A DNA stretch of 64,000 nt from Phyllobacterium sp. 21LDTY02-6 (GTDB taxonomy: Bacteria; Pseudomonadota; Alphaproteobacteria; Rhizobiales; Rhizobiaceae). The translations under genes were made by a program, and so were the position numbers. The stretch is taken from the NCBI RefSeq assembly GCF_023554255.2, contig NZ_JAMJWD020000003.1, positions 62,001 through 126,000 on the forward strand. The letters run 5' to 3'. Of the stretch, positions 1-64,000 are shown in pieces. The notes below the pieces were generated by a model. The model made no database searches, was not told where the DNA came from, and saw only the letters and a program-made list of their open reading frames with translations. The number at the start of each line of letters is the position of its first letter. Positions within the stretch are counted from its first letter, which is position 1.

Positions 1-57
1 CAGGATTATCCGGGTTTATCGGCTTGCTGTTATGGCCCCTATCTGATCGAGATAACG

Positions 58-1614
58 ATGACGAAGCAGCCCAACATCCTGTTCATCATGTCCGACGACC
101 ATGCCGCTCGGGCGATATCGGCGTATGGCTCCGGTTTGAACAGCACGCCGAACCTGGATCGCATCGCGAACGAGGGGATGCGGTTGGATCGCTGCTACGT
201 CACCAATTCGATCTGCACGCCGAGCCGTGCGGCGATCCTGACAGGTACTTACAATCATGTGAACATGGTGACGACGCTTGATACCCATATCGACAACCGT
301 CTGCCCAATGTCGCCAAGCACCTGCGCGCCGATGGCTACCAGACAGCCATCTTTGGAAAATGGCATTTGGGTGAAGGCAAGGCTCATTCACCGACCGGGT
401 TCGACGAATGGTCAGTCGTACCGGGACAGGGAGAGTACTTCGATCCGGTGATGATCGACGACGCCGGTTCCAGGACCGAAAAGGGTTACGCCACCGACGT
501 CATCACTGATAAATGTCTCGACTTTCTTAGGCGTCGCGACCCCACCCGGCCGTTTTTCCTGATGTGTCATCACAAAGCGCCACATCGCAGTTTCGAGCCT
601 CATCCGCGCCACCGGCATCTTTACGCTGATGGAACGCTGCCTGTGCCGGAGACGTTCTGCGACGATTTCTCCAATCGGGCCGCCGCCGCAGCAGCGGCGA
701 AGATGCGCATCCGTTCGGACATGACCTACAAGGATCTGGGGCTTGTACAACCTGAGGGCGGCGATGAAGTCGGCGAGCTTCTGGTGCCTGGCTGGACGCA
801 ACGAAAAGTGCCGGAAATCGAACCCGGAGAGAAGCTGCAGCTGGTCGATGCGCTGACAGGCGAGAACCATATCTTCACGGATCCACAACAACTAGCCCTC
901 TTCAAGTATCAACGCTACATGATGCGCTATTTGCAAACCATCGCCGCGGTTGACGAAAACGTGGGTCGCATGCTCGATTTTCTCGATGAGGAAGGCATTA
1001 GCGACAACACGATTGTCATCTATACATCTGATCAAGGCTTCTTCCTTGGCGAGCACGGCTGGTTCGACAAGCGGTTCATGTACGAAGAGTCGCTGCAGAT
1101 GCCGTTCCTGATCCGCTACCCGAATGGTATCAGGGCCGGAACGCGATCCGGCCATATCGTTACCAACGTGGATTTTGCGCCGACCTTTCTCGATTATGCC
1201 GGTCTGCCCTTCCCCAGTTATATGCAGGGGGAAAGCATGCGTCCGATCCTGGAGCAGACCAGGGAAAACGATGACATTGGTTTGGCCTACCATCGCTACT
1301 GGATGCACAAGGACGAATTTCACAATGCTTTCGCCCATTATGGCGTGCGCGACGCACGCTATAAGTTGATATACTGGTATAATGATCCGCTGAACCAACC
1401 GGGAGCCTATCCGGGAGGAGAGCCGCCGGAATGGGAATTGTTCGATTGTGAGAAGGATCCGTTTGAACTCCACAATCGCGCCAATGACCCCGCCTATTTC
1501 AGTGTGTTCCAGGATATGCTGGCCAAGCTCGATGGGCGGATGGCGGCGATCGGCGACATTCCCGAGCATGTCACCGCAGAGGCGCTGGCGAGACGTTCCA
1601 TCGTGGCGGCCTGA
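58..1614 (+). CDS. Formylglycine-dependent sulfatase
   Basis: Sulfatase of the alkaline-phosphatase superfamily, 518 aa, predicted to hydrolyse a sulfate ester or sulfamate. The N-terminal metal motif is NILFIMSDDHA (Asp13, Asp14). The sulfatase signature C-T-P-S-R begins at Cys53, the residue that must be oxidised to formylglycine for activity, and is followed by AAILTG. GKWHLG near residue 100 and TSDQGFFLGEHGWFDK near residue 325 are further family motifs. No signal peptide is visible, so it is probably cytoplasmic. The next gene, 3 bp downstream, encodes the formylglycine-generating enzyme, so the pair is self-sufficient for maturation. The substrate cannot be read from sequence. A sulfated sugar or choline sulfate is possible. 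Confidence 0.93.
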   Translation: MTKQPNILFIMSDDHAARAISAYGSGLNSTPNLDRIANEGMRLDRCYVTNSICTPSRAAILTGTYNHVNMVTTLDTHIDNRLPNVAKHLRADGYQTAIFGKWHLGEGKAHSPTGFDEWSVVPGQGEYFDPVMIDDAGSRTEKGYATDVITDKCLDFLRRRDPTRPFFLMCHHKAPHRSFEPHPRHRHLYADGTLPVPETFCDDFSNRAAAAAAAKMRIRSDMTYKDLGLVQPEGGDEVGELLVPGWTQRKVPEIEPGEKLQLVDALTGENHIFTDPQQLALFKYQRYMMRYLQTIAAVDENVGRMLDFLDEEGISDNTIVIYTSDQGFFLGEHGWFDKRFMYEESLQMPFLIRYPNGIRAGTRSGHIVTNVDFAPTFLDYAGLPFPSYMQGESMRPILEQTRENDDIGLAYHRYWMHKDEFHNAFAHYGVRDARYKLIYWYNDPLNQPGAYPGGEPPEWELFDCEKDPFELHNRANDPAYFSVFQDMLAKLDGRMAAIGDIPEHVTAEALARRSIVAA

Positions 1615-1617
1615 TCA

Positions 1618-2571
1618 GTGAGTTGCTGTTCTGATTTTGGGGCAAGACGCGGGCAGCTGGACGTTGGCAGACCGCAATCCGCACCCGTTTCGGTCGGTAC
1701 GGCCTCCGCCGTCGCGCGGGCGCGCTTTCATGCCAGCCGCAGCCATGTCGGAACTGATCTGCCACTCATCCATGCCGACGGCGAAGGTCCGCGGAAAGCA
1801 GTAAAACTTGCTCCCTTCGAACTCGAGACCGTTGCCGTGACAAATTCACGTTTCGCTGCGTTCGTCGCTGCAACCGGCTATACAACGGAGGCGGAAAAGT
1901 TTGGCTGGGCGCCTGTCTTTGAGGGGCTTTTGCCGATCAGCGCATCTCGCTTCCCCGTCAGTCCCCATATCCCCTGGTGGCATCGCGTAGACGGGGCTTG
2001 CTGGCATTCGCCGGAAGGGCCGGGAAGTTCCATATACGATCGCGCCGACCACCCGGTCGTACAGGTTTCGTGGTGGGATGCGACAGCATTTGCCACCTGG
2101 TCTGGTGGCCGGTTGCCGACGGAAGCCGAATGGGAACATGCCGCTCGCGGTGGCCTCGCAGATCCACGCTTTCCATGGGGTGACGAAGAACCGAACGACG
2201 GAGAGGTCTTCTGCAACATCTGGCAGGGACGCTTCCCCGATCACAATACGGTCGAAGACGGATTTGCCGGGACTGCTCCTGTCGATGCCTTTGCGCCGAA
2301 CGGCAAAGGACTTTTCAACATGGCCGGCAATGTTTGGGAATGGACTGCGGACGCGTTTCGCATACGCTCTTTGAGCAAGGCGGCGCGACAGCGCAACGAT
2401 CAGGCCGGCCGTGATGACGAAAGGGTCATGAAAGGCGGCTCCTTCCTCTGCCATAAGAGCTATTGCTACCGTTATCGCATCGCCGCCCGCACCGCAGCCA
2501 GTGCCAATTCGTCCGCCAGCAATATTGGCTTTCGAATTTGCTACGATTTGCCTCGGTACGGGGGTAGCTAA
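1618..2571 (+). CDS. Formylglycine-generating enzyme (sulfatase maturase)
   Basis: 317 aa, SUMF1/FGE-sulfatase domain. Starts with GTG 3 bp after the sulfatase stop, so translation is probably coupled. It oxidises the sulfatase active-site cysteine to formylglycine using oxygen. The C-terminal motif GGSFLCHKSYCYRYR carries the two cysteines, spaced C-x4-C, that bind copper in true FGEs. This separates it from the many FGE-fold proteins that lack them. LPTEAEWEHAARGG and NMAGNVWEWTAD are further fold signatures. The N-terminal 40 residues are poorly conserved and the MGS-type motif near the start is degenerate, so the exact start is less certain than the function. Confidence 0.9.
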   Translation: MSCCSDFGARRGQLDVGRPQSAPVSVGTASAVARARFHASRSHVGTDLPLIHADGEGPRKAVKLAPFELETVAVTNSRFAAFVAATGYTTEAEKFGWAPVFEGLLPISASRFPVSPHIPWWHRVDGACWHSPEGPGSSIYDRADHPVVQVSWWDATAFATWSGGRLPTEAEWEHAARGGLADPRFPWGDEEPNDGEVFCNIWQGRFPDHNTVEDGFAGTAPVDAFAPNGKGLFNMAGNVWEWTADAFRIRSLSKAARQRNDQAGRDDERVMKGGSFLCHKSYCYRYRIAARTAASANSSASNIGFRICYDLPRYGGS

Positions 2572-2703
2572 CCGCCCGCACCACCAGATGAACGAGATCA
2601 GTCTGGCCCTGTTGCAAAAATTCGCTCAGCACCGAGCGCGCCTTAACTCCGGACGTAATTATGCTGCGAGGGCTATGAACTCCCGTTTAACATCAAAGCA
2701 TCC

Positions 2704-4755
2704 TCAGAACAGTACCGCGAGCCGCAGGGCATCCAGCATGGCGGCATGGACCGACCGGCTGCTGACGGCATCGCCGATTCTATGCAATTCGAAGCCGGCG
2801 GCTGGCGGAGCACGCAAAGGCGCCGCGCCCAGCAGGCTTTCGATGTCCGTGGCGCCATCATTTAGCGAGAGCGGGCGCAGTTCGTCGAAGACGTCGTTTA
2901 CTGGCACGGTGCCGTGCTCGACGATGACATGCGCATGGGTCTCGCGGATTTCCCGCCCTGTCAGCAGGTGGCGTAACACCACCTCGCGTCGCCCATCCCG
3001 CATGCTTACCGAAACCAGTTCGTATTCCAGCAGCACCCGAACATCCCGTTCGGCGAGCGCCCTGCGGTACGTGATGCTCGAATGATGTTCCATTTCCGGC
3101 GCAACCGACGGATCGCGGGCAGCAAATGTCACGCGCTTTCCCGCGGCAGCCATTTCGGCAGCGACCGAAGGCGCGGAATGGCGGCCTGTGGCGTCGTAGA
3201 TCAGCACGTCATCGACAATCTGCGTCGGATTGCCGAGCGCATCGAAGACACTGAGGCAGAGCTCGTGGCCCGCAACAGGACCGAAATCCGGAACGCCGCC
3301 GGTGGCGACAACGACGAGATCGGGTTCTTCGGCGAGAATCTCGGCCGCCTCCGCATAGACGTTAAGCCGGATTTCCACGCCGAGCCGTTCCAGTTCGGCG
3401 ACGCGCCAGTCGACAATGCCGATCAGGTCGCGGCGAAGCCGTGTTTTCGCGGCCAGCACCAGCTGCCCGCCAAGCCGATCGGTCGCCTCCAGCAGCACGA
3501 CATGATGTCCCCGCTCGGCCAGCACCCGCGCCGCCTCCAGCCCCGCCGGCCCGCCGCCGACGACGACCGCCTGGCGGCCCGCCTGCGGCGAGCGCTCGAT
3601 CACCTGCGGCAACCAGGTCTCGCGGCCTGTTGCCGGATTGTGGATGCAGTGGACCGGGCGGTAGAGACAGTGCGAAGCGCCCACGCAGGGCCGGATCTCT
3701 TGCTCACGGCCCGAGCGGAGCTTGTTGACGATCTGTGGATCAGTCATATGCGCCCGCGTCATGCCGACCATATCGACCAACCCCGCATCGATCGCGTAAC
3801 GCGCCGTTGCGACATCGGCGATCTTGGCGGCATGGAATACCGGCAGACCCGTCTGCGCCTTGAAGGCCCCCACCTGATGTAGCCACGGTGCGGAGACAGC
3901 CGTCATGTCGGGAATGTTGTAGAGCAGAAGGTTGAGGCGCGTGTCGAACCGGCCGAAGATGCAGTTGAAGAAATCGACCAGCCCCTCGCGCTCCAGCCGA
4001 TTGGCGACCGCAACTGCCTCGGCGAAACTCAAGCCGTCCCTGTGGTCCTCATCGATCGTATAGCGGATGCCGACCGGATAATCGCTGCCGACCTCCCGGC
4101 GGATCTCCTCATGCACCATGCGCAGGAACCGCATGCGCTTTTCCAGCGAGCCGCCAAACTCGTCCGTGCGGTGATTGACCATTGGCGACAGGAACTGCCC
4201 GATCAGATGACCGCCGGTCATCGTCTCGATGCCATCGAGCCCGCCTTCACGCGCTCGGCGCGCCGCCTGGCCGAAGTCGCGCACGATGCGCGCTATATCA
4301 TGGCGGTCCATCTCATGGGCGAAGTTGCGGTTATAATCCTCGCGCGAATGGGAGGGGCCGAGCGCTGGAAGCCAGGCACCGACAGTTGCGTTGGCCCGCC
4401 GGCCGACATGGGATATCTGGCACATCAGCGCCGCACCGTGGCGATGGACGCGTTCGGAGAAAGCATGGAAAACTGGGACGATCGCATCGCTCGATATGTC
4501 GAGCTGCGTGCCGCCCCAGCTGGTATCGGCGGAGATGCGCGCAGAGCCGCCGAACATCGTCAGCGCAAGTCCGCCTTTCGCCTTCTCCTCGTGATAGCGC
4601 TGATAGGCGTCCAGCGGATGTCCGCCCTCGTCGAGGGCGGTCTCGTGGCTGGTGCTCATGACCCGGTTGCGCAGCGTGAGCGGCCCCAGTTGCAGCGGCC
4701 GCAGCAAAGGATCGGCCTTCCCTGCTGGCGCGGCGGCTGGATTTTCCTTCTCCAT
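2704..4755 (-). CDS. Old-yellow-enzyme-type flavin oxidoreductase (N-methylproline demethylase-like)
   Basis: 683 aa. N-terminal FMN TIM barrel of the NADH:flavin oxidoreductase family (PLQLGPLTLRNRVMST; HLIGQFLSPMVNHRTDEFGG), then an iron-sulfur linker, then an NAD/FAD Rossmann half (VVVGGGPAGLEAARVLAERG). The layout matches 2,4-dienoyl-CoA reductase, trimethylamine dehydrogenase and the N-methyl-amino-acid demethylases of rhizobia. In the linker, CVGASHC replaces the usual C-x2-C-x3-C, so one of the four cluster ligands is alanine. The ATG at 4755 is preferred over an upstream in-frame start because AGGCGG precedes it and it lies 11 bp after the isomerase stop. It is second in a leftward operon with the isomerase. 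The substrate is inferred to be an N-substituted amino acid. Confidence 0.85.
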   Translation of the reverse strand: MEKENPAAAPAGKADPLLRPLQLGPLTLRNRVMSTSHETALDEGGHPLDAYQRYHEEKAKGGLALTMFGGSARISADTSWGGTQLDISSDAIVPVFHAFSERVHRHGAALMCQISHVGRRANATVGAWLPALGPSHSREDYNRNFAHEMDRHDIARIVRDFGQAARRAREGGLDGIETMTGGHLIGQFLSPMVNHRTDEFGGSLEKRMRFLRMVHEEIRREVGSDYPVGIRYTIDEDHRDGLSFAEAVAVANRLEREGLVDFFNCIFGRFDTRLNLLLYNIPDMTAVSAPWLHQVGAFKAQTGLPVFHAAKIADVATARYAIDAGLVDMVGMTRAHMTDPQIVNKLRSGREQEIRPCVGASHCLYRPVHCIHNPATGRETWLPQVIERSPQAGRQAVVVGGGPAGLEAARVLAERGHHVVLLEATDRLGGQLVLAAKTRLRRDLIGIVDWRVAELERLGVEIRLNVYAEAAEILAEEPDLVVVATGGVPDFGPVAGHELCLSVFDALGNPTQIVDDVLIYDATGRHSAPSVAAEMAAAGKRVTFAARDPSVAPEMEHHSSITYRRALAERDVRVLLEYELVSVSMRDGRREVVLRHLLTGREIRETHAHVIVEHGTVPVNDVFDELRPLSLNDGATDIESLLGAAPLRAPPAAGFELHRIGDAVSSRSVHAAMLDALRLAVLF

Positions 4756-4766
4756 ATCCGCGCCGC

Positions 4767-5606
4767 CTATGCCGGACCGAGGGCCTTGCGCATGGCCTCG
4801 ACGCATTGCTTCAAGGGGGGCGTGGGATCAACATTGTATTTCCAGTTGGTCAGCTCGACCGTCAGCGAGCCTTCGTAGTTCTGGCTGCGCAGATAGGCTA
4901 CCAGTTGGTTGAGATCGATTATGCCGTCGCCCCAAGCGAGATGGCTGCCGCCGGCATCTGAATCCGTGAAATGCACATGGGCGACGCGGCCGGCGAGATG
5001 GGTGAAATAATCCTGCGGCGTCTCATGGGTCATCACTGCGCCAGCCACATCATAGACCGCGTGGAGCACGGGACTGTCCAGCTTGTCCATCAGTTCGCAG
5101 ATTTCCCTGGCCGAGCGGACGATGTTTGCGAAGGAATCCGGCAACGACTCCATCCACAGATTGATGCCAAGCTTCCGGGCGCGGTCGCAAAGCGTGCCCA
5201 TAGAATCGACGCAGCGCTCCAGCGCCTGCTCCACCGGCTCGTCGCGATAGCCGCCGCCTGCCGTCACCAGCAGCGCCGGAGCACCACATTCGACGGCAAA
5301 TTCCATCGACTCGAGGAAATAGCGCAGCGAGCGGTCGCGCAGTTCCGGTTCCTTTGCTGAAATGTTGATGGGGTAGATGCACTGCTCCGGCGTGAAGGCG
5401 ACAATGTCGAGGCCCATTCCGCGCACCTTTCGTCCCAACATACGTGCGTCGGCCAGCGTCTTATCGCCGATATAGAAATGCGGCGCGGCGGCCCAAAGCT
5501 CGATGCGGGAGACACCGGCCTCGCAGACATCGGCCAGAAACCGGTCCAGCGTATGCCTGACATAGTGAAAATTCATCACGCTGATACTGCGTTCATTGAG
5601 TGCCAA
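4767..5606 (-). CDS. Sugar phosphate isomerase/epimerase, FrlC-like
   Basis: 279 aa, AP-endonuclease-2/xylose-isomerase-type TIM barrel. Acidic and His metal ligands are visible in WMESLPDS, HAVYDVAG, HVHFTDSD and LTVELTNWKY. The family includes FrlC, which interconverts psicoselysine and fructoselysine, and many other 3-epimerases. The start appears to be TTG at 5606, with GGAGGAG 9 bp upstream; an in-frame ATG at 5576 is an alternative. It is first in a leftward operon with the flavin demethylase-like gene. A perfect GAGAACGTTCTC palindrome lies 51 bp upstream, which puts it under the module A LacI regulator. The FrlC-like role is inferred from neighbours. Confidence 0.85.
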   Translation of the reverse strand: MALNERSISVMNFHYVRHTLDRFLADVCEAGVSRIELWAAAPHFYIGDKTLADARMLGRKVRGMGLDIVAFTPEQCIYPINISAKEPELRDRSLRYFLESMEFAVECGAPALLVTAGGGYRDEPVEQALERCVDSMGTLCDRARKLGINLWMESLPDSFANIVRSAREICELMDKLDSPVLHAVYDVAGAVMTHETPQDYFTHLAGRVAHVHFTDSDAGGSHLAWGDGIIDLNQLVAYLRSQNYEGSLTVELTNWKYNVDPTPPLKQCVEAMRKALGPA

Positions 5607-5656
5607 GATTCGTACTCCTCCAGTGCCGCCGATGCGGTGATTTTCGCCAGTTTTAT

Positions 5657-5668
5657 GAGAACGTTCTC
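5657..5668. promoter_or_regulatory. LacI-type operator, copy 1 (GAGAACGTTCTC)
   Basis: Perfect 12-bp palindrome with the central CG typical of LacI-family operators. It lies between the GlpD-like gene and the isomerase start. The same sequence recurs at 7239, 12733 and 14212, always in a promoter region of module A, so it is probably bound by the LacI regulator at 12923-14011. Confidence 0.75.
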
Positions 5669-5704
5669 TTTCAGAATTGCAGGCCTTCCAGTACTGTTGC
5701 CGCC

Positions 5705-7189
5705 TTACGGCATCCGAAGACTGAATTCGGTCGTCGTCTCCTCGATGAATGCGGCCACCTGCGCCTCCGCCTCTTCCCGCCTCCAGCCGAGATGCGGCGC
5801 GGCCAATTCCGCGGCCAGTTCCGCGTGGCGCCGGCCAAGATCCGCCTCCCAGCCCACGGAAAGGCGGCGGCGCAGGATGTCTGAAAGTGTGCGCGCCTGC
5901 TCATTGAGGACAGCATGGGCGACAGATGCTTCCGTGACATGATCCATATTCGGAAGCGGCGGCAATGGCGTATCGAGCGGATGCGATGGGCCGGATGGCT
6001 GCAGCCGGCGATGCACGGCACGCGTCAGCCGTCGCCCGGCGTCGCGGTGTGTCATCAGCAGACCGCCGGTGAAGGTGAAGACATGCGGCAGGCCTTCATC
6101 GGTCAGATCATGCTCGCGGACGGTTGGTGCGGAACTCCTGCCGTCCCTGGCAAGGCTGCGCGGCCGCACGCCGGCCCAGGCATAGAGCACGTCTTCGCGG
6201 TTCAGACCGAAACCCGGAAACAGGCGGCCGAGCTGATCGAGAATGGCTGATATCTCCGCCTCCGTCGCGCGAAACCCTTCCGGCCGGCCATCCGAGACGG
6301 CATCCCATGGCCCGACATAATGAAGCTCGCCCCAGGGGATCAGGTAGAAAGGGGCGCCCGCCGCGGTCACGGTCTCGAAACCGAAGCCGCGCAGGCTCTC
6401 TGGCAGGCGGACAACGATGTTCGTGCCCTTCTCGCCAGTATTTTTGCGCAGATGTGGCGCCCCGGCGAGAGTGGTGATTTCATCGACCCAGACACCGGCG
6501 CAATTGACGACTGCGCGGGTCAGAACATCTTGCGAACCCCCGGCGGTCGTCAGCGTCACCCTCCAGAGGCTGCCTTGCCGCGCCAGCCCCGTCACTGCCG
6601 TATGGTTCAGCGCCTCCATGCCGATTGCCCGCGCCTTCATGATCGTATCGACGACGATGCGCTCCGGCCAATGATATTGGTATTCGGTAAAACTCATCGC
6701 CCCGCGAATGTCCTGCAGCCCAGCCATGCCCTGAAGCGCCGGATGTGCCCGTGCTTCTCTCGCCGACAGGATGCGAAGATTGAGCGGCACCTGACCGCCG
6801 TCGCTCGCCGCCATCAGGCGAAAGGCGAGCCGCGCCTTCCAGCGGGGAATGGCGTTTTCCGGCGTCAGCGGAACAATGAAGGTGACGGGCTTTACCCGCT
6901 CGGGCGCCATGCGCACGAACTCCGCCCGCCCTTGCATCGAGCGGCGCATGAGGCTCAGACACTCGATCGCGCTGCGCGGCCGGGCGAAAAACGCAGCGAG
7001 CGATCCGCTGGCAGCCGAGAGATAGCCGAGCCCGCAGTGCTGCAATCGTGACGACTTGCTGGAGGTGCCAGAGCCATAGTCATTGCGCTCGACAAGCAGC
7101 GTGCGATAGCCCGCCGCCGCCAGATGCTGGCCCGCCGCCGCCGCAATGATGCCGCCGCCAACAACCACGGTGTCGTAAATCTGGGTCAC
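5705..7189 (-). CDS. FAD-dependent oxidoreductase, glycerol-3-phosphate dehydrogenase-like
   Basis: 494 aa, DAO/GlpD family. N-terminal dinucleotide-binding motif VVVGGGIIAAAAGQHLAAAG is followed by GSGTSSKSSRLQHCGLGYL, the region typical of aerobic glycerol-3-phosphate dehydrogenase. A C-terminal helical extension ends in SLRMP. GTG at 7189 is chosen because GGGAG lies 6 bp upstream; an upstream ATG would run through the operator-bearing promoter. It transcribes leftward from the promoter region shared with the SIS deglycase. Whether the substrate is glycerol-3-phosphate or a sugar/amino derivative cannot be decided. Its place in an amadori-type locus favours the latter. Confidence 0.85.
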   Translation of the reverse strand: MTQIYDTVVVGGGIIAAAAGQHLAAAGYRTLLVERNDYGSGTSSKSSRLQHCGLGYLSAASGSLAAFFARPRSAIECLSLMRRSMQGRAEFVRMAPERVKPVTFIVPLTPENAIPRWKARLAFRLMAASDGGQVPLNLRILSAREARAHPALQGMAGLQDIRGAMSFTEYQYHWPERIVVDTIMKARAIGMEALNHTAVTGLARQGSLWRVTLTTAGGSQDVLTRAVVNCAGVWVDEITTLAGAPHLRKNTGEKGTNIVVRLPESLRGFGFETVTAAGAPFYLIPWGELHYVGPWDAVSDGRPEGFRATEAEISAILDQLGRLFPGFGLNREDVLYAWAGVRPRSLARDGRSSAPTVREHDLTDEGLPHVFTFTGGLLMTHRDAGRRLTRAVHRRLQPSGPSHPLDTPLPPLPNMDHVTEASVAHAVLNEQARTLSDILRRRLSVGWEADLGRRHAELAAELAAPHLGWRREEAEAQVAAFIEETTTEFSLRMP

Positions 7190-7238
7190 GCTCAACTCCC
7201 GTCCAACGCCGAAGCGCACCATTCTTTGACGCAGAATA

Positions 7239-7252
7239 TGAGAACGTTCGCA
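7239..7252. promoter_or_regulatory. LacI-type operator, copy 2 (one mismatch)
   Basis: TGAGAACGTTCGCA matches the 14-bp palindrome seen at 14212 with a single change in the right half. It sits between the divergent GlpD-like (start 7189) and SIS (start 7338) genes and could control both. Confidence 0.65.
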
Positions 7253-7298
7253 AAATTTTACCGATGGTGTCAAGTCCGCTTGACGTTACCTTGAGAAA

Positions 7299-7314
7299 TA
7301 TAATACGTATTATA
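7299..7314. promoter_or_regulatory. 16-bp perfect palindrome TATAATACGTATTATA, likely promoter/operator
   Basis: Perfect inverted repeat 23 bp before the SIS-deglycase start. It contains TATAAT on both strands, so it may act as a -10 element in either direction. TTGACG lies at 7280-7285. Its position and symmetry suit the HutC-type GntR regulator encoded in the same operon (8358-9068). Binding is inferred. Confidence 0.55.
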
Positions 7315-7337
7315 ACGTCATATAGAAAGGTTCGACC

Positions 7338-8339
7338 ATGCCCCTCCCCTCCGCCTTTGACGCCGGCGTCACCGCCGCGCTCTCCGCCCTCGATGCAAAT
7401 TCGCTGAAACATGTTTTCTTCGTCGCGTGCGGTGGTTCGCTGTCGATCATGTATCCGGCCAAGTTCCTCCTCGACCAGCACGCACCGCTGCCCTCGGATG
7501 TCTACAATGGTGCTGAGTTCGTCGCCCGCGCACCGCGGTCGCTCGACAAGAATTCGCTGGTCATTCTCTGCTCGATGACCGGCACCACGAAAGAAACCAC
7601 AGCTGCGGCCGAATTTGCCCGGTCGAGGGGCGCCACCACGATCGGACTGACGGTCGAGCCTGCCTCCCCGCTCGGCAGGGCCGTCGATCATGTGGTCGGC
7701 TTTGAGGCACCCTACACGACCGGCGTGCCGATCGACGCGAAGAACAGCAACTATTCGCGGATATATCAGATTGTGATGGGCCTCGTTGCGCTCACCGGCG
7801 GCGAGAATCTCACCGAAACACTGATCGGTAGCCTTGCCGCCCTGCAGCCTGCCATCGACCGTGCGCATGCCACCTTCGCGCCTGTCTTCGAAGACTATGC
7901 GCCGCGCTTCGCCAAGGAAGACGTGGTCTATACGGTCGCCAGCGGTGCGAGCTACGGCGCGGCCTATTCCTTCGCCATCTGCGTGCTCATGGAGATGCAG
8001 TGGATCAACAGCCAGGCCATCCATGCCAACGAGTTTTTCCACGGTCCCTTCGAGGTGCTCGATAAGGATCGCGCCTTCATCCTCATGAAGGGTCTCGACA
8101 GCACACGGCCGCTGGAACAACGCGCCGACGAATTCCTGCATCGCTTCGGTTCGGCTGAGAACATTCTGGTTCTCGACGCCGAAAAGCTTGATCTTTCGGG
8201 CATCGATCCGCAATTCCAGGGCAATGTCGTGCCGCTGATCTTCTTCGACACGCTCTGGCGTTTCGCCTATAAGATTGCTGAGCTGCGCAATCACGAAATG
8301 CTTGAGGCGCGGCGCTACATGAAGAAGATCACCTACTGA
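7338..8339 (+). CDS. SIS-domain sugar deglycase, FrlB-like
   Basis: 333 aa with two SIS domains and no glutaminase domain. VFFVACGGSLSIMYPAK opens the first domain, and NEFFHGPFEVLD and the C-terminal RRYMKKITY match the fructosamine-6-phosphate deglycases. FrlB cleaves fructoselysine-6-phosphate to glucose-6-phosphate and lysine. The predicted counterpart here acts on an Amadori compound phosphorylated by the PfkB kinase at 14251. ATG is preceded by AAAGGTTCGACC, and nearly the same leader precedes the ornithine-cyclodeaminase-like gene at 9079. First gene of a rightward operon with a GntR regulator. The exact amine moiety is unknown. Confidence 0.88.
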   Translation: MPLPSAFDAGVTAALSALDANSLKHVFFVACGGSLSIMYPAKFLLDQHAPLPSDVYNGAEFVARAPRSLDKNSLVILCSMTGTTKETTAAAEFARSRGATTIGLTVEPASPLGRAVDHVVGFEAPYTTGVPIDAKNSNYSRIYQIVMGLVALTGGENLTETLIGSLAALQPAIDRAHATFAPVFEDYAPRFAKEDVVYTVASGASYGAAYSFAICVLMEMQWINSQAIHANEFFHGPFEVLDKDRAFILMKGLDSTRPLEQRADEFLHRFGSAENILVLDAEKLDLSGIDPQFQGNVVPLIFFDTLWRFAYKIAELRNHEMLEARRYMKKITY

Positions 8340-8357
8340 GAAAGCCTGGAAGAGCGG

Positions 8358-9068
8358 ATGAAAGACCAATCAAACCTTTTGCCGCTCTATGAACAGGTCC
8401 GCCGCTCGCTTCTGGCCGGCATCGAAACCGGCCAGTTCGCGGAAGGCAGCTTCCTGCCCGCCGAACCAGAGCTGATGGCGTGCTATAGCGTCAGCCGGAT
8501 CACACTGCGGCGCGCGATCGGCGAGCTTTGCGCCGATGGCCGCCTGCAGCGACAGCAGGGCCGCGGCACCATCGTCATGCCGGGCAAGATGCGCCAGACG
8601 CTCGTCTCGTTGTCCGGCTTTTCGGAGACCATGGATGGGCTCGGCCGAAAGGCCAGCCACCGCATCCTCGCGCGCGTCGACAACCCCGAAGCTCCGGCCA
8701 TCCAAGCCCGGTTGCAGGCCGGAGCACTGATCCGCTTCGACCGATTGCTGGAGGATAACGGGCTGCCGATGACGCTCGAAACGCTCTGGTTCGACCCGTT
8801 GCGCTTTTCGCAGGTGATCGAACCGGTTGCCGCCGGAGGCTCCTTCTTCGCCTCCTTGCGGGACAAGGCTGGCATCGAGCCGGCCCATGCGGAGCGGCAG
8901 ATCGATGTCGGGTTTGCCTCGGCCAGTGAGCGAGCCATTCTGGCCGTGACGGCCACCCAGCCGGTCTACCGGATCGAAAAGATCGTCACCGACGCCGAAG
9001 AGCGCCCGCTCGCCCTGTCGCAACTCATCACTCCAAGCCATCTGGTCACCTACACGATCAAGTCCTGA
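8358..9068 (+). CDS. GntR-family regulator, HutC/FrlR subfamily
   Basis: 236 aa. An N-terminal winged helix (LYEQVRRSLLAGIETGQFAEGSFLPAEPELMACYSVSRITLRRAIGELCADG, residues about 10-60) is followed by a UTRA ligand-binding domain. This is the HutC subfamily to which FrlR, the fructoselysine regulator, belongs. UTRA domains usually sense a sugar-phosphate or similar intermediate. It lies 18 bp after the deglycase and 10 bp before the cyclodeaminase homologue, in one operon, so it probably autoregulates through the palindrome at 7299-7314. Module A would then answer to two regulators, this one and LacI. Confidence 0.9.
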   Translation: MKDQSNLLPLYEQVRRSLLAGIETGQFAEGSFLPAEPELMACYSVSRITLRRAIGELCADGRLQRQQGRGTIVMPGKMRQTLVSLSGFSETMDGLGRKASHRILARVDNPEAPAIQARLQAGALIRFDRLLEDNGLPMTLETLWFDPLRFSQVIEPVAAGGSFFASLRDKAGIEPAHAERQIDVGFASASERAILAVTATQPVYRIEKIVTDAEERPLALSQLITPSHLVTYTIKS

Positions 9069-9078
9069 AAGGTTCGAC

Positions 9079-10017
9079 ATGCACATCTTTGACGCCGCCG
9101 CCGTTCACGCGGCACTCCCCTGGCCTTTTCTGATCGAGGCATTGCGCAAGGCGCATCTCGGGCCGATGCCCGCCTCCGAGGTTGTGGTGCAGTCCGATCC
9201 CGCAGGCCGCGGCGCCCAGTTCGTCACCCTGCCCGGCTGGGCGCCGGGCGGACCGATCGTCGTGAAGATGGTGGGTGTCTTTCCACAGAACGCAGACCTG
9301 CAACCACCGCAACCGGCCGTTCAAGGGCTTGTGGCGCTGTTTGACGGTAAAACCGGCGGACCGCTCCTTGCAGCCGACGGTGCGGCCATGACGGCGCGCA
9401 AGACGGCCGCCGACTCCGCACTCGGCGCCGCCATTCTCGCTCGCGAGGACGTGGAAGATCTTCTGATCGTCGGCGCCGGTGCGCTTGCGCCGCATTTTGC
9501 CGCGGCGCATCTGGCGGCACGCCCATCGCTCAGCCGCGTCACGATCTGGAACCGCACCACGGCGCGCGCCGCGGCCGTCGCAGCCCAGCTCCGCGAAAAA
9601 GGCCTTGACGCGACGGTCAGCGACGACCTCGATGGCGCTGTCAGCCGCGCCGATGTGGTATCCTGCGTCACCATGTCGGATACGGCGCTGATCAAGGGTG
9701 CGCTGCTGCGACCCGGCACCCATCTCGATCTTGTCGGGGCCTATCTGCCCACGCTTCGGGAAGCAGACGATGCGGCCCTGACGCGTGGCACGATCTTCGT
9801 CGACAGCCGCAACAACATGCAGGGCGGCGGCGATCTTTCGCAGGCCGTCGCTTCAGGCGCGATCACCTGGGACGCCGTGAAAGCCGACCTTTTCGAACTT
9901 GTGCAGGGTCAGAAAGAAGGCCGCACCAGCGCCGATCAGATCACTGTGTTCAAGAATAACGGCGGCGCGCATCTCGACCTATTCACCGCCGCCGCGCTTT
10001 CGCAAACACTCGGCTGA
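9079..10017 (+). CDS. Ornithine cyclodeaminase/mu-crystallin family protein
   Basis: 312 aa. Rossmann motif LLIVGAGALAPHFAAAHLAARP near residue 130, and the family core VVKMVGVFPQN and GLVALFDGKTGGPLLAADGAAMTARKTAA. Members are ornithine cyclodeaminases, alanine dehydrogenases or reductases of cyclic imino acids (delta1-pyrroline- or piperideine-2-carboxylate). Last gene of the SIS-GntR operon. It could process the amino acid released by deglycation or a cyclic imine produced by the oxidases nearby. Substrate specificity is not readable. The stop codon lies inside a stem-loop shared with the converging ABC gene. Confidence 0.88.
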   Translation: MHIFDAAAVHAALPWPFLIEALRKAHLGPMPASEVVVQSDPAGRGAQFVTLPGWAPGGPIVVKMVGVFPQNADLQPPQPAVQGLVALFDGKTGGPLLAADGAAMTARKTAADSALGAAILAREDVEDLLIVGAGALAPHFAAAHLAARPSLSRVTIWNRTTARAAAVAAQLREKGLDATVSDDLDGAVSRADVVSCVTMSDTALIKGALLRPGTHLDLVGAYLPTLREADDAALTRGTIFVDSRNNMQGGGDLSQAVASGAITWDAVKADLFELVQGQKEGRTSADQITVFKNNGGAHLDLFTAAALSQTLG

Positions 10018-10034
10018 CGCGTCACGCGTCAGCC
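10012..10034. terminator. Stem-loop covering the stops of two converging genes
   Basis: GGCTGACGCG (10012-10021) pairs perfectly with CGCGTCAGCC (10025-10034) around a 3-nt loop. The left arm contains the TGA of the cyclodeaminase homologue, and the loop itself is the stop codon of the leftward ABC ATPase gene. No T-tract follows, so this is a possible bidirectional terminator or RNA-end protector rather than a canonical terminator. Confidence 0.55.
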
Positions 10035-10813
10035 AGAACCCGCGCCAGGAAAGCTCGCGTGCGATCATGCTGCGGGCGTGTCAGCACGTCCGCCGGACGG
10101 CCCTGCTCTACGATCACCCCACCATCCATGAAGATCAGGTGGTCGGCGACATCCCGAGCAAAGCCCATTTCGTGCGTGACGACGACCATGGTCATGCCGT
10201 CGTCGGCAAGCTGGCGCATGACGGCGAGAACTTCACCGACAAGCTCCGGGTCGAGCGCCGAGGTCGGTTCATCGAAGAGCATGACATCGGGCTTCATCGC
10301 CAGCGAGCGAGCGATCGCCGCACGCTGCTGCTGTCCGCCGGAAAGCTGCGCCGGATAATAGTGTGCGCGCTCCTTCATGCCGACGCGCTCCAAGAGTGCC
10401 ATCGCCTCTTCCGCCGCCGCTGATTTCGGCACGCGTTTGACGAGCAACGGTGCCTCGATGACGTTCTCAAGCACGGTCTTGTGCGGGAAAAGATGAAACC
10501 CCTGGAACACCATGCCCATACGTTGGCGCTGGCGTGCAAGCTCGTTGAAGCTCATCTCAAGGAGCTTGTCGCCCTTCCAGCGCACGCCGACGGGCTCGCC
10601 ATTGAGGAAGACCGCGCCGCCCGTAGGTTTTTCCAGATAGTTGAGGCAGCGCAGCAGCGTGCTCTTGCCCGAACCGGAAGGGCCGATGATGCAGGTCACG
10701 TCGCCGCGCATCACCGCGACATCGATGCCGCGAAGCACCTCATGGGTGCCGAAACTCTTGCGCAGGCGCTCGACCTTCAGCAGGGGTTGGACTGTCGGCT
10801 CGGTGTTCATCAC
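10022..10813 (-). CDS. Amino-acid ABC transporter ATP-binding protein
   Basis: 263 aa, GlnQ/HisP type of polar amino acid importer. Walker [16 protein letters not shown] near residue 45, Q-loop [10 protein letters not shown], signature LSGGQQQR and Walker [15 protein letters not shown] are all intact. It energises uptake of the module A substrate across the inner membrane. ATG overlaps the permease stop by 4 bp (ATGA), so it is translationally coupled as the last gene of the leftward SBP-permease-ATPase operon. Confidence 0.95.
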
Positions 10814-11727
10814 AGGGTCTCCTGCTGGTGCGCGAACAGGCGGAACATGCCGCCGGATTTCTTCTTGCCCGCGTGATGTTCGGATTTCAATCGATGCTCG
10901 ACGGCATGTTCGATGACCGTCAGGACGGTGGTGAGCACGAGGTACCAGACGGTGGCGACTAATAGCAGCGGCACCGTCTGATAGGTACGCGCATAGACCA
11001 TCTGGGCGGAATAGAGCAGATCGGGCAACGCCAGTACGGAAACGAGCGAGGTGAATTTCAGCATCGAGATCGTGTCGTTACCGATGGGCGGAATAACGAT
11101 GCGCAATGCCTGTGGCAACACGATGCGGCGAAGCGTCTGGCCGCGGGTCATCCCGAGGGTGGCGGCGGCTTCCGTCTGGCCGGCATTGATCGCCTGGATG
11201 CCGGCGCGGATCATTTCCGCGGCATAGGCGCTCTCGGTGAAGGCAAGGCCCATGATGGCGGCGCTGAACGGCGTGATGAGCTCGTTGGTATTCCAGGAAA
11301 AGAGCTTCGGCCCGCCGAAAGGAATGCCGATCGATATCTCCGGCAAGAGCAAGGCCAGATTATACCAGAAGATCATCTGCACCAGCGGCGGCACGCCGCG
11401 GAAAAACCAGATCCAGCCCCAGCTGACCGACTGGAAGACGCTGCTGGCCGACAGGCGCATGATGGCGAGTACGACGCCGATTGCAAGCCCCAGCACCATG
11501 GCGAGCGCCGTCAACAGCAGCGTCATGCCGAGACCGGAGAGGATGGCTGGGCTGAACATATATTCGGCGACGACGTTCCACTGCATGTTCTTGTTGGTGA
11601 CAAGCACCTGCAGGAAGACGACGGCGAATATCGCAAGCACCACACCGCCGATCCAGTGGCCGACCTTTGGCAGCGCAATAGGCTTCACATCATGGATGGA
11701 GGGGCGCGAGTGTGGTTTTTCAGACAT
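10810..11727 (-). CDS. Amino-acid ABC transporter permease
   Basis: 305 aa, HisM/GlnP family membrane protein. A cytoplasmic N-terminus is followed by one segment near residue 25-45 and the conserved permease domain, with [20 protein letters not shown] and the EAA-type loop [25 protein letters not shown]. Start placed at ATG 11727, which has AAGGA 6 bp upstream; another ATG at 11733 abuts the ribosome-binding site and is less likely. It is the only permease of this transporter, so the channel should be a homodimer. Second gene of the operon. Confidence 0.93.
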
Positions 11728-11815
11728 CGTCATTCCTTGCTGTCGTCTTGAGCTGTCCGATCCGGCCCGAAACAGGCTTCGCCAGAAGTGGTTTTGCATA
11801 GGGCAGACAATTGTT

Positions 11816-12661
11816 TCAGAGATCGGCCGGATGCTCTTCCGTGATCAACAGTGCCTTGCTCAGCATGCCGCTGTCGTTCAGGCCCCACTTGGTCATGATC
11901 TTCTCGTAGGTGCCGTCATCGATCATCGACTGGATCGTGTCCGTCAGCACCTGGCCGAGTGGGTCGCCCTTGCGCACGCCGATGCAACTGTTGACCGGCG
12001 ACAGGACCAGATCGGATACCTTGAGGTCGCCGGTCTGCTTTGCCATATAGGTAAGCTTCACCGATCCGCCCACGGTCGCCTGCGCCCGGTTGGAGCGCAC
12101 GGCAAGCTCTGCCTGCGCCTGCGTGCCATGCGTCTGCATGACAACCGGCTTGTTCTTGCACTCATTGGCGTTCAGCTTTTCGAGAAGGCCGATATCCCAT
12201 GAGCCGTTGAGTACCGCGACCGTCAACCCGCAGGCGTCGGAGGCCGACTTGATGTCGAGCGTGCTGTCTTTCGGATAGGCAAAGGAGGTGCCGATACGGC
12301 GTTGCGAGACGAAATCGAGCGTCTTCAGGCGCTCCGCCGTGGTGCCAAAAGACGAGAAGCCAGCGTCGAAACGCTTGGACTGCAAGCCCGGAACGATGGC
12401 GTCGAAGCTCGTGCCCTCGAACGTGAATGTCACACCGAGGCGCTGCTCCATCTCCTTGGCGATATCGACACTCCAGCCCTTCAGCTGGCCGTCGGCATCC
12501 TGATACTCGTCCGGCGCCCAGTCGTTGAAGACGGCGGCCTTGATGCCGTTGTCCTTGTATTCCTGCGGCAGCGCATCGTGCAAAGCCGGAATGACATCGG
12601 CCAGCGCCGGCATCGCCAGGATCGCGCTCAGGACGCATCCGGCCAGAATGGATTTCAACAT
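11816..12661 (-). CDS. Amino-acid ABC transporter substrate-binding protein
   Basis: 281 aa, family 3 solute-binding protein. A Sec signal peptide (LKSILAGCVLSAILAMPALAD, cleavage near residue 21) exports it to the periplasm. Family features include GWSVDIAKEMEQRLGVTFTFEGTSFDAIVPGL and SSFGTTAERLKTLDF, and two cysteines that could form a disulfide. First gene of the leftward transporter operon. A perfect GAGAACGTTCTC operator lies about 70 bp upstream, so it should be repressed by the divergent LacI protein until substrate is present. The ligand is probably a glycated or N-modified amino acid, inferred from context. Confidence 0.93.
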   Translation of the reverse strand: MLKSILAGCVLSAILAMPALADVIPALHDALPQEYKDNGIKAAVFNDWAPDEYQDADGQLKGWSVDIAKEMEQRLGVTFTFEGTSFDAIVPGLQSKRFDAGFSSFGTTAERLKTLDFVSQRRIGTSFAYPKDSTLDIKSASDACGLTVAVLNGSWDIGLLEKLNANECKNKPVVMQTHGTQAQAELAVRSNRAQATVGGSVKLTYMAKQTGDLKVSDLVLSPVNSCIGVRKGDPLGQVLTDTIQSMIDDGTYEKIMTKWGLNDSGMLSKALLITEEHPADL

Positions 12662-12732
12662 GACGACCTCCTTGTTTTAGCGAACCCAGCGGGCTCGGGA
12701 TGGCGCTCTCCGGTTCCCCTTATAAAAGTCAC

Positions 12733-12744
12733 GAGAACGTTCTC
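12733..12744. promoter_or_regulatory. LacI-type operator, copy 3 (GAGAACGTTCTC)
   Basis: Perfect 12-bp palindrome between the binding-protein gene (start 12661, leftward) and the LacI gene (start 12923, rightward). It is positioned to repress the transporter operon and possibly the regulator itself. Confidence 0.75.
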
Positions 12745-12922
12745 ACATATGAGACACGGACATTGCTTCCCCGTCAAGCACCGTTTTCGCACGTAACGGC
12801 GGTTATAGGCATTGAAAATCGCCGCCTATCTGGTAACACCTAAAAAGTGCTGCCATTTTCTCCGAACCGGACATGATAAGATTCTCATTTCGGCAGGGCA
12901 AAAATGTGAGAGGAATTGCCGC

Positions 12923-14011
12923 GTGGCTCCGAAAAGCAAGGCAACGATTACGGATGTCGCGCGGGCAGCCGGCGTTTCCACGGCGACCGCTGGGCGCGTG
13001 CTCGGCGGCTACGGCTATACCAGCGATGACAAGAAAGAACAGGTGCTCAAGGCCGCTCAGAGCCTCGGCTACCGGCCCAACGCGCTGGCGCGCAGCCTCA
13101 TCACCGGCAAGACCCGCACGCTCGGGGTCGTCGCGGGCGATATCCAGAACCCGTTCTATGCTTCGGTCCTGCGCGGTATTTCCAACGTCGCGGAAGCCAA
13201 CGGCTTCGGCCTGCTGATCACCAACAGCGACGAAGCCCAGACCAAGGAAGTCCGTTCGGTGGAGCTTCTCGCTCAGAAACAGGTGGATGGGCTGATCGTC
13301 ACCCCGAGCGACACGCGCAAGGCGCGGCATTTGCACAATCTCAAGGCCATGGGCGTTCCACTCGTGCTGATCGATCGCGCCGTCGCCGGCCTGATGGTCG
13401 ATCGTGTCGCGACCGACAACATCGCGGCGGCCGAACAGGCCGTGCGCCACCTGATCGCCGCCGGCCACCGCCGGATCGGCATCGTGGCGGAACTGGTGGA
13501 CGAGAAAGACGGCGGGCTGGAGACCTTCCTCACCCGCGCCATCGCCGGCGATCCCATCGAAAGCGAGATGCTCTACCCGAGCTGGCAGCGTCTTCTCGGC
13601 TATGTCCGCGCGCACCGGATCGAGGGTTTGGCCATCGATCCGCGCCTGACGCTTAGGGCCGGGAGCTATTCCGCCCTGGCCGCGCACGCCGTCGTGCCCG
13701 GCCTTATGACAGCCCCCGAGGCGCCGACCGCCCTCTTCACCACCGACGGCACCATGTCGGAGGGTACCATGCGGGCGCTGGCCGACCTGAAGCTCTCGAT
13801 TCCCCAGGATGTCTCGATCGTCTGCTTCGATGATCTCGACTGGATGAGTTTTCACCGTCCTGGCATCACCACCGTTGCGCAGCCACGGCTCGCCATGGGC
13901 GAAGCCGCCGCGCGCATGCTCCTAGAGCGCATCCACGGCGAGGATTATCCGCCGCGCACCGTACTTATGCCCGCTGAACTGATCAAACGCGGCTCCGTCA
14001 CCCAACTCTGA
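12923..14011 (+). CDS. LacI-family regulator of module A
   Basis: 362 aa. N-terminal helix-turn-helix TITDVARAAGVSTATAGRVLGGYG with hinge-helix region RPNALARSL, then a periplasmic-binding-protein-like sensor domain (TRTLGVVAGDIQNPFYASVL onward). Start placed at GTG 12923, with AGAGGA upstream and only a few residues before the helix-turn-helix; an ATG at 12812 would add 37 untypical residues. It probably binds the four GAGAACGTTCTC-type sites at 5657, 7239, 12733 and 14212, all in promoters around it. It is paralogous to the LacI protein at 19084, with the same unusual RVLGGYG turn. The inducer is unknown. Confidence 0.92.
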   Translation: MAPKSKATITDVARAAGVSTATAGRVLGGYGYTSDDKKEQVLKAAQSLGYRPNALARSLITGKTRTLGVVAGDIQNPFYASVLRGISNVAEANGFGLLITNSDEAQTKEVRSVELLAQKQVDGLIVTPSDTRKARHLHNLKAMGVPLVLIDRAVAGLMVDRVATDNIAAAEQAVRHLIAAGHRRIGIVAELVDEKDGGLETFLTRAIAGDPIESEMLYPSWQRLLGYVRAHRIEGLAIDPRLTLRAGSYSALAAHAVVPGLMTAPEAPTALFTTDGTMSEGTMRALADLKLSIPQDVSIVCFDDLDWMSFHRPGITTVAQPRLAMGEAAARMLLERIHGEDYPPRTVLMPAELIKRGSVTQL

Positions 14012-14211
14012 TCCGGCAAGACGCAACGGGAACAGAATTGAACCTGCGCGTGAAGGCCGATGCCGTTTCTGTTCAACGCTTCTCGGAAAGGCGGCACCAG
14101 CGGCTTGCTTCCGACAGGCGCGGACCGTTCCCTTCCTTCTCCAGCACTCACGCCCACTTTCGGCGCACCCCGTGTAGGAACCAGTTGCCTTTTTCGATGT
14201 AGCTCGGTAAT

Positions 14212-14225
14212 TGAGAACGTTCTCA
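14212..14225. promoter_or_regulatory. LacI-type operator, copy 4 (TGAGAACGTTCTCA)
   Basis: Perfect 14-bp palindrome and the best copy of the motif, 25 bp before the kinase start and just upstream of the strong ribosome-binding site AGGAGG. Confidence 0.78.
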
Positions 14226-14250
14226 GTTTTGTTCTCAGGAGGTCCTCCCG

Positions 14251-15138
14251 ATGCCGCGTCCCGCTAGAATTCTCGCTTTCGGTGACAATGTTGTCGATTG
14301 CTATCGCGACCAGAACCTGATGTTTCCCGGCGGGAACTGCATCAACCATGCAGTGTTTGCCCACCGCGCCGGCGCCGAAACGGCCTATGTGGGAGCCGTT
14401 TGCGATGACGATGCGGGTTCCCTGATCCGACGGGCCCTGATCGACGAAGGCGTTGACGTGGCATCGCTGCGGATTGAACCCGGGCAGACCGCCTATTGCG
14501 TGATCGAGACACAAGACGGCGACCGCGTCTTCGTTGGCGCCAATCTCGGCGTCTCGATAATCGCGCCGTCGCGGGCCGACCTGGCGCGGCTTTCGGATTT
14601 CGATGCCGTTCATACAGGCCGATCGAGCCATGTCGACGCCTGGTTGCCCCGCTTTGCCGAATTGACAAAGATCTCGTACGATCTCGCTACTGTCCACGAT
14701 CCCGAACGTATCGCCCAAGTGGCACCGCATTGCTTCCTGATCGCGTTTTCCGCCGGCAGCGCCACCCGCAAGGAGGCGCTGGTGCTGGCTGAATGTGCCC
14801 GCACCGCCGGGGCCCGCTGGTGCCTCGTCACCCGCGGCGTCGAAGGCGCTCTTCTCGCCGGCGAAACTGGCATCGTAGAAGTTCCGGCTGAGCCGGTCGA
14901 TGCTATCGACACGCTGGGAGCCGGCGACACTTATATTGCCAACGTCCTCGTCGGCCTACTTGACGGCGTCCAGCCAGAGGCCGTCTTAACAAAAGCCGCG
15001 GAAGCCGCCGCGCAAACGTGCCTGATGCGCGGTGCCTTCGGTCACGGGGCTCCCATGAGCGTCGACCTTTCAAACATGATGAGCTTGGAAGAGGTCTATC
15101 GCACCACCCGCCCCGCACGAACACCCGAAGAAGCCTAG
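14251..15138 (+). CDS. PfkB-family carbohydrate kinase, FrlD-like
   Basis: 295 aa ribokinase-fold sugar kinase. The N-terminal substrate motif is GGNCINHAVFAHRAGAETAYVG, and the C-terminal signature DTLGAGDTYIANVL contains the catalytic Asp and anion hole. In fructosamine catabolism FrlD phosphorylates the sugar C6 of fructoselysine before deglycation by FrlB, and the kinase here would feed the SIS protein at 7338. ATG follows AGGAGG by a normal spacing. A perfect LacI operator lies immediately upstream, so the gene has its own regulated promoter rather than reading through from the LacI gene. The FrlD-like role is inferred from context. Confidence 0.88.
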   Translation: MPRPARILAFGDNVVDCYRDQNLMFPGGNCINHAVFAHRAGAETAYVGAVCDDDAGSLIRRALIDEGVDVASLRIEPGQTAYCVIETQDGDRVFVGANLGVSIIAPSRADLARLSDFDAVHTGRSSHVDAWLPRFAELTKISYDLATVHDPERIAQVAPHCFLIAFSAGSATRKEALVLAECARTAGARWCLVTRGVEGALLAGETGIVEVPAEPVDAIDTLGAGDTYIANVLVGLLDGVQPEAVLTKAAEAAAQTCLMRGAFGHGAPMSVDLSNMMSLEEVYRTTRPARTPEEA

Positions 15139-15196
15139 CGGGATATCTGGAAGCAGGACTTGTTCGCCCCGCCAAAAAATCTCGATCTTTTCACCA

Positions 15197-15231
15197 CCAA
15201 CCACCTGAAAGTTCGATTTTCAGGTGGTTGG
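15197..15231. terminator. Bidirectional stem-loop between converging genes
   Basis: A 14-bp perfect stem (15197-15210 with 15218-15231) around a 7-nt loop separates the kinase from the leftward FAD oxidase gene. Runs of A and T flank the inner stem on both sides, but no long U-tract follows. Confidence 0.6.
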
Positions 15232-15271
15232 CCGGACCAGAGAACCCTGGATACCTGGCCCCGAATTCGCG

Positions 15272-16423
15272 TTATCCGAACCGTTCGGGGCGAAAGCTAT
15301 CCAGAAGTGGATGCCGGTTGCCGCTGGCGATCTCCCCGGCCAATAACTCTCCGGCGATAAGCCCAAGCGTGGCTCCGCTGTGGCTGAATGCGACGTAGTA
15401 GCCCGGAATATCTTTTAGTTCCCCGAAAACCGGATCGCCGTCACCCGGAATAGGCTTGGGGCCAACGCCATAGCTTTCAATTTCCAGTGTCGGATTGCCT
15501 TGCAGGACTTTCGAGGCCTCATCAAGCAAGCCCTGCAGCGTCGAGTTTTTCACCTCATAGCTACCGTCCGGCCGCGTGACTACCTCTTCTTCTGACCAGG
15601 CGGAATCGAGCGCGAGGCCGCCTGTCGGTGTCGGTCTGATCGCCACGCGAGGCGTGTTGAGGACCGCACGCAAGTCGTGCTGGCCCGGCGTCGTCCGCAC
15701 GAGCAGCGCGATCGGTGTGGCATCGGCAATGTGCTGTCCTGCTTTTTTCACCATGCGCGGGACATCCGGACCCGTCGCCAGCAACACGGCATCCGCTTCG
15801 AAGCTCGCTCCACTGGCAGTCATAACCCCGCTGGCACGTCCATCCTTGATCACCACCTCGGCACGGCCGGAATCGGAGACGAGTTTGCCGCCGCGCGCCA
15901 GGAATTCTTCCAGTAAAAGCTCAATCAGCGACGGCAGATCGACCCAGCCTTCGCCGGGATTGAATAGAGCGCCTTGCCGCGTCACAGCCCGGGCATCGAC
16001 GCCGGGAGTGACCGCCGCGATTCCGTCCGGCACGACATGCTGTGCGTCATATCCAATGAGCCGCTCGTGGGCATAAACGTCGGCGATCTCATTGGTGCTG
16101 TCATCGGCGTCCCATGTGAGTCCTCCTTCGAAGCGCAGCCACGACGCATCGGGATATTTCGCGGCCAATGTCCGATAGCGGTCGATCCCTACCATGCGCA
16201 GACGATGATACGCTTCCGAACGCATGCGCGACGAGTTGAGCCAGGCGAGCGAGCGCCCCGACGCACCGTTCGCGACGGGGCCATTATTGACGAGCGTCGT
16301 CGGGATGCCGAGGCGGGCAAGGTGGACAGCCGATGAGATGCCGAAAATGCCGCCTCCTATGACGATGACTCTGGAAACGGGCTTCGACGTTGGAGAGAGT
16401 GAATTCATGTCGTGTACTTTCAT
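15272..16423 (-). CDS. FAD-dependent amino-acid oxidase/dehydrogenase (DAO family)
   Basis: 383 aa, DadA/glycine-oxidase type. FAD-binding motif VIVIGGGIFGISSAVHLARLG near residue 20, then NGASGRSLAWLNSS, and a C-terminal GYYVAFSHSGATLGLIAGELLAGE that closes the FAD site. Such enzymes oxidise secondary or N-substituted amino acids, and fructosyl-amino-acid oxidases (amadoriases) belong to the same fold. It is last in a leftward operon behind the binding protein and the fused transporter of module B. It may therefore release the amine from an imported N-substituted amino acid. An in-frame ATG at 16408 is an alternative start. Confidence 0.87.
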   Translation of the reverse strand: MKVHDMNSLSPTSKPVSRVIVIGGGIFGISSAVHLARLGIPTTLVNNGPVANGASGRSLAWLNSSRMRSEAYHRLRMVGIDRYRTLAAKYPDASWLRFEGGLTWDADDSTNEIADVYAHERLIGYDAQHVVPDGIAAVTPGVDARAVTRQGALFNPGEGWVDLPSLIELLLEEFLARGGKLVSDSGRAEVVIKDGRASGVMTASGASFEADAVLLATGPDVPRMVKKAGQHIADATPIALLVRTTPGQHDLRAVLNTPRVAIRPTPTGGLALDSAWSEEEVVTRPDGSYEVKNSTLQGLLDEASKVLQGNPTLEIESYGVGPKPIPGDGDPVFGELKDIPGYYVAFSHSGATLGLIAGELLAGEIASGNRHPLLDSFRPERFG

Positions 16424-16469
16424 TCTGTCGTTCTATGCGGTTTTCGTGAGATCATCACGGCCTGGTTCA

Positions 16470-18014
16470 TCAGAGGACCTCGGCCAGGAAGCGTTTTAGC
16501 CGTGCGCTGCCGGGATTGTCGAAAATGGCGGATGGCGTGCCGGCTTCGATTACCCGGCCCTCATCCATGAAGACGACCTGGTCAGCGACCTTTCGGGCAA
16601 AGCCCATCTCGTGCGTGACGACGACCATGGTCATGCCTTGCCGCCCGAGATCTGCCATCAGGTCAAGCACGCCTTTTACCAGTTCGGGGTCAAGCGCGCT
16701 CGTTACCTCATCGAAAAGGATGACTTCCGGATCCATCGCCAGAGCACGAGCAATCGCCACGCGTTGCTGTTGGCCGCCCGAAAGGCCGCCAGGTCGGTGG
16801 TGCTGGCGGGAAGCGAGCCCCACATCGGCAAGCCGCGCCTCGGCAATCCGTTGGGCTTCCTGCCGGGGCATGCCCTTGATCCTGACGAGCGCTAGCATGA
16901 CGTTCTGAAGGGCCGTGTGGTCCGGAAACAGGTTGAAGTGCTGGAATACCATCCCGATACGCCGGCGCAGTCTTTCCGGCTTCATAGCCAGAATGCTCAC
17001 CCCATCGAGGAGCACGTCGCCGGCCCTCGGCTCGACTAGCCGGTTGATACACCGCAGCAAGGTCGATTTGCCCGAACCCGACGGACCGATGATGCAAGTC
17101 ACGGTGCCCGGCCTGACGGTAAGATTGACGCCTTTCAATACTTCAACATCGCCATAAGCCATAGCGAGATCGCTGATCTGGAGGCTGCCACCCTTGAACT
17201 GGGGTCGGGTTTCGCTACGGTGCCCGGATATTTGACCCGTGGCATTGGCGCCGGAATCGTCCAATTCGCTTAATTCGGCAAGACCGCTCGTGATGGGTCC
17301 ACCTCCGCGCTGCTTGCCGAGCCTCAGGCGGTCGTCAATATAGTTGACGAGATGCGTCAGCGGCACTGTGATGACGAGATAGAAAACGCCGGCCAGAAGC
17401 AGTGGTGACAGATTGCCCGTGACGACCGCCTGGTCCTGTCCCACACGGAAGATCTCGCGTTCGGATGCAAGCAGGCCAAGGAAATAGACGAGGCTCGAAT
17501 CCTTTACGTTGCCGATGAATTGATTGACGAGCGCCGGCAGCACGCGCCGGATCCCCTGCGGTATCACGATCAGTCGCATGCTTTGGCCGTAACTCATGCT
17601 GAGCGCCCGGCACGCCTCCATCTGCCCGCGTTCGACGCTCTGGATGCCCGCGCGGAATATCTCTCCCATATAGGCACCGGCGATCAGGCTAAGTGCAAGG
17701 ATGCCGAGCGGATAGGGTGACGGTCCGAAGAGTTCGCGACCGATGCGAGCGAAGCCTTGGCCGATCAGAAGAATGGTGACGATCGCGGGCAACCCACGGA
17801 AGATGTCGGTATAGATACGAGCTGGTATCCGCAGCCATCGCGACTGCGAGATCCCCATCACAGCGAGCACCATGCCAATGACCACCCCAAGCACGGTGGA
17901 GGCCGCTGCCAGTATCAACGTGTTTTTCAGTCCGATGGTGATCATGTTCGGCAGTACCGCCGCCATCGCCTCCCAGTCGAGGAAACTGCGGCGCAGGTTC
18001 TCAAGCCAGTTCAT
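16470..18014 (-). CDS. Fused amino-acid ABC permease and ATPase
   Basis: 514 aa. Residues 1 to about 225 are a GlnP/HisM-type permease ([21 protein letters not shown]; loop [26 protein letters not shown]). A hydrophilic linker of about 40 residues follows, then a full GlnQ-type ATPase with Walker [16 protein letters not shown], signature LSGGQQQR and Walker B VILFDE. Membrane and nucleotide domains are usually separate chains in this family, so one polypeptide can form the whole importer as a homodimer. AAGGGGA precedes ATG. It lies between the binding protein and the oxidase in the module B operon. Confidence 0.93.
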
Positions 18015-18109
18015 TTAATCCCCTTTACTGTCGTGCCCCAAGTGCCCTGTGCGGGCGGACGAGCTATCGCTTGGTCCTGCGTCCGCCCATGGCAAAGACC
18101 GGCATGAGT

Positions 18110-18952
18110 CTATTGCTTGGGAAGGTAAGCGTCCGGCATCGGCGAGCCGGGGAACCATTTTTCATACAGGTTTTTCCAGGTTCCATCTTGCATCGCGGCA
18201 TGAAGGGCGCCGTTCAGTGCCTCACGAAATGCCTCATTCCCCTTGCGCACGACAAAACCGGCGGGAGCGTCGAAAGACGGAATATTGACCGCGATTTTCA
18301 GATCGGAATAGCGGTCGCCATATTGCTTGGCAGCCTCATAATCGAGAAAATGCGCATCGATGGTCCCGTTGTTGAGAGCCGAAACGGCGGAATTGTTATC
18401 GGGGAATTTGACGATGTCGGCTTCCCCGAAATTCTTCTCAGCATATGTTTCCTGCAGCGTTCCCTGCACCACGCCGAGCCGTTTGCCTTTCAGGCCATCG
18501 GCGGAGGTGATCGTTGTATCCGGCGTCAGCACCGAGAGATAACCCGCGAGATAGCCGTCAGAAAAATCGACGGTCTTCTTGCGCGTGTCGGTCGTACCGA
18601 TCGCGGCAACGGCGACATCGAAGCGCTCATTGGCCACGGAAGGCAGGAGCGCCGCAAATTCCTGACCGGTGAAGATGACCTGATCTTTCTGAAATCCAAG
18701 GCGGCTGGCTACATTGAGGAAGAACTCGATATCGAAGCCGGTGAATTCCCCCTCTGCCGTAGTGAAGGCGTAAGGCTTGGAATCTCCCATCGTGCCGACG
18801 CTGATCACCTTTGGGTCGATCAGATTGTAGGGATTGCCTTCGGCGGCAGGGGTTTGTGCGACCGCTCCGAAGCTAACGGATAGAAGCGTCAACGCCATCA
18901 CCCCGCTACGAATGGGCGAAAGCAAGGGTGCGAAAATGCCGATTTTGCTCAT
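18110..18952 (-). CDS. Amino-acid ABC transporter substrate-binding protein
   Basis: 280 aa, family 3 periplasmic binding protein with a Sec signal peptide (hydrophobic core [18 protein letters not shown], cleavage near residue 33). Family features are [43 protein letters not shown] and [13 protein letters not shown]. First gene of the module B operon, with ribosome-binding site AGAGGAG. Two LacI-type operators lie 37-72 bp upstream. It should deliver substrate to the fused permease-ATPase downstream. The ligand is not readable from sequence. Confidence 0.93.
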
Positions 18953-18988
18953 GTTCTTCTCCTCTGGAAACCCTGTTATTTTTATATA

Positions 18989-19004
18989 ATGAGACCGGTC
19001 TCAT
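18989..19004. promoter_or_regulatory. LacI-type operator of module B, site 1
   Basis: Perfect 16-bp palindrome ATGAGACCGGTCTCAT with a central CG. It differs from the module A operator by one base per half-site (GAGAAC versus GAGACC). It lies between the divergent binding-protein and LacI genes. Confidence 0.78.
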
Positions 19005-19010
19005 CACGAT

Positions 19011-19024
19011 TGATACCGGTCTCA
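19011..19024. promoter_or_regulatory. LacI-type operator of module B, site 2
   Basis: TGATACCGGTCTCA repeats site 1 with one mismatch. The centres of the two sites are 21 bp apart, two helical turns, which would suit side-by-side binding of two dimers. Confidence 0.7.
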
Positions 19025-19083
19025 TTATCAATTATTAGTTCTTGATTGACCTGCCGTCAATGTCTCCTGTAGTGCTTCGATAC

Positions 19084-20160
19084 ATGAAAGATTCAGGCAA
19101 AGCCCGCTCCGTTACCGTCAGCGATGTTGCGCGCGAGGCGAAGGTCTCGAAGGCGACGGCCGCACGTGTTCTTGGCGGCTACGGGGTTTTCAGCGAAAAA
19201 GTATATGAAAAAGTCATGGCCGCGGCCCAAGCGTTGGACTATCGGCCTAACGAGCTTGCTCGCAGTATGACGACCGGCAAGTCGGGGATTATTGGTGTGG
19301 TCGTCGGCGATATCGAAAACCCGTTCTTCAGCTACGCCGTGCGCGGCATCAGCGATGCGGCGCGCGCCGCCGGCCTCAACGTCATTCTGGCAAATTCGGG
19401 GGAGCAGATCGAGGCGGAGAAGAGCGCCGTGCGCGTGCTGATGGGAAAGCGCGTGGACGGGTTGATCGTGACGCCGGCGGAGTCTCGTGACATCGCGCAT
19501 CTGCGCGATATTCATCGCTCCGGTCGGCCGTTGGCCCTGCTCGACCGCGCCTTGCCCGATCTCCAGGTCGATACCGTCACGGTAGATGACCGGAAAGCAG
19601 CGATGCGGGCGACACGGATGTTGACGGCCGCGGGCCACCGCGACATCGCCTATGTGACAGCGGTCGATTCCGACCGGCACGAGTATCGTGACCTCGAACA
19701 GGTCTATACGTCCTCGGTGCGAGAACGCGTCGAAGGTTTCCTCTCAGTGTGCCGGGAGGCTGGTATCGAGACGCCTGAACGTCTCGTCCGGCTTGGCGCG
19801 ACCAGCCCCGAGGAAACGCGTACGATCATCCAAGCGCTTTTGTCAAAAGCTGACAGGCCGACCGCGATTCTGGCGTCTGACAGTCTCGTTGCCCTGGAGA
19901 TATTCAGGCACATTCGTTACATGGGCTTACACATCCCCAGGGATATTTCACTCATCACATTCCACAATGCTGACTGGACGAGCGTCACGAGCCCGCCGAT
20001 CACGGTCATCGACCAGCCGGTCTACGCCCTCGGCAAGATGGTGGCGGAACTTCTTATCCGGCGGTTGAAAGGGGAAAAACGGCCGCCGGAAAGGGTGGTG
20101 CTCCAGACATCGATTATAGAACGCGGCTCGGTAGGGCCACCACCACCCTCCGGAAGGTAA
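19084..20160 (+). CDS. LacI-family regulator of module B
   Basis: About 358 aa from ATG 19084. Helix-turn-helix TVSDVAREAKVSKATAARVLGGYG, hinge RPNELARSM and a sugar-binding-like sensor domain (IGVVVGDIENPFFSYAVRG onward). The start is uncertain: TTG 19042 and ATG 19060 are also in frame, and none has a strong ribosome-binding site. The tandem palindromes at 18989-19024 just upstream are its likely operators, which would repress the divergent transporter-oxidase operon and itself. It is a close paralogue of the regulator at 12923, with Lys in place of Thr at the first recognition-helix position. Confidence 0.9.
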   Translation: MKDSGKARSVTVSDVAREAKVSKATAARVLGGYGVFSEKVYEKVMAAAQALDYRPNELARSMTTGKSGIIGVVVGDIENPFFSYAVRGISDAARAAGLNVILANSGEQIEAEKSAVRVLMGKRVDGLIVTPAESRDIAHLRDIHRSGRPLALLDRALPDLQVDTVTVDDRKAAMRATRMLTAAGHRDIAYVTAVDSDRHEYRDLEQVYTSSVRERVEGFLSVCREAGIETPERLVRLGATSPEETRTIIQALLSKADRPTAILASDSLVALEIFRHIRYMGLHIPRDISLITFHNADWTSVTSPPITVIDQPVYALGKMVAELLIRRLKGEKRPPERVVLQTSIIERGSVGPPPPSGR

Positions 20161-20246
20161 ACGCCGGCCACGGGCTATTGCGCAGGCCCAGATTCTAGGC
20201 GAGGTATCATCGCACACATAGAAGAAAGCAAACGAGTGAGTTGAAA

Positions 20247-20966
20247 ATGGCGCCCAACGTAGACAAGCCAGCCAAACGGGGCCGCCCGCCCAAGGTGCTG
20301 CTGTCGAAGCGAGAACCTCTTGCCCAACAGGCGGCATCGACAATACGTGGGATGATCATTCGAGGTGAAATGGCGCCCGGCTCGCGCATCCCGGAGAGAA
20401 CGCTTAGCGAGACGATCAAAATATCGCGAACACCGCTGCGAGAAGCTCTGAAGCTTCTCGAGCGTGACGGCCTCGTTCAAATCTTGCAGAACCGGGGCGC
20501 CCGCGTGATGTCCTTTACTGTAAACGAGGCACGAGAGCTCTTCGAGGTCATCGCAGGCATGGAGAGCCTTGCTGCCCAGCTCGCCGCTCGCCGCATCACA
20601 CCTGTAGAACTGGAAAGACTGGAAGAGTTGCACGGGGCCATGCTGATCCATCATCGCAACCATGACAAGGATCCCTATTTTGCAGTCAACAATCAGATCC
20701 ATGATCTGATTGTCGAATTTTCAGGCAACAGCATCCTCAGGGCGACCCATGAGGGGCTCATGCTGAGAGCCCGTCGCGGTCGCTATATGGCTATCATGAA
20801 ACCGTCACGGTGGGACGAGTCGGTAGCGGAGCACGAGGCTCTGATGCAAGCACTCCGCAACCGTGATGCCTCTGCCGCGCGCCGCATTTGGCAGCTGCAC
20901 CTCAATCACACGGGCGATACGGTCTGTTCCGTTCTTTTGGAGCAACTGGCGGAGACCAGCGGCTGA
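20247..20966 (+). CDS. GntR-family regulator, FCD (FadR) subfamily
   Basis: 239 aa from ATG 20247; an in-frame TTG sits two codons upstream. A basic N-terminal tail KRGRPPKVLLSKREP precedes the winged helix (ASTIRGMIIRGEMAPGSRIPERTLSETIKISRTPLREALKLLERDG). The all-helical FCD domain has metal-ligand-type His residues in NNQIHDLIVEFSGN and VAEHEALMQAL. The gene ends base-to-base against the converging amidohydrolase gene (TGA then TCA, no spacer), so it is probably the local regulator of the nitrogen-scavenging cluster that follows. No clear operator was found. Confidence 0.88.
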   Translation: MAPNVDKPAKRGRPPKVLLSKREPLAQQAASTIRGMIIRGEMAPGSRIPERTLSETIKISRTPLREALKLLERDGLVQILQNRGARVMSFTVNEARELFEVIAGMESLAAQLAARRITPVELERLEELHGAMLIHHRNHDKDPYFAVNNQIHDLIVEFSGNSILRATHEGLMLRARRGRYMAIMKPSRWDESVAEHEALMQALRNRDASAARRIWQLHLNHTGDTVCSVLLEQLAETSG

Positions 20967-22319
20967 TCAGGCGGCACGAGCGCGTTTCCAGAGACGATCG
21001 GCGACCGTTTGGGCCGTGGCGATGATTTCGTCCTGGTCGGCCCAGGTCGCACGGCCGTCATCGATCAGTACCTTGCCGTCGCAGATCACCGTCCTGACAT
21101 TGGCGCCCGAGCCCAGATGCGCGACTACGCCGAAGCCATCCACAACCGGATGGAGATTGGGTGCGCTGGAATCAAGCAGGACCATATCCGCCCGGTAGCC
21201 CACAGCAACGCGTCCGACTTGATCGGCCACGCCTAGTGCCTGCGCCCCGCTCACCGTTGCCCAGCCAAATACCGTGTGTGCGTCGAACACAAAGGTCTCC
21301 TTCGCTCGCAGTCGCGCCGAAGCGAGCGCCATGCGCATCGTTTCGAACATATCTCCGGACTTGGTATCGGTGCAGAGCGTGATGTTGGCACCCGCGGCCG
21401 CAAGCGCAGCGATGGGTGCCGCCGCTCCAAAAGCAGCGTTTCCTATGGGCGCGTGAGCGACCTGAATGCCCGAATTCCCAAGCTTGTTTACCTCGTCTTC
21501 CTCCAGAAAGATGCAATGGGCAGCAACAAGCCGCTCGTTCAGAAGGCCGAGATCGTCCAGGAAGTCACTGGAGCGCATACCCTCGCGGGCCTTCATGTGG
21601 GCGATCTCCATACGCGACTGTGCGAGATGAGTGTGAACCTGACGGCCGTCCTTTTCCGCCATTGTTGCGATGAGCTTGAAAAGATCCCGGGATACCGTAT
21701 CCGGCGCGTGAGGTGCGTAGAAGCAACGGATCAGTCCTCCGTTGGCGCCATCCCAATCGTCAATAAGCGTCAGGTTGTCCGCAAGCGTTTCCTTTCCCAG
21801 TGCGACGTCTGGCTGGAACCGACCTTCGGCAAGAGCCGCAGTATCAACATCCATCACACGCCCTCCGAGAAAGGCACGAACGCCCGCCTCGGTTGCAGCC
21901 TTTGCCAGAGCAAGAGGCTTGCGATAGTAGTCGACGATCGAGGTACACCCGAAGCGAACCATCTCGAGGAGGCCAAGGCGCGACAACGCCAGAGTTTCTT
22001 CATCGGAGAGCCAGTGTCCCTGCGGAACACCCTTGGTATAGGCCGGGGCAAAACCAATATCCTCCACCATGCCGCGCACGATCATCAGCGGTGAATGATT
22101 ATGGGTATTGACGAAGCCCGGCATCAACATGCCGCCACGTCCGTCAATGCGCCTGTCTGCGAGACTCTTTCGCAACTCTATTGCCGGGCCGATGGCGGCA
22201 ATCGCGCCATTGCATATCCCTACGGCCATATCTCGTGCGATGGCTTCTCCAAATGTTACGATCGCAACATTCTCGACAAGCAAATCAAATCGGGCTCCTT
22301 GGGCGGCAGTGTTCGGCAT
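20967..22319 (-). CDS. Amidohydrolase, ATZ/TRZ-type aminohydrolase
   Basis: 450 aa TIM-barrel metal hydrolase. Metal ligands are visible in PGFVNTHNHSPL (H-x-H), VHTHLAQS, AAHCIFL and CTDTKSG. The family deaminates or dechlorinates N-heterocycles such as s-triazines, guanine, cytosine and S-adenosylhomocysteine. The usual H-x-x-E on strand 5 reads H-L-A-Q, so the general-base Glu appears replaced by Gln. ATG follows CGGAG. Transcribed leftward from the same intergenic region that drives the rightward transporter operon. The substrate is unknown, but the neighbours point to a nitrogen-rich ring or ureide. Confidence 0.87.
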   Translation of the reverse strand: MPNTAAQGARFDLLVENVAIVTFGEAIARDMAVGICNGAIAAIGPAIELRKSLADRRIDGRGGMLMPGFVNTHNHSPLMIVRGMVEDIGFAPAYTKGVPQGHWLSDEETLALSRLGLLEMVRFGCTSIVDYYRKPLALAKAATEAGVRAFLGGRVMDVDTAALAEGRFQPDVALGKETLADNLTLIDDWDGANGGLIRCFYAPHAPDTVSRDLFKLIATMAEKDGRQVHTHLAQSRMEIAHMKAREGMRSSDFLDDLGLLNERLVAAHCIFLEEDEVNKLGNSGIQVAHAPIGNAAFGAAAPIAALAAAGANITLCTDTKSGDMFETMRMALASARLRAKETFVFDAHTVFGWATVSGAQALGVADQVGRVAVGYRADMVLLDSSAPNLHPVVDGFGVVAHLGSGANVRTVICDGKVLIDDGRATWADQDEIIATAQTVADRLWKRARAA

Positions 22320-22440
22320 CAGTGTCTCCGATAGTCAGTGTGAGGAAATTATGTGCAGCAGCCACCAATATAGGCAGCAGGATCACCAAGTGTGATAATT
22401 ATTCATATATAATATGATGTAAATAAAGAATTTTTTGAAA

Positions 22441-22456
22441 TGGCATGCAATTTGCT
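22441..22456 (+). promoter_or_regulatory. Sigma-54 (-24/-12) promoter
   Basis: TGGCATGCAATTTGCT matches the RpoN consensus TGGCACG-N4-TTGCW with one mismatch. The invariant GG and GC are exactly 10 bp apart. Transcription would start near 22467, about 36 bp before the binding-protein ATG at 22503. This implies nitrogen control, for example by NtrC, of the 22503-30881 operon. No convincing enhancer site was recognised upstream. Confidence 0.72.
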
Positions 22457-22502
22457 TGGTTAGTGGCGTATTCGTCATTCCACGTAACCGAGAGAGATCG
22501 CC

Positions 22503-23549
22503 ATGACCAAGAATGGATTTTCAGACCTTACCCGTCGAAGCTTCCTGAAGAGCGCTACGGCGACGGCAACGCTGCTGGCTGCACCTGGAATACTGCGTGC
22601 CGAGACCAAGGAGCTGGTCGTCGGCGGGGCGGCAAGCCACACCAAATGGGTAGAGGAAATCGTCGCCCCGGCCTTCGAAAAAAAATATGGCGCGCGGATC
22701 ATTTTCGAGGGTACGAAATCACTCGTAAATCTTGAAAAAATGCAATCGAACAAGGCCAAACCGTATCTGTCCGTGGTGCAGATGGACGACCCGGTCATGA
22801 TCATGGCCGTCAATGAGAACCTGCTGACGCCGATCACGCCGGCACTTGCGCCAAATGTCGCAAAGCTTCGTCAGGGTACGGTCCATATGGACGGCATGTG
22901 GGCCAATTACGTCCAGCCCTGGGCGGGTATCGCTTACAACAAGTCGGTGAGCGGGGTGGACAGCTGGACCAAGCTCTGGGACCCGGCCTTCAAAGGCAGG
23001 GTAGTCATCCCATCCCTGCAGAACACGGAAGGGATGTGGACATTGTTCATGGCAGCCCATCTTGCCACGGGCAAGCCACTGGCCGAGGCGCAATATGAGA
23101 TTGATGCCGCATTCGCAAAGCTTGAGGAACTGAAGCCGAACCTTCTCAACGTCTATGCCGTCCTGACGCAATCCTTCAACCTTCTGGAGCAGAACGAAAT
23201 TGCCATGCTGGCCGGACAGTTCTCCTCCTACACCATTCCGAGGGTGACGGAGGGGGCGACTATCGACCTTGCTGCTCCAAAGGAAGGCATCTTCGCAATG
23301 CCGTCTGGCATTTGCCTGGTCAAGGATGGCCCCAATCCCGAGCTCGCGGCAGCCTATGTAAACGAGATGCTGGGCGCTGAACTGCAGAGCATCCTGGCGG
23401 AATCCACATACTCTCTTCCCGCCAACACCGAAGTGAAGGGTGTCGATATCGCGCCGGCAGGTATCGAGGTTTTCGGTCCGGACTGGGCATTCGTATCGAA
23501 GAACCGCGCCAATTGGATCGATCGTTTCGATCGCATGATGGCGATCTAA
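22503..23549 (+). CDS. ABC transporter substrate-binding protein, PotD-like, Tat-exported
   Basis: 348 aa extracellular solute-binding protein of the spermidine/putrescine and Fe3+ class. The N-terminal TRRSFLKSATATATLLAAPG is a twin-arginine signal, so it is exported folded. Core features are EIVAPAFEKKYGARIIFEG and WDPAFKGRVVIPS. First gene of a long rightward run (22503-30881) whose gaps are mostly overlaps or a few bp. A sigma-54-type promoter lies immediately upstream. The ligand could be a polyamine, an amide or a ureide. The enzymes downstream favour a nitrogenous compound. Confidence 0.92.
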   Translation: MTKNGFSDLTRRSFLKSATATATLLAAPGILRAETKELVVGGAASHTKWVEEIVAPAFEKKYGARIIFEGTKSLVNLEKMQSNKAKPYLSVVQMDDPVMIMAVNENLLTPITPALAPNVAKLRQGTVHMDGMWANYVQPWAGIAYNKSVSGVDSWTKLWDPAFKGRVVIPSLQNTEGMWTLFMAAHLATGKPLAEAQYEIDAAFAKLEELKPNLLNVYAVLTQSFNLLEQNEIAMLAGQFSSYTIPRVTEGATIDLAAPKEGIFAMPSGICLVKDGPNPELAAAYVNEMLGAELQSILAESTYSLPANTEVKGVDIAPAGIEVFGPDWAFVSKNRANWIDRFDRMMAI

Positions 23550-23607
23550 TTTTCTCGGCAAAATGACGGCGGGCCGTCCACGCCCGTCCTCCACAAAGGG
23601 AAGCGGA

Positions 23608-24678
23608 ATGTATCTGGACGTAAAAGGTATAATCAAGAGCTATCGGGACAACACCGTCCTTGACGGTCTCGATTTCTCGGTTGCCAGGGGCGAGCTGGTA
23701 TCCCTGCTCGGCCCCTCAGGCTGCGGAAAAACCACCTTGCTGCGCATGATAGCAGGCCTGGTTACGGCGGATCATGGCACGATACGGCTGGCTGAACGCG
23801 ATGTGACCGGATTGCCGGCCCATAAACGCAACGTTTCGGTGGTCTTTCAGAACTACGCATTGTTCCCGCATCTCAATGTTTCTGAAAATGTCGGGTTCGG
23901 CCTGGCCGCACGCGGAGTTTCCAAGGCAGAGCAAAGGACCCCGGTCGAAGAAGCTTTGGCATTGGTGCGCATGGAGCAATTCGCCGACCGACCTATTTCG
24001 GCACTCTCAGGCGGGCAGCAACAGCGTGTAGCCGTCGCCCGCGCACTGGTCGTGGCCCCTGATTTGCTGTTGCTGGATGAGCCTTTTTCGGCGCTCGACC
24101 GCAAATTGCGAGAAACCATGCAAGTCGAACTCAAGGCTCTCTTGCGCTCTCGCGGCATTACGGCTGTTTTCGTAACCCACGATCAGGAAGAGGCGCTCGC
24201 CGTGTCCGATCGGATCGCCGTCATGAACCGTGGGCGGATTGAGCAATATGGCGGACCGATGGAGCTCTATTCCCGCCCGGCAACGAGTTTCGTCCTCGAT
24301 TTTGTTGGTATGTCGACCCGTATCGCTGGAACGGTCAAGAAGGTCGAGGGTCGTTCGCTGCTGATCTCGACGGCCTATGGGGAGGTAACTGCACCGGGTA
24401 ACTTTATCCAGGGCGCGAAGGTCCTTCTCGGTGTTCGGCCGGAACATCTCGACCCCGTGCCGGGTGCTGCCGGCAGCAACAGCATAACCGTGGCACTCAG
24501 CGATGTCATGTGCCTCGGGGCGAAGACACTTGTTCACGCCACCGCTTCGGGCGCCGACCGCATCATCTGCGAGCAATCGGGCGCCGCCCAGCAGGGCCTG
24601 CCTTCGACCGGCGAACCGGTAACGCTCTCCTGGAACGTGGAACAGACATTGGTCTATCCGGCGGAGGGAGTGCAATGA
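23608..24678 (+). CDS. ABC transporter ATP-binding protein, PotA-like
   Basis: 356 aa. ATPase domain with Walker A LLGPSGCGKTTLLR, signature LSGGQQQR and Walker B LLLLDEPFSALD, followed by a TOBE domain (about residue 265 on: FVGMSTRIAGTVKKVEG, VLLGVRPEHLD). ATG 23608 has AAGCGGA just before it; an in-frame upstream ATG at 23563 would add 15 untypical residues. It energises the importer formed with the two permeases that follow. Its last codon overlaps the next start by 4 bp. Confidence 0.94.
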   Translation: MYLDVKGIIKSYRDNTVLDGLDFSVARGELVSLLGPSGCGKTTLLRMIAGLVTADHGTIRLAERDVTGLPAHKRNVSVVFQNYALFPHLNVSENVGFGLAARGVSKAEQRTPVEEALALVRMEQFADRPISALSGGQQQRVAVARALVVAPDLLLLDEPFSALDRKLRETMQVELKALLRSRGITAVFVTHDQEEALAVSDRIAVMNRGRIEQYGGPMELYSRPATSFVLDFVGMSTRIAGTVKKVEGRSLLISTAYGEVTAPGNFIQGAKVLLGVRPEHLDPVPGAAGSNSITVALSDVMCLGAKTLVHATASGADRIICEQSGAAQQGLPSTGEPVTLSWNVEQTLVYPAEGVQ

Positions 24679-25541
24679 GCCAATTCAACGGAGCCGCAGC
24701 CGCGCCTGGCCGACGAACTGATCCATTCCTGCTTCTGGCTGTTCCGGCGCTCTGTCTGCTTGGCATGCTGTTTGTATTGCCGATCGTCTTCCTGCTCGTG
24801 AAAAGTTTCAGGGACACGACGGGCAATCTATCGATTGCCACTTATGTCGCGTTTTTCTCCGATCCCTTCATGCTGACGGCACTTCGCCGTACTATTGTGG
24901 TCGCGATAGAAACCACACTCCTGACACTCCTTCTTGGCTATCCTACCGCCTTTGCTCTGGCACGCGCTCGCGGATTTACCCAGACAATCATACTCATAGC
25001 GATGATCCTCCCGCTGTCGGTCGGCGTGATCGTCAAGGCCTTTGCCTGGTCTATCGTTTTCCGTACCGACGGCGTGATCAACAAAACACTGCTCGGTCTT
25101 GGCATCATCGACCAACCCTTGCGGCTGCTTTTCACCGAAACAGCCCTGGTGATCGGTGCGACAAATATATTCCTGCCGTTCATGGTGTTACCAATCTACG
25201 CGGTCATTCGCCAGACCGACCCAAACCTTCGCTCAGCTGCGGCTACGCTGGGTGCCGGGCCGTTGTTCTGTTTCTTCCGGGTAACCTTGCCACTGACGCT
25301 TCCTGGTATCGTCGCGGGCGCCGCCTTTGTCTTCTCAATGGCGGTGGCGATGTATGTGATACCCAACCTGATCATCGGCGAACGCACGCAGACCCTGTCC
25401 ATGCTGATCGCCAGGTCCTTTCTCTATCTTCGGAACGAACAAATGGGGTCGACCATATCAACCATATTGCTTGCGATTGCGGCATTCATCGTCATCGTCT
25501 CGTCCGTCATCCTGAAGAGACTTTCCGGGAGGCAGGCATGA
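24675..25541 (+). CDS. ABC transporter permease, PotB-like
   Basis: 288 aa integral membrane protein with about six hydrophobic segments, beginning FLLLAVPALCLLGMLFVLPIVFLLVKSF. The EAA-type loop LRSAAATLGAGPLFCFFRVTLPLTLPG contacts the ATPase. The start codon overlaps the ATPase stop (ATGA) and is preceded by GGAGGGAG. It pairs with the next gene as a heterodimeric channel. Confidence 0.93.
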   Translation: MSQFNGAAAAPGRRTDPFLLLAVPALCLLGMLFVLPIVFLLVKSFRDTTGNLSIATYVAFFSDPFMLTALRRTIVVAIETTLLTLLLGYPTAFALARARGFTQTIILIAMILPLSVGVIVKAFAWSIVFRTDGVINKTLLGLGIIDQPLRLLFTETALVIGATNIFLPFMVLPIYAVIRQTDPNLRSAAATLGAGPLFCFFRVTLPLTLPGIVAGAAFVFSMAVAMYVIPNLIIGERTQTLSMLIARSFLYLRNEQMGSTISTILLAIAAFIVIVSSVILKRLSGRQA

Positions 25542-26335
25542 CCCTCACCGATAGAATTGCAACCGTTGCAAGCTGGATTGTCGCGCTTGCGGTCTGCATC
25601 TATTTACTGACACCACTCATCATAACGGTGATCGTGTCCTTCACTTCTTCCAGCGTCTATACGCTACCGCCGCCAGGCTGGTCATTGCGTTGGTACGAAA
25701 CCATGGCGCGCAAGCATGATTTGATCAGTGCCTTGTGGCTTTCGGTCAATCTTGCGTCGATCTCCACGATAATCGCGCTGGTGGTTGGCACACTCGCCTC
25801 GCTTGCCATTGTACGCGGCCGCTTTCCGGGGCGCGAAATACTGGCCACGGTGACAGTGTCGCCGCTGATGATGCCAGGGCTCGTTATCGGTGTCGCATTG
25901 CTGCAGTTCTTCCGCGATCTCGGCTTGCGCGATGCCTATTGGAGCCTTTTGCTGGCCCATATCGTCATCACCCTACCCTATATCGTGCGCACGCTCGTCG
26001 CGGCGCTGGAAAAGTTCGACTTCTCCCTGATCGATGCTGCCCAGACACTTGGCCTTCCATATTCCCGGGCGATTATCAAAGTCATGGTGCCGGGCCTGGC
26101 ACCCGCATTTCTAACCTCTGGCATGTTCGCTTTTCTCGCGTCGATGGACAATTATCCGATCTCGATCTTTCTAACAGACGCCTGGAACAAGACACTTCCG
26201 ATCAAGATGCTGCAATATCTCGAGGAAGCGCCGGATCCGACGATCGCTGCCGTTTCATCCGGCCTCATCGTGCTCGCCCTGACGGCATTGGTCATAGGCT
26301 CCAGAACTGTCGGCCTTAACCGGATGATCCAATAA
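25538..26335 (+). CDS. ABC transporter permease, PotC-like
   Basis: 265 aa with six predicted membrane segments (SWIVALAVCIYLLTPLIITVIVSF first). The coupling loop is DAAQTLGLPYSRAIIKVMVPGLAP. It overlaps the previous permease by 4 bp and the next gene by 1 bp (TAATG), indicating tight translational coupling from transporter into the catabolic enzymes. Confidence 0.93.
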   Translation: MTLTDRIATVASWIVALAVCIYLLTPLIITVIVSFTSSSVYTLPPPGWSLRWYETMARKHDLISALWLSVNLASISTIIALVVGTLASLAIVRGRFPGREILATVTVSPLMMPGLVIGVALLQFFRDLGLRDAYWSLLLAHIVITLPYIVRTLVAALEKFDFSLIDAAQTLGLPYSRAIIKVMVPGLAPAFLTSGMFAFLASMDNYPISIFLTDAWNKTLPIKMLQYLEEAPDPTIAAVSSGLIVLALTALVIGSRTVGLNRMIQ

Positions 26336-27267
26336 TGGCCGATAGACGAGATTTCATTGGTTATCGCGATGGATATCCCGCCGTCGACTGGCCGGGAGGT
26401 GCGCAGCTCGCAGTTTCCCTTGTCGTCAACGTCGAGGAGGGATCGGAACTCTCGATCGCCGATGGAGACGAGCGCAATGAAAGCGTCTACGAGGCGCGCG
26501 AAGAAGTCATAGGCGTACCGGACCCGTGCATGGAGAGCCATTATGGCTACGGTCCGCGTGCCGGTTATCGTCGCATAGTCGATGTGCTTGCAAAGCATGG
26601 CGTGCCAGCGACCTTTTCCTGCTGTGGCCGGACGGCAGTGCGGTCGCCATGGCTGGTTCAAGACGCGATAGCTCGCGGCCACGAAGTAAGTTGTCACGGC
26701 TGGCGATGGGAGAGCCTGGCGGGCATGACAGAGGACGAGCAGCGGCGAAATATCGCTCGAACATTCGAAGCGATCCGGAACGTGACCGGCATGGCACCAA
26801 GCGGCTGGCATACACGCTCGGCTTCCACGCCGGAGACCAGACGGTTGCTCGTTGAACACGGCGGCTTCCTTTACGATTCCGACGCCTATGATGATGACGC
26901 ACCCTACGTCGTCTCCGTCGGCAACGGGCCGCATGTAGTCCTTCCCTACGCATTCGACACCAATGATATGCGCTTCCAGCCGGGCGGCGGGTTCGTGCAT
27001 CCGGAGGATTTCAGCCGCTATTGCCTGGCTGCCTTTGACCGGCTGTGGCAGGAGGGCGCCGGTGCGCCGCGCATGTTGAGCATTGGGTTGCACCTGCGCA
27101 TCATCGGCCGCCCGGCTCGCATCGGCGCTCTTGAGGCATTGCTGGAGGCGATTGCAGCACGCGGCAATATCTGGTTCGCCACACGTGCCCAGATTGCTAC
27201 CCATTGGCGGCGAGCTACGGGCCTGCCTGATTTTCAGCCGGCTGGAGCTAATGATGCAACTATATGA
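26335..27267 (+). CDS. Polysaccharide-deacetylase-fold hydrolase, PuuE allantoinase-like
   Basis: 310 aa, NodB/CE4-fold protein of the PuuE group. It has SLVVNVEEGSE near residue 30 where deacetylases carry a metal-binding Asp pair, plus ESHYGYGPRAGYRRIVDVLAKHGVPATFSCCG and GHEVSCHGWRWE, typical of PuuE. PuuE-type enzymes open the hydantoin ring of allantoin, so a cyclic ureide or imide is a reasonable substrate here. It sits between the permeases and an amidase, which fits ring opening followed by amide hydrolysis. The reaction is inferred. Confidence 0.85.
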   Translation: MADRRDFIGYRDGYPAVDWPGGAQLAVSLVVNVEEGSELSIADGDERNESVYEAREEVIGVPDPCMESHYGYGPRAGYRRIVDVLAKHGVPATFSCCGRTAVRSPWLVQDAIARGHEVSCHGWRWESLAGMTEDEQRRNIARTFEAIRNVTGMAPSGWHTRSASTPETRRLLVEHGGFLYDSDAYDDDAPYVVSVGNGPHVVLPYAFDTNDMRFQPGGGFVHPEDFSRYCLAAFDRLWQEGAGAPRMLSIGLHLRIIGRPARIGALEALLEAIAARGNIWFATRAQIATHWRRATGLPDFQPAGANDATI

Positions 27268-28609
27268 AGACGTCATAACCATGAGCGCCCGAGAAATAGC
27301 GGCTGCCGTAAACACCGGAAGGCTGTCCGCCATAGACGCTGTTCGCGCCCATCTCGCCATCATATCGGAGCGGAACCCTTCGCTGAATGCGATTGTTGCC
27401 ATTGATAGCGGGAAATCGTTGCAACAGGCGCGTATTGTCGATGAGCGCATAGGCGGCGGGGAATGTCTTCCGCTTGCCGGCGTGCCGATCATCGTCAAGG
27501 ACAACATATGGGTAGAGGATTGGCCGATAACTCAGGGTTCGCGCCTTTTCGCCAATTTCATCGCTGACAGCGATGCCGAGGCCGTCAGGCTGGCGAGACA
27601 GGCTGGAGCCGTCATCGTCGGGATCGGCGCTTGCTCCGAATTCGCTGCCAAAGGCGTTACAGCAACGCCGCTTTATGGCACGACCCGACACCCGCTGGCT
27701 CACTCCCTGACGCCCGGCGGCTCGTCGGGCGGCAATGCAGCCGCGCTTGCTGCCGGCATGGCACCGTTGGCACTCGGAACAGATGCCGGCGGATCGAGCC
27801 GTCGCCCACCAGCCCATTGCGGCATCGTCGGATTCAAGCCCAGCCAGGACGCGATCCCCTATGGACCGGGATTTGCCGAGCCGTTCTGGGGCGTTTCAGT
27901 CATCGCGCCAATGGGCCGGACGGTCGATGACTGTGCGCTACTATTCGAGGCATTGACCGGCAATACACCTGCTCCGCAGCGCCCGTTGCGTCTCGGTTAC
28001 CATCCCACCTTCGGTATTGATGCCGCCGTCGACGCTGATGTTGCTGCAGCTTTTGAAGCGGCACGCAGACGAATTTTGGCGGCGGGTGTGGAGATGGATG
28101 CAGTGACAATGGCCTGGCCCGAGGGAACCAATGAAGAAGTACTCATGCCGCTTCAGCATGCTGGCCTTGCCATGCTCTATGGGGAGCGCTGGCAGCACGA
28201 ACCAGACCTCTTTGATCCCGATATCGGATCTCAAATCGAACGCGGCCTGTCGCTCCCGGGCGTCGCAGTTGCCCGAGCCCTTGATCAGTCACACAGGCTG
28301 CGCGGTTGCCTGGACCATATATTTGCCCAGTACGATCTACTCATCGGCTTGACGACACCCTGCGGCCCCTGGCCCCATGACCGCCTTGGTCCCGAGACCA
28401 TCGGCGGCAAGCCCGTCTCACCCCGCGATCATGCTGCCCTGACCCCTCGCTTCAATCATGCCGGTCTGCCAGCCCTCTCCTTACCGTGCGGCTCTGACCG
28501 CAATGGTTTGCCGGTTGGCATGCAGATCGTTGGACCCGCCGGCGCGGACACATTTGTACTGGCAGCGGCAGCGCAGTTTGAAACGATTCTTGCAGGCCCG
28601 GTTGCTTAA
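27254..28609 (+). CDS. Amidase (amidase-signature family)
   Basis: 451 aa, GatA/AtzE-like. The Ser-cisSer-Lys triad is visible: Lys in GVPIIVKDNIWV, cis-Ser in TPGGSSGGNAAALAAG and the nucleophile region GTDAGGSSRRPPAHCG. It hydrolyses a carboxamide or carbamoyl group to release ammonia. Starts at ATG 27254 or the adjacent ATG 27251, inside the last codons of the deacetylase gene, with GGAG just upstream. Typical family members show GTDTGGSIR at the nucleophile, and the A-GG-SS-RR variant here is mildly divergent. Substrate unknown. Confidence 0.9.
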   Translation: MQLYEDVITMSAREIAAAVNTGRLSAIDAVRAHLAIISERNPSLNAIVAIDSGKSLQQARIVDERIGGGECLPLAGVPIIVKDNIWVEDWPITQGSRLFANFIADSDAEAVRLARQAGAVIVGIGACSEFAAKGVTATPLYGTTRHPLAHSLTPGGSSGGNAAALAAGMAPLALGTDAGGSSRRPPAHCGIVGFKPSQDAIPYGPGFAEPFWGVSVIAPMGRTVDDCALLFEALTGNTPAPQRPLRLGYHPTFGIDAAVDADVAAAFEAARRRILAAGVEMDAVTMAWPEGTNEEVLMPLQHAGLAMLYGERWQHEPDLFDPDIGSQIERGLSLPGVAVARALDQSHRLRGCLDHIFAQYDLLIGLTTPCGPWPHDRLGPETIGGKPVSPRDHAALTPRFNHAGLPALSLPCGSDRNGLPVGMQIVGPAGADTFVLAAAAQFETILAGPVA

Positions 28610-28625
28610 CCGGAAGGAGACAGTG

Positions 28626-29411
28626 TTGAAGATATTGATGATCAACCCCAATACATCGACCGAGATGACGGACCGGATGATTGCAACCGCGCAGTCCGTT
28701 CTTGCGCCCGACACAGAGCTGATTGCTCATACGGCGACACGGGGTTTCCCCTACATTGCAAGCAGAGCTGAAGCGATGATTGCGGGCAATATCACGCTCG
28801 AAATGCTGGCGGAACATCATCACGGCTGCGACGCCGCTGTCATCGCAGCCTTTGGCGATCCAAGTCTCATTGCAGCACGCGAACTCTTCGAAATCCCGAT
28901 TACTGCCATGGCCGAGGCCGCCATACTGACTTCCTGCATGCTGGGCGAGCGCTTTGCCATGCTGACATTCTCCCGAACGCTGGTTGCCTGGTACGAGGAT
29001 GCGGTGGCGTTGGCCGGACTGACCCATCGTTGCGCGGCGATCCGTGTGCCGGACGTTAGCTTCAAGTCGGTATCGACAGTTCAATACGAATTGGAAAACG
29101 AAATCGTCGCACTGGCTGAAAGGACGGTGAAGGAAGATGGCGCCGACGTACTGATACTCGCCGGTGCGCCGCTGGCAGGTCTCGCGCAACGCATAGCCCA
29201 TCGTTCACCGGTGCCGCTGGTCGATCCTCTGGTCGCTGCAGTCAGTCAGGCCCAAACGCTTGCAAGGATGAAACCAAAGGCGGCCAGTGCCGGACGGTTT
29301 GCGCGGCCGGGCCCCAAGGTTACGGTTGGTCTGCCGCAATCGCTTGCCGACTGGATCGAGCATCGCGGGCCGGATCGGCAGTCGGATCTAACCCTCAATG
29401 CGAGCATGTGA
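28626..29411 (+). CDS. Asp/Glu/hydantoin racemase-fold protein lacking both cysteines
   Basis: About 261 aa from TTG 28626; GTG 28623 is equally possible. AAGGAGA lies just upstream. The fold opener ILMINPNTSTEMT is typical of hydantoin and allantoin racemases. The two catalytic Cys regions read VIAAFGDPSL and LILAGAPLAGL, where active racemases have A-C-F-G-D-P and G-C-A. Both cysteines are therefore missing, and racemisation by the usual two-base mechanism is unlikely. Part of the sigma-54-linked operon. A different reaction such as decarboxylation or hydrolysis is possible. Confidence 0.82.
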   Translation: MKILMINPNTSTEMTDRMIATAQSVLAPDTELIAHTATRGFPYIASRAEAMIAGNITLEMLAEHHHGCDAAVIAAFGDPSLIAARELFEIPITAMAEAAILTSCMLGERFAMLTFSRTLVAWYEDAVALAGLTHRCAAIRVPDVSFKSVSTVQYELENEIVALAERTVKEDGADVLILAGAPLAGLAQRIAHRSPVPLVDPLVAAVSQAQTLARMKPKAASAGRFARPGPKVTVGLPQSLADWIEHRGPDRQSDLTLNASM

Positions 29412-29423
29412 GAGGTATCCACG

Positions 29424-30881
29424 ATGGATAGCACGATCGATCTCATCGTCATGGCCGGCCTGATCGTCACGATGGATCAGGGTCGCAGCCTAATCACGGA
29501 TGGTGCAGTGGCGGTCAATGACGGGAAAATTCTCGCGGTGGGACCGAGAGATGCGATTTCTCAACGGTATGCTGCTTTGAAGACAGTGGGCGGCAATCAC
29601 GCGATTGTCATGCCCGGCTTTATCGACGGGCACTCTCACGCTGGCCACGGATTGATAAGAACAATGGGCAGCGATGACTTCCCAGCGTTTCGCGAGGCAT
29701 GCCGGAAGGTCTACATGGAGTCAGCGTCGCTTGATTTCTGGGCCGCGGAGGCTCGCCTGTCGGCTCTCGAACGACTCAAGGCAGGCGTTACCACGGCAAC
29801 GCTCTATCTTGGAGGTGGGGACGAGAACAACCGCTCCGACACACCAGAAGTTGCGACCACTTACGCAGCCGCGTTCTGCGGTGTTGGAATGAAGCTGGTC
29901 CTGGGCATTGGCCCGACGAGGCCACCGTTTCCACGGCATTACACCCATTTTCGGGGAGATCGGGCGCAAACGGTAGAAGTGAACTTCGATCGACAGCTCT
30001 CCGTCTGTGAGGAGGTTGCGCGGATTCTGCCGGGGGCGCGAACTCGGGTTGCCTTTACTGCGCCGGTCATAAATCCCGCCATTCATCGGGACAGGCATTT
30101 TCGCATGCTCTGCGAGATGGCGCAGACCATGAAAGACCTTGCACGGAAATACGATACCCTGCTCATGATCGACGGCCACCGCGAGGGAACTGTCGCCTTT
30201 GCCAACGGGCTGGACATTCTCGATCATCGAACTCTGCTCTCGCATGCGATTGGACTGAAAGAAGACGAAGTGGCGCTGATCGCGGAGCTTGGTGCGGTCG
30301 TATCCAATAACGCTGTTTCGGCAAGCGGCACATGGGATCGCTGCCCTTTGGTAGAGCTGCTTGCTGCTGGGGCCCGGGTATTTTTATCGAGTGACGGGCT
30401 GGCACCCGATGGTGGAACAGACATGTTCGACGTGATGCGCGGCGCAATGCGCTACCATCGTTCCATGTGCCGCAATCCCAATATTCTTCCGCCGGGCCGT
30501 GCGCTTTCCCTGACCACGATCGAAACCGCCAGAGCGCTCGGGATAGATCATGAGGTCGGGTCGATTGAGCCGGGGAAGCGGGCCGATATCATTCTGGTCG
30601 ATACGCAAAAACCACATCTGCAACCCTCGGTCATGCCGCTTCATCAGCTTCTCATGTACGCCAATGCCAGCGACATCGACACGGTTATAGTGGACGGGCA
30701 GGTAATGATGGAGAACCGGCAGGTTGCCCAGCAGGCTGAAATACTCTCGGCCAGCCAGGTAGAATGCCAGATCATGCTGGACCGCTCCGGCCTGCGAACA
30801 TCGCTCGACCTGCCGAAAAGCTTCTGGTCCGACAGTTACGACCGCCCTGTTCGTGATGGTTTAAACCATCACGACAGATGA
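29424..30881 (+). CDS. Amidohydrolase family protein (second aminohydrolase)
   Basis: 485 aa TIM-barrel amidohydrolase. It shows the N-terminal composite sheet, then PGFIDGHSHAGHGLIRTMG (H-x-H), LLMIDGHREG, LLSHAIGL and FLSSDGLAPDGG as metal or active-site loops. At strand 5 the usual H-x-H reads D-G-H and no Glu sits three residues after the His, so the chemistry may differ from ordinary deaminases. Last complete gene of the sigma-54-linked operon. A 24-bp perfect palindrome occupies its final codons. Substrate unknown. Confidence 0.86.
   Translation: MDSTIDLIVMAGLIVTMDQGRSLITDGAVAVNDGKILAVGPRDAISQRYAALKTVGGNHAIVMPGFIDGHSHAGHGLIRTMGSDDFPAFREACRKVYMESASLDFWAAEARLSALERLKAGVTTATLYLGGGDENNRSDTPEVATTYAAAFCGVGMKLVLGIGPTRPPFPRHYTHFRGDRAQTVEVNFDRQLSVCEEVARILPGARTRVAFTAPVINPAIHRDRHFRMLCEMAQTMKDLARKYDTLLMIDGHREGTVAFANGLDILDHRTLLSHAIGLKEDEVALIAELGAVVSNNAVSASGTWDRCPLVELLAAGARVFLSSDGLAPDGGTDMFDVMRGAMRYHRSMCRNPNILPPGRALSLTTIETARALGIDHEVGSIEPGKRADIILVDTQKPHLQPSVMPLHQLLMYANASDIDTVIVDGQVMMENRQVAQQAEILSASQVECQIMLDRSGLRTSLDLPKSFWSDSYDRPVRDGLNHHDR
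30851..30874. repeat. 24-bp perfect palindrome in the 3' end of the amidohydrolase gene
   Basis: The left arm TCGTGATGGTTT is followed directly by its exact reverse complement. It ends five bases before the TGA stop. As RNA it could form a 10-bp stem with a 4-nt loop. No T-tract follows. It could be a terminator, an operator or part of a target site. Confidence 0.7.
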
Positions 30882-30906
30882 GTGATATTAGGGGCACGAC
30901 CGCGAT

Positions 30907-31085
30907 ATGTTCGACATTATTATCCAAGGTGGACGCGTCTCAGCGGCAACACGACCGTTCTTCCCTTCTGCCCGGGGAAGGAACTGCCCGCACTGGTGGG
31001 CGACGGCCAGACATCCTTCAAGTTATTCATGGCAGCTGTCACATTGATTAATCGTCAACGTGCCTGCGGTATCTGGGTTTCATGA
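30907..31085 (+). pseudogene. Remnant of a dihydropyrimidinase/hydantoinase-like gene
   Basis: Reading from ATG 30907 gives MFDIIIQGGRVSAA, the classic start of a dihydropyrimidinase or D-hydantoinase, with AGGGG upstream. Around 30980-31040, in another frame, comes KELPALVGDGQTSFKLFMA, which resembles the TSFK-FM block from the middle of the same family. The piece between is missing and the frame is broken, so this looks like an internally deleted, frameshifted relic of the last enzyme of the operon. From 31086 to 31310 only a short inverted repeat was seen. Confidence 0.6.
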
Positions 31086-31212
31086 ATAGGCAGGTCCCGA
31101 CGTACAAAAATCGTCGCTTTCACCGGAGCACAATCCATCGTGGCGCCGCTCTTTTCGATGCGGCCAAACCGGCAATGAACGGAAATTCTTTCTCACCTGC
31201 GGGCGGCAATTC

Positions 31213-31231
31213 GCAATAAATTATCTATTGC
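31213..31231. promoter_or_regulatory. Inverted repeat GCAATA-N7-TATTGC upstream of sulfonate module 1
   Basis: Perfect 6-bp arms with a 7-bp spacer in an AT-rich patch about 80 bp before the monooxygenase start, the only symmetric element in this promoter region. A regulator-binding site is possible. No regulator gene is adjacent. Confidence 0.35.
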
Positions 31232-31310
31232 ACGGGTCGCATGGCTCATAATCTGACGAAACTGCAAACCATGCCGCAATTGTCGCGGCAGCGTTTCGTC
31301 GGAGGATCGG

Positions 31311-32648
31311 ATGACCGGAAAACGGCAGTTGAAACTTGGTTTCATGCTTCACGGCGTCGGCATGGGATGGGGCGATTGGCGCCATCCGGATGCGGATCCG
31401 ACGGCCAGCACCAATCTTGCCTATTACAAGCGTCAGGCCCAGCTTGCCGAGGCGGCAAAGTTCGACTTTCTCTTCGTCGCCGACAGCGTCTTCATCACCG
31501 AGAAGTCGAGCCCACATTATCTCAACCGCTTCGAGCCGCTGACCATACTGTCCGCCCTCGCCGGTGCCACGTCGCATATCGGCCTGGTCGGCACGCTGAC
31601 GGTAAGCTACAGCGAGCCTTTCAACGTCGCCCGCCAGTTCGCCTCGCTCGATCATATCAGCGGCGGCCGTGCCGGGTGGAACGTCGTCACCTCCTGGCTG
31701 GAGGGCAGCGCTTCCAATTTCAGCAGGCAGGCGCATCTCGCCCATGACGTGCGATACCGGCTCGCCGACGAATATCTCGATGTCGTGCAGGGCCTGTGGG
31801 ACTCGTGGGAAGACGATGCGCTGGTTCACGACAAGGCGCGCGGCGTCTTCTTCGATCCGCAGAAGCTGCATACGCTGAACCACAAGGGCGAGTTCTTCGA
31901 GGTCAGAGGACCGCTCAACATCGCTCGCTCGCCGCAGGGCCAGCCGGTGATCTTCCAGGCGGGCGCTTCGGAAGATGGCCGGAATTACGCGGCGAGGCGC
32001 GCCGACGCGATCTTCGTCCATCATGACAGCCTCGAAGAGGGCCGGAACTATTATCACGACCTGAAGCAGCGTGCCGCGGGCTTCGGCCGCGACCCGGACA
32101 AGCTCTTCATCCTGCCCGGCATCCGTCCGGTCGTCGGCTCCACGGAAGCGGAGGTCGAGCGGAAGTACCAGGAATTTGCAAATCTCACATCGATAGAGAA
32201 CGCGCTCTCCATGCTCGGCCGGCCGTTCAACGATTATGATTTCCTGCAGCACGATCTCGATGCGCCCTTCCCCGACATTGCCGCCCATGGCGTCAATTCC
32301 AACCAGAGCCAGTCGAGCCGGATCATCGAAGTCGCCCGCGCCGGCAATCTGACGCTGCGCGAGGTGGCGTTGCGCTTCGCCACGCCGCGCAGCGATTTCG
32401 TCGGCACGCCGGAGCAGGTCGCCGATGCTTTCGAGCGCTGGCTGGTCGAGCGCGGTTCGGACGGCTTCGTCATCAACGTCTCATTGCCGAAGGAGCTTGA
32501 AGTGCTGGTCGAAACCGTGATCCCGATCCTGCAGAAGCGCGGCATTTTCCGCGAGGAATACGAATCGGAAACCTTCCGCGGCAATCTCGGCCTAGACGTG
32601 CCGCGCAACCGCCATGCGGCAAGCGAGGTTCCTGTCGCCGCCGAATGA
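31311..32648 (+). CDS. LLM-class flavin-dependent monooxygenase, NtaA/SnaA/DszA type
   Basis: 445 aa, bacterial-luciferase-like TIM barrel of the nitrilotriacetate/dibenzothiophene-sulfone monooxygenase branch. Motifs are GWGDWRHPDADP, AAKFDFLFVADSVFI, GTLTVSYSEPFNVARQFASLDHISGGRAGWNVVTS and PVIFQAGASEDGRNYAA. It uses reduced flavin and oxygen to cleave C-S or C-N bonds. The reductase partner is not adjacent, although a quinone reductase is encoded at 35327. ATG follows GGAGGAT. First gene of an operon with an SsuABC-type transporter, so an organosulfur substrate is likely. Confidence 0.9.
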   Translation: MTGKRQLKLGFMLHGVGMGWGDWRHPDADPTASTNLAYYKRQAQLAEAAKFDFLFVADSVFITEKSSPHYLNRFEPLTILSALAGATSHIGLVGTLTVSYSEPFNVARQFASLDHISGGRAGWNVVTSWLEGSASNFSRQAHLAHDVRYRLADEYLDVVQGLWDSWEDDALVHDKARGVFFDPQKLHTLNHKGEFFEVRGPLNIARSPQGQPVIFQAGASEDGRNYAARRADAIFVHHDSLEEGRNYYHDLKQRAAGFGRDPDKLFILPGIRPVVGSTEAEVERKYQEFANLTSIENALSMLGRPFNDYDFLQHDLDAPFPDIAAHGVNSNQSQSSRIIEVARAGNLTLREVALRFATPRSDFVGTPEQVADAFERWLVERGSDGFVINVSLPKELEVLVETVIPILQKRGIFREEYESETFRGNLGLDVPRNRHAASEVPVAAE

Positions 32649-32682
32649 TCCCCCAAGAAGCCCGACCGGAGCAAGGTGATTC

Positions 32683-33657
32683 ATGACCATTCTTTCCAGA
32701 CGCTTATTCAATGTCCTCGCCGGCGGGTTGGCCGCGCTCTGCCTCGCAACACCGCTTTCGGCTAGTTTCGCCGAGGACCTGTCGGACGTCACGCTCCGCA
32801 TCGGCGATCAGACCGGCGTGGTGCGCGCCAAGCTGGAGGCGGCCGGCCTGCTCGAGAACGTGCCCTACACGATCGAATGGTCCGTCTATGCGGCAGCCGT
32901 CAACCTGCATGAGGCGTTGAAAGCCGATGCCGTCGATATCGGCTCGGCCGCCGACAGCCCGACTGTCAGCGCCATCGCCGGCGGTTCCAGGATCAAGGTT
33001 GTCGCCGCCTTTTCCAATGGCGGGCGCGGCACGGCGCTGCTCGTCCCGGAAAACAGTCCGATCAAGACCATCGAGGACCTGAAGGGCAAGACGATATCGC
33101 CAACGACGCGAGGCAGTGTCGCTCATTACCTGACGGTTGGCGTGTTGAAGAAAGCGGGCATCAAGGAAGGTGAAGCGAAACTGGCCTTTCTGACGCCGGC
33201 CGACGCCAGTGCAGCGTTTCAGACAGGCAGCATCGATGCCTGGGGCATATGGGGCGTCTATCTCGCCCGCACGGTCGGGATACAGAAGGCCCGCGTGCTG
33301 ATCGACGGCGAAGGCATCAATACCGGCCATGGCGTGCTCAGCGCCACCGACAGCGCGCTTGCCGATCCGGGCAAGGTAGCGGCGATCGCCGACTTCGCCG
33401 CCCGGATCGAACAGGGTTACAAATGGTCGGCCGAAAACAAGGATGCCTATATCGATTTCTATGCCGCCTTCTCGAAGCAGGACAAGTCGATCATCGCCGA
33501 AACCTATGACGACGAGGCGGCGTTCAAACGTGTGCCGCTGGACGATGCCTTCACCGCTTCGCTGCAGAACGTTTTCGCGACCTGGAAGGAAGCGGGCGTG
33601 CTCTCCGGCAACCTCGACCTGTCGAAATATGTCTATCGCGACCTGCCGACCAACTGA
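32683..33657 (+). CDS. Aliphatic sulfonate ABC transporter substrate-binding protein, SsuA-like
   Basis: 324 aa periplasmic protein with a Sec signal peptide (FNVLAGGLAALCLATPLSASFAED). Features of the SsuA/TauA/NrtA family are LRIGDQTGVVRAKLEAAG, EWSVYAAAVNLHEALKADAVDIGSAADSP and GSIDAWGIWGVYLA. It collects an alkanesulfonate or similar anion for the permease and ATPase that follow. It lies 34 bp after the monooxygenase. Confidence 0.9.
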   Translation: MTILSRRLFNVLAGGLAALCLATPLSASFAEDLSDVTLRIGDQTGVVRAKLEAAGLLENVPYTIEWSVYAAAVNLHEALKADAVDIGSAADSPTVSAIAGGSRIKVVAAFSNGGRGTALLVPENSPIKTIEDLKGKTISPTTRGSVAHYLTVGVLKKAGIKEGEAKLAFLTPADASAAFQTGSIDAWGIWGVYLARTVGIQKARVLIDGEGINTGHGVLSATDSALADPGKVAAIADFAARIEQGYKWSAENKDAYIDFYAAFSKQDKSIIAETYDDEAAFKRVPLDDAFTASLQNVFATWKEAGVLSGNLDLSKYVYRDLPTN

Positions 33658-33674
33658 TCCATGGGAACCGGCCG

Positions 33675-34565
33675 ATGAACAGCATTGCCACCATAAGACT
33701 GGAAACAGCCGAGAAACTGCATGATGCAGGGCCTGGCAACCGCCGGGCGCCATTGCCAGCTGTCGACCTGAAGCGCATCGAGCCGTTGTCGGCGTCCCGC
33801 CGCGGCGTGCCGCGCTGGCTCAGGCGCGGGGCGGGCCCGGTGCTTCTTGTTCTCCTCTGGCACCTCGCCTCCACCACCGGCCTGTTGCCGGAGGAGGTGC
33901 TGGCAGGACCTTCCGTGGTGATCGGCAGTGCGGCGAAGCTGATCGAGACCGGTGAATTGCAACAGGCGATCTGGGTCTCGCTCGGCCGTGCGCTGACGGG
34001 GCTTGCGATCGGCGGCACTGTCGGCATCCTGCTCGCCGTGCTTTCCGGTCTTTTCCGACTCGGCGAGGACCTGATCGACTCCACCGTGCAAATGTTGCGC
34101 ACCGTCCCCAATGTGGCGCTGATCCCGTTGCTGATCATCTGGTTCGGCATTGGCGAGGCGCCGAAGGTGGCGCTGATCGCGCTCGGCACCGCCTTCCCGC
34201 TTTATCTCAACGTCTATGCGGGCATCCGCAACGTGGATGCCACGCTGATCGAAGCGGGCAGGACGCTCGACCTTTCCCGCCTGGCAATGATCCGTCACAT
34301 CATCCTGCCCGGCGCCCTGCCCTCGGCGCTGGTCGGGCTGCGCTACTCGCTCGGCATTGCATGGTTGGCTCTCGTCTTCGGCGAGCAGATCAATGCGACC
34401 GCTGGTATCGGCTATCTCATGGCCAATGCCCGCGAATTCTTCCAGACCGACGTCATCGTAGTCTGCCTCGCGGTCTATGCCTTCCTCGGCCTCGCGGTCG
34501 ACTTCATCGTCAGAACGCTCGAAAGGATATTCCTGTCATGGCGACCGGCATTCAGCGGAACGTGA
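33675..34565 (+). CDS. Sulfonate ABC transporter permease, SsuC-like
   Basis: 296 aa BPD-type permease. A hydrophilic N-terminus of about 50 residues precedes the membrane segments (VLLVLLWHLASTTGLLP first). The coupling loop is IEAGRTLDLSRLAMIRHIILPGALP, and GEQINATAGIGYLMANAREFF is typical of SsuC/TauC. It starts 18 bp after the binding protein and overlaps the ATPase gene by 28 bp. Confidence 0.92.
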   Translation: MNSIATIRLETAEKLHDAGPGNRRAPLPAVDLKRIEPLSASRRGVPRWLRRGAGPVLLVLLWHLASTTGLLPEEVLAGPSVVIGSAAKLIETGELQQAIWVSLGRALTGLAIGGTVGILLAVLSGLFRLGEDLIDSTVQMLRTVPNVALIPLLIIWFGIGEAPKVALIALGTAFPLYLNVYAGIRNVDATLIEAGRTLDLSRLAMIRHIILPGALPSALVGLRYSLGIAWLALVFGEQINATAGIGYLMANAREFFQTDVIVVCLAVYAFLGLAVDFIVRTLERIFLSWRPAFSGT

Positions 34566-35302
34566 CGACCGAAAGGCCATCCGCGACGCCCTCCGTGGTG
34601 AACGTATGCGGGCTGACCCGGCGCTTCGGAGAACGTGAGGTTCTCAAGAACCTCGATCTCGAAATCGCGGCGGGCGAATTCGTGGCCCTGCTCGGCGCCA
34701 GCGGCTGCGGCAAGAGCACCCTGTTGCGCATCCTCGCCGATCTCGACCGGGACATTTCCGGCGAGGTCGAGGTGCCGCTGCGCCGCTCCGTCGCCTTCCA
34801 GGCGCCGCGGCTGATGCCGTGGAAGCGGGTCTGGCGCAATGTGGTTCTCGGCCTTCCGGACGCGCCGGACAGGAAACGGGCGATTGCGGCGCTCGATGAA
34901 GTCGGCATCAGCCACCGCGCCGACCAATGGCCGAAGGTGCTGTCCGGCGGCGAGGCGCAGCGGGTGTCGCTGGCCCGTGCGCTGGTGCGCCAGCCCGACC
35001 TTCTATTGCTCGACGAACCCTTTGCCGCGCTTGATGCGCTGACGCGGATCAAGGCACAGGAACTGGTGGGCGAGCTCTGGCAGCGCCATGGCTGCGCGGT
35101 GCTGCTCGTCACTCACGACGTGGAGGAGGCGCTGCTGCTTTCCGACCGTGTGCTGGTCATGAAGGACGGCATCATCGCGCATGAAGAGCGGATCGCGCTG
35201 GATCGGCCACGCGATGTCGCCGATCCGGAATTTGCGGCTCTGCGCGGCCGGCTCCTGAGCTGGCTCGGTGTGCGGCATGGCCGGCACGAAGAGGCGGCGT
35301 GA
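34538..35302 (+). CDS. Sulfonate ABC transporter ATP-binding protein, SsuB-like
   Basis: 254 aa. Walker A LLGASGCGKSTLLRI, Q-loop VAFQAPRLMPWKRVWRNV (the LMPW form typical of SsuB/TauB), signature LSGGEAQRVSLARAL and Walker B LLLLDEPFAALDAL. ATG 34538 lies within the permease gene and has GAAAGGA upstream, indicating coupled translation. Last gene of sulfonate module 1; it ends 24 bp from the converging quinone reductase gene. Confidence 0.93.
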   Translation: MATGIQRNVTTERPSATPSVVNVCGLTRRFGEREVLKNLDLEIAAGEFVALLGASGCGKSTLLRILADLDRDISGEVEVPLRRSVAFQAPRLMPWKRVWRNVVLGLPDAPDRKRAIAALDEVGISHRADQWPKVLSGGEAQRVSLARALVRQPDLLLLDEPFAALDALTRIKAQELVGELWQRHGCAVLLVTHDVEEALLLSDRVLVMKDGIIAHEERIALDRPRDVADPEFAALRGRLLSWLGVRHGRHEEAA

Positions 35303-35326
35303 CGAAGAGCCATGTCGCAGCGCCGG

Positions 35327-36115
35327 TCACCCGGAAGAGCGCTGATGGAGTGCGAAGCCCGCTGCTCCCGGAGCAGCGAGGTCAGGAGAAAGCTCTAGAC
35401 TGGGAATGAGGTAATCACCGCCATTCTGCCGCCGGAACGGGATCGGCTCGGTCGTTTCCAGCGACCGCATCCTGTCTCGCAACGCCGAAGCGACGGCCTC
35501 AAACCCTTCCGCATCGAGCCGGTCGACCCGATAGGCGACGAAGGGCGGCAGAACATCATAACCGGGATAGTAGAGAATCCCGTGGTTGATCGGAAACAGG
35601 AGGTCATCGATAGGTCCGTTGATCCCTCTGGCCGAATAATGTTCTTCCCAGCCGCCTGTCGTGACGATGAGCATCGCGCGCTTGCCGGCGAGCGTCCCCT
35701 CCCCGAAACGATCTCCCCAGTGCCGGTCGCTGTGCTCACCGACTCCATAGGCGAAGCCAAAGGCATAGACGCGATCGACCCAACCCTTGAGGATCGCGGG
35801 CATCGAATACCACCACAAGGGAAACTGGAGGATCAGCGTGTCGGCCCATAGAAGCTTGTCCTGCTCGGCCTTCACATCGTCGGTGAGCGCCCGGGCCGCA
35901 AATCCCTGGCCGGACGCGGCAGCAACCGTCAATCGCTCTTCGGGGGCGAGCGCGGGGAAGTCCAGGCGATCGACTTCGGACTTCCAACCCATGGCGTAGA
36001 GATCCGACACCCGCACCTCGTGGCCTGATGCCTCGAGCTCGGCGATCGCGGTATCGCGCAGCGATGCTGCAAGGGATTTCGGTTCGGGGTGAGCAAATAC
36101 GAGAAGGATCTTCAT
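35327..36115 (-). CDS. NAD(P)H:quinone oxidoreductase, flavodoxin-fold
   Basis: 262 aa NQO1/MdaB-type flavoprotein. ILLVFAHPEPKSLAASL starts the fold, and LILQFPLWWYSMPAILKGWVDRVYAFGFAYG is the FMN/quinone-site block. It performs two-electron reduction of quinones or azo/nitro compounds, protecting against redox cycling. Start at ATG 36115 rather than an upstream in-frame start, since the beta-strand begins at once. Divergent from a LysR gene, which probably regulates it. Confidence 0.9.
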   Translation of the reverse strand: MKILLVFAHPEPKSLAASLRDTAIAELEASGHEVRVSDLYAMGWKSEVDRLDFPALAPEERLTVAAASGQGFAARALTDDVKAEQDKLLWADTLILQFPLWWYSMPAILKGWVDRVYAFGFAYGVGEHSDRHWGDRFGEGTLAGKRAMLIVTTGGWEEHYSARGINGPIDDLLFPINHGILYYPGYDVLPPFVAYRVDRLDAEGFEAVASALRDRMRSLETTEPIPFRRQNGGDYLIPSLELSPDLAAPGAAGFALHQRSSG

Positions 36116-36180
36116 GGAAACCGTCCGGATGGAGTTCGACATAGACCGGCAGGATAGCCTTGCCCGAACTATTCCGCTAT

Positions 36181-36197
36181 ATATCGAGAATGGATAT
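36181..36197. promoter_or_regulatory. Putative LysR-type binding site, ATATC-N7-GATAT
   Basis: An inverted repeat with 5-bp arms between the divergent quinone reductase (start 36115) and LysR (start 36212) genes. Arm spacing fits the T-N11-A pattern of LysR sites. Confidence 0.45.
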
Positions 36198-36211
36198 GAT
36201 AGTGCCGGATT

Positions 36212-37132
36212 ATGGATAGATCGGATGTCACTCTCGAGCGAATGCGCACCTTCGTCCGCGTGGCGGAGCGCGGCAATCTGTCAGCGGTGGCACGCGAGCT
36301 TGGCACTGGCCAGTCCACCGTCACCCGGCACCTGAACGAGCTGGAGAAGGCCCTCGGCGCCGCATTGTTGAGCCGGACGACACGCCGCGTCGAATTGACC
36401 GAGGAAGGCAGCCGCTATCACGCCCAGTGCCTCCAGATTCTCCGGTTGGTCGAACAGGCGACCACGGAAATCAGGGACACCCGTCAAGCGCCCTCGGGCA
36501 CCGTTCGCGTGTCCTGTACGGCGGCGCTCGGCATCCAGCACATGCTTCGCCTCGTCTTCGGGTTTCAGACGCAATATCCGGATATTCATGTTGATCTCAG
36601 TCTCAACGATGAACAGATCAACCTGGTCAAGGAAGGTGTCGACATCGCCTTGCGCCTAGGGCCCCTCACCGACAGTTCGATGAAGCTCTACCGTCTCGGC
36701 GAAAGCACACGGTTTCTGGTCGGCGCGCCGGGCTACCTTGCTGCGCATGGAAGACCGACGAGGCCGGCCGACCTTGCGACGCACAATATCATCCGCATGT
36801 CGAATGTCATGGGCAGCGAGACGCTCGCGATCACCGGACCGGATGGCAGCAGGCATGCCGTGGCCGTGGCAGGCGACTTGCGCGTCGATCATGGCCTTGC
36901 GGCGAGGGAAGCCTTTAGGGCCGGTCGTGGTATCGGTCCGGCGCATCGCTGGCTGGTCGACGATTTGCTTGCGGACAATCAACTCGAAGTGCTGTTGCCC
37001 GACTATTCGCTGACGACCACGCCGCTCAGCATGCTCATCGTGCCGGAACGTGCCAATGTGGCGCGCGTCCGCCTTCTGATCGACTATCTGGCCGAACAGA
37101 TAGGCCACATACCGGGTATCAGCAGGCGGTGA
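36212..37132 (+). CDS. LysR-family transcriptional regulator
   Basis: 306 aa. Winged helix MRTFVRVAERGNLSAVARELGTGQSTVTRHLNELEKALG at residues about 10-50, then a two-lobed effector domain (TVRVSCTAALGIQHMLRLVFGFQTQYPDIHVDLSLND onward). It belongs to the branch often divergent from oxidoreductases and probably controls the quinone reductase at 35327. The start follows an AT-rich inverted repeat at 36181-36197 that could be its binding site. Confidence 0.92.
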   Translation: MDRSDVTLERMRTFVRVAERGNLSAVARELGTGQSTVTRHLNELEKALGAALLSRTTRRVELTEEGSRYHAQCLQILRLVEQATTEIRDTRQAPSGTVRVSCTAALGIQHMLRLVFGFQTQYPDIHVDLSLNDEQINLVKEGVDIALRLGPLTDSSMKLYRLGESTRFLVGAPGYLAAHGRPTRPADLATHNIIRMSNVMGSETLAITGPDGSRHAVAVAGDLRVDHGLAAREAFRAGRGIGPAHRWLVDDLLADNQLEVLLPDYSLTTTPLSMLIVPERANVARVRLLIDYLAEQIGHIPGISRR

Positions 37133-37210
37133 GCGAAACAAATCGCTTTTATCGCCCACATTTTCGGGGCATTGTGAGCGATAAATGCGGAGTTTATAAC
37201 CCATGGCGCC

Positions 37211-37387
37211 GAGGGGCCTGAAGGCTTCACCGGCGGCTTGAGCGCCGGCAACTATGCCACGATTACCGGCGCTCCGCCTTCGACGGTGACCCGCGACCTT
37301 TCCGACCTGGTGGAAAAGGGCGCATTGCTGCGCACCGGCGAGCGCAAGACGACGCGCTACCAGCTGAACCTCGCAACCGCCGCTTGA
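37211..37387 (+). pseudogene. C-terminal remnant of a Fic-family protein
   Basis: The 58-codon frame encodes EGPEGFTGGLSAGNYATITG and then STVTRDLSDLVEKGALLRTG, ending RYQLNLATAA. This matches the winged-helix C-terminus of Fic-domain proteins of the DUF4172 type. The catalytic Fic core is absent and an in-frame stop lies upstream at 37175, so it is a decayed fragment. The rest of 37133-37468 holds an inverted repeat (TTTATCGC/GCGATAAA) upstream and a short CCGCCTC/GAGGCGG hairpin at 37402-37419, with no intact gene. Confidence 0.6.
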
Positions 37388-37468
37388 GGGAAGCGGCCGG
37401 ACCGCCTCCGGAGAGGCGGACCGTGCACAACAATTCTCAAACTGGCAGATGACTCCAGTCAACCCGCC

Positions 37469-39367
37469 TCAGGCGAAGAGGAAATCTTCGGCCGTCAACC
37501 CGGTCTCGTGGACCTGGATCGAGTCGTCGTCGCTCAAGGCAATCTGGGTGTAGTCATCGGTAACGGTGATCCTGCCTTCCGCCTCGAGCTGCGCGAAGCC
37601 CGAGAATCCGTAACCGGCAATGTCGAGGACGTCGCCGCTTCCCGCCTGGAAGCCGACGATGCTGTCATTGCCGCTGCCGGAGGCGAAGACGAAATGGTCG
37701 ATGCCGCCCGTGAGGTCATCGCCGCCATTGCCGGTAATCCTGTCATCGCCGGCTCCGCCTGTCAGAATGTCGGCGCCGTTCAAACCGACGAGGGTATCGT
37801 CGCCGGCTCCCCCAACAAGAGTATCGGCCTCGAACGAGCCGGTGAGATTGAAGCCGATGCCGGCATTGGTCGAGGCGCCGGCATCGAATGTGGTGCTGCC
37901 CCCGGAGGAGTATTCAATACTGCGAAGGCCGGATTCCGCCAGGTCGCCGGAGACGGTGACGTGGTCGTCCTCACCTGTACCTCTGATGCTGATGTTCTCG
38001 ATATTGCTGACGCGGGCGCCGTCGATATCGATCGAGGAACCGTTTCCCGCGATGGTCATGTCGAAGGCATTTTCCAGACCTCGAAAGTGTAATTTATCGG
38101 TGCCGCCGCCGCCGTCGAACACATCCCTGCTGTCGATCGGGGTCACATCGATCTGGTCGTCTCCGCCACCGCCGAGGAAGGTGCCGTGACCATCCCAAAT
38201 TCCGAGTTCGATATTAACGCCGACGGCGTTGCTGGCATCCACGTCGAAAATGGTGTGATGGGGAGCGTTGCCGCCATAGGTGGTGACAGAGATAGTCTCC
38301 AGTTCGCCGGACGAGAAGTCACCATCGATCGTCACCCGGGCCATTTCGAGGAAGTCGAAGCCGACACGTTCAACCCCCTCCACGGTGGCGCCGTTGATGT
38401 TGATCCTGCTAGCGTCCGCGGCAATCGCATATTCCGCGCTTTGATAGGTTTCGAATAATGAATCGGTCAGATAGCCGCCAATGACGTGATCGCCAACGTT
38501 GTAGTCACTCAAGCTGAAGTGATTGGTGGCCCATTGGCCGCCGATCAACGTGTCGTCGCCGCCATTGCCGCCCAAATAATTTTCGTAAGGCTCGCCATCA
38601 TTGCCCTTCAGCGTGTCGTTGCCGCCCAGGAGAACGTCATCTCCGTACCCGCCGTAGAGGCTGTCAGAGCCGTCGCCGCCATCGATCGTGTAGTCGCCAT
38701 AGCTGCCGCCGTTATTGACGCCGACGGAATCATCACCCGCGCCAAGGGAAATTTGGCCGTTTGCCCATCCGGGAGTGGCTTCGCCGTCGCCGGTATAGTC
38801 CCGGCTGGCCCTCGCTATATCGACGTGGTCGTCGCCCGCGCCGGTGTCGATGCGTATCTCGTTGCTCCAATCACCCGTATTGCTGTCGATGCCGAGCCTG
38901 ATATGGTCATCGCCGCCGCCGGTCGTCACCTCGGCCCGCTTTACCCCGTCGATATCGATGTCGCGGTCGGCATCGCCAGTCAGGTGCACCCACGCATCGA
39001 CGAAGTTGGAGACCCTGAGCGCCGAGCCCGTGAACTCCGAAATCTCGATGTTCTTGATGGTATTCCAGGCCCGGTTCAGCGCGATATCGACGCTGTCGTC
39101 GTCCTGCCAGTCGATGCTGATCGCCGAAGCGCCCGTGTCGGGATCTTCGCCGACCTGGGTTTGAGGAAACTCGACAAGGCCGATCTCCGTGTCGCCCGCG
39201 TCCGAATCGAAACTGCCTTCGGCCGATCGAACCGGGTTTGGATTGACCGCCGTCGTATAGGTATAGCTTGTGGCGAAATCCCTCCAATAGGCACTATGTG
39301 AAGTCTCGTCGGGTATCCACCCCGGCCTGTCGGACGTTGACGACAGGTTGAGTTCTATCCTGGCCAT
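37469..39367 (-). CDS. RTX calcium-binding repeat protein, probably type I secreted
   Basis: 632 aa, strongly acidic. Glycine/aspartate nonapeptides occur in several clusters: GGGDDHIRLG, GAGDDHVDIA and GGYGDDVLLGG in the first half, GGGGDDQIDV in the middle and GGAGDDTLVGLNGADILTGG near residue 530. These fold into calcium-binding beta-rolls. There is no N-terminal signal peptide, which fits type I secretion through a C-terminal signal, but no HlyB/HlyD/TolC genes are nearby. No catalytic domain was recognised, so an adhesin or matrix protein is possible. A ribosome-binding site AGGAGGA precedes the start. Confidence 0.88.
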   Translation of the reverse strand: MARIELNLSSTSDRPGWIPDETSHSAYWRDFATSYTYTTAVNPNPVRSAEGSFDSDAGDTEIGLVEFPQTQVGEDPDTGASAISIDWQDDDSVDIALNRAWNTIKNIEISEFTGSALRVSNFVDAWVHLTGDADRDIDIDGVKRAEVTTGGGDDHIRLGIDSNTGDWSNEIRIDTGAGDDHVDIARASRDYTGDGEATPGWANGQISLGAGDDSVGVNNGGSYGDYTIDGGDGSDSLYGGYGDDVLLGGNDTLKGNDGEPYENYLGGNGGDDTLIGGQWATNHFSLSDYNVGDHVIGGYLTDSLFETYQSAEYAIAADASRININGATVEGVERVGFDFLEMARVTIDGDFSSGELETISVTTYGGNAPHHTIFDVDASNAVGVNIELGIWDGHGTFLGGGGDDQIDVTPIDSRDVFDGGGGTDKLHFRGLENAFDMTIAGNGSSIDIDGARVSNIENISIRGTGEDDHVTVSGDLAESGLRSIEYSSGGSTTFDAGASTNAGIGFNLTGSFEADTLVGGAGDDTLVGLNGADILTGGAGDDRITGNGGDDLTGGIDHFVFASGSGNDSIVGFQAGSGDVLDIAGYGFSGFAQLEAEGRITVTDDYTQIALSDDDSIQVHETGLTAEDFLFA

Positions 39368-39726
39368 GAAATCCTCCTCCCGGATCTGATCAAGTCAAAA
39401 TCATTCCTCCGCCGCATGCCGCCAGATCAAATCATCCGCGACGACAGCGCGGCCAGTATGCTTGCTGAACAGCAAGGCCATCACTGCCGTCATATCCAGC
39501 AGAGTCAGGCAGCGCTCTTAAATAAATGCGGTTATCCAGCGGTAGTGAACTACAAAAATCAGGATCAGCCAATCAATATTTTTATACATATATTGTCTGC
39601 AAAGTATCCCGAATATACTTTGAAATTCTGTACTATCGTTAACTGTTCTATCGGCGCGCTCTTCTAGCCGTCATTGGCGGCTCGCTTGGCAGCGATGCAG
39701 GCGCTGCTCTTGAGCAGGGCAGGCCG
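39368..39726. other. AT-rich intergenic region without a supported gene
   Basis: The upstream region of the RTX gene. It is lower in GC than its surroundings. It contains the inverted repeat CAAAGTAT-N7-ATACTTTG at 39600-39622, which could be a terminator or operator. An 83-codon open frame here has no recognisable domain or codon bias and is not called. Confidence 0.5.
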
Positions 39727-40419
39727 TCAAGCTCGTTCTTTTTCGCCAAGAGCGTCTTTTCCCAACGCTACGACCATCTGTTCAACCGCCGACGAGATCG
39801 GCGCGATGATCGGGATATCGAACAGCGTCCGCAGATGTTCGGCAGCCTCACCCAGTGGCCCGCCTCCGATGATGACGGCATCCGCACCATCGATGATGCA
39901 GAGCTTGATGGCCGCTTCGAGTTCGATACGCAGCCGATCCCTTTCACCGGCAAGTTTTTCCGGATCGCCAGCCGTGCAGCGAATTCCGGTATAAAGATGC
40001 GAAAGTCCGATGCTTGCCGCCCGCGCAGCAATCGCGTCAGCCAAATTCGGCGTCACCGTTGCGACGCCGAATTTGCGGCCGCCTTGGGAGGCAGCGATCA
40101 TGGATGCCTCACAAATGCCGATGACTGGCACCGCCAGGCTTTCCTGCAACTCCAGAACGCCGGGGTCTCCATACGCGCTGACGATGATCCCGGCGCAGTC
40201 GGTCTCATGGGCAAGGCCGATCTCTATGACCTGCGCCGCAGATTCAGCCAATTGCAGGTCATTGACGATCATCGAAGGGCTACGGTTCGCCGTGGCGGCT
40301 ACAAGTCGAAGCCGCCCGCTGGCCGTACGCCGTGCAATATCGAGCATCATCTCCGTCGTTGCTTGCGAACTGTTGGGATTGATCAGCAAGACATAAGGAG
40401 ATGGCACAGTCATTCTCAT
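39727..40419 (-). CDS. Asp/Glu/hydantoin racemase-fold protein, second Cys-less copy
   Basis: 230 aa. It opens with VLLINPNSSQATTEMML, as in hydantoin/allantoin racemases. The two catalytic regions read IIVSAYGDPGVLELQ and VIIGGGPLGEAAE, so both expected cysteines are absent, as in the paralogue at 28626. Its start overlaps the MFS transporter stop by 4 bp (ATGA), and AAAGGA is upstream, so it is cotranscribed with the transporter. The enzyme probably acts on the compound the MFS protein imports. Racemase function is doubtful. Confidence 0.82.
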   Translation of the reverse strand: MRMTVPSPYVLLINPNSSQATTEMMLDIARRTASGRLRLVAATANRSPSMIVNDLQLAESAAQVIEIGLAHETDCAGIIVSAYGDPGVLELQESLAVPVIGICEASMIAASQGGRKFGVATVTPNLADAIAARAASIGLSHLYTGIRCTAGDPEKLAGERDRLRIELEAAIKLCIIDGADAVIIGGGPLGEAAEHLRTLFDIPIIAPISSAVEQMVVALGKDALGEKERA

Positions 40420-41870
40420 GCCCGTCCTTTTACGGTGTCGAGGATCGGCATCGAGGTGTCGATGACATCCGCTGGCTGCGTCAGATCTTCCATCGAACGA
40501 CCATAGGTTTCCGGTCCAATCTGGATACAGAAGGCGAATACAGCATACATCGAAGCGGCAAGACCGAATACGCCGATCATGCCAAAGCTGTCGAATAGCG
40601 CTCCGGCGATGGTCGGAACGAATGAACCGGCAGCGGAACCGCTCGCAAGGATCAGGGCCACGCCAAAGCCGCGGATACGGGTTGGATAGAGCTCCGGCGC
40701 GTAGATCCAGATCGAGGTATTGAGAAGGAGGACGAAGAACTGGAACAGCGCGCCGAAGAACAGCACCAGATAGATGTTCGTTCCGAGATAAACGATAGCC
40801 AGCGCTGCAATGCAGGCACAGACAGCACCGGCAGTCAGCACCTTCTTGCGTGGGAAGTAATAGCCGAACGCGGAAGCGGCGATGGCGCCCAGAACGCTGC
40901 CGCTCTGGATTATCATGCTGTAGAGCAGGCTGCCGGAGAGCGTGTAGCCCATCGATACGAAAATCATCGGCATGAGCGTCAGGACGGAAAGCTGCGCGCC
41001 ATAGCTCATCAGGATGGCTATCGCTACCGGAATGGTGCGTCCGATGAAGGGCGGACGGAACAGTTCTTTCCAGCCGCCTTTGGCTGGCTTGACGTCACCG
41101 TCTTCCGGCTTGGACAGATAGTCCCGGACCTTCAGGTCCCTCGGGCGCAACGTCCCCGAAGCGAGAATGGATAGCACCTTGTTGGCTTCGTCGATTTTGC
41201 CCTGCGACGCCAGGAAACGCGGCGTTTCCGGAACATAGCGGCGAAAGAAGACCACCAGGAATGCAGGAACAGCGAGGACCGCAAACAACCAGCGCCAATT
41301 GTTCTCACCCGGGAACAGCGCAAAGATCAGCAGGCCAAAGGCCGGCGCGAGGAAGTTGCCAAAGCCCCCTGCCCCGACATTTACGAGGCCCGCCGCCGTA
41401 CCGCGAAACTTGGGCGAACAGAACTCCGCCAGTATCGTAACGGCAGTCGATATTTCACCGCCAACGCCGAAACCAACGATGGCACGCGCAACCAGAAGCC
41501 AGCCAAAATTCGGCGCAAGCGCACAAGCCGCAGAGCCTAGCGTGAAGAGAAGCAGATTGATGCTCAACATCACCCGCCGCCCGTAACGGTCGCCGAGAAT
41601 GCCGGACAGAAGTCGACCGGCGGCGGCAGCTCCGAAGGTAACGGTATTCAAGAAGCCAATGTCGGCTCCCGTCAGGCCCCATTGTTCGCGCAAAATCGGC
41701 GCGACGAGACCGATGGTATTCTGTTCGAAACTATCGAAAAGGCATCCGATAAGCACAAGTGCCAGGATTTGCTTGTGGGCACCCGTGACACCGATGGTTC
41801 CCAGTGCCTGTTCCATCTGCCTGTTGGCCGGCGACGTTGCGCCGGATTGGATTATCTGTTCCCCTGCCAT
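40416..41870 (-). CDS. MFS transporter
   Basis: 484 aa major facilitator, 12 predicted segments, of the AAHS/sugar-porter-like group. The motif between segments 2 and 3 is LSGILGDRYGRRVML. The N-terminal GCLFDSFEQNTIGLVAPIL carries the acidic residue typical of aromatic-acid/H+ symporters. First gene of a leftward two-gene operon with the racemase-fold protein. Two TGAAA-N6-TTTCA sites lie between it and the divergent RpiR gene. Confidence 0.92.
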   Translation of the reverse strand: MAGEQIIQSGATSPANRQMEQALGTIGVTGAHKQILALVLIGCLFDSFEQNTIGLVAPILREQWGLTGADIGFLNTVTFGAAAAGRLLSGILGDRYGRRVMLSINLLLFTLGSAACALAPNFGWLLVARAIVGFGVGGEISTAVTILAEFCSPKFRGTAAGLVNVGAGGFGNFLAPAFGLLIFALFPGENNWRWLFAVLAVPAFLVVFFRRYVPETPRFLASQGKIDEANKVLSILASGTLRPRDLKVRDYLSKPEDGDVKPAKGGWKELFRPPFIGRTIPVAIAILMSYGAQLSVLTLMPMIFVSMGYTLSGSLLYSMIIQSGSVLGAIAASAFGYYFPRKKVLTAGAVCACIAALAIVYLGTNIYLVLFFGALFQFFVLLLNTSIWIYAPELYPTRIRGFGVALILASGSAAGSFVPTIAGALFDSFGMIGVFGLAASMYAVFAFCIQIGPETYGRSMEDLTQPADVIDTSMPILDTVKGRA

Positions 41871-41899
41871 AACGGTCCAACTCCTTTGATTCAGCCGTA

Positions 41900-41915
41900 T
41901 GAAATTATTTTTTCA
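41900..41915. promoter_or_regulatory. RpiR-type operator, site 1 (TGAAA-N6-TTTCA)
   Basis: Inverted repeat extending to TATGAAA-N6-TTTCATA, 30 bp upstream of the MFS start. The same TGAAA-N6-TTTCA layout recurs at 42044. Rhizobial RpiR proteins such as IolR are reported to use a GGAA-N6-TTCC-like site with the same spacing. Confidence 0.62.
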
Positions 41916-42043
41916 TAATGAAGCGCCAGAAAATACATTTTGACAAGTAGTTTTTTAAGTATAGATTTCAAATAGATAAATCGCCTAATCTTTCATCAAA
42001 TAAGCTGCGCAAATAGGCAGAATCTGCTAATAAATATGCAACA

Positions 42044-42059
42044 TGAAAACTGAGTTTCA
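42044..42059. promoter_or_regulatory. RpiR-type operator, site 2 (TGAAA-N6-TTTCA)
   Basis: Second copy of the same inverted repeat, 11 bp before the RpiR start codon, positioned for autorepression. Confidence 0.62.
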
Positions 42060-42070
42060 GTAGAGCACCC

Positions 42071-42913
42071 ATGAATGCCACCGGACGATCCTTTCTCTCC
42101 CGTGTGAGAGATGTGCTGGAAGACCTTCCCCCCGCTGAAAAAAGACTGGGCGAATTCGTGTGCGATTTCCCCGGGGAGATGGCGAGTTATTCCGCGTCGG
42201 AGCTTGCGGCGTTAGCCCACGTGTCAAATGCTACCGTGACCCGGTTCGTCCGCAAGCTCGGCTATGAATCATACGAAGAGTCGCGCCGGCACGCGCGGGA
42301 AGAAAAACAGATGGGCTCAAGGCTGTTTCTTTCCAGCGCTACGGACTCCGCGGCGGGTCAATCGCTCTCGACGCACATAGGCCAGGGCATAGCCAATCTG
42401 GAGAAGACGTTTCTGACCATCCGCGAAACGCAGGTCGATGCGGTGGTGGAGACGCTTCTTGGCACACGCAGGACCTGGGTCCTGGGCTTTCGCAGCAGTC
42501 AGCCCTTCGCAGCCTATCTGCAGTGGCAGATGATGCAGGTCGTCGACAATATCGTCGCCGTTCCCGGTCCCGGCCAGACGCTCGGCGAATATATGGCGAG
42601 CATCGCATCCGGCGATCTGGTCATTGTCTTTGCTCTTCGCCGCCGCATCGCCAAGATGGACGACCTGCTGACGCTTATCGAAAATCGTGGCGCGAAACTG
42701 CTCTATATCACCGATGAAGGCGCGCCCTTCCGCGCATCCGCCCAATGGCATTTCCACTGCCAGACAGTCGCGGCCGGCCCGCTTTTCAACCATGTCGCGG
42801 TGATGGCGCTCTGCCATCTGCTGACAACGCGTGCGATCGAAAAGGCAGGCGTGACAGGCCGCAGGCGCCTCCGCGACATTGAAGCTTTCGGCGACATACT
42901 GGAAGAACTCTAG
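42071..42913 (+). CDS. RpiR/MurR-family transcriptional regulator
   Basis: 280 aa. N-terminal HTH_6 domain (LPPAEKRLGEFVCDFPGEMASYSASELAALAHVSNATVTRFVRKLGY, residues about 15-65) and a C-terminal SIS domain (TWVLGFRSSQPFAAYLQWQM; DLVIVFALRRRIAKMDDLL) for a sugar-phosphate-like effector. Divergent from the MFS/racemase-fold operon, with two matching inverted repeats in the shared promoter region, so it should regulate that operon and itself. Confidence 0.92.
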   Translation: MNATGRSFLSRVRDVLEDLPPAEKRLGEFVCDFPGEMASYSASELAALAHVSNATVTRFVRKLGYESYEESRRHAREEKQMGSRLFLSSATDSAAGQSLSTHIGQGIANLEKTFLTIRETQVDAVVETLLGTRRTWVLGFRSSQPFAAYLQWQMMQVVDNIVAVPGPGQTLGEYMASIASGDLVIVFALRRRIAKMDDLLTLIENRGAKLLYITDEGAPFRASAQWHFHCQTVAAGPLFNHVAVMALCHLLTTRAIEKAGVTGRRRLRDIEAFGDILEEL

Positions 42914-42995
42914 GGGGCCGTCTCCAGAATGACGGGGCCTGATCCGGCGCTTTGGTGCCGGTCAGGCCCGTGACAATTCGTTGAGGGCAATCCGT

Positions 42996-44480
42996 TCAGG
43001 CTTCGGCGGTCATGGCTGCCTCGCGCAGATGCTCGGCATCGCCGGTCGCTCCGTTGAAATACCAGTTGAGCAGAACCGCCGAGACCGATGCGAGCAGGAT
43101 GCCGGATTCGACCAGCGGATGGATCGCGTGGGGAAGCCATGTCTTGAACTCCGGCGCGACGAGGGGGATCATGCCCAATCCCAGCGAGACGGCCACGATG
43201 AACAGGTTGTTGCGGCTCGACTTGAAATCGACCGCCGACAGGATGCGGATGCCAGTGGCAGCGACCATGCCGAACATCACCAGCCCCGCGCCGCCGAGCA
43301 CGAATGTCGGCAGCGCCTCCACCAGTGCGCCCATTTTCGGGATCAGGCCAAGCAGCATGAGGATCACGCCGGCAGCGACGCAGACGAACCGGCTCCTGAC
43401 GCCGGTGACGCCGACCAGCCCGACATTCTGCGAGAAGCTCGTATAGGGAAAAGTGTTGAAAACGCCGCCGATCACCGTGCCGAGACCATCGGTGCGCAGG
43501 CCGGCCGAAAGCACGGGCAGCGTCAACCGCTTGCCGGTCATCTCGCCCAGCGCGAGGAACATGCCGGTCGATTCGATCAGCACGACAATCATGACGAGGG
43601 TCATGGTGAGGATCAGGATCGGATCGAATATCGGCATGCCAAAGCGGAACGGCGTCACCAATGCGAACCAGCCGGCGCTACCGACCTTGTCGAAATGCAT
43701 CAGCCCCAGGGAGGCAGCGATGACTGCGCCGATGACGATGCCCAGCAGCACGGCGATATTGGCGACGAAGCCCTTGCCGAGGCGAGCGATGACGAGGATC
43801 GACAGCAGAACCGCAGCCGATATCGCCATGTGCGACACCGGTGCATAGGCGGCATTCGGGACGGTCGCGGCAAGGGCAAGCTTTTCCGGTACTGCCGGCA
43901 GGCTCGAACCTGCGGCGCCCGCAACTTCGGTGACTGCCTTCAGCCACGCCGCATGTTCCGGCGCAATGAGCTTCGGCGCAGTCGGGCCGACCGGATTGCC
44001 GAAGATCCAGTTGATACCGATCCGCATCAGTGAAACGCCGATTACCAGGATGATCGTTCCCGTCACCACCGGCGGAAAGAATCGCAGCATCCGGCCGACC
44101 AGTGGTGCGATCAACATGCCGACAATGCCGGCGCCGATGATGGCGCCAAAGATCATGCGTGCGCCGTCACTGCCGGGAATGGCGTTCGCCATCGCCACCA
44201 TTGGCCCCACCGAGGCGAAGGTGACGCCCATCATGACCGGCAGCCTTACGCCGAACCATTGCGTCGCGCCGAGCGACTGGATGATGGTGACGATGCCGCA
44301 GACGAAAAGATCGGCAGAGATCAGGAAGGCGACCTGTTCGGGTTCCAGCTTCAATGCGCGGCCGATGATGAGCGGAACGGCGATGGCGCCGGCATACATG
44401 ACAAGGACGTGCTGCACGCCGAGCACGGCAAGACGGGGCACTGGCAGCACCTCGTCCACGGGATGTGTGGTTGACGACAT
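42996..44480 (-). CDS. NCS2 xanthine/uracil permease
   Basis: 494 aa from ATG 44480, with AAGGGGA upstream. It is a nucleobase:cation symporter-2 protein with about 14 hydrophobic segments. The family signature FSQNVGLVGVTGVRSRF and the substrate-site Glu in LIESTGMFLALGEMTG are both present. Sequence upstream of 44480 in the same frame is hydrophilic and unlike the family, so it is excluded. It imports xanthine, urate or a similar purine. It is divergent from an orphan BMP-type binding protein. Confidence 0.92.
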   Translation of the reverse strand: MSSTTHPVDEVLPVPRLAVLGVQHVLVMYAGAIAVPLIIGRALKLEPEQVAFLISADLFVCGIVTIIQSLGATQWFGVRLPVMMGVTFASVGPMVAMANAIPGSDGARMIFGAIIGAGIVGMLIAPLVGRMLRFFPPVVTGTIILVIGVSLMRIGINWIFGNPVGPTAPKLIAPEHAAWLKAVTEVAGAAGSSLPAVPEKLALAATVPNAAYAPVSHMAISAAVLLSILVIARLGKGFVANIAVLLGIVIGAVIAASLGLMHFDKVGSAGWFALVTPFRFGMPIFDPILILTMTLVMIVVLIESTGMFLALGEMTGKRLTLPVLSAGLRTDGLGTVIGGVFNTFPYTSFSQNVGLVGVTGVRSRFVCVAAGVILMLLGLIPKMGALVEALPTFVLGGAGLVMFGMVAATGIRILSAVDFKSSRNNLFIVAVSLGLGMIPLVAPEFKTWLPHAIHPLVESGILLASVSAVLLNWYFNGATGDAEHLREAAMTAEA

Positions 44481-44682
44481 CGTGGTGATTCCCCTTATTG
44501 TTGTTCCGGCGCGTCGTACCTGCCGACAAGCGGAATTCCCTTGTGGAATCAGGTAGAATCGCCGTGTTTGATAGCTTCCACCATGCAGAATTTTTTGCAA
44601 GGTTCGATCGTATCTGCAGGCAATTGGAGCCAACGAATACTCGGAAACAAACTCGGAATTACAAGTAAAACAGGGGAACCGA

Positions 44683-45681
44683 ATGCCGACGTCTCTCGTG
44701 AAAATTACATATCGCCTTGTGATCTGCCTCGCCGCACTGTTGGCATCCCATGCCGCCTTCGCCGATAATCTGAAGGTAGGCATGCTTATCCCCGGTCGAA
44801 TCGACGATGGAGGATTCATGGAGGCCGGTTATGACGGCCTCATGCGGATCAAGAAAGACCTCAACATCGAGACGAGCTATATCGATAACATCAAGCCGGA
44901 GATTGGGCTCTTGTCCGACGCGCTCCGAAAACTCGCGGCGGACGGACCCGACCTGATCATCGCCCATGGCGGGCAGAACGGCAAGGCAGTCGAAGCCGTC
45001 GCGCCGGAATTTCCGAACATAAAGTTCGCTGTCGTGCAGGGAAACACGAAAGGCAAGAATGTTTCGAGCTACGAAGTGTTGCAGGAACAGTCTGCCTGGT
45101 TGGCCGGCGCAGCGGCAGGCCTTCTCACCAAGACAAATGTCGTCGGCCACATTTCGGGAATTCGCGTGCCGCCGGGACTGAAAGGGCGTGCCGCCTTCTA
45201 TCATGGCCTCATGAATACCAATCCCGGAGCCAGGTTTCTGACGGTGTTCGCTGGCGATCAGGACGACGTCGAACTCGCGCGCAGAGTTGCGGCGGCAGAA
45301 ATTGACGCCGGCGCCGATATCATCTTCACGATGCTGAATGCTGGCCGTGCCGGTTCCATCGAGGCCATGCGGGAACGTGGCGTGCGCCAGATCGGAAATG
45401 TCCGGGACTGGTATTCAGACCATCCGGATGTATTCGTCGCGTCCGCAATAGCGAATGTAAGCCTGGCGGCATTTCATGCGGCCAAGGACCTGGCCGACGG
45501 CGACTGGAAATCCGGTGAGATCATCAAGATAGGGCTGGAAGATCCCGAAGCGGTATCATTGGCGCTGTCGCCGGGCGTATCCGATGAGGTGAAAGCCGGA
45601 ATTGCGGGACTGAGCAAAAAGATAGTTGCCGGCGAAATTGAAGTCCTGACCGATTATGACGGTGCGGAATTCAAATTCTGA
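44683..45681 (+). CDS. BMP-family substrate-binding protein (PnrA/Med-like), orphan
   Basis: 332 aa. A Sec signal peptide (RLVICLAALLASHAAFAD) is followed by the BMP fold: KVGMLIPGRIDDGGFMEAGYDGLMRI, LIIAHGGQNGKAVEAVAPEFP, GAAAGLLTKTNVVGHISG and GADIIFTMLNAGRAG. Relatives bind purine nucleosides or autoinducer-type ligands for RbsC-like ABC transporters, but no ATPase or permease gene is adjacent. Its location opposite a purine permease suggests a purine-related ligand or a sensing role. This is inference. Confidence 0.88.
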   Translation: MPTSLVKITYRLVICLAALLASHAAFADNLKVGMLIPGRIDDGGFMEAGYDGLMRIKKDLNIETSYIDNIKPEIGLLSDALRKLAADGPDLIIAHGGQNGKAVEAVAPEFPNIKFAVVQGNTKGKNVSSYEVLQEQSAWLAGAAAGLLTKTNVVGHISGIRVPPGLKGRAAFYHGLMNTNPGARFLTVFAGDQDDVELARRVAAAEIDAGADIIFTMLNAGRAGSIEAMRERGVRQIGNVRDWYSDHPDVFVASAIANVSLAAFHAAKDLADGDWKSGEIIKIGLEDPEAVSLALSPGVSDEVKAGIAGLSKKIVAGEIEVLTDYDGAEFKF

Positions 45682-45775
45682 CCGATGCAGGCGAGTACGC
45701 AGGAGGTCCCGAAACGCCACCGGCAAGATGGCGCGACGGGTTGGTGGTGCTGATGGCTTGCGTCTCCCGGCTGAA

Positions 45776-45799
45776 GAACGCGCAGCCTTGAGCGCGTTC
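45776..45799. terminator. Stem-loop between converging genes
   Basis: GAACGCGC (45776-45783) pairs with GCGCGTTC (45792-45799) around an 8-nt loop, in the gap between the BMP gene and the leftward SDR gene. No T-tract is present, so the terminator call is weak. Confidence 0.4.
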
Positions 45800-45818
45800 A
45801 ACCAGCCTGCCCGAATTC

Positions 45819-46592
45819 CTACTTGGTGGTGTATCCGCCATTGACGAGAATGGTTTGCCCCGTCATCCACCAGCCATCGGAAACCATGAAGCGGACATAG
45901 GGAACGATGTCCTCGATATCGGTCAGGCCTGTCCTGGAGAAGCCGGAGAGCGCCGCTGCAGTCTTGTGGTAGGCGACGGCATCCTCGCCCTCTGCCGGGT
46001 AGAAGAAGGGAGTATCCATCGGCCCCGGGCCGATAGCCGTCACCGAGATGCCGCGATCGCCGAATTCCTTGGAGGCCGCCCGGGTGAAATGCTCCACCGG
46101 CGCCTTGGTGCCGGCATAGGCGGCGTAGAAAGGCGTGAACGCGCCGAGCAGCGAAGTGACAAGCGTCACGAGCTTGCCATTGTCGTTGAGATGCCTGCCG
46201 GCTTCCTTGATGAAGAAGAAGGCAGTCTTGGCGTTCACCGCCGTCATCTCGTCATACTCCGCTTCGGTGATTTCGACGATCGGCTTCTTCAGCACCTTTC
46301 CCACCGTGTTGATGGCGATGTCCGGCTTGCCGATGACACTGACCGCATCGGCGAAGAGCTTTTCCATCGCACCTGCCGTGGTCAGATCCGCCTGCAAGGC
46401 GACGGCCTCGGCGCCGGCCGCTTTTACCGCGGCGACGGTCGCGTCGGCATCGGCCTTGGTCGAGGCGCTGTTGTAGTGAATGGCGATGGCTTTTGCGCCC
46501 TGCCCGGCGAGATCGCGCGCGATCAAACCGCCGAGATTCTTGGCCCCGCCAGCGATGATGACGGTTTTGCCGTTGATGCTGTGGTCAGTCAT
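45819..46592 (-). CDS. Short-chain dehydrogenase/reductase
   Basis: 257 aa classical SDR. Cofactor motif VIIAGGAKNLGGLIARDLAG at residue about 10, catalytic Y-x3-K in AAYAGTKAPVEHF, and a C-terminal QTILVNGGYTT. ATG 46592 has AAAGGAGG upstream and is preferred over an in-frame start 21 bp earlier. Divergent from a LysR regulator with an inverted repeat in the shared promoter. Substrate not predictable. Note WWMTGQT near the C-terminus in place of the common SSYVTGQT. Confidence 0.92.
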   Translation of the reverse strand: MTDHSINGKTVIIAGGAKNLGGLIARDLAGQGAKAIAIHYNSASTKADADATVAAVKAAGAEAVALQADLTTAGAMEKLFADAVSVIGKPDIAINTVGKVLKKPIVEITEAEYDEMTAVNAKTAFFFIKEAGRHLNDNGKLVTLVTSLLGAFTPFYAAYAGTKAPVEHFTRAASKEFGDRGISVTAIGPGPMDTPFFYPAEGEDAVAYHKTAAALSGFSRTGLTDIEDIVPYVRFMVSDGWWMTGQTILVNGGYTTK

Positions 46593-46684
46593 GAGGTGGC
46601 CTCCTTTTGCCAATATGGCGACCGCGTCGGGGCCGCTTCCGTCAAGGGAACATATCGTCTAGGATTGGATGATAAAGACGATCA

Positions 46685-46705
46685 TTCTGACATCACCTGT
46701 CAGAA
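46685..46705. promoter_or_regulatory. LysR-type site, TTCTGACA-N5-TGTCAGAA
   Basis: Perfect 8-bp inverted repeat with a 5-bp spacer between the divergent SDR and LysR genes, 30 bp before the LysR start and about 95 bp before the SDR start. Confidence 0.65.
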
Positions 46706-46734
46706 AATCAGCACAATAAAGGATCGCTGCCAAA

Positions 46735-47637
46735 TTGGATCGCGTTGACCTGTTCCGCGTCTTCACCCGTGTCGTCGAAAGTTCGAGTTTTACTCGCGCC
46801 GCAGACACGCTCGGCATCCCGCGCTCTTCCGTATCGGCGGCCGTGCAGGAACTGGAGGGCCGCGTCGGCGCTCGGCTGCTGCATCGCACCACGCGCAAGG
46901 TTTCCCCTACGCAGGACGGCGTCGCCTTCTACGACCGCTGCCTGCAGGTGATCGCCGATGTCGAGGAGACGGAAAACCTTTTCCGGCAGTCGGCCGCGCA
47001 ACCGTCGGGCAAGCTGAAGATCGATGTCCCGGGCCGCATTGGACGGCGCATCATCGCGCCGGCGCTGCCTGAATTCCTCGACCTGCATCCACAGATCGAC
47101 ATCGAGCTGGGCGTCACCGACCGGGCGGTAAACCTGATCGAGGACAGTGTCGACTGCGTGCTGCGCGTCGGGCCGCTGAGCAATTCCGGCCTGATCGCGC
47201 GGCCGCTCGGCAGGCTGCCGTTGATCAATGTCGCCAGCCCGTCCTATCTGGCGCGGTACGGTACACCGCAATCGCCCGACGATCTCGGCGCCCATATGGC
47301 TGTCAACTACGCCTCACCTTCCAGCGGCAGGGTAGAGGACTGGGAGTGGATGGCCGATCGAACCCTGCACGCACGGCAACTGCGGGGCCGCGTCACCGTC
47401 AACAGCGCGGAAGCCTATATCGCCTGTTGCCTGGCAGGCCTCGGGCTCATCCAGATCCCGGCCTATGATGTCCGCCATCACCTCGAAGCGGGCGAACTCA
47501 TCGAAATCATGCCGGATTACCGGTCTGAACCCATGCCCATGACATTGCTCTATCCGCACAGGCAACACCTGTCGCGGCGACTACAGGTCTTCGCCGATTG
47601 GCTTGAAGCGCTGCTCGAACGGCAGCTCTTTGGATAG
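46735..47637 (+). CDS. LysR-family transcriptional regulator
   Basis: 300 aa. Winged helix LFRVFTRVVESSSFTRAADTLGIPRSSVSAAVQELEGRVG, then an effector-binding domain of the CrgA/AaeR branch (IDVPGRIGRRIIAPALPEFLDLHPQIDIELGVTDRAVNLIEDSVDCVLRVG). Begins with TTG at 46735, with AAAGGA 10 bp upstream. Probably controls the divergent SDR gene through the TTCTGACA repeat. Confidence 0.91.
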   Translation: MDRVDLFRVFTRVVESSSFTRAADTLGIPRSSVSAAVQELEGRVGARLLHRTTRKVSPTQDGVAFYDRCLQVIADVEETENLFRQSAAQPSGKLKIDVPGRIGRRIIAPALPEFLDLHPQIDIELGVTDRAVNLIEDSVDCVLRVGPLSNSGLIARPLGRLPLINVASPSYLARYGTPQSPDDLGAHMAVNYASPSSGRVEDWEWMADRTLHARQLRGRVTVNSAEAYIACCLAGLGLIQIPAYDVRHHLEAGELIEIMPDYRSEPMPMTLLYPHRQHLSRRLQVFADWLEALLERQLFG

Positions 47638-47672
47638 GCGAAGGGAGGTAGTCGCGGCGCAAGCAGTGCGGT

Positions 47673-48095
47673 TCAGCCCTGCCAGGGATCGACAACAACG
47701 ACGCCAGTGCCTTCGAAGTCTCTTACGTTTCGCGTCACGACGACCATGTCATGGACGAGAGCCGTCGCCGCAATCAGCGCATCGGCCTCGTTGCGCCGAT
47801 CGGGGATGTGCAAATGCGCGCATCGCGTCGCAACCGCATCGTCAACCGGCAGGATTCGGCCGGCGAATTCCGGCCGCACGTGACTGTCGAGCCAGGAACG
47901 CAGCCGGGCGCCTTGCGCGGCATCACGGCGCTGTACCCCGAGCACACCGCGCTCCAACTCGAATATGGTGATGGCCGAAAGAAAGAAGCGCGTCGCATCC
48001 TCCGCTCCGACCCACGCCACCACATTGGCATCGGCCTTGCCGTCGCCGACCTTGCGCAACTCGGAAACGACGTTCGTATCCAGGAGGTACCTCAA
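47673..48095 (-). CDS. PIN-domain ribonuclease toxin, VapC/FitB-like
   Basis: 140 aa. PIN-domain acidic residues are visible: Asp6 in YLLDTNVVSEL, Glu in ITIFELERGVLG, Asp in NEADALIAATA and Asp in TRNVRDFEGTG. Such proteins cut RNA in a metal-dependent way. Its start overlaps the antitoxin stop by 4 bp, the standard toxin-antitoxin layout. Such modules are common on accessory replicons, where they aid maintenance. Confidence 0.92.
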   Translation of the reverse strand: MRYLLDTNVVSELRKVGDGKADANVVAWVGAEDATRFFLSAITIFELERGVLGVQRRDAAQGARLRSWLDSHVRPEFAGRILPVDDAVATRCAHLHIPDRRNEADALIAATALVHDMVVVTRNVRDFEGTGVVVVDPWQG

Positions 48096-48346
48096 GACAG
48101 ATCCACGTCGCGCGGTTCGATTTCAATGCGGTGCGGCCCAAAATCGATCGACGAGAGGCCAGTCATGGCGAGAGCGTCGACAAGGCTGCGGTGCCTGCCT
48201 GTCAAGCGTTCGAATTCGTCATAGGTCATCAGCACGTGGGAAGGCTTGCCGCGGTCGGTTATGATCACCGGGCCGCCTTTGGCTGCCTTCTTGGCGCTGC
48301 TCACGTCGTGGTTCAGCTCTCGGCTCGAAAGGGTGGTGATGCCCAC
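48092..48346 (-). CDS. Phd/YefM-family antitoxin
   Basis: 84 aa. The N-terminal DNA-binding domain LSSRELNHDVSSAKKAAKGGPVIITDRGKPSHVLMTYDEFERL is typical of Phd/YefM, and the C-terminal tail neutralises the toxin. It is followed by the PIN toxin in a 4-bp overlap. A 20-bp perfect palindrome lies 12 bp upstream of its start, as expected for autoregulation by the antitoxin or the complex. Confidence 0.92.
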   Translation of the reverse strand: MGITTLSSRELNHDVSSAKKAAKGGPVIITDRGKPSHVLMTYDEFERLTGRHRSLVDALAMTGLSSIDFGPHRIEIEPRDVDLS

Positions 48347-48358
48347 GGCATGCCTCCA

Positions 48359-48378
48359 TGTAGGTAATTACCTACATA
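48359..48378. promoter_or_regulatory. Operator of the toxin-antitoxin pair (20-bp perfect palindrome)
   Basis: The core GTAGGTAATTACCTAC extends to 20 bp without a mismatch, immediately upstream of the antitoxin start. Confidence 0.75.
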
Positions 48379-48417
48379 TAGCACCGGAGAGCCAAACTTC
48401 AACCGCATTTGCGGCGC

Positions 48418-49068
48418 CTATCGCTGCGCCAGCGTTGCAACCAGGTCACTGAAGCGATCACCCTGCACGGCGATATGCTGGCGCAGCAGCGTGCGGGCCA
48501 GTTCGGCTTCGCCCGCGAGGATCGCTTCGACGATTTCCGCATGCTCGCTGTACGACGTTTTCATGCGATTGCGCACCCGAAGCTGGAGCCGGCGATAGGG
48601 CCGCAGGCGTCGATGCAGCGCAGTACATTGCTCGACGAGAAAGCTGCTGTGGCTCGCGGTGTAAATGGCCAGATGAAACAGTTCATTGTCATAGTAATAG
48701 GTGTCGGCATCGTCGGCCTTCGCCGATTGTTCGCAGCGGCCATGGGAGGCTAGCAGGTCGGCCCGGTCCGCATCCGTATGGCGGCGGGCAGCGAGCGACC
48801 CGGCCATTCCTTCCAGTTCCGCCATCACCTCGAACATCTCATAGATCCGGTGCGGCCCGGGCTCGACGACGACGGCGCCGCGCCGGGGACGAATCTCGAT
48901 GAGGCCGATGGCGCTGAGCTGCATCAATGCTTCGCGGACAGGCGTTCTCGAAACGCCGAATTGCTTGGCCAACTGCATTTCGTCCAGTCTGTCGCCAGGA
49001 GCGAATTGGTTGGTGACGATACCGTTTTCGATGTCGTCCCGCAGTTTCTGTACGATGTTTTCAGCCAT
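48418..49068 (-). CDS. matR: GntR-family malonate regulator MatR
   Basis: 216 aa, FCD subfamily. Winged helix LRDDIENGIVTNQFAPGDRLDEMQLAKQFGVSRTPVREALMQLSAIG and an FCD helical domain with His in NELFHLAIYTASH and SEHAEIVEAIL. Divergent from matABC as in Rhizobium leguminosarum bv. trifolii, where MatR controls malonate catabolism. The palindrome TTGTATACAA lies 32 bp upstream and resembles the MatR site reported there. The regulator probably responds to malonate. Confidence 0.9.
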   Translation of the reverse strand: MAENIVQKLRDDIENGIVTNQFAPGDRLDEMQLAKQFGVSRTPVREALMQLSAIGLIEIRPRRGAVVVEPGPHRIYEMFEVMAELEGMAGSLAARRHTDADRADLLASHGRCEQSAKADDADTYYYDNELFHLAIYTASHSSFLVEQCTALHRRLRPYRRLQLRVRNRMKTSYSEHAEIVEAILAGEAELARTLLRQHIAVQGDRFSDLVATLAQR

Positions 49069-49099
49069 AATCCCTCGTCAAAATGCACGCCGTCCGCTC

Positions 49100-49109
49100 T
49101 TGTATACAA
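49100..49109. promoter_or_regulatory. MatR operator TTGTATACAA
   Basis: Perfect 10-bp palindrome in the matR-matA intergenic region, preceded by TC. It resembles the published MatR site TCTTGTATACACGA as remembered, and fits the TNGTATACNA-type sites of FCD GntR proteins. Confidence 0.72.
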
Positions 49110-49319
49110 ATTAGTTGACTATGCACACAAGATGGGTGAAACATTATATATCATTCTCAGCATGGAGTGGAACAAGCGAAGGAACAAGGACCGGCCATGC
49201 AAACGCTGCCGGATTATCCCGTTCATGCAGGGCGGAACCCGGCAGTGTCAGAGGTGTTCGGGAAGATATGGATGCAACCTCATTGCTAACTGAACAATCC
49301 CGCGGATCGGAGTCATACA

Positions 49320-50732
49320 ATGACGGGTACGACCTTCTTCAGCGACATGGTGCAGACGATAACGGAGCGGGGCCGGAAACTGTGGTCCTTCACCCCGCGT
49401 GCGGAACGGCTTCCCTCCGGCATTGCGGGTCTGGAAAGCCTGTGTGAATCGCTGCTGTCGAGCCGCGGCGAGGCTTCGGGCATGGCGCTGGCCGCCGAGA
49501 TCCTGCAGCAATGGTCGCGCCTCGGCGATGAAGAACAGCGCGCGTTCATGCAGCTGCTGTACGACAGGTTCGGGCCGGATTCGAAAAGGCTCGACGCAGC
49601 GATCGAGGCCTACCGCGCCGCGCCCACCTCGCGGGCAGTGCTTGAACTGCATCAGGCCGCGGAACCCCGCCGGCAGGAGCTGATCCGGCGGCTCAACCTT
49701 GCGCCCAGCGGCATATCCACGCTTGTCCGCATGCGCGAGCGGCTGTTGAGCCTCAAGGCCGACACGCCGGACCTTGAATCCGTCGATGCCGATTTCGCGC
49801 ACCTCTTCGCCTCCTGGTTCAACCGCGGCTTTCTGATGCTGCGCCCGATCGACTGGTCGACGCCCGCTCATATTCTGGAAAAGATCATTCGCTACGAGGC
49901 GGTGCACGAGATCGGCAATTGGGACGAATTGCGCCGGCGGCTCGCACCTGCCGACCGGCGATGTTTCGCCTTTTTTCATCCGCAACTGGCGGATGATCCG
50001 CTCATTTTCGTGGAAGTGGCGCTGACGAAATCCATTCCCGAGAGCATCTCCGACGTCCTTGACGAGACGCGCGCGCCCATTCGGGCACAGGATGCGAGAA
50101 CGGCCGTCTTCTATTCGATTTCAAACTGCCAGGCCGGCCTGCGCGGCATCTCCTTTGGCAATTTCCTCATCAAGCAGGTGGTGGAGGATTTGCGCCGGGA
50201 CCATTCCAGGCTGGACACATTCGTCACGCTCTCGCCGGTTCCGGGATTTTCCGGCTGGCTGACGCGCGAGCGGCGCAAGGAGAACTCGGAGATATTGAGC
50301 GCGGCCGACCGGGCTACCCTCGCCGCGCTGGACGACGCCGAATGGGCAAGCGATCCGGCAGTGTCAGCGGCCGTGAAGGCCGTTCTGATGCCCGCCGCCG
50401 CCGCCTATTTCCTGCAAGGGCGCACGGCGGACGGACGCCCGATCGATCCCGTTGCCCGTTTTCACCTTGGAAATGGTGCGCGGCTGGAGCGGATGAATTT
50501 TCTTGGCGACACGTCGAGCCGCGCGATGCGGCAGGCGCATGGCCTGATGGTCAATTACCTCTACAAGCTCGACGACATCGAGACCAATCACGAGGCATTT
50601 GCCCAGCGCAACGAGATCGTGGCCGCGCCGGCCGTCAGAAAACTGCTGCGCGGCCTTGCCGCCGCGAAGGGAGCAAACAAGGACAAACAGCCGCACGACG
50701 ACAAGGCGGACAGCAAGGAATTCAGTTCATGA
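49320..50732 (+). CDS. matA: Malonyl-CoA decarboxylase MatA
   Basis: 470 aa, MCD family. The helical N-terminal domain is followed by the GNAT-like catalytic domain. Catalytic regions are VTLSPVPGFSGWL (active-site Ser) and RFHLGNGARLERMNFLGDTS (His). It converts malonyl-CoA to acetyl-CoA and carbon dioxide in the cytoplasm. CGGAG precedes the start. The stop overlaps the matB start by 4 bp, so the two are translated together. With matB and matC it forms the malonate utilisation operon. Confidence 0.95.
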   Translation: MTGTTFFSDMVQTITERGRKLWSFTPRAERLPSGIAGLESLCESLLSSRGEASGMALAAEILQQWSRLGDEEQRAFMQLLYDRFGPDSKRLDAAIEAYRAAPTSRAVLELHQAAEPRRQELIRRLNLAPSGISTLVRMRERLLSLKADTPDLESVDADFAHLFASWFNRGFLMLRPIDWSTPAHILEKIIRYEAVHEIGNWDELRRRLAPADRRCFAFFHPQLADDPLIFVEVALTKSIPESISDVLDETRAPIRAQDARTAVFYSISNCQAGLRGISFGNFLIKQVVEDLRRDHSRLDTFVTLSPVPGFSGWLTRERRKENSEILSAADRATLAALDDAEWASDPAVSAAVKAVLMPAAAAYFLQGRTADGRPIDPVARFHLGNGARLERMNFLGDTSSRAMRQAHGLMVNYLYKLDDIETNHEAFAQRNEIVAAPAVRKLLRGLAAAKGANKDKQPHDDKADSKEFSS

Positions 50733-52285
50733 GCAACCATCTGTTTGACGCCATTCGCCGTTCCATTCCTGCCGATGACGCCGTCTTCATCGAAACCGCG
50801 GAGCGGCGCTGGACCTATGGCGACATGCTGGAATGGTCCGGGCGGATCGCCGGCGCTATCGATACGCTGGGCGTGCGGCCCGGCGATCGCGTCGCCGTGC
50901 AGGTGGAGAAGAGCGCGCATGCCTTGATGCTGTACCTTGCCTGTATCCGGTGCGGGGCGATCTACCTGCCCCTCAACACGGCATATACGCTGGCCGAGCT
51001 CGACTACTTCATCGGCGATGCGGAGCCTCGCCTTGTCGTTGCGGACCCGAAGGCTGCCGACGGCATCAGGACGATCGCCTCGAAACATGGTGCGCTCGTC
51101 GAAACGTTGGACGAACACGGCGGCGGAACCCTGCTCGAACTCGCGAATGATGAATCGCCGGATTTTGTCGAAGCCGCCAGAATGGCCGATGATCCCGCGG
51201 CCATCCTTTATACCTCCGGAACGACCGGCCGGTCGAAGGGAGCGATTCTCACCCATGCAAACCTGTTGTCGAATGCCCAGACCCTGAAGGATACCTGGCG
51301 CTTTACGCCGGACGATCGGCTGATCCATGCACTCCCCATCTTCCACACCCACGGGCTTTTCGTCGGCACGAACGTCATTCTGATTTCCGGCGCGTCGATG
51401 TTTCTTCTGCCGAAGTTCGATCCGGCGCAGGTCCTGGCATTGATGCCGCGCGCCACGACGCTGATGGGCGTTCCGACTTTCTATGTCCGGCTGCTTCAGC
51501 ATGATGGGCTGGACCGTCAGGCCGTGGCCAATATGCGGCTGTTCATTTCCGGTTCTGCGCCGCTCCTGGCCGACACCCACCGGGCGTTTCAGGAACGCAC
51601 CGGCCACGCCATCCTCGAGCGCTACGGGATGACGGAAACCAACATGAATACGTCCAATCCCTATGATGGCGAGCGCAGGGCCGGAACCGTCGGCTTCCCG
51701 CTTCCCGGTGTCACCATACGTGTCAGCCAAGCCGAAACCGGCGAGATCCTGGGGCGCGAAGAGACGGGCATGATCGAGGTGAAAGGGCCCAATGTCTTCA
51801 AGGGCTATTGGCGCATGCCGGAAAAGACGAAAGCGGAGTTTCGCGACGATGGCTTCTTCATCACGGGCGATCTCGGCAAGATCGACGCGCAAGGCTATGT
51901 CCACATCATCGGCCGCCAGAAGGACCTGGTGATTTCCGGCGGCTACAACATCTACCCAAAGGAAGTCGAGGGTGAGATCGACCAGTTGCCCGGCGTCGTC
52001 GAATGCGCGGTGATAGGCGTGGCCCATCCCGATCTCGGCGAAGGGGTGACCGCAGTCGTGGTCAAGCAGCCCAGCTCGAGCCTTGACGAACGGGCCATTC
52101 GGGATGCGCTCGGGGATCGCCTTGCACGCTACAAGCAGCCGAAGCAGATCATCTTTGTCGACGACCTGCCGCGCAACACGATGGGCAAGGTCCAGAAAAA
52201 CGTCCTGCGCGAACGGTATTGCGATCTCTATACCGCTCGCGCGGGCGATGATCTGAAGCATTCAGCGCTGCCATCGGGAGGATGA
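50729..52285 (+). CDS. matB: Malonyl-CoA synthetase MatB
   Basis: 518 aa AMP-forming acyl-CoA ligase. P-loop YTSGTTGRSKGAILTH near residue 155, RYGMTETNMNTSNPYDGERR, hinge region ITGDLGKIDAQGYVHIIGRQKD, and the C-terminal catalytic Lys in NTMGKVQKN. It activates malonate with ATP and CoA and passes malonyl-CoA to MatA. ATG 50729 overlaps the matA stop. Confidence 0.95.
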   Translation: MSNHLFDAIRRSIPADDAVFIETAERRWTYGDMLEWSGRIAGAIDTLGVRPGDRVAVQVEKSAHALMLYLACIRCGAIYLPLNTAYTLAELDYFIGDAEPRLVVADPKAADGIRTIASKHGALVETLDEHGGGTLLELANDESPDFVEAARMADDPAAILYTSGTTGRSKGAILTHANLLSNAQTLKDTWRFTPDDRLIHALPIFHTHGLFVGTNVILISGASMFLLPKFDPAQVLALMPRATTLMGVPTFYVRLLQHDGLDRQAVANMRLFISGSAPLLADTHRAFQERTGHAILERYGMTETNMNTSNPYDGERRAGTVGFPLPGVTIRVSQAETGEILGREETGMIEVKGPNVFKGYWRMPEKTKAEFRDDGFFITGDLGKIDAQGYVHIIGRQKDLVISGGYNIYPKEVEGEIDQLPGVVECAVIGVAHPDLGEGVTAVVVKQPSSSLDERAIRDALGDRLARYKQPKQIIFVDDLPRNTMGKVQKNVLRERYCDLYTARAGDDLKHSALPSGG

Positions 52286-52377
52286 CAGCCGCGAAAGAGG
52301 CGTAGGGAGGAACTCACGCCGCATCAATGAGGAAAAGACGGCCGTCCTCTGGCGCGCCGTAGAGGGAGGAATTTGCC

Positions 52378-53730
52378 GTGAATATCGAGATTTTATCCAT
52401 TCTTGTGCTGATTGGCATGTTCGTCATTGCGACGATTCTACCCATCAATATGGGTGCGCTTGCCTTCGCGGCAGCCTTCATCGTTGGCGACCTGATCATG
52501 GGCCTGCCTTCCAAGGACATCTTCGCCGGTTTCCCCAGCGACCTGTTTTTGACGCTCGTCGGCATCACCTACCTGTTTGCAATTGCCCAGAACAACGGGA
52601 CGATCGACTGGCTGGTCGAGAAGGCCGTCCAGTTGGTGCGCGGACATATGGCACTCATACCCTGGGTGATGTTCCTCGTCGCCGCAGTCATCACGGGCTT
52701 CGGCGCGCTCGGCCCGGCGGCTGTCGCGATCCTTGCTCCGGTCGCGCTGCGCTTCGCCGCGCAATACCGCATCAGTCCGGTCATGATGGGGTTGATGGTC
52801 ATTCACGGCGCACAGGGCGGCGGCTTTTCGCCGATCAGCGTCTATGGCGGCATCACCAACCAGATCGTCGAAAAGGCGGGCCTGCCCTATGGGCCGACGA
52901 CGCTGTTCCTGTCCAGCCTCTTCTTCAACCTGGCCATCGCAATCGTCGTCTTCTTCGTCTTCGGCGGCTGGAAGAGCCTGCGCGAGCACGCCGCCGCTTC
53001 GGGGCCGGATCCGGACACGCACCTGGCGGGAGCATCGCGCGCCATTGTCGGCCATGGCGGTACACCCGCCTCGCCGGCCTATCACCGCAGCGACGTTTCG
53101 CCCTCCGGCGCGCATATTCCAACGAGCGAGGGCCTGACCCGCGAACGGCTGCTGACATTGATCGGCCTGACGGCGCTCGCCGTAGGCGCCCTGGCTTTCA
53201 AGTTCAATGTCGGCCTCGTCGCCATCACAGTCGCCGTCGCGCTGGCGCTGGTGTCGCCCAAGACCCAGAAGGCGGCGATTGACAAGGTCAGCTGGTCGAC
53301 GGTGCTGCTGATTTCCGGCATCATCACCTATGTCGGCGTGCTGCAGGAAGCCGGCACGGTGGACTATGTGGCATCCGGCATCTCGGGACTGGGAATGCCG
53401 CTCCTGGCCGCCCTGCTCCTGTGCTTCACGGGTGCGGTCGTTTCGGCCTTCGCCTCCTCGACGGCGCTGCTCGGCGCGATCATTCCACTGGCGGTGCCCT
53501 TTCTCATGCAGGGGCATATCAGCGCCATCGGCGTCGTCGCCGCCATCGCGATCTCGACCACGATCGTCGATACCAGCCCGTTCTCGACCAATGGCGCTCT
53601 CGTGGTGGCCAATGCGTCCGAAGGCGAGCGCGACGACGTCCTGCGCAAGCTGCTCGTCTACAGCGCATTGATTGCCATCATCGGCCCGATCATTGCCTGG
53701 CTCGTCCTTGTCGTGCCCGGCATCATCTGA
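52378..53730 (+). CDS. matC: Malonate (dicarboxylate) transporter MatC
   Basis: 450 aa membrane protein with the MatC N-terminal domain (IGMFVIATILPINMGALAFAAAFIVGDLIMG) and a C-terminal repeat (STALLGAIIPLAVPFL). A hydrophilic loop at about residues 200-250 divides the two halves. GTG start with GGAGGAA upstream. It imports malonate across the inner membrane for MatB and MatA. The gap to matB is 92 bp. A GC-rich hairpin follows the stop. Confidence 0.93.
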   Translation: MNIEILSILVLIGMFVIATILPINMGALAFAAAFIVGDLIMGLPSKDIFAGFPSDLFLTLVGITYLFAIAQNNGTIDWLVEKAVQLVRGHMALIPWVMFLVAAVITGFGALGPAAVAILAPVALRFAAQYRISPVMMGLMVIHGAQGGGFSPISVYGGITNQIVEKAGLPYGPTTLFLSSLFFNLAIAIVVFFVFGGWKSLREHAAASGPDPDTHLAGASRAIVGHGGTPASPAYHRSDVSPSGAHIPTSEGLTRERLLTLIGLTALAVGALAFKFNVGLVAITVAVALALVSPKTQKAAIDKVSWSTVLLISGIITYVGVLQEAGTVDYVASGISGLGMPLLAALLLCFTGAVVSAFASSTALLGAIIPLAVPFLMQGHISAIGVVAAIAISTTIVDTSPFSTNGALVVANASEGERDDVLRKLLVYSALIAIIGPIIAWLVLVVPGII

Positions 53731-53750
53731 CGATCGGCAGCGTTAAAGAT

Positions 53751-53775
53751 GGCGCGGGCGTCCCGTTCCCGCGCC
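53751..53775 (+). terminator. Rho-independent-like terminator after matC
   Basis: GGCGCGGG (53751-53758) pairs with CCCGCGCC (53768-53775) around a 9-nt loop, followed by TTTA. It lies 20 bp after the matC stop. Confidence 0.6.
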
Positions 53776-53842
53776 TTTACCCGCGAGAGGGGCCACCGAG
53801 GTCAATTGCCTCGCGGCATGGCGGCTGGCAAAACAATATTCG

Positions 53843-53873
53843 AAACTATCGCCGCGAGTGAGAACGATAGTTT
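53843..53873. promoter_or_regulatory. Inverted repeat AAACTATCG-N13-CGATAGTTT upstream of sulfonate module 2
   Basis: Perfect 9-bp arms at 53843-53851 and 53865-53873. A third ATAGTTT occurs at 53929. The wide spacing suits a LysR-type or CysB/Cbl-type activator, but no regulator gene is adjacent. Confidence 0.5.
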
Positions 53874-53975
53874 GCAATTCAGCCGTGAAACGAAATGCCA
53901 GCGCATTGATGGATTTTGCTGTGAACAATAGTTTCATTGCGTATCCAATCATACAGGCGCAGGAGCCCCTTCATC

Positions 53976-55013
53976 ATGCGGCATCAAGTTTTGGGCGCGA
54001 CCAGACGCCAGATTTTCGCCGCGGCGACGAGTGCTGCAATGGCGATCGCCGCGAGCCTTCTGCCCGGCCCGGCGGCTGCGGAAGGTACGATCCGCGTCGC
54101 CCAGCAGTTCGGCATCTCCTATCTCATCCTCGACGTCGTCCGCGACCAGAAGCTCATCGAGAAGCACGGCAAGGAAGCCGGTCTCGACATCGCCGTCGAT
54201 TGGGCGACGGTTTCGGGCGCCACCGCCATGAACGAGGCGCTGCTGTCCGACAATCTCGACATCGCGGCGGCCGGAGTCCCGCCCGCGCTCAACATGTGGG
54301 ACCGGACCCGGGACCGCCAGGAAGTCAAGCTCGTCGCCACCCTCGGCTCGCAGCCGAACTATCTGCTGAGCAGCAATCCGGACGTCCATTCGCTCAAGGA
54401 TTTCGGCGCGAACGACCGCATCGCGGTCCCCGCCGCCGGGGTCGGCTTCCAGTCGCGAACGTTGCAGATCGAATCGGCCAAGGTGTTCGGCCAGGACAAG
54501 TTCCAGAAGCTGGACGAGATCACCGTCAGCCTGCCGCACCCCGACGCGACGGCGGCGCTGATCTCCGGCGGAACCGAGGTGAACGCACATTTCTCGTCGG
54601 CGCCGTTCTACTACCAGGCGCTGCAGGGCAACAAGGCGGTGCACAAGGTCATCAGCTCCTACGACATCCTCGGCGGCCCGGCGAGCTTCAACGCGCTTTA
54701 TGCGACCACCGCCTTTCACGACGAGAACCCGAAAACCTATGCCGCCTTCTACGCGGCCCTGCGTGAAGCGGCGGACTGGATCAATGCCAACAAGGCGAAG
54801 GCCGCCGACACCTTCATCCGCCAGCAGAAATCGAAGCTGTCGCCGGAACTGGTGCTGCAGATCATCAACGATCCCGAGAATGATTTCTCCATCGTACCGA
54901 GAAACACCTTCGTCTACGCCACCGAACTTCACAAGCTCGGCGTGCTGAAGAACGAGGCCGCATCCTGGAAGGACTATTTCTTCCCGGAAGCCCACGCCGA
55001 CAATGGCAGCTGA
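53976..55013 (+). CDS. Sulfonate ABC transporter substrate-binding protein, SsuA/NrtA family
   Basis: 345 aa. The N-terminus GATRRQIFAAATSAAMAIAASLLPGPAAAE looks like a twin-arginine signal with an AAA cleavage site. Mature features include IRVAQQFGISYLILDVVRDQKLIEKHGKEAGLDI and SGATAMNEALLSDNLDIAAAGVPP. AGGAG precedes ATG 53976 by 10 bp, better than an in-frame start 39 bp earlier. First gene of sulfonate module 2, with a repeat-rich promoter region upstream. Confidence 0.9.
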   Translation: MRHQVLGATRRQIFAAATSAAMAIAASLLPGPAAAEGTIRVAQQFGISYLILDVVRDQKLIEKHGKEAGLDIAVDWATVSGATAMNEALLSDNLDIAAAGVPPALNMWDRTRDRQEVKLVATLGSQPNYLLSSNPDVHSLKDFGANDRIAVPAAGVGFQSRTLQIESAKVFGQDKFQKLDEITVSLPHPDATAALISGGTEVNAHFSSAPFYYQALQGNKAVHKVISSYDILGGPASFNALYATTAFHDENPKTYAAFYAALREAADWINANKAKAADTFIRQQKSKLSPELVLQIINDPENDFSIVPRNTFVYATELHKLGVLKNEAASWKDYFFPEAHADNGS

Positions 55014-55085
55014 TCGGTTGGCCGGGCGACCCATCGATATCGGCGCGCGGCCGGCAAGTCGCGCGCATCATTTCTGGAAACGATC

Positions 55086-55919
55086 ATGGATGGCCTGACC
55101 GCAACAGCGAACGACAGCGAAGTCCCCGCGACCCTGCCGCCGGCGCTTCTCAGCGTAGAAGGCGTGACGCTGGAATATACCGGGGCGAGCCAGATCGTGC
55201 GCGCAACGCAGAATGTCAGCTTCGACGTATGGGAGGCCGATCGCTTCGTTCTTCTCGGTGCATCCGGCTGCGGAAAGTCGACGCTGTTGAAGGCGGTCGG
55301 CGGGTTTATCCAGCCCCGCGAGGGACGGATACTGCTCGATGGCCGGCCGGTCGACGGTCCCGGACCGGACCGCGTCGTCGTGTTCCAGGAATTCGACCAA
55401 TTGCCGCCGTGGAAGACGGTCCGCGAAAATGTGGCGTTTCCGGTGCGGGTTTCCGGGCGACTTGACCGCAAGAGCGCGGCAGAGCGCGCGGATTACTACC
55501 TCGACAAGGTTGGGCTCAGCCGCTTCGCCGACGCCTATCCGAACGCATTGTCCGGCGGCATGAAGCAGCGCGTGGCGATCGCGCGGGCGCTTGCCATGGA
55601 GCCGCGCGTGCTGCTGATGGACGAGCCTTTCGCCGCGCTGGACGCCCTGACCCGCCGAAAGATGCAGGAAGAGCTTCTGGCGCTGTGGGAGGAGGTGCGG
55701 TTCACCCTGCTTTTCGTGACGCATTCCATCGAGGAGGCGCTGGTGGTCGGCAACCGCATCGCGCTTCTCTCGCCGCATCCGGGGCGCATGCGTGCCGAAC
55801 TCAATGCCCATGAATGGGACCTGCATGGTGGCGGAAGCGCCGAATTCCAGGCGGCGGCAAACCGCGTGCATCGCCTGCTGTTCGAAGACGTTCCGCCGGA
55901 CGAAAGCAATCCGACATGA
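55086..55919 (+). CDS. Sulfonate/nitrate-type ABC transporter ATP-binding protein
   Basis: 277 aa. Walker A LLGASGCGKSTLLKAV, Q-loop VVFQEFDQLPPWKTVREN, signature [15 protein letters not shown] and Walker B VLLMDEPFAALDALTR, with the C-terminal IEEALVVGNRIALLSPHPGRM typical of the SsuB/NrtD/TauB class. It overlaps the permease gene by 4 bp. Confidence 0.93.
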   Translation: MDGLTATANDSEVPATLPPALLSVEGVTLEYTGASQIVRATQNVSFDVWEADRFVLLGASGCGKSTLLKAVGGFIQPREGRILLDGRPVDGPGPDRVVVFQEFDQLPPWKTVRENVAFPVRVSGRLDRKSAAERADYYLDKVGLSRFADAYPNALSGGMKQRVAIARALAMEPRVLLMDEPFAALDALTRRKMQEELLALWEEVRFTLLFVTHSIEEALVVGNRIALLSPHPGRMRAELNAHEWDLHGGGSAEFQAAANRVHRLLFEDVPPDESNPT

Positions 55920-56815
55920 GTGAAACCCGCCTCCTGTCACCAGCAGCGGCCCGGCCGGCGCCGCCGGTTCGGCCGGAATACGAACGGGCTCCGGAGGCCG
56001 TTGCCGGGGCCAGCATTGCCCGCACGATCCCGCTGCCGCAGCGTCTGTTGCAGCAGCCCTGGTTGCGCAAGGGCCTGATCCTCGTCGCGCTTGCCGTTCT
56101 CTGGGAGGTCGTTGCGCGCATCCAGGGCAACGACCTGATGCTGCCGTCGTTCGGCCAGACCATCCGCGCCTTTTACGAGGACATCGCGAATGGCGTCATT
56201 CCCGGCCGTGCGGCAAACTCCATCGACGTGCTGTTGAAGGGCTATCTCAGCGGCGTGGTGCTCGCTTTCGTCCTGACCACGCTTGCGATATCGAGCCGGT
56301 TCGGCCGGGACGTGCTGTCGACACTGACATCCATGTTCAACCCGCTGCCGCCGATCGCGCTGCTGCCGCTTGGCCTTCTCTGGTTCGGGCTTGGCCAGGG
56401 CAGCCTGATCTTCGTGCTGATCCACTCGGTGATGTGGCCGCTGGCGCTCAACATGTATACCGGCTTCACCAGCGTTCCCGAGACGCTTCGGATGACGGGG
56501 CGCAATTACGGGTTGCGCGGGCTGCGCTACGTCTTCCTTATCCTGGTGCCGGCGGCCCTCCCCTCGATCATCGCCGGCCTGAAGATCGGCTGGGCCTTTG
56601 CCTGGCGCACATTGATCGCGGCAGAACTCGTCTTCGGCACCTCGTCCGGGCGCGGCGGGCTTGGCTGGTACATTTTCCAGAACCGCAACGAACTCTATAC
56701 CGACCGCGTCTTCGCCGGCCTCATCACCGTGATCCTGCTTGGCCTGATCGTCGAGAACGTGCTGTTCCGGCAGATCGAACAGCGTACGATCCTCAGATGG
56801 GGCATGACGAAATAG
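55916..56815 (+). CDS. Sulfonate ABC transporter permease, SsuC-like
   Basis: 299 aa. A cytoplasmic proline-rich N-terminus of about 45 residues precedes the membrane domain (GLILVALAVLWEVVARIQG first). The coupling loop is LRMTGRNYGLRGLRYVFLILVPAALPS, and SGRGGLGWYIFQNRNEL follows. The start overlaps the ATPase stop (ATGA). It pairs with the ATPase and binding protein of module 2. Confidence 0.92.
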   Translation: MSETRLLSPAAARPAPPVRPEYERAPEAVAGASIARTIPLPQRLLQQPWLRKGLILVALAVLWEVVARIQGNDLMLPSFGQTIRAFYEDIANGVIPGRAANSIDVLLKGYLSGVVLAFVLTTLAISSRFGRDVLSTLTSMFNPLPPIALLPLGLLWFGLGQGSLIFVLIHSVMWPLALNMYTGFTSVPETLRMTGRNYGLRGLRYVFLILVPAALPSIIAGLKIGWAFAWRTLIAAELVFGTSSGRGGLGWYIFQNRNELYTDRVFAGLITVILLGLIVENVLFRQIEQRTILRWGMTK

Positions 56816-56830
56816 GTTGGGCGGAACGTC

Positions 56831-57835
56831 ATGACGACAGCAGGCAGATACGTGGTGGGCGTCACCGATCACATGATCGACACGCCCGACCTCGAGGCCG
56901 ATATTCTCGGCGACGATGTCGAGGTCGACTTCTTCGCGACGACCGACGAAAGCCGGTTCAGCCCGGAACGGCTGGCGCGCCTCGATGCCCTCATGGTCTG
57001 GGGCGCGCGGCTGGGAGCGCGCAGCATTGCCCATCTGACCCGCTGTCGCGGCGTTGTCCGCTATGGCGTCGGCTATGAGAAGATCGATGTCGCGGCACTG
57101 ACCAAGGCCGGAATTCCCTTCGCCAACAATCCGGATTACGGCACCGAGGAAGTGGCCGATCACGCGGTGGCGATGATCCTCTCGCTGCACCGGCGTCTGT
57201 GGGAGCACGATGCGCGGGCTCGCCGCTACGCATCCGGATGGCAGGTCCACAGCCTCAAGCCGCTCTCCCGCTCCAACCGGACGATTGTCGGTCTCGTCGG
57301 CGTTGGCCGGATCGGCACGGCGGTGGTCAATCGCCTGAAGCCGTTCGGCTTCCATATCATCGGCTTCGATCCCGGCCAGCCGCCGGGACACGAGAAGGCC
57401 GTCGGCTACGAGCGCGTCGACCGGCTCGACGACCTGCTCGCCCGGTCCGATGTGGTCACGCTGCACTGCCCGGCAACGCCGCAGACCCGGGGCATGTTCG
57501 ATGCCGCCCGGTTGGCCCGATTGAAGCCCGGCGCGATCCTGGTCAATACGGCGCGCGGCGAACTGCTCGCCGATCTCGATGTATTGGAGGCGGCCCTGCG
57601 AAGCGGCCATCTGGCGGCGGCGGCGATCGACACGCTGGCCGAGGAACCGCCCGGCAATCACCCGCTCCTCGCCGCCTGGCGCGACCGCGAGGACTGGCTT
57701 GCCGGCCGGCTGGTGATCACGCCCCACAATGCCTTCTATTCCGACCATGCCGTGACCGAGATGCGCACCAATGCGGCGCGCACCGTGCGCATTCTGCTCG
57801 ACGAGGGGCGATTGCGAAACCGGGTGACGGAGTGA
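56831..57835 (+). CDS. D-2-hydroxyacid dehydrogenase (NAD-binding)
   Basis: 334 aa, D-isomer-specific dehydrogenase family. NAD motif VGLVGVGRIGTAVVNRL near residue 155. The catalytic Arg is in VNTARGELL, the Glu in TLAEEPPGNHP and the His in TPHNAFYS. It interconverts a 2-hydroxy acid and its keto acid. Located between the transporter and the monooxygenase of sulfonate module 2, it may process the carbon skeleton left after desulfonation, for example a sulfolactate-like or 2-hydroxy-acid product. This is inferred. Confidence 0.88.
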   Translation: MTTAGRYVVGVTDHMIDTPDLEADILGDDVEVDFFATTDESRFSPERLARLDALMVWGARLGARSIAHLTRCRGVVRYGVGYEKIDVAALTKAGIPFANNPDYGTEEVADHAVAMILSLHRRLWEHDARARRYASGWQVHSLKPLSRSNRTIVGLVGVGRIGTAVVNRLKPFGFHIIGFDPGQPPGHEKAVGYERVDRLDDLLARSDVVTLHCPATPQTRGMFDAARLARLKPGAILVNTARGELLADLDVLEAALRSGHLAAAAIDTLAEEPPGNHPLLAAWRDREDWLAGRLVITPHNAFYSDHAVTEMRTNAARTVRILLDEGRLRNRVTE

Positions 57836-57874
57836 CCCGGTGCCAGACTGATTTGAACATTTCGAGGCAGGACC

Positions 57875-58939
57875 ATGACCGATCATAGCAACTATCTATG
57901 GTACATCCCCAACGACGTTAAGGCCGGCCACCGGGGCGATACGGCGGCGGCAAACCACAACCGCCTCGATACGCTGACCGAGCAGGCGAAAGCGCTCGAG
58001 GACCATGGCTGGAAAGGCGCGCTGATCGGCACCGGCTGGGGTCGTCCAGACACGTTTACCCTTGCCACGGCGCTGGCGGCCCGCACCACGACGTTCGAGC
58101 CGCTGATCGCGGCCAGGCCGGGCTACTGGCGCCCGGCAAACTTCGCCGCGTCGGTCGCCACGCTGGACCAGCTGACGGGCGGCCGCGTGCGCGTCAACAT
58201 CGTGTCGGGCCAGGACGAACTGGCCGCCTATGGCGACCAGGAAGGCGACCAGGCGCAACGCTATGCGCGCACCAGGGAGTTCATGCGGCTGATCCGCAGG
58301 CTCTGGACCGAAGAGCATGTCACCTTCAGGGGCGAGCATTTCAGCGTGACCGATTCGACCGTGGCGCCGCGCCTCGACAATCGCGGTGAAAGGCTCCATC
58401 CGAAGCTCTATTTCGGCGGCGCTTCGGAAGCTGCCGAGCGCGTTGCGGCAACCGAAGCGGACGTCCAGCTGTTCTGGGGGGAACCGCTGGATGGGATCCG
58501 GGAGCGGATCGAGCGGCTGCGCAATCTCAGCAGGACGCTCGATCGGGACCTGCCGCCGCTGGAATTCGGCCTGCGCATCACCACCGTCGTTCGCGATACG
58601 ACCGAGCAAGCCTGGGCGGATGCGCAGGCGCGCGTCGCCGCCATGGCCGAGGGCAAGAGCGGCAACTGGAACGATCACAAGGCCGGTGCGGTCGGCCAGC
58701 AGCGCCTGCTCGATCTCGCCAGACGCGGCGAGGTGCTTGACGACAATCTCTACACGGCGCCCGGAAAATTCGGCGGCGGCGGCGCCGGCACCACCTGGCT
58801 GGTCGGATCGGCGGAGGATGTCGCCGCCTCGCTTCGCAAGTACCGCGCTCTCGGCGTGACGCATTTCATCCTGTCCGACACGCCCTATCTGCAGGAGATC
58901 AAGCGCCAGGGCGAACAATTGCTGCCGCTGCTTCGATAG
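57875..58939 (+). CDS. FMNH2-dependent alkanesulfonate monooxygenase, SsuD-like
   Basis: 354 aa luciferase-like monooxygenase of the SsuD group. Features are ALEDHGWKGALIGTGWGRPD, IAARPGYWRPANFAASVATLDQLTGGRVRVNIVSGQD, and YFGGASEAAERVAA. It would split an alkanesulfonate into sulfite and aldehyde using reduced flavin. No SsuE reductase is encoded alongside. Last gene of the operon 53976-58939. Its distant fold relative at 31311 belongs to the other sulfonate module. Confidence 0.9.
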   Translation: MTDHSNYLWYIPNDVKAGHRGDTAAANHNRLDTLTEQAKALEDHGWKGALIGTGWGRPDTFTLATALAARTTTFEPLIAARPGYWRPANFAASVATLDQLTGGRVRVNIVSGQDELAAYGDQEGDQAQRYARTREFMRLIRRLWTEEHVTFRGEHFSVTDSTVAPRLDNRGERLHPKLYFGGASEAAERVAATEADVQLFWGEPLDGIRERIERLRNLSRTLDRDLPPLEFGLRITTVVRDTTEQAWADAQARVAAMAEGKSGNWNDHKAGAVGQQRLLDLARRGEVLDDNLYTAPGKFGGGGAGTTWLVGSAEDVAASLRKYRALGVTHFILSDTPYLQEIKRQGEQLLPLLR

Positions 58940-58954
58940 GCGACAGGCGACATC

Positions 58955-59509
58955 TCAGCCTGCAACGATGCCGTTCAGAAACACGCCCACCAGATGCGCG
59001 ATATGCGCCTTTGGTGCGCTGTCCTGCTCGGTAGCCAGCGAAACCGCGGTCACGACGCAAACAAGGTCGTCAAAGCTGATGTCCGGGCGAACGACCCCGG
59101 CAGCCTGCGCATTGTCCAGAAGCCTGATACCTTCCGCACTCGTCGCGGCGCAGCCGGGCGATCCGACCTGCAAGACTGTTCCGAGCGAGGCGGCTAGACC
59201 ACGATAGAGGTTCGTGTGCTGGACGAGTTGTTCAAGATAGGAGCGCATCGCGCCCAGCGGGTCCTCGCCAGTGTCCTTCGATCTGCTGGTCTCGGCAAAA
59301 GCCACCAATCGCGAGCTATAGGTCGCAGCCAGAAGTTCGTCTCGTGTCGGAAAGCGCCTGTAGAGCGTTCCGATCCCGACCCCGGCCCGCCTTGCAACGT
59401 CTTCCAGCGAGGCGCCGGCGCCTCGCTCCAGAAACACCTCCTCGGCGGCAGCGAGGATACGCTCCCTGTTTCGCTGGGCGTCGGCCCGTAATGCGGTCTC
59501 GTCAGTCAA
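58955..59509 (-). CDS. TetR-family transcriptional regulator
   Basis: 184 aa. Helix-turn-helix RILAAAEEVFLERGAGASLEDVARRAGVGIGTLYRRFPTRDELL at residues about 15-60, then a helical ligand-binding domain of the type found next to SDR genes. Divergent from the SDR gene at 59601. Two directly repeated inverted repeats lie in between and are its likely operators. Confidence 0.93.
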   Translation of the reverse strand: MTDETALRADAQRNRERILAAAEEVFLERGAGASLEDVARRAGVGIGTLYRRFPTRDELLAATYSSRLVAFAETSRSKDTGEDPLGAMRSYLEQLVQHTNLYRGLAASLGTVLQVGSPGCAATSAEGIRLLDNAQAAGVVRPDISFDDLVCVVTAVSLATEQDSAPKAHIAHLVGVFLNGIVAG

Positions 59510-59532
59510 ATACCTGCCTCATTGGAACTTGC

Positions 59533-59555
59533 TAAGTGGAGGATACCTCCATATG
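59533..59555. promoter_or_regulatory. TetR operator, site 1 (TAAGTGGAG-N5-CTCCA)
   Basis: The left arm is identical to site 2 and the right arm matches in its first five bases. It lies 24 bp upstream of the TetR start codon. Confidence 0.65.
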
Positions 59556-59556
59556 T

Positions 59557-59579
59557 TAAGTGGAGCAATCCTCCACTTA
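59557..59579. promoter_or_regulatory. TetR operator, site 2 (TAAGTGGAG-N5-CTCCACTTA)
   Basis: Perfect 9-bp arms with a 5-bp spacer, centred 24 bp from site 1 and 22 bp before the SDR start. Confidence 0.75.
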
Positions 59580-59600
59580 TTACGAAAGCGAGCATACGAC

Positions 59601-60344
59601 ATGACAAGGCAATTCGATGACAAGGTCGTGGTGATCACGGGCGGCACGGACGGGATTGGCCTGGCGACGGCCAGGTCATTTGCGGCGGCGGGCGCCCGCG
59701 TCTACATCACGGGCCGTCGGCAGGACCGCCTCGACGAGGCGCTCGGGGAAATCGGCAATGGCGCCGTTGGCGTTCAGGGCGATGTCAGTATGCTTGCCGA
59801 CCTGGACCGGCTATACACGCGGATAAAGCACGATCACGGCCGGGTCGACGTGGTATTCGCCAATGCCGGCGTGTCGGAGTCCGCGCCCATCGGCGGCATC
59901 GAGGAAGACCATTTCGATCGCGTCTTCGACATCAACGTCAAGGGCACGGTCTTCACGGTGCAGAAGGCCCTGCCGCTGATGTCCGCCGGCGGCGCTATCG
60001 TATTGATGGGCTCGGGCGCGGGCAGCAAGGGCTTCGCCAGCCTGTCCATCTACAGCGCCACGAAGGCGGCGATCCGCTCATTTGCAAGGACATGGACGAC
60101 CGACCTGAAAACCCGGAATATTCGCGTCAACGTCGTTTCACCCGGCATGGTCCTCACCCCGGCAATGCAGTCATATCTGCAGCAAAATGCCGGCGCCGAG
60201 GAATGGATGCAACAAGCCATTCCGTTTGGCAGGCTCGGCCAGTCCGAGGAGGTTGCCAAGGCGGTGCTGTTTCTCGCATCGAACTATGGCAGCTTCATCG
60301 GCGGCGAGGAACTGATGGTCGATGGCGGCTTCGTCGCAGTATGA
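59601..60344 (+). CDS. Short-chain dehydrogenase/reductase
   Basis: 247 aa classical SDR. Cofactor site VVITGGTDGIGLATARSFAAAG, NAG in VVFANAGVSES, catalytic IYSATKAAIRSFARTW, and C-terminal FIGGEELMVDGGFVAV. ATG 59601 is chosen because the Rossmann strand begins a few residues later and the upstream frame crosses the tandem operators. Regulated by the divergent TetR protein. Substrate unknown. TetR/SDR pairs of this kind often respond to an aldehyde or xenobiotic. Confidence 0.92.
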   Translation: MTRQFDDKVVVITGGTDGIGLATARSFAAAGARVYITGRRQDRLDEALGEIGNGAVGVQGDVSMLADLDRLYTRIKHDHGRVDVVFANAGVSESAPIGGIEEDHFDRVFDINVKGTVFTVQKALPLMSAGGAIVLMGSGAGSKGFASLSIYSATKAAIRSFARTWTTDLKTRNIRVNVVSPGMVLTPAMQSYLQQNAGAEEWMQQAIPFGRLGQSEEVAKAVLFLASNYGSFIGGEELMVDGGFVAV

Positions 60345-60373
60345 GGACGCATAACGCTACATCGAATTAGTGC

Positions 60374-60404
60374 GTGCTTCGACAGGCTCAGCATGAGGGT
60401 GGTG
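60374..60404. repeat. REP-like repeat, copy 1
   Basis: GTGCTTCGACAGGCTCAGCA followed by TGAGGGTGGTG. A similar but longer and more diverged copy is at 60881-60926. The pair brackets the hairpin cluster. Confidence 0.5.
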
Positions 60405-60490
60405 GAGATCAGCATAAGCGAGGTGGATTAAATGCAGGAAACCCTCACCACGCCCGCGAAATCGCGTCTGGTCATTGAAAGGGGGGAGAC

Positions 60491-60666
60491 GGGCGGTCTT
60501 CGCGCGTCTATAGTATCAGGGTCGAGGTCCGAAGACCGCCCATGGCGTCTTTGCCCTGCTGTTGTTGCGTTTGTCAGGCGCAACAACCCGGAAACCGGAG
60601 CGCTACCTCCGTTTCCTTCTGCAGTTTGCCGGATAGTCGGGTTTGTCACTCCCGACTGTCCGGCAA
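60491..60666. ncRNA. Cluster of four consecutive stem-loops, candidate structured RNA or mosaic element
   Basis: The arms are as follows. 60491-60502 pairs with 60530-60541 (12 bp). 60561-60569 pairs with 60579-60587 (9 bp). 60590-60600 pairs with 60607-60616 (10 bp with one bulge). 60626-60641 pairs with 60651-60666 (16 bp, one mismatch). The second and last have 9-nt loops that both begin TTTGTCA. It could be an intergenic mosaic element or a structured RNA. Transcription is not shown. Confidence 0.4.
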
Positions 60667-60880
60667 CGCCATCCTTCCCCAGCAATCGAAACAGCACCGG
60701 AAGCTGCTCCCCCACTGGAAAGGACCTGCACAGAATACCCCGGCTTCAAACAGGGGGGATAAGTTTTTTTGCGTGCCGGGGCGAAGAATGAGCGAAATCA
60801 GTGGCTTGCAGGGCAAAATATTTTTTGAGGCCAAAAATCTATCCCACCGCGCGGGCCATGAGGTGCAAATAATCTCCCGC

Positions 60881-60926
60881 GTGCTTCGTTGTACGACAAG
60901 CTCAACAGCTCAGCATGAAGGCGGTG
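60881..60926. repeat. REP-like repeat, copy 2
   Basis: Starts GTGCTTCG and contains ACAAGCTCA and CTCAGCATGA with GGCGGTG at the end. It is related to 60374-60404 in the same orientation, with an insertion in the middle. Confidence 0.45.
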
Positions 60927-60992
60927 GGCATTGCAGGGTTCTTGTCGGGGAAAAACCGTTGCGGAATCGACTTTGGACTTGGCGCTCGGCCC

Positions 60993-61017
60993 AAAGATGA
61001 CTAGTAAAGTCATCTTT
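60993..61017. promoter_or_regulatory. Inverted repeat AAAGATGACT-N5-AGTCATCTTT
   Basis: Perfect 10-bp arms with a 5-bp spacer, ending 20 bp before the earliest receptor start codon. It may be an operator for iron-responsive or cognate control, or the stem of a leader RNA. It does not resemble a classical Fur or Irr box. Confidence 0.55.
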
Positions 61018-61037
61018 ATACAGACTACCTCCCAAAC

Positions 61038-63260
61038 ATGAGCAGCCGGATTGCGCGCTTGAACAGCGCGACCATGGACGAAAGGAAGCATGCAGTGGCG
61101 CCTCGATCAAACAGACCCGACACGACATCGGTCAACGCCACCGGAGCGCGAACTGCCGGTGAAAAGCGCTTGCTGGTCGCCCTTCTCGCAAGTTCATCGC
61201 TATTTGCCGCCTCATACGCCTTGGCGCAATCGGCTACCAGCCAAAGCGCCGACATCGCGCTCGACACGATCACGATCTCCGGCGATTCTGCCGTTGGACC
61301 GGATGATTCCATCGTGGCCAAGAGCTCACGCACCAGCAGCAAGACCGACACGCCGTTGCTCGACGCACCTGCTTCCATCTCCGTCATAACAGAGGAGGAA
61401 CTGAAGCAGCGCGGTGTCGCAACGCTCGACGAGGCACTGGCCTATACGCCGAGCGTCTACAGCGACATTTACGGCTCCGACAACCGCTACGACTTCTATA
61501 TGATCCGCGGCTTCTACCAGACGACGAACGGGAGCTATCGCGATGGTCTGCCGGTCTACGTGACCGGCGATTTTACGACGAGCCGCCTCGAGCCCTATGG
61601 CATGCAGCGGATCGAAGTGTTGAAAGGCTCGAATTCCTCCCTGTTCGGTCTCTCCGGTCCTGGCGGCATCGTCAATGCCGTCACGAAGCTGCCGCAGGAT
61701 CAGAAATTCGGCGAGGTCTATACGACCCTCGGCGACGAGCACGCGGAAACCGGCGTCGATTTTGGCGGGCCCATCGATAAGGAAGGCGTCTGGAGCTATC
61801 GTCTTACCGGCAAGTGGCAGAATGCCGATGCCGGCATCGATCACACCAATGACGACAGGCTCTATATCGCTCCGGCATTGACCTGGTCGCCGGATGAAGA
61901 CACCTCGTTCACCCTGCTCATGGACTATAACAAGCGCAATGGCAGCACCTCGCACGGAATTCCGCTCGGATCCGGCATCGATTCGGAGAGCTATCTTGGC
62001 GAGCCGGACTTCGACAAGATGGACACGATCGAGAAGAGCATCGGCTATCAGTTTCGCCATAATTTCGGCAATGGCCTGGAGTTCCGCCAGAACGCCCGCT
62101 ACACCGAGCTCGAACTGACCTATGAATCGGTCTATCCCGGCGTTGGCGATCCGGGTTTAAGTCGCAGCGCGCTTGCGGTCGACGGCGAGTCCACGCGTTT
62201 CCACATCGACAATCAGTTGCAGTATGATGTCAGCCTGGGCCGCCTTGACAGCCGCACCCTGGTCGGTTTCGACTATGGCCATGATAGCAGCGATGAAACG
62301 CGGCGCGATGGAACGGCTGGCGGCCTCCGTGATATGCGCAATCCGGTCTATTGCGGTCGCAGCTGTGTCTCGTTTCCCCGAGCGCTGATCTCCGAGGAAG
62401 ATCTGACAACCAAGGGCGTCTATCTCCAGGAAGAGCTGACATTTGACGATCGCTGGATCCTGACGCTCGGCGGCCGTTACGATCATGCCGAATCCGAGGC
62501 GGTTTCCAGCGGCACCTATTACGATGCCGTCGACGAGAATTTTTCCAAGCGTGCCGGCCTGACCTTCAAGGCAACCGACGAATTGTCGCTTTACGCCAAT
62601 TATTCGGAATCTTTTCTGCCGGTATCGGCCAATCGCGCCTTCTTCACGGGTGAGCCGGAGCCACAGGAGGGAAGGCAATATGAAATCGGCGCCAAGTACC
62701 AGCCGGAGGGCATGGACGCGCTGTTCACCGTGGCGCTGTTCGATCTTACCCAGACCAATGTGGCGCAGTGGTCGTCGGATTATTCGTTCCAGACTCAGGT
62801 CGGCGAGGTCAATGTGCGCGGCATCGAGCTGGAGGCCAAGGTGGCGTTGACGAACCGCCTCAACCTGACCGCCGCCTATTCCTACCTGGATGCAGAGATC
62901 AAGGACGACGCGGATCCCACCCTGATCGGCAACATGCCGGAGCTCGTTCCGAACCATCTGGCGTCGCTTTGGGTCGATTATACCATTCCCGGCAATGGCA
63001 TACGCGGCGACCTGACCCTTGGCCTCGGTGCCCGCCATGTCGGCAAACTCTTCGGAGACGTGGCCAATGCGATCGAACTGCCGTCGAGGACCGTGGTCGA
63101 TGCTGCGATCAACTACAAGATCAGCGATCACCTCGCCCTCGCCGTCAACGCGACGAACCTCTTCGACAAGGAATATATCACCAGCGTCGACGATTTCAGC
63201 AGAACGGCCTATTACGGCGACCGCCGCACGGTGAAGGCCACCTTGCGCGCCACGTGGTAA
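61038..63260 (+). CDS. TonB-dependent siderophore receptor
   Basis: 740 aa outer-membrane protein of the FhuA/FpvA class. The signal-peptide core LLVALLASSSLFAASYALAQS lies unusually far in (residues about 45-65), so the true start may be ATG 61074 or GTG 61095; the latter has AAAGGAAG upstream. A plug domain (ISVITEEELKQRGVATLDEALAYTPSV; RIEVLKGSNSSLFGLSGPGGIVNAVTK) is followed by a beta-barrel ending in aromatic TLRATW. No N-terminal signalling domain is present. It imports a ferric siderophore with TonB energy, and the next gene encodes the matching periplasmic protein. Confidence 0.92.
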   Translation: MSSRIARLNSATMDERKHAVAPRSNRPDTTSVNATGARTAGEKRLLVALLASSSLFAASYALAQSATSQSADIALDTITISGDSAVGPDDSIVAKSSRTSSKTDTPLLDAPASISVITEEELKQRGVATLDEALAYTPSVYSDIYGSDNRYDFYMIRGFYQTTNGSYRDGLPVYVTGDFTTSRLEPYGMQRIEVLKGSNSSLFGLSGPGGIVNAVTKLPQDQKFGEVYTTLGDEHAETGVDFGGPIDKEGVWSYRLTGKWQNADAGIDHTNDDRLYIAPALTWSPDEDTSFTLLMDYNKRNGSTSHGIPLGSGIDSESYLGEPDFDKMDTIEKSIGYQFRHNFGNGLEFRQNARYTELELTYESVYPGVGDPGLSRSALAVDGESTRFHIDNQLQYDVSLGRLDSRTLVGFDYGHDSSDETRRDGTAGGLRDMRNPVYCGRSCVSFPRALISEEDLTTKGVYLQEELTFDDRWILTLGGRYDHAESEAVSSGTYYDAVDENFSKRAGLTFKATDELSLYANYSESFLPVSANRAFFTGEPEPQEGRQYEIGAKYQPEGMDALFTVALFDLTQTNVAQWSSDYSFQTQVGEVNVRGIELEAKVALTNRLNLTAAYSYLDAEIKDDADPTLIGNMPELVPNHLASLWVDYTIPGNGIRGDLTLGLGARHVGKLFGDVANAIELPSRTVVDAAINYKISDHLALAVNATNLFDKEYITSVDDFSRTAYYGDRRTVKATLRATW

Positions 63261-63317
63261 TCCTGCCGGCAATTCGCCGCTCATGCGTGGGCTTCGAAGG
63301 ATTTTTAGGAGAGTTTC

Positions 63318-64000
63318 TTGGCTTTATTCGCCCCCCGTCGTGAAGTTCTGCTCGGCCTGGCCTGCGCTCTGTTCGCCCCGGCGGTAATCCGCCCAACCGC
63401 GGCGGCAGCCGAAGACCCGTTGCGCTTTCCCCATATGTTCGGCGTGACCGAGCTGCCGCGTCCTGCCGAGCGCGTCGTGTCGCTCGGCTTCTCGACACAG
63501 GACACCCTCCTGGCGCTCGGCGTCGTCCCTGTCGGCATACGCTATTGGTTCGGCGATCAGCCCTATGGTGTCTGGCCATGGGCGACGCCCTACCTCAAGG
63601 ACGCCAAACCCGCGCTGATCAAGGGAACCATCAGTCTCGAGATGGTCGCTACGCTCAAGCCGGACCTGATCGTCGGCGTCGGCTCGGCAATAACAGAGGC
63701 GGAATATGCCGCTCTTTCCCGCATTGCGCCGGTCCTGATGAGTCCGCCGGAATTTCCCGCCTATGGAATGCCGTGGGAACCGCTGATGCGCCTGATCGGC
63801 CGTGCGGTCGGCAAGGACCAGCTTGCCAACGAACTCATCGTCAAGACCAGCCGGAACCTTGCCGCCTTGCGCCAGCGGCATCCGGACTGGGCCGGCCGCA
63901 CGGCCGTGGCGGCCTACCACTATGGTGGCGAGACCGGAATATTCGCTTCTGCCGATGCGCGGGGCCGCTTCCTCAAGGAACTCGGCTTTCAACCGACGGC
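63318..64000 (+). CDS. Iron-siderophore ABC transporter substrate-binding protein (partial)
   Basis: 227 codons visible, continuing past the window end. Begins with TTG at 63318, with AGGAGAG 4 bp upstream, so a search limited to ATG starts would miss or truncate it. The N-terminus LALFAPRREVLLGLACALFAPAV contains RREVLLGL, a Tat-like signal. Mature features of the FhuD/FecB family are LPRPAERVVSLGFSTQDTLLALGVVPVGIRYWFG, LKPDLIVGVGSAITEAEYAAL and RIAPVLMSPP. It lies 57 bp after the receptor gene, in the same orientation. It would hand ferric siderophore to an inner-membrane FhuB/FecCD-type permease expected just downstream. Confidence 0.88.
   Translation, partial: MALFAPRREVLLGLACALFAPAVIRPTAAAAEDPLRFPHMFGVTELPRPAERVVSLGFSTQDTLLALGVVPVGIRYWFGDQPYGVWPWATPYLKDAKPALIKGTISLEMVATLKPDLIVGVGSAITEAEYAALSRIAPVLMSPPEFPAYGMPWEPLMRLIGRAVGKDQLANELIVKTSRNLAALRQRHPDWAGRTAVAAYHYGGETGIFASADARGRFLKELGFQPT

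Follow-up and report, generated by a model that had tools for sequence, protein, structure and literature searches.

A candidate operon for scavenging nitrogen from a small cyclic ureide in Phyllobacterium, with a ring opener from a separate PuuE-like subfamily

Within the 64,000 nt of Phyllobacterium sp. 21LDTY02-6 DNA analysed here (the window), we identified a gene cluster that on balance probably represents a nitrogen-scavenging catabolic operon for a small cyclic ureide, such as a hydantoin- or allantoin-like compound, and the best reading of its parts is that they are re-tuned ring openers of the purine pathway. A first-pass annotation had proposed an operon for a cyclic ureide, imide or N-heterocycle, and a ureide or imide remained the best reading after comparison of gene neighbourhoods, because the same order recurs in other genera, the PuuE-like protein falls in a separate subfamily, D-hydantoinase genes occur as partners, an alternative ring opener is found next to the same amidase family, and a sigma-54 box recurs upstream. 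A collinear set with both aminohydrolases was not supported, and neither was any assigned racemase or deaminase activity. The same annotation held that the genes match no standard operon, and no described operon with this gene set was found among the open-licence papers searched, nor was one of this kind described in the available portions of PMC6015842 and PMC4016543.

The tightly packed run on the plus strand comprises, in order, the genes for an RR-signal substrate-binding protein (22503..23549), an ABC ATPase (23608..24678), two Pot-type permeases (PermB, 24675..25541, and PermC, 25538..26335), a PuuE-like protein (26335..27267), an amidase (27251..28609), a racemase-fold protein (Rac, 28623..29411) and the amidohydrolase AH2 (29424..30881). 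The PermB start lies within the ATPase stop, PermC and PermB overlap, the PuuE-like gene starts on the final base of PermC, and the amidase start at 27251 overlaps the PuuE-like gene, while gaps of 13 and 12 bases precede the racemase-fold gene and AH2, respectively. Based on this packing, we propose that the run may be co-transcribed. The earlier observation of the gene set was largely right, as the regulator, sigma-54 promoter box, Tat-type binding protein, polyamine-type permeases, PuuE-like protein, amidase, racemase fold and dihydropyrimidinase relic were all recovered. The observation as a whole was confirmed only in part: the run from binding protein to AH2 is indeed collinear and tightly packed, but AH1 is on the minus strand, and hence the two aminohydrolases are not collinear. 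Family profile scans covered 17 window frames, and there were no Rfam matches in the window at gathering scores.

The PuuE-like protein scored 287 bits with TIGR03212, which is below the 424.6-bit cut-off of this PuuE equivalog model, and its closest solved relatives are the PuuE chains 1z7a and 3cl6. It contains a Polysacc_deac_1 domain and the PuuE family motifs EEG, DTNDMRF and GLHxR..GRP, and belongs to the same family as the PuuE allantoinases over nearly its whole length, but differs from these in its score, its neighbours and a loop, which reads GWYTGR in the Pseudomonas PuuE chains and GWHTRS in the window protein. This loop may have a role in PuuE specificity. The pattern G[WF]H[TV][RK]S was present in 19/19 members of at least 52% identity and in 14/15 further members, and was absent from all 28 more distant rows (which include at least two duplicates), with a clean break between the GWHTRS subfamily and the remainder at 52/46% identity. 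Judged by their sequences, the window-type proteins are a subfamily apart from ordinary PuuE. An ordinary-type PuuE, with GIYQGK at the loop, is encoded elsewhere in the same genome (L120) with a 5-hydroxyisourate hydrolase (HIUase) gene ~5 kb away, so that the window operon would be an additional pathway.

Comparison of the neighbourhoods of the amidase and the PuuE-like protein showed the same gene order in other genera, with the module occurring in Rhizobium, Allorhizobium, Puniceibacterium and Salipiger. The order in Rhizobium rhizolycopersici (L050) is GntR regulator, AH1 (opposite strand), binding protein, ATPase, permeases, PuuE-like protein, amidase, Rac, Rac2 and D-hydantoinase, and this is shared by a plasmid of Allorhizobium pseudoryzae (L075, with PermB unlisted owing to the overlap filter), by Puniceibacterium as far as Rac (L051), and by Salipiger without AH1 and with hydA just past the end (L076). 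A racemase-fold gene of any kind was found in 26/32 GWHTRS neighbourhoods versus 0/21 ordinary PuuE neighbourhoods, and likewise the binding protein (15 versus 0), amidase (7 versus 0), D-hydantoinase (5 versus 0) and AH1 (5 versus 0). After removal of the window and four amidase-reachable loci, the racemase-fold counts were 21/27 versus 0/21 (p = 1.7e-8), with the case loci being phylogenetically non-independent and all 21 control loci coming from Rhizobiaceae. The ordinary PuuE loci shared no neighbour at the set thresholds, with only weak AH1-like (23–27%) and ATPase matches.

The module is loose, as at the set thresholds the binding protein is missing from 17/32 and the amidase from 25/32 of the GWHTRS neighbourhoods. 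Three of these (L082, L104 and L109) lacked any partner gene, transporter genes were the sole partners in L113, L081 and L077 (the latter also with AHmeth), and a further locus, L165, has the transporter without racemase-fold gene or amidase. The C-N hydrolase neighbour in Methylobacterium (L077) exceeded no family cut-off and had no match among solved structures at E 1e-20. Outside the class to which the window belongs, L164 combines an amidase, a PuuE-like protein (GWHTKS), Rac and another amidase, with a D-hydantoinase ~5 kb away. Within the class sample, the amidase was present in three other genomes and the PuuE subfamily in just one of these, with the two genes at separate places (L113, L115). 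One amidase locus had no partner genes (L116), and another (L055) contained the transporter, amidase and Rac, with no PuuE-like gene within its 21 kb. The genome scan provided 25 loci, from which L050–L055 and L058 were used. The amidase was also present on 11 plasmid records, five of which were examined and six, from Azospirillum, left out.

The amidase matched PF01425 with 272 bits and contains the elements KDN, GTDAGGSS and GGSSGG, with the Lys-cisSer-Ser elements of the amidase-signature motif intact. In eight loci, the same amidase family adjoins an HIUase-like gene in the place of the PuuE-like gene, which suggests that ureide-pathway ring openers have been exchanged around the amidase.

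A sigma-54-type -24/-12 element (TGGCAT-N5-TTGC, TGGCATGCAATTTGC) is located at 22441..22455 on the plus strand, with the binding-protein ATG 62 bases further on. Exact matches to the box numbered 3 in the window versus 0.38 expected, and hence the single window is weak evidence by itself; the box was however present upstream of the binding-protein gene in 8/16 orthologous loci (the window and 7/15 others), compared to a random mean of 0.105 and maximum of 2 in 3000 draws over 16 upstream stretches. The element thus stands ahead of the first gene with correct spacing and is kept in relatives, and the best reading is that the operon would be nitrogen-regulated from a sigma-54-type promoter. The GntR/FCD transcriptional regulator (20241..20966, plus strand; PF00392, 64.1 bits; PF07729, 90.8 bits) has orthologues in L050 and L075 (77%) and in L051, L055 and L076 (49–53%).

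The binding protein (SBP_bac_6, 100 bits) carries the sequence TRRSFLK, and a twin-arginine signal was present in 16/16 orthologues (15 by regular expression, L078 by eye), consistent with a predicted Tat-type protein. The ATPase is of the Pot/Phn type (ABC_tran and TOBE_2, with PotA/PhnT2-like matches below cut-offs), and PermB and PermC gave PotB-like and PotC-like profile matches. The importer thus has the same subunit types as the Pot-type ABC importers, but all subunits score below the NCBIfam equivalog cut-offs.

AH1 (20967..22319, minus strand; PF01979, 156 bits) is a TRZ/ATZ-type amidohydrolase gene which is convergent with the GntR gene and divergent from the transporter genes. The Glu of HxHxxE is catalytic in TRZ/ATZ deaminases, and in AH1 this position is a Gln (HTHLAQS), which aligns with Glu in the solved relatives 4f0r and 4dzh; HLAQS is kept in 5/5 distinct orthologues of at least 41%. 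Because of this change ordinary deamination is doubtful, and a deaminase assignment is unsupported. AH2 (PF01979, 112 bits) is a divergent amidohydrolase found in the module only here: it was not detected in the syntenic loci of other genomes, and was rejected as a core member since its closest relative in 294 Rhizobiaceae genomes is only 41% (about 40% in plasmids). The racemase-fold gene has a GTG start at 28623 preceded by AAGGAG, and its product matched the Asp/Glu/hydantoin racemase fold family PF01177 with 146 bits (cut-off 31 bits), with allantoin/hydantoin racemases (HpxA-type, 3qvk, 5lfd) as nearest solved relatives. In contrast to these, the positions of Cys79 and Cys184, given as the catalytic cysteines of KpAllR in the available part of PMC12661438, are Ala and Gly in the window protein and in 12/12 other orthologues (13 aligned). 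Both cysteines are likewise missing in 3/3 Rac2 rows, whereas two comparison rows are Cys/Cys. With these diagnostic residues changed, assignment of racemase activity is unsupported.

The run is followed by an apparent remnant of a dihydropyrimidinase/D-hydantoinase gene (30907..31100, plus strand), where the frame from 30907 can be read as beginning like a dihydropyrimidinase. Positions 30963–31061 matched residues 140–172 of the R. rhizolycopersici enzyme (tblastn, E 0.003) and the DNA matched at 41/57 bases (E 0.011), in a search where AH1, a distant homologue, scored E 8e-4. In relatives a whole gene lies downstream of Rac: that of L050 exceeds the TIGR02033 cut-off, as does the D-hydantoinase in L055, and in L075 the gene is an unbroken 89% match. 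Rac2 is located between Rac and the D-hydantoinase in L050 and L075, and AH2 between Rac and the relic in the window. A D-hydantoinase encoded elsewhere in the window genome, 68% identical to the L050 partner, could stand in for the lost one.

The main alternative, to which we give a rather low probability, is a cyclic imide route, where the PuuE-like protein would be an imidase converting a succinimide- or glutarimide-type ring into a half-amide, and the amidase a half-amidase yielding dicarboxylate and ammonia, as HxnM and HxnN do in Aspergillus nidulans. In the available portions of PMC9304392, HxnM and HxnN are assigned these two steps, HxnM shares 64% identity with a cyclic imide hydrolase of Pseudomonas putida and has a structure close to that of the PuuE relative HP0310, HxnN is an amidase with a FAAH1-type catalytic triad, and PuuE relatives of the wider family are described to open cyclic imides as well. 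Both enzyme types are side by side in the window, where a member of the wider PuuE/HP0310 family, a putative ring opener, is followed by an amidase that would free the nitrogen. A Blastobacter producing D-hydantoinase reportedly also has imidase and half-amidase. However, among the solved chains compared, the PuuE-like protein is far closer to 1z7a (268 bits) than to HP0310 (3qbu, 57 bits), the closest structural relative of HxnM. HxnM also belongs to a nicotinate pathway, and the portions of PMC9304392 available include no importer or racemase-fold gene. Furthermore, the replacement of the PuuE-like gene by an HIUase-like gene beside the same amidase family points to ureides, and the racemase-fold gene resembles those of allantoin racemases.

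The resemblance to PuuE and to allantoin/hydantoin racemases would also fit a second, ordinary allantoin or purine operon of PuuE allantoinase, allantoin racemase and importer, but this is improbable and was rejected given the sub-cut-off PuuE score, the GWHTRS loop with its clean identity break, the absence of both racemase cysteines, and neighbours that at the set thresholds are not shared with the 21 loci classed as ordinary PuuE; the genome moreover already has its ordinary-type copy. Even less credit is due to the idea that the genes form a standard operon for N-carbamoyl amino acids, of the D-hydantoinase (hyu) or the reductive pyrimidine type, to which others were added. The D-hydantoinases of L050 and L055 and the relic agree with it, and D-hydantoinase and racemase genes are close together in two Bradyrhizobium strains, but the Aminobacter, Rhodobacter and Bradyrhizobium hyu clusters pair hyuC with hyuH (PMC3546935, available part), whereas no N-carbamoylase or dihydropyrimidine dehydrogenase family was detected in the 17 window frames scanned. 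The window has a PuuE-like protein and amidase instead, keeps a mere D-hydantoinase remnant, and its racemase-fold protein lacks the catalytic cysteines, and this reading was rejected. A polyamine or cell-wall operon, with a polyamine importer and a true polysaccharide or peptidoglycan deacetylase, is very improbable: the PotA/B/C-like matches and Polysacc_deac_1 domain are compatible with it, and HP0310 homologues occur near polyamine importers according to the available part of PMC3084791, but PuuE is the closest family and provides the solved relatives, the N-terminus has no signal peptide by eye, and the partner genes encode small-molecule amide hydrolases, which led to its rejection. An s-triazine or cyanuric acid route was also discarded, with no cyanuric acid hydrolase family in the 17 frames, and ammeline and AtzE model scores far under their cut-offs.

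For the cyclic ureide operon, we propose that the importer would bring in the ring compound, that the PuuE-like enzyme would open the ring by hydrolysing its cyclic amide bond, and that the amidase would cleave the open-chain ureido or amide product to free nitrogen. The racemase-fold protein may act on an intermediate without the two-cysteine proton-transfer mechanism, and would therefore be either a lyase or hydrolase with this fold, or else a binding partner, while AH1 probably prepares a related substrate. The tail of Rac2 and D-hydantoinase seen in relatives may have been lost in the window genome to leave the remnant, with AH2 added.

More tentatively, the module may represent a new ureide pathway of Proteobacteria, in which ring openers of purine breakdown were re-tuned twice around one amidase module, once from PuuE to the GWHTRS subfamily and once from 5-hydroxyisourate hydrolase to variants that lack the YRGS end, with a racemase-fold family that lost both catalytic cysteines and acquired a non-racemase function. 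The cluster offers a concrete and testable family of ring-opening hydrolases that annotation hides as 'polysaccharide deacetylase' or 'allantoinase'; its racemase-fold proteins, too, bear a name at odds with their residues. Identification of the substrate could account for a nitrogen source of root- and soil-living bacteria, yield enzymes for hydantoin or imide chemistry, and mend annotations in other genomes.

The module occupies positions 20241–30881 of the window, with a GntR/FCD regulator gene at its start, an amidohydrolase gene (AH1) on the opposite strand to the packed run, and the packed run itself on the plus strand, encoding a binding protein (SBP) with an RR signal, an ATPase, two Pot-type permeases (PermB and PermC), a PuuE-like protein, an amidase, a racemase-fold protein and a further amidohydrolase (AH2). 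Neighbouring genes from PermB to AH2 either overlap or are separated by 12–13 bases, and a single transcript for these genes is therefore likely. The first-pass annotation had described a collinear pair of aminohydrolases, and this was not borne out, since AH1 points away from the transporter genes and AH2 is an extra gene. The D-hydantoinase gene in the window (about 30907–31100) is cut down to its start and about 33 residues. Two D-hydantoinases above the TIGR02033 cut-off are encoded at other places in the genome, one with 68% identity to the D-hydantoinase of Rhizobium rhizolycopersici (locus L050), and the module enzymes are absent around that copy.

Directly downstream, at 31311–36142, a luciferase-like monooxygenase gene is followed by an NMT1-type binding-protein gene and by permease and ATPase genes (these two assigned by eye), with a flavodoxin-fold reductase gene on the opposite strand, and this looks like a separate sulfonate-type operon. 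Other features of the window include a permease-ATPase fusion ABC protein (514 aa) with an adjoining family-3 binding protein, divergent from a LacI-type regulator (16470–18952), and a stretch (about 48410–53780) with 87% identity across 5.3 kb to a Phyllobacterium zundukense plasmid, containing genes for malonyl-CoA synthase, malonyl-CoA decarboxylase, an SLC13 permease and a GntR regulator.

The PuuE-like protein belongs to a separate subfamily, with the loop signature G[WF]H[TV][RK]S present in 19/19 sequences of at least 52% identity and in 0/28 more distant rows; the aligned Pseudomonas PuuE chains read GWYTGR at this position, and the ordinary-type PuuE of the window genome reads GIYQGK. 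Fourteen of 15 further subfamily members fit the signature, the exception being L087, in which it ends in Cys; this gene (G349:C92:39988-40893) also contains one in-frame TAG. Subfamily matches at E 1e-88 or better were found in 11/297 sampled Rhizobiaceae genomes, 13/385 genomes of the class sample and 4/299 of the phylum sample (window genome counted in each), with L049, a partial 59% match under this line, as a twelfth Rhizobiaceae case. In L043 (8634–10444), L046 (8665–10454), L040 and L044, a second PuuE-like paralogue, whose loop reads GFFCRG, is located beside or near the GWHTRS copy, accompanied by another racemase-fold gene and, in 3/4 loci, an adjoining related aminohydrolase, and is a further uncharacterised PuuE subfamily.

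We compared 32 subfamily neighbourhoods (the window, L040–L049, two loci found by the amidase scan, L050 and L051, the plasmid loci L075–L078, L081 and L082, and 13 class-sample loci, L101–L113; L039 was left out as it is the same genome as L050) with 21 ordinary-PuuE neighbourhoods, comprising that of the window genome and 20 hand-picked from 38–42% matches, all Rhizobiaceae and chosen by identity rather than by PuuE cut-off score. The racemase-fold gene was present in 26/32 cases, the ATPase in 17, SBP and PermC in 15 each, the amidase in 7, and D-hydantoinase and AH1 in 5 each, whereas each was found in 0/21 controls; these counts come from relatives that are not independent, stretches of 11–25 kb and thresholds set by the analyst. 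After removal of the window and four amidase-reachable loci, the racemase-fold gene remained in 21/27 cases. Case loci L082, L104 and L109 contained none of the partner genes. The amidase was detected in 4/294 Rhizobiaceae genomes, all of which also carry the PuuE subfamily (3/3 without the window genome, p 3e-5).

The gene order recurred in two loci, L050 and the plasmid-borne L075 of Allorhizobium pseudoryzae, in both of which GntR, AH1 (opposite strand), SBP, ATPase, permeases, PuuE, amidase and racemase-fold gene are followed by a second racemase-fold gene (Rac2) and D-hydantoinase. Puniceibacterium antarcticum (L051) has the same order as far as the first racemase-fold gene, and in Salipiger (L076) it is conserved except that AH1 is missing, and hydA lies past a LysR gene. 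The Roseibium stretch (L055) contains GntR, SBP, ATPase, both permeases, amidase and racemase-fold gene, with D-hydantoinase beyond GntR, a 41% AH1 downstream and no PuuE-like gene. The D-hydantoinases of L050 and L055 scored 531 and 526 bits with TIGR02033 (cut-off 393). Two loci were added late and stand outside the neighbourhood counts: L164, outside the class of the window, with amidase, PuuE (GWHTKS), racemase-fold gene, amidase and a D-hydantoinase some 5 kb off, and L165, with transporter and PuuE and neither racemase-fold gene nor amidase. An aminohydrolase/carbon-nitrogen hydrolase pair is convergent with the PuuE module in L077 (13109–15484) and L165 (10626–13010), the two proteins being 96% and 85% alike, respectively; the L077 copies matched no family above cut-off.

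A sister arrangement surrounds the same amidase family in eight amidase-found loci (L052–L054, L079, L080, L083, L114 and L115), with the gene order ATPase, SBP, two permeases, a 5-hydroxyisourate hydrolase (HIUase)-like gene on the opposite strand, MFS and amidase, with the racemase-fold gene in 5/8 and D-hydantoinase in 4/8 stretches. The HIUase/transthyretin-like proteins (L079 10431–10784 and equivalents in the seven other loci) are encoded beside the MFS gene and amidase. True HIUase ends in YRGS, and the last four residues aligned in 5/8 loci, reading FLGV, FRGV or FRGA.

Results against the module reading are the amidase in three other class-sample genomes, only one of which has the PuuE subfamily, located elsewhere in that genome; L165; the amidase-found L116, which has no sister-arrangement partners; and sub-threshold matches in the controls (AH1-like 23–27%, ATPase 31–44%).

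Some residues were at odds with the family names. In the racemase-fold protein, Ala and Gly occupy the positions of the two allantoin racemase cysteines, as they do in 12/12 orthologues and 3/3 Rac2 rows in the alignment, with Cys/Cys in two other family members (L040 and L048). Of the 28 matches (one genome twice), the pair was Ala/Gly in 22, Cys/Cys in 2, Cys/Gly in 2 and Ile/Gly in 1, and the remaining one had Cys at the first site and no aligned residue at the second. KpAllR uses two cysteines, OpaE without its cysteines loses most or all activity, and a Thr/Cys pair is also known, with no member lacking both cysteines described in the portions of that source consulted (PMC12661438). At the column where 4f0r and 4dzh carry Glu, the AH1 of the window carries Gln, as does each of its five distinct orthologues of at least 41%.

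The sigma-54-type box TGGCAY-N5-TTGC was found on the sense strand 50–114 bases ahead of the SBP gene in 8/16 loci (window, L044, L047, L050, L075, L106, L112 and L113; random mean 0.105), and was absent there in L051, L055, L076–L078, L081, L107 and L108. Of the eight sister-arrangement loci, one carries the box ahead of the ATPase gene. Its recurrence before the SBP gene points to nitrogen control for some members of the family.

Searches of the open-licence literature turned up no earlier account of this combination of genes. According to PMC9304392, fungal HxnM and HxnN pair a ring opener of the wider PuuE family with an amidase, acting on a cyclic imide; the window protein is closer to PuuE, and the HIUase-like alternative suggests ureides rather than an imide. 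The job of the module is most likely the import of a small ring compound, which the PuuE-like enzyme would open and from which the amidase would release nitrogen. It seems that different ureide-pathway ring openers have been exchanged next to a single amidase family, and this makes a ureide a likelier substrate than an imide.
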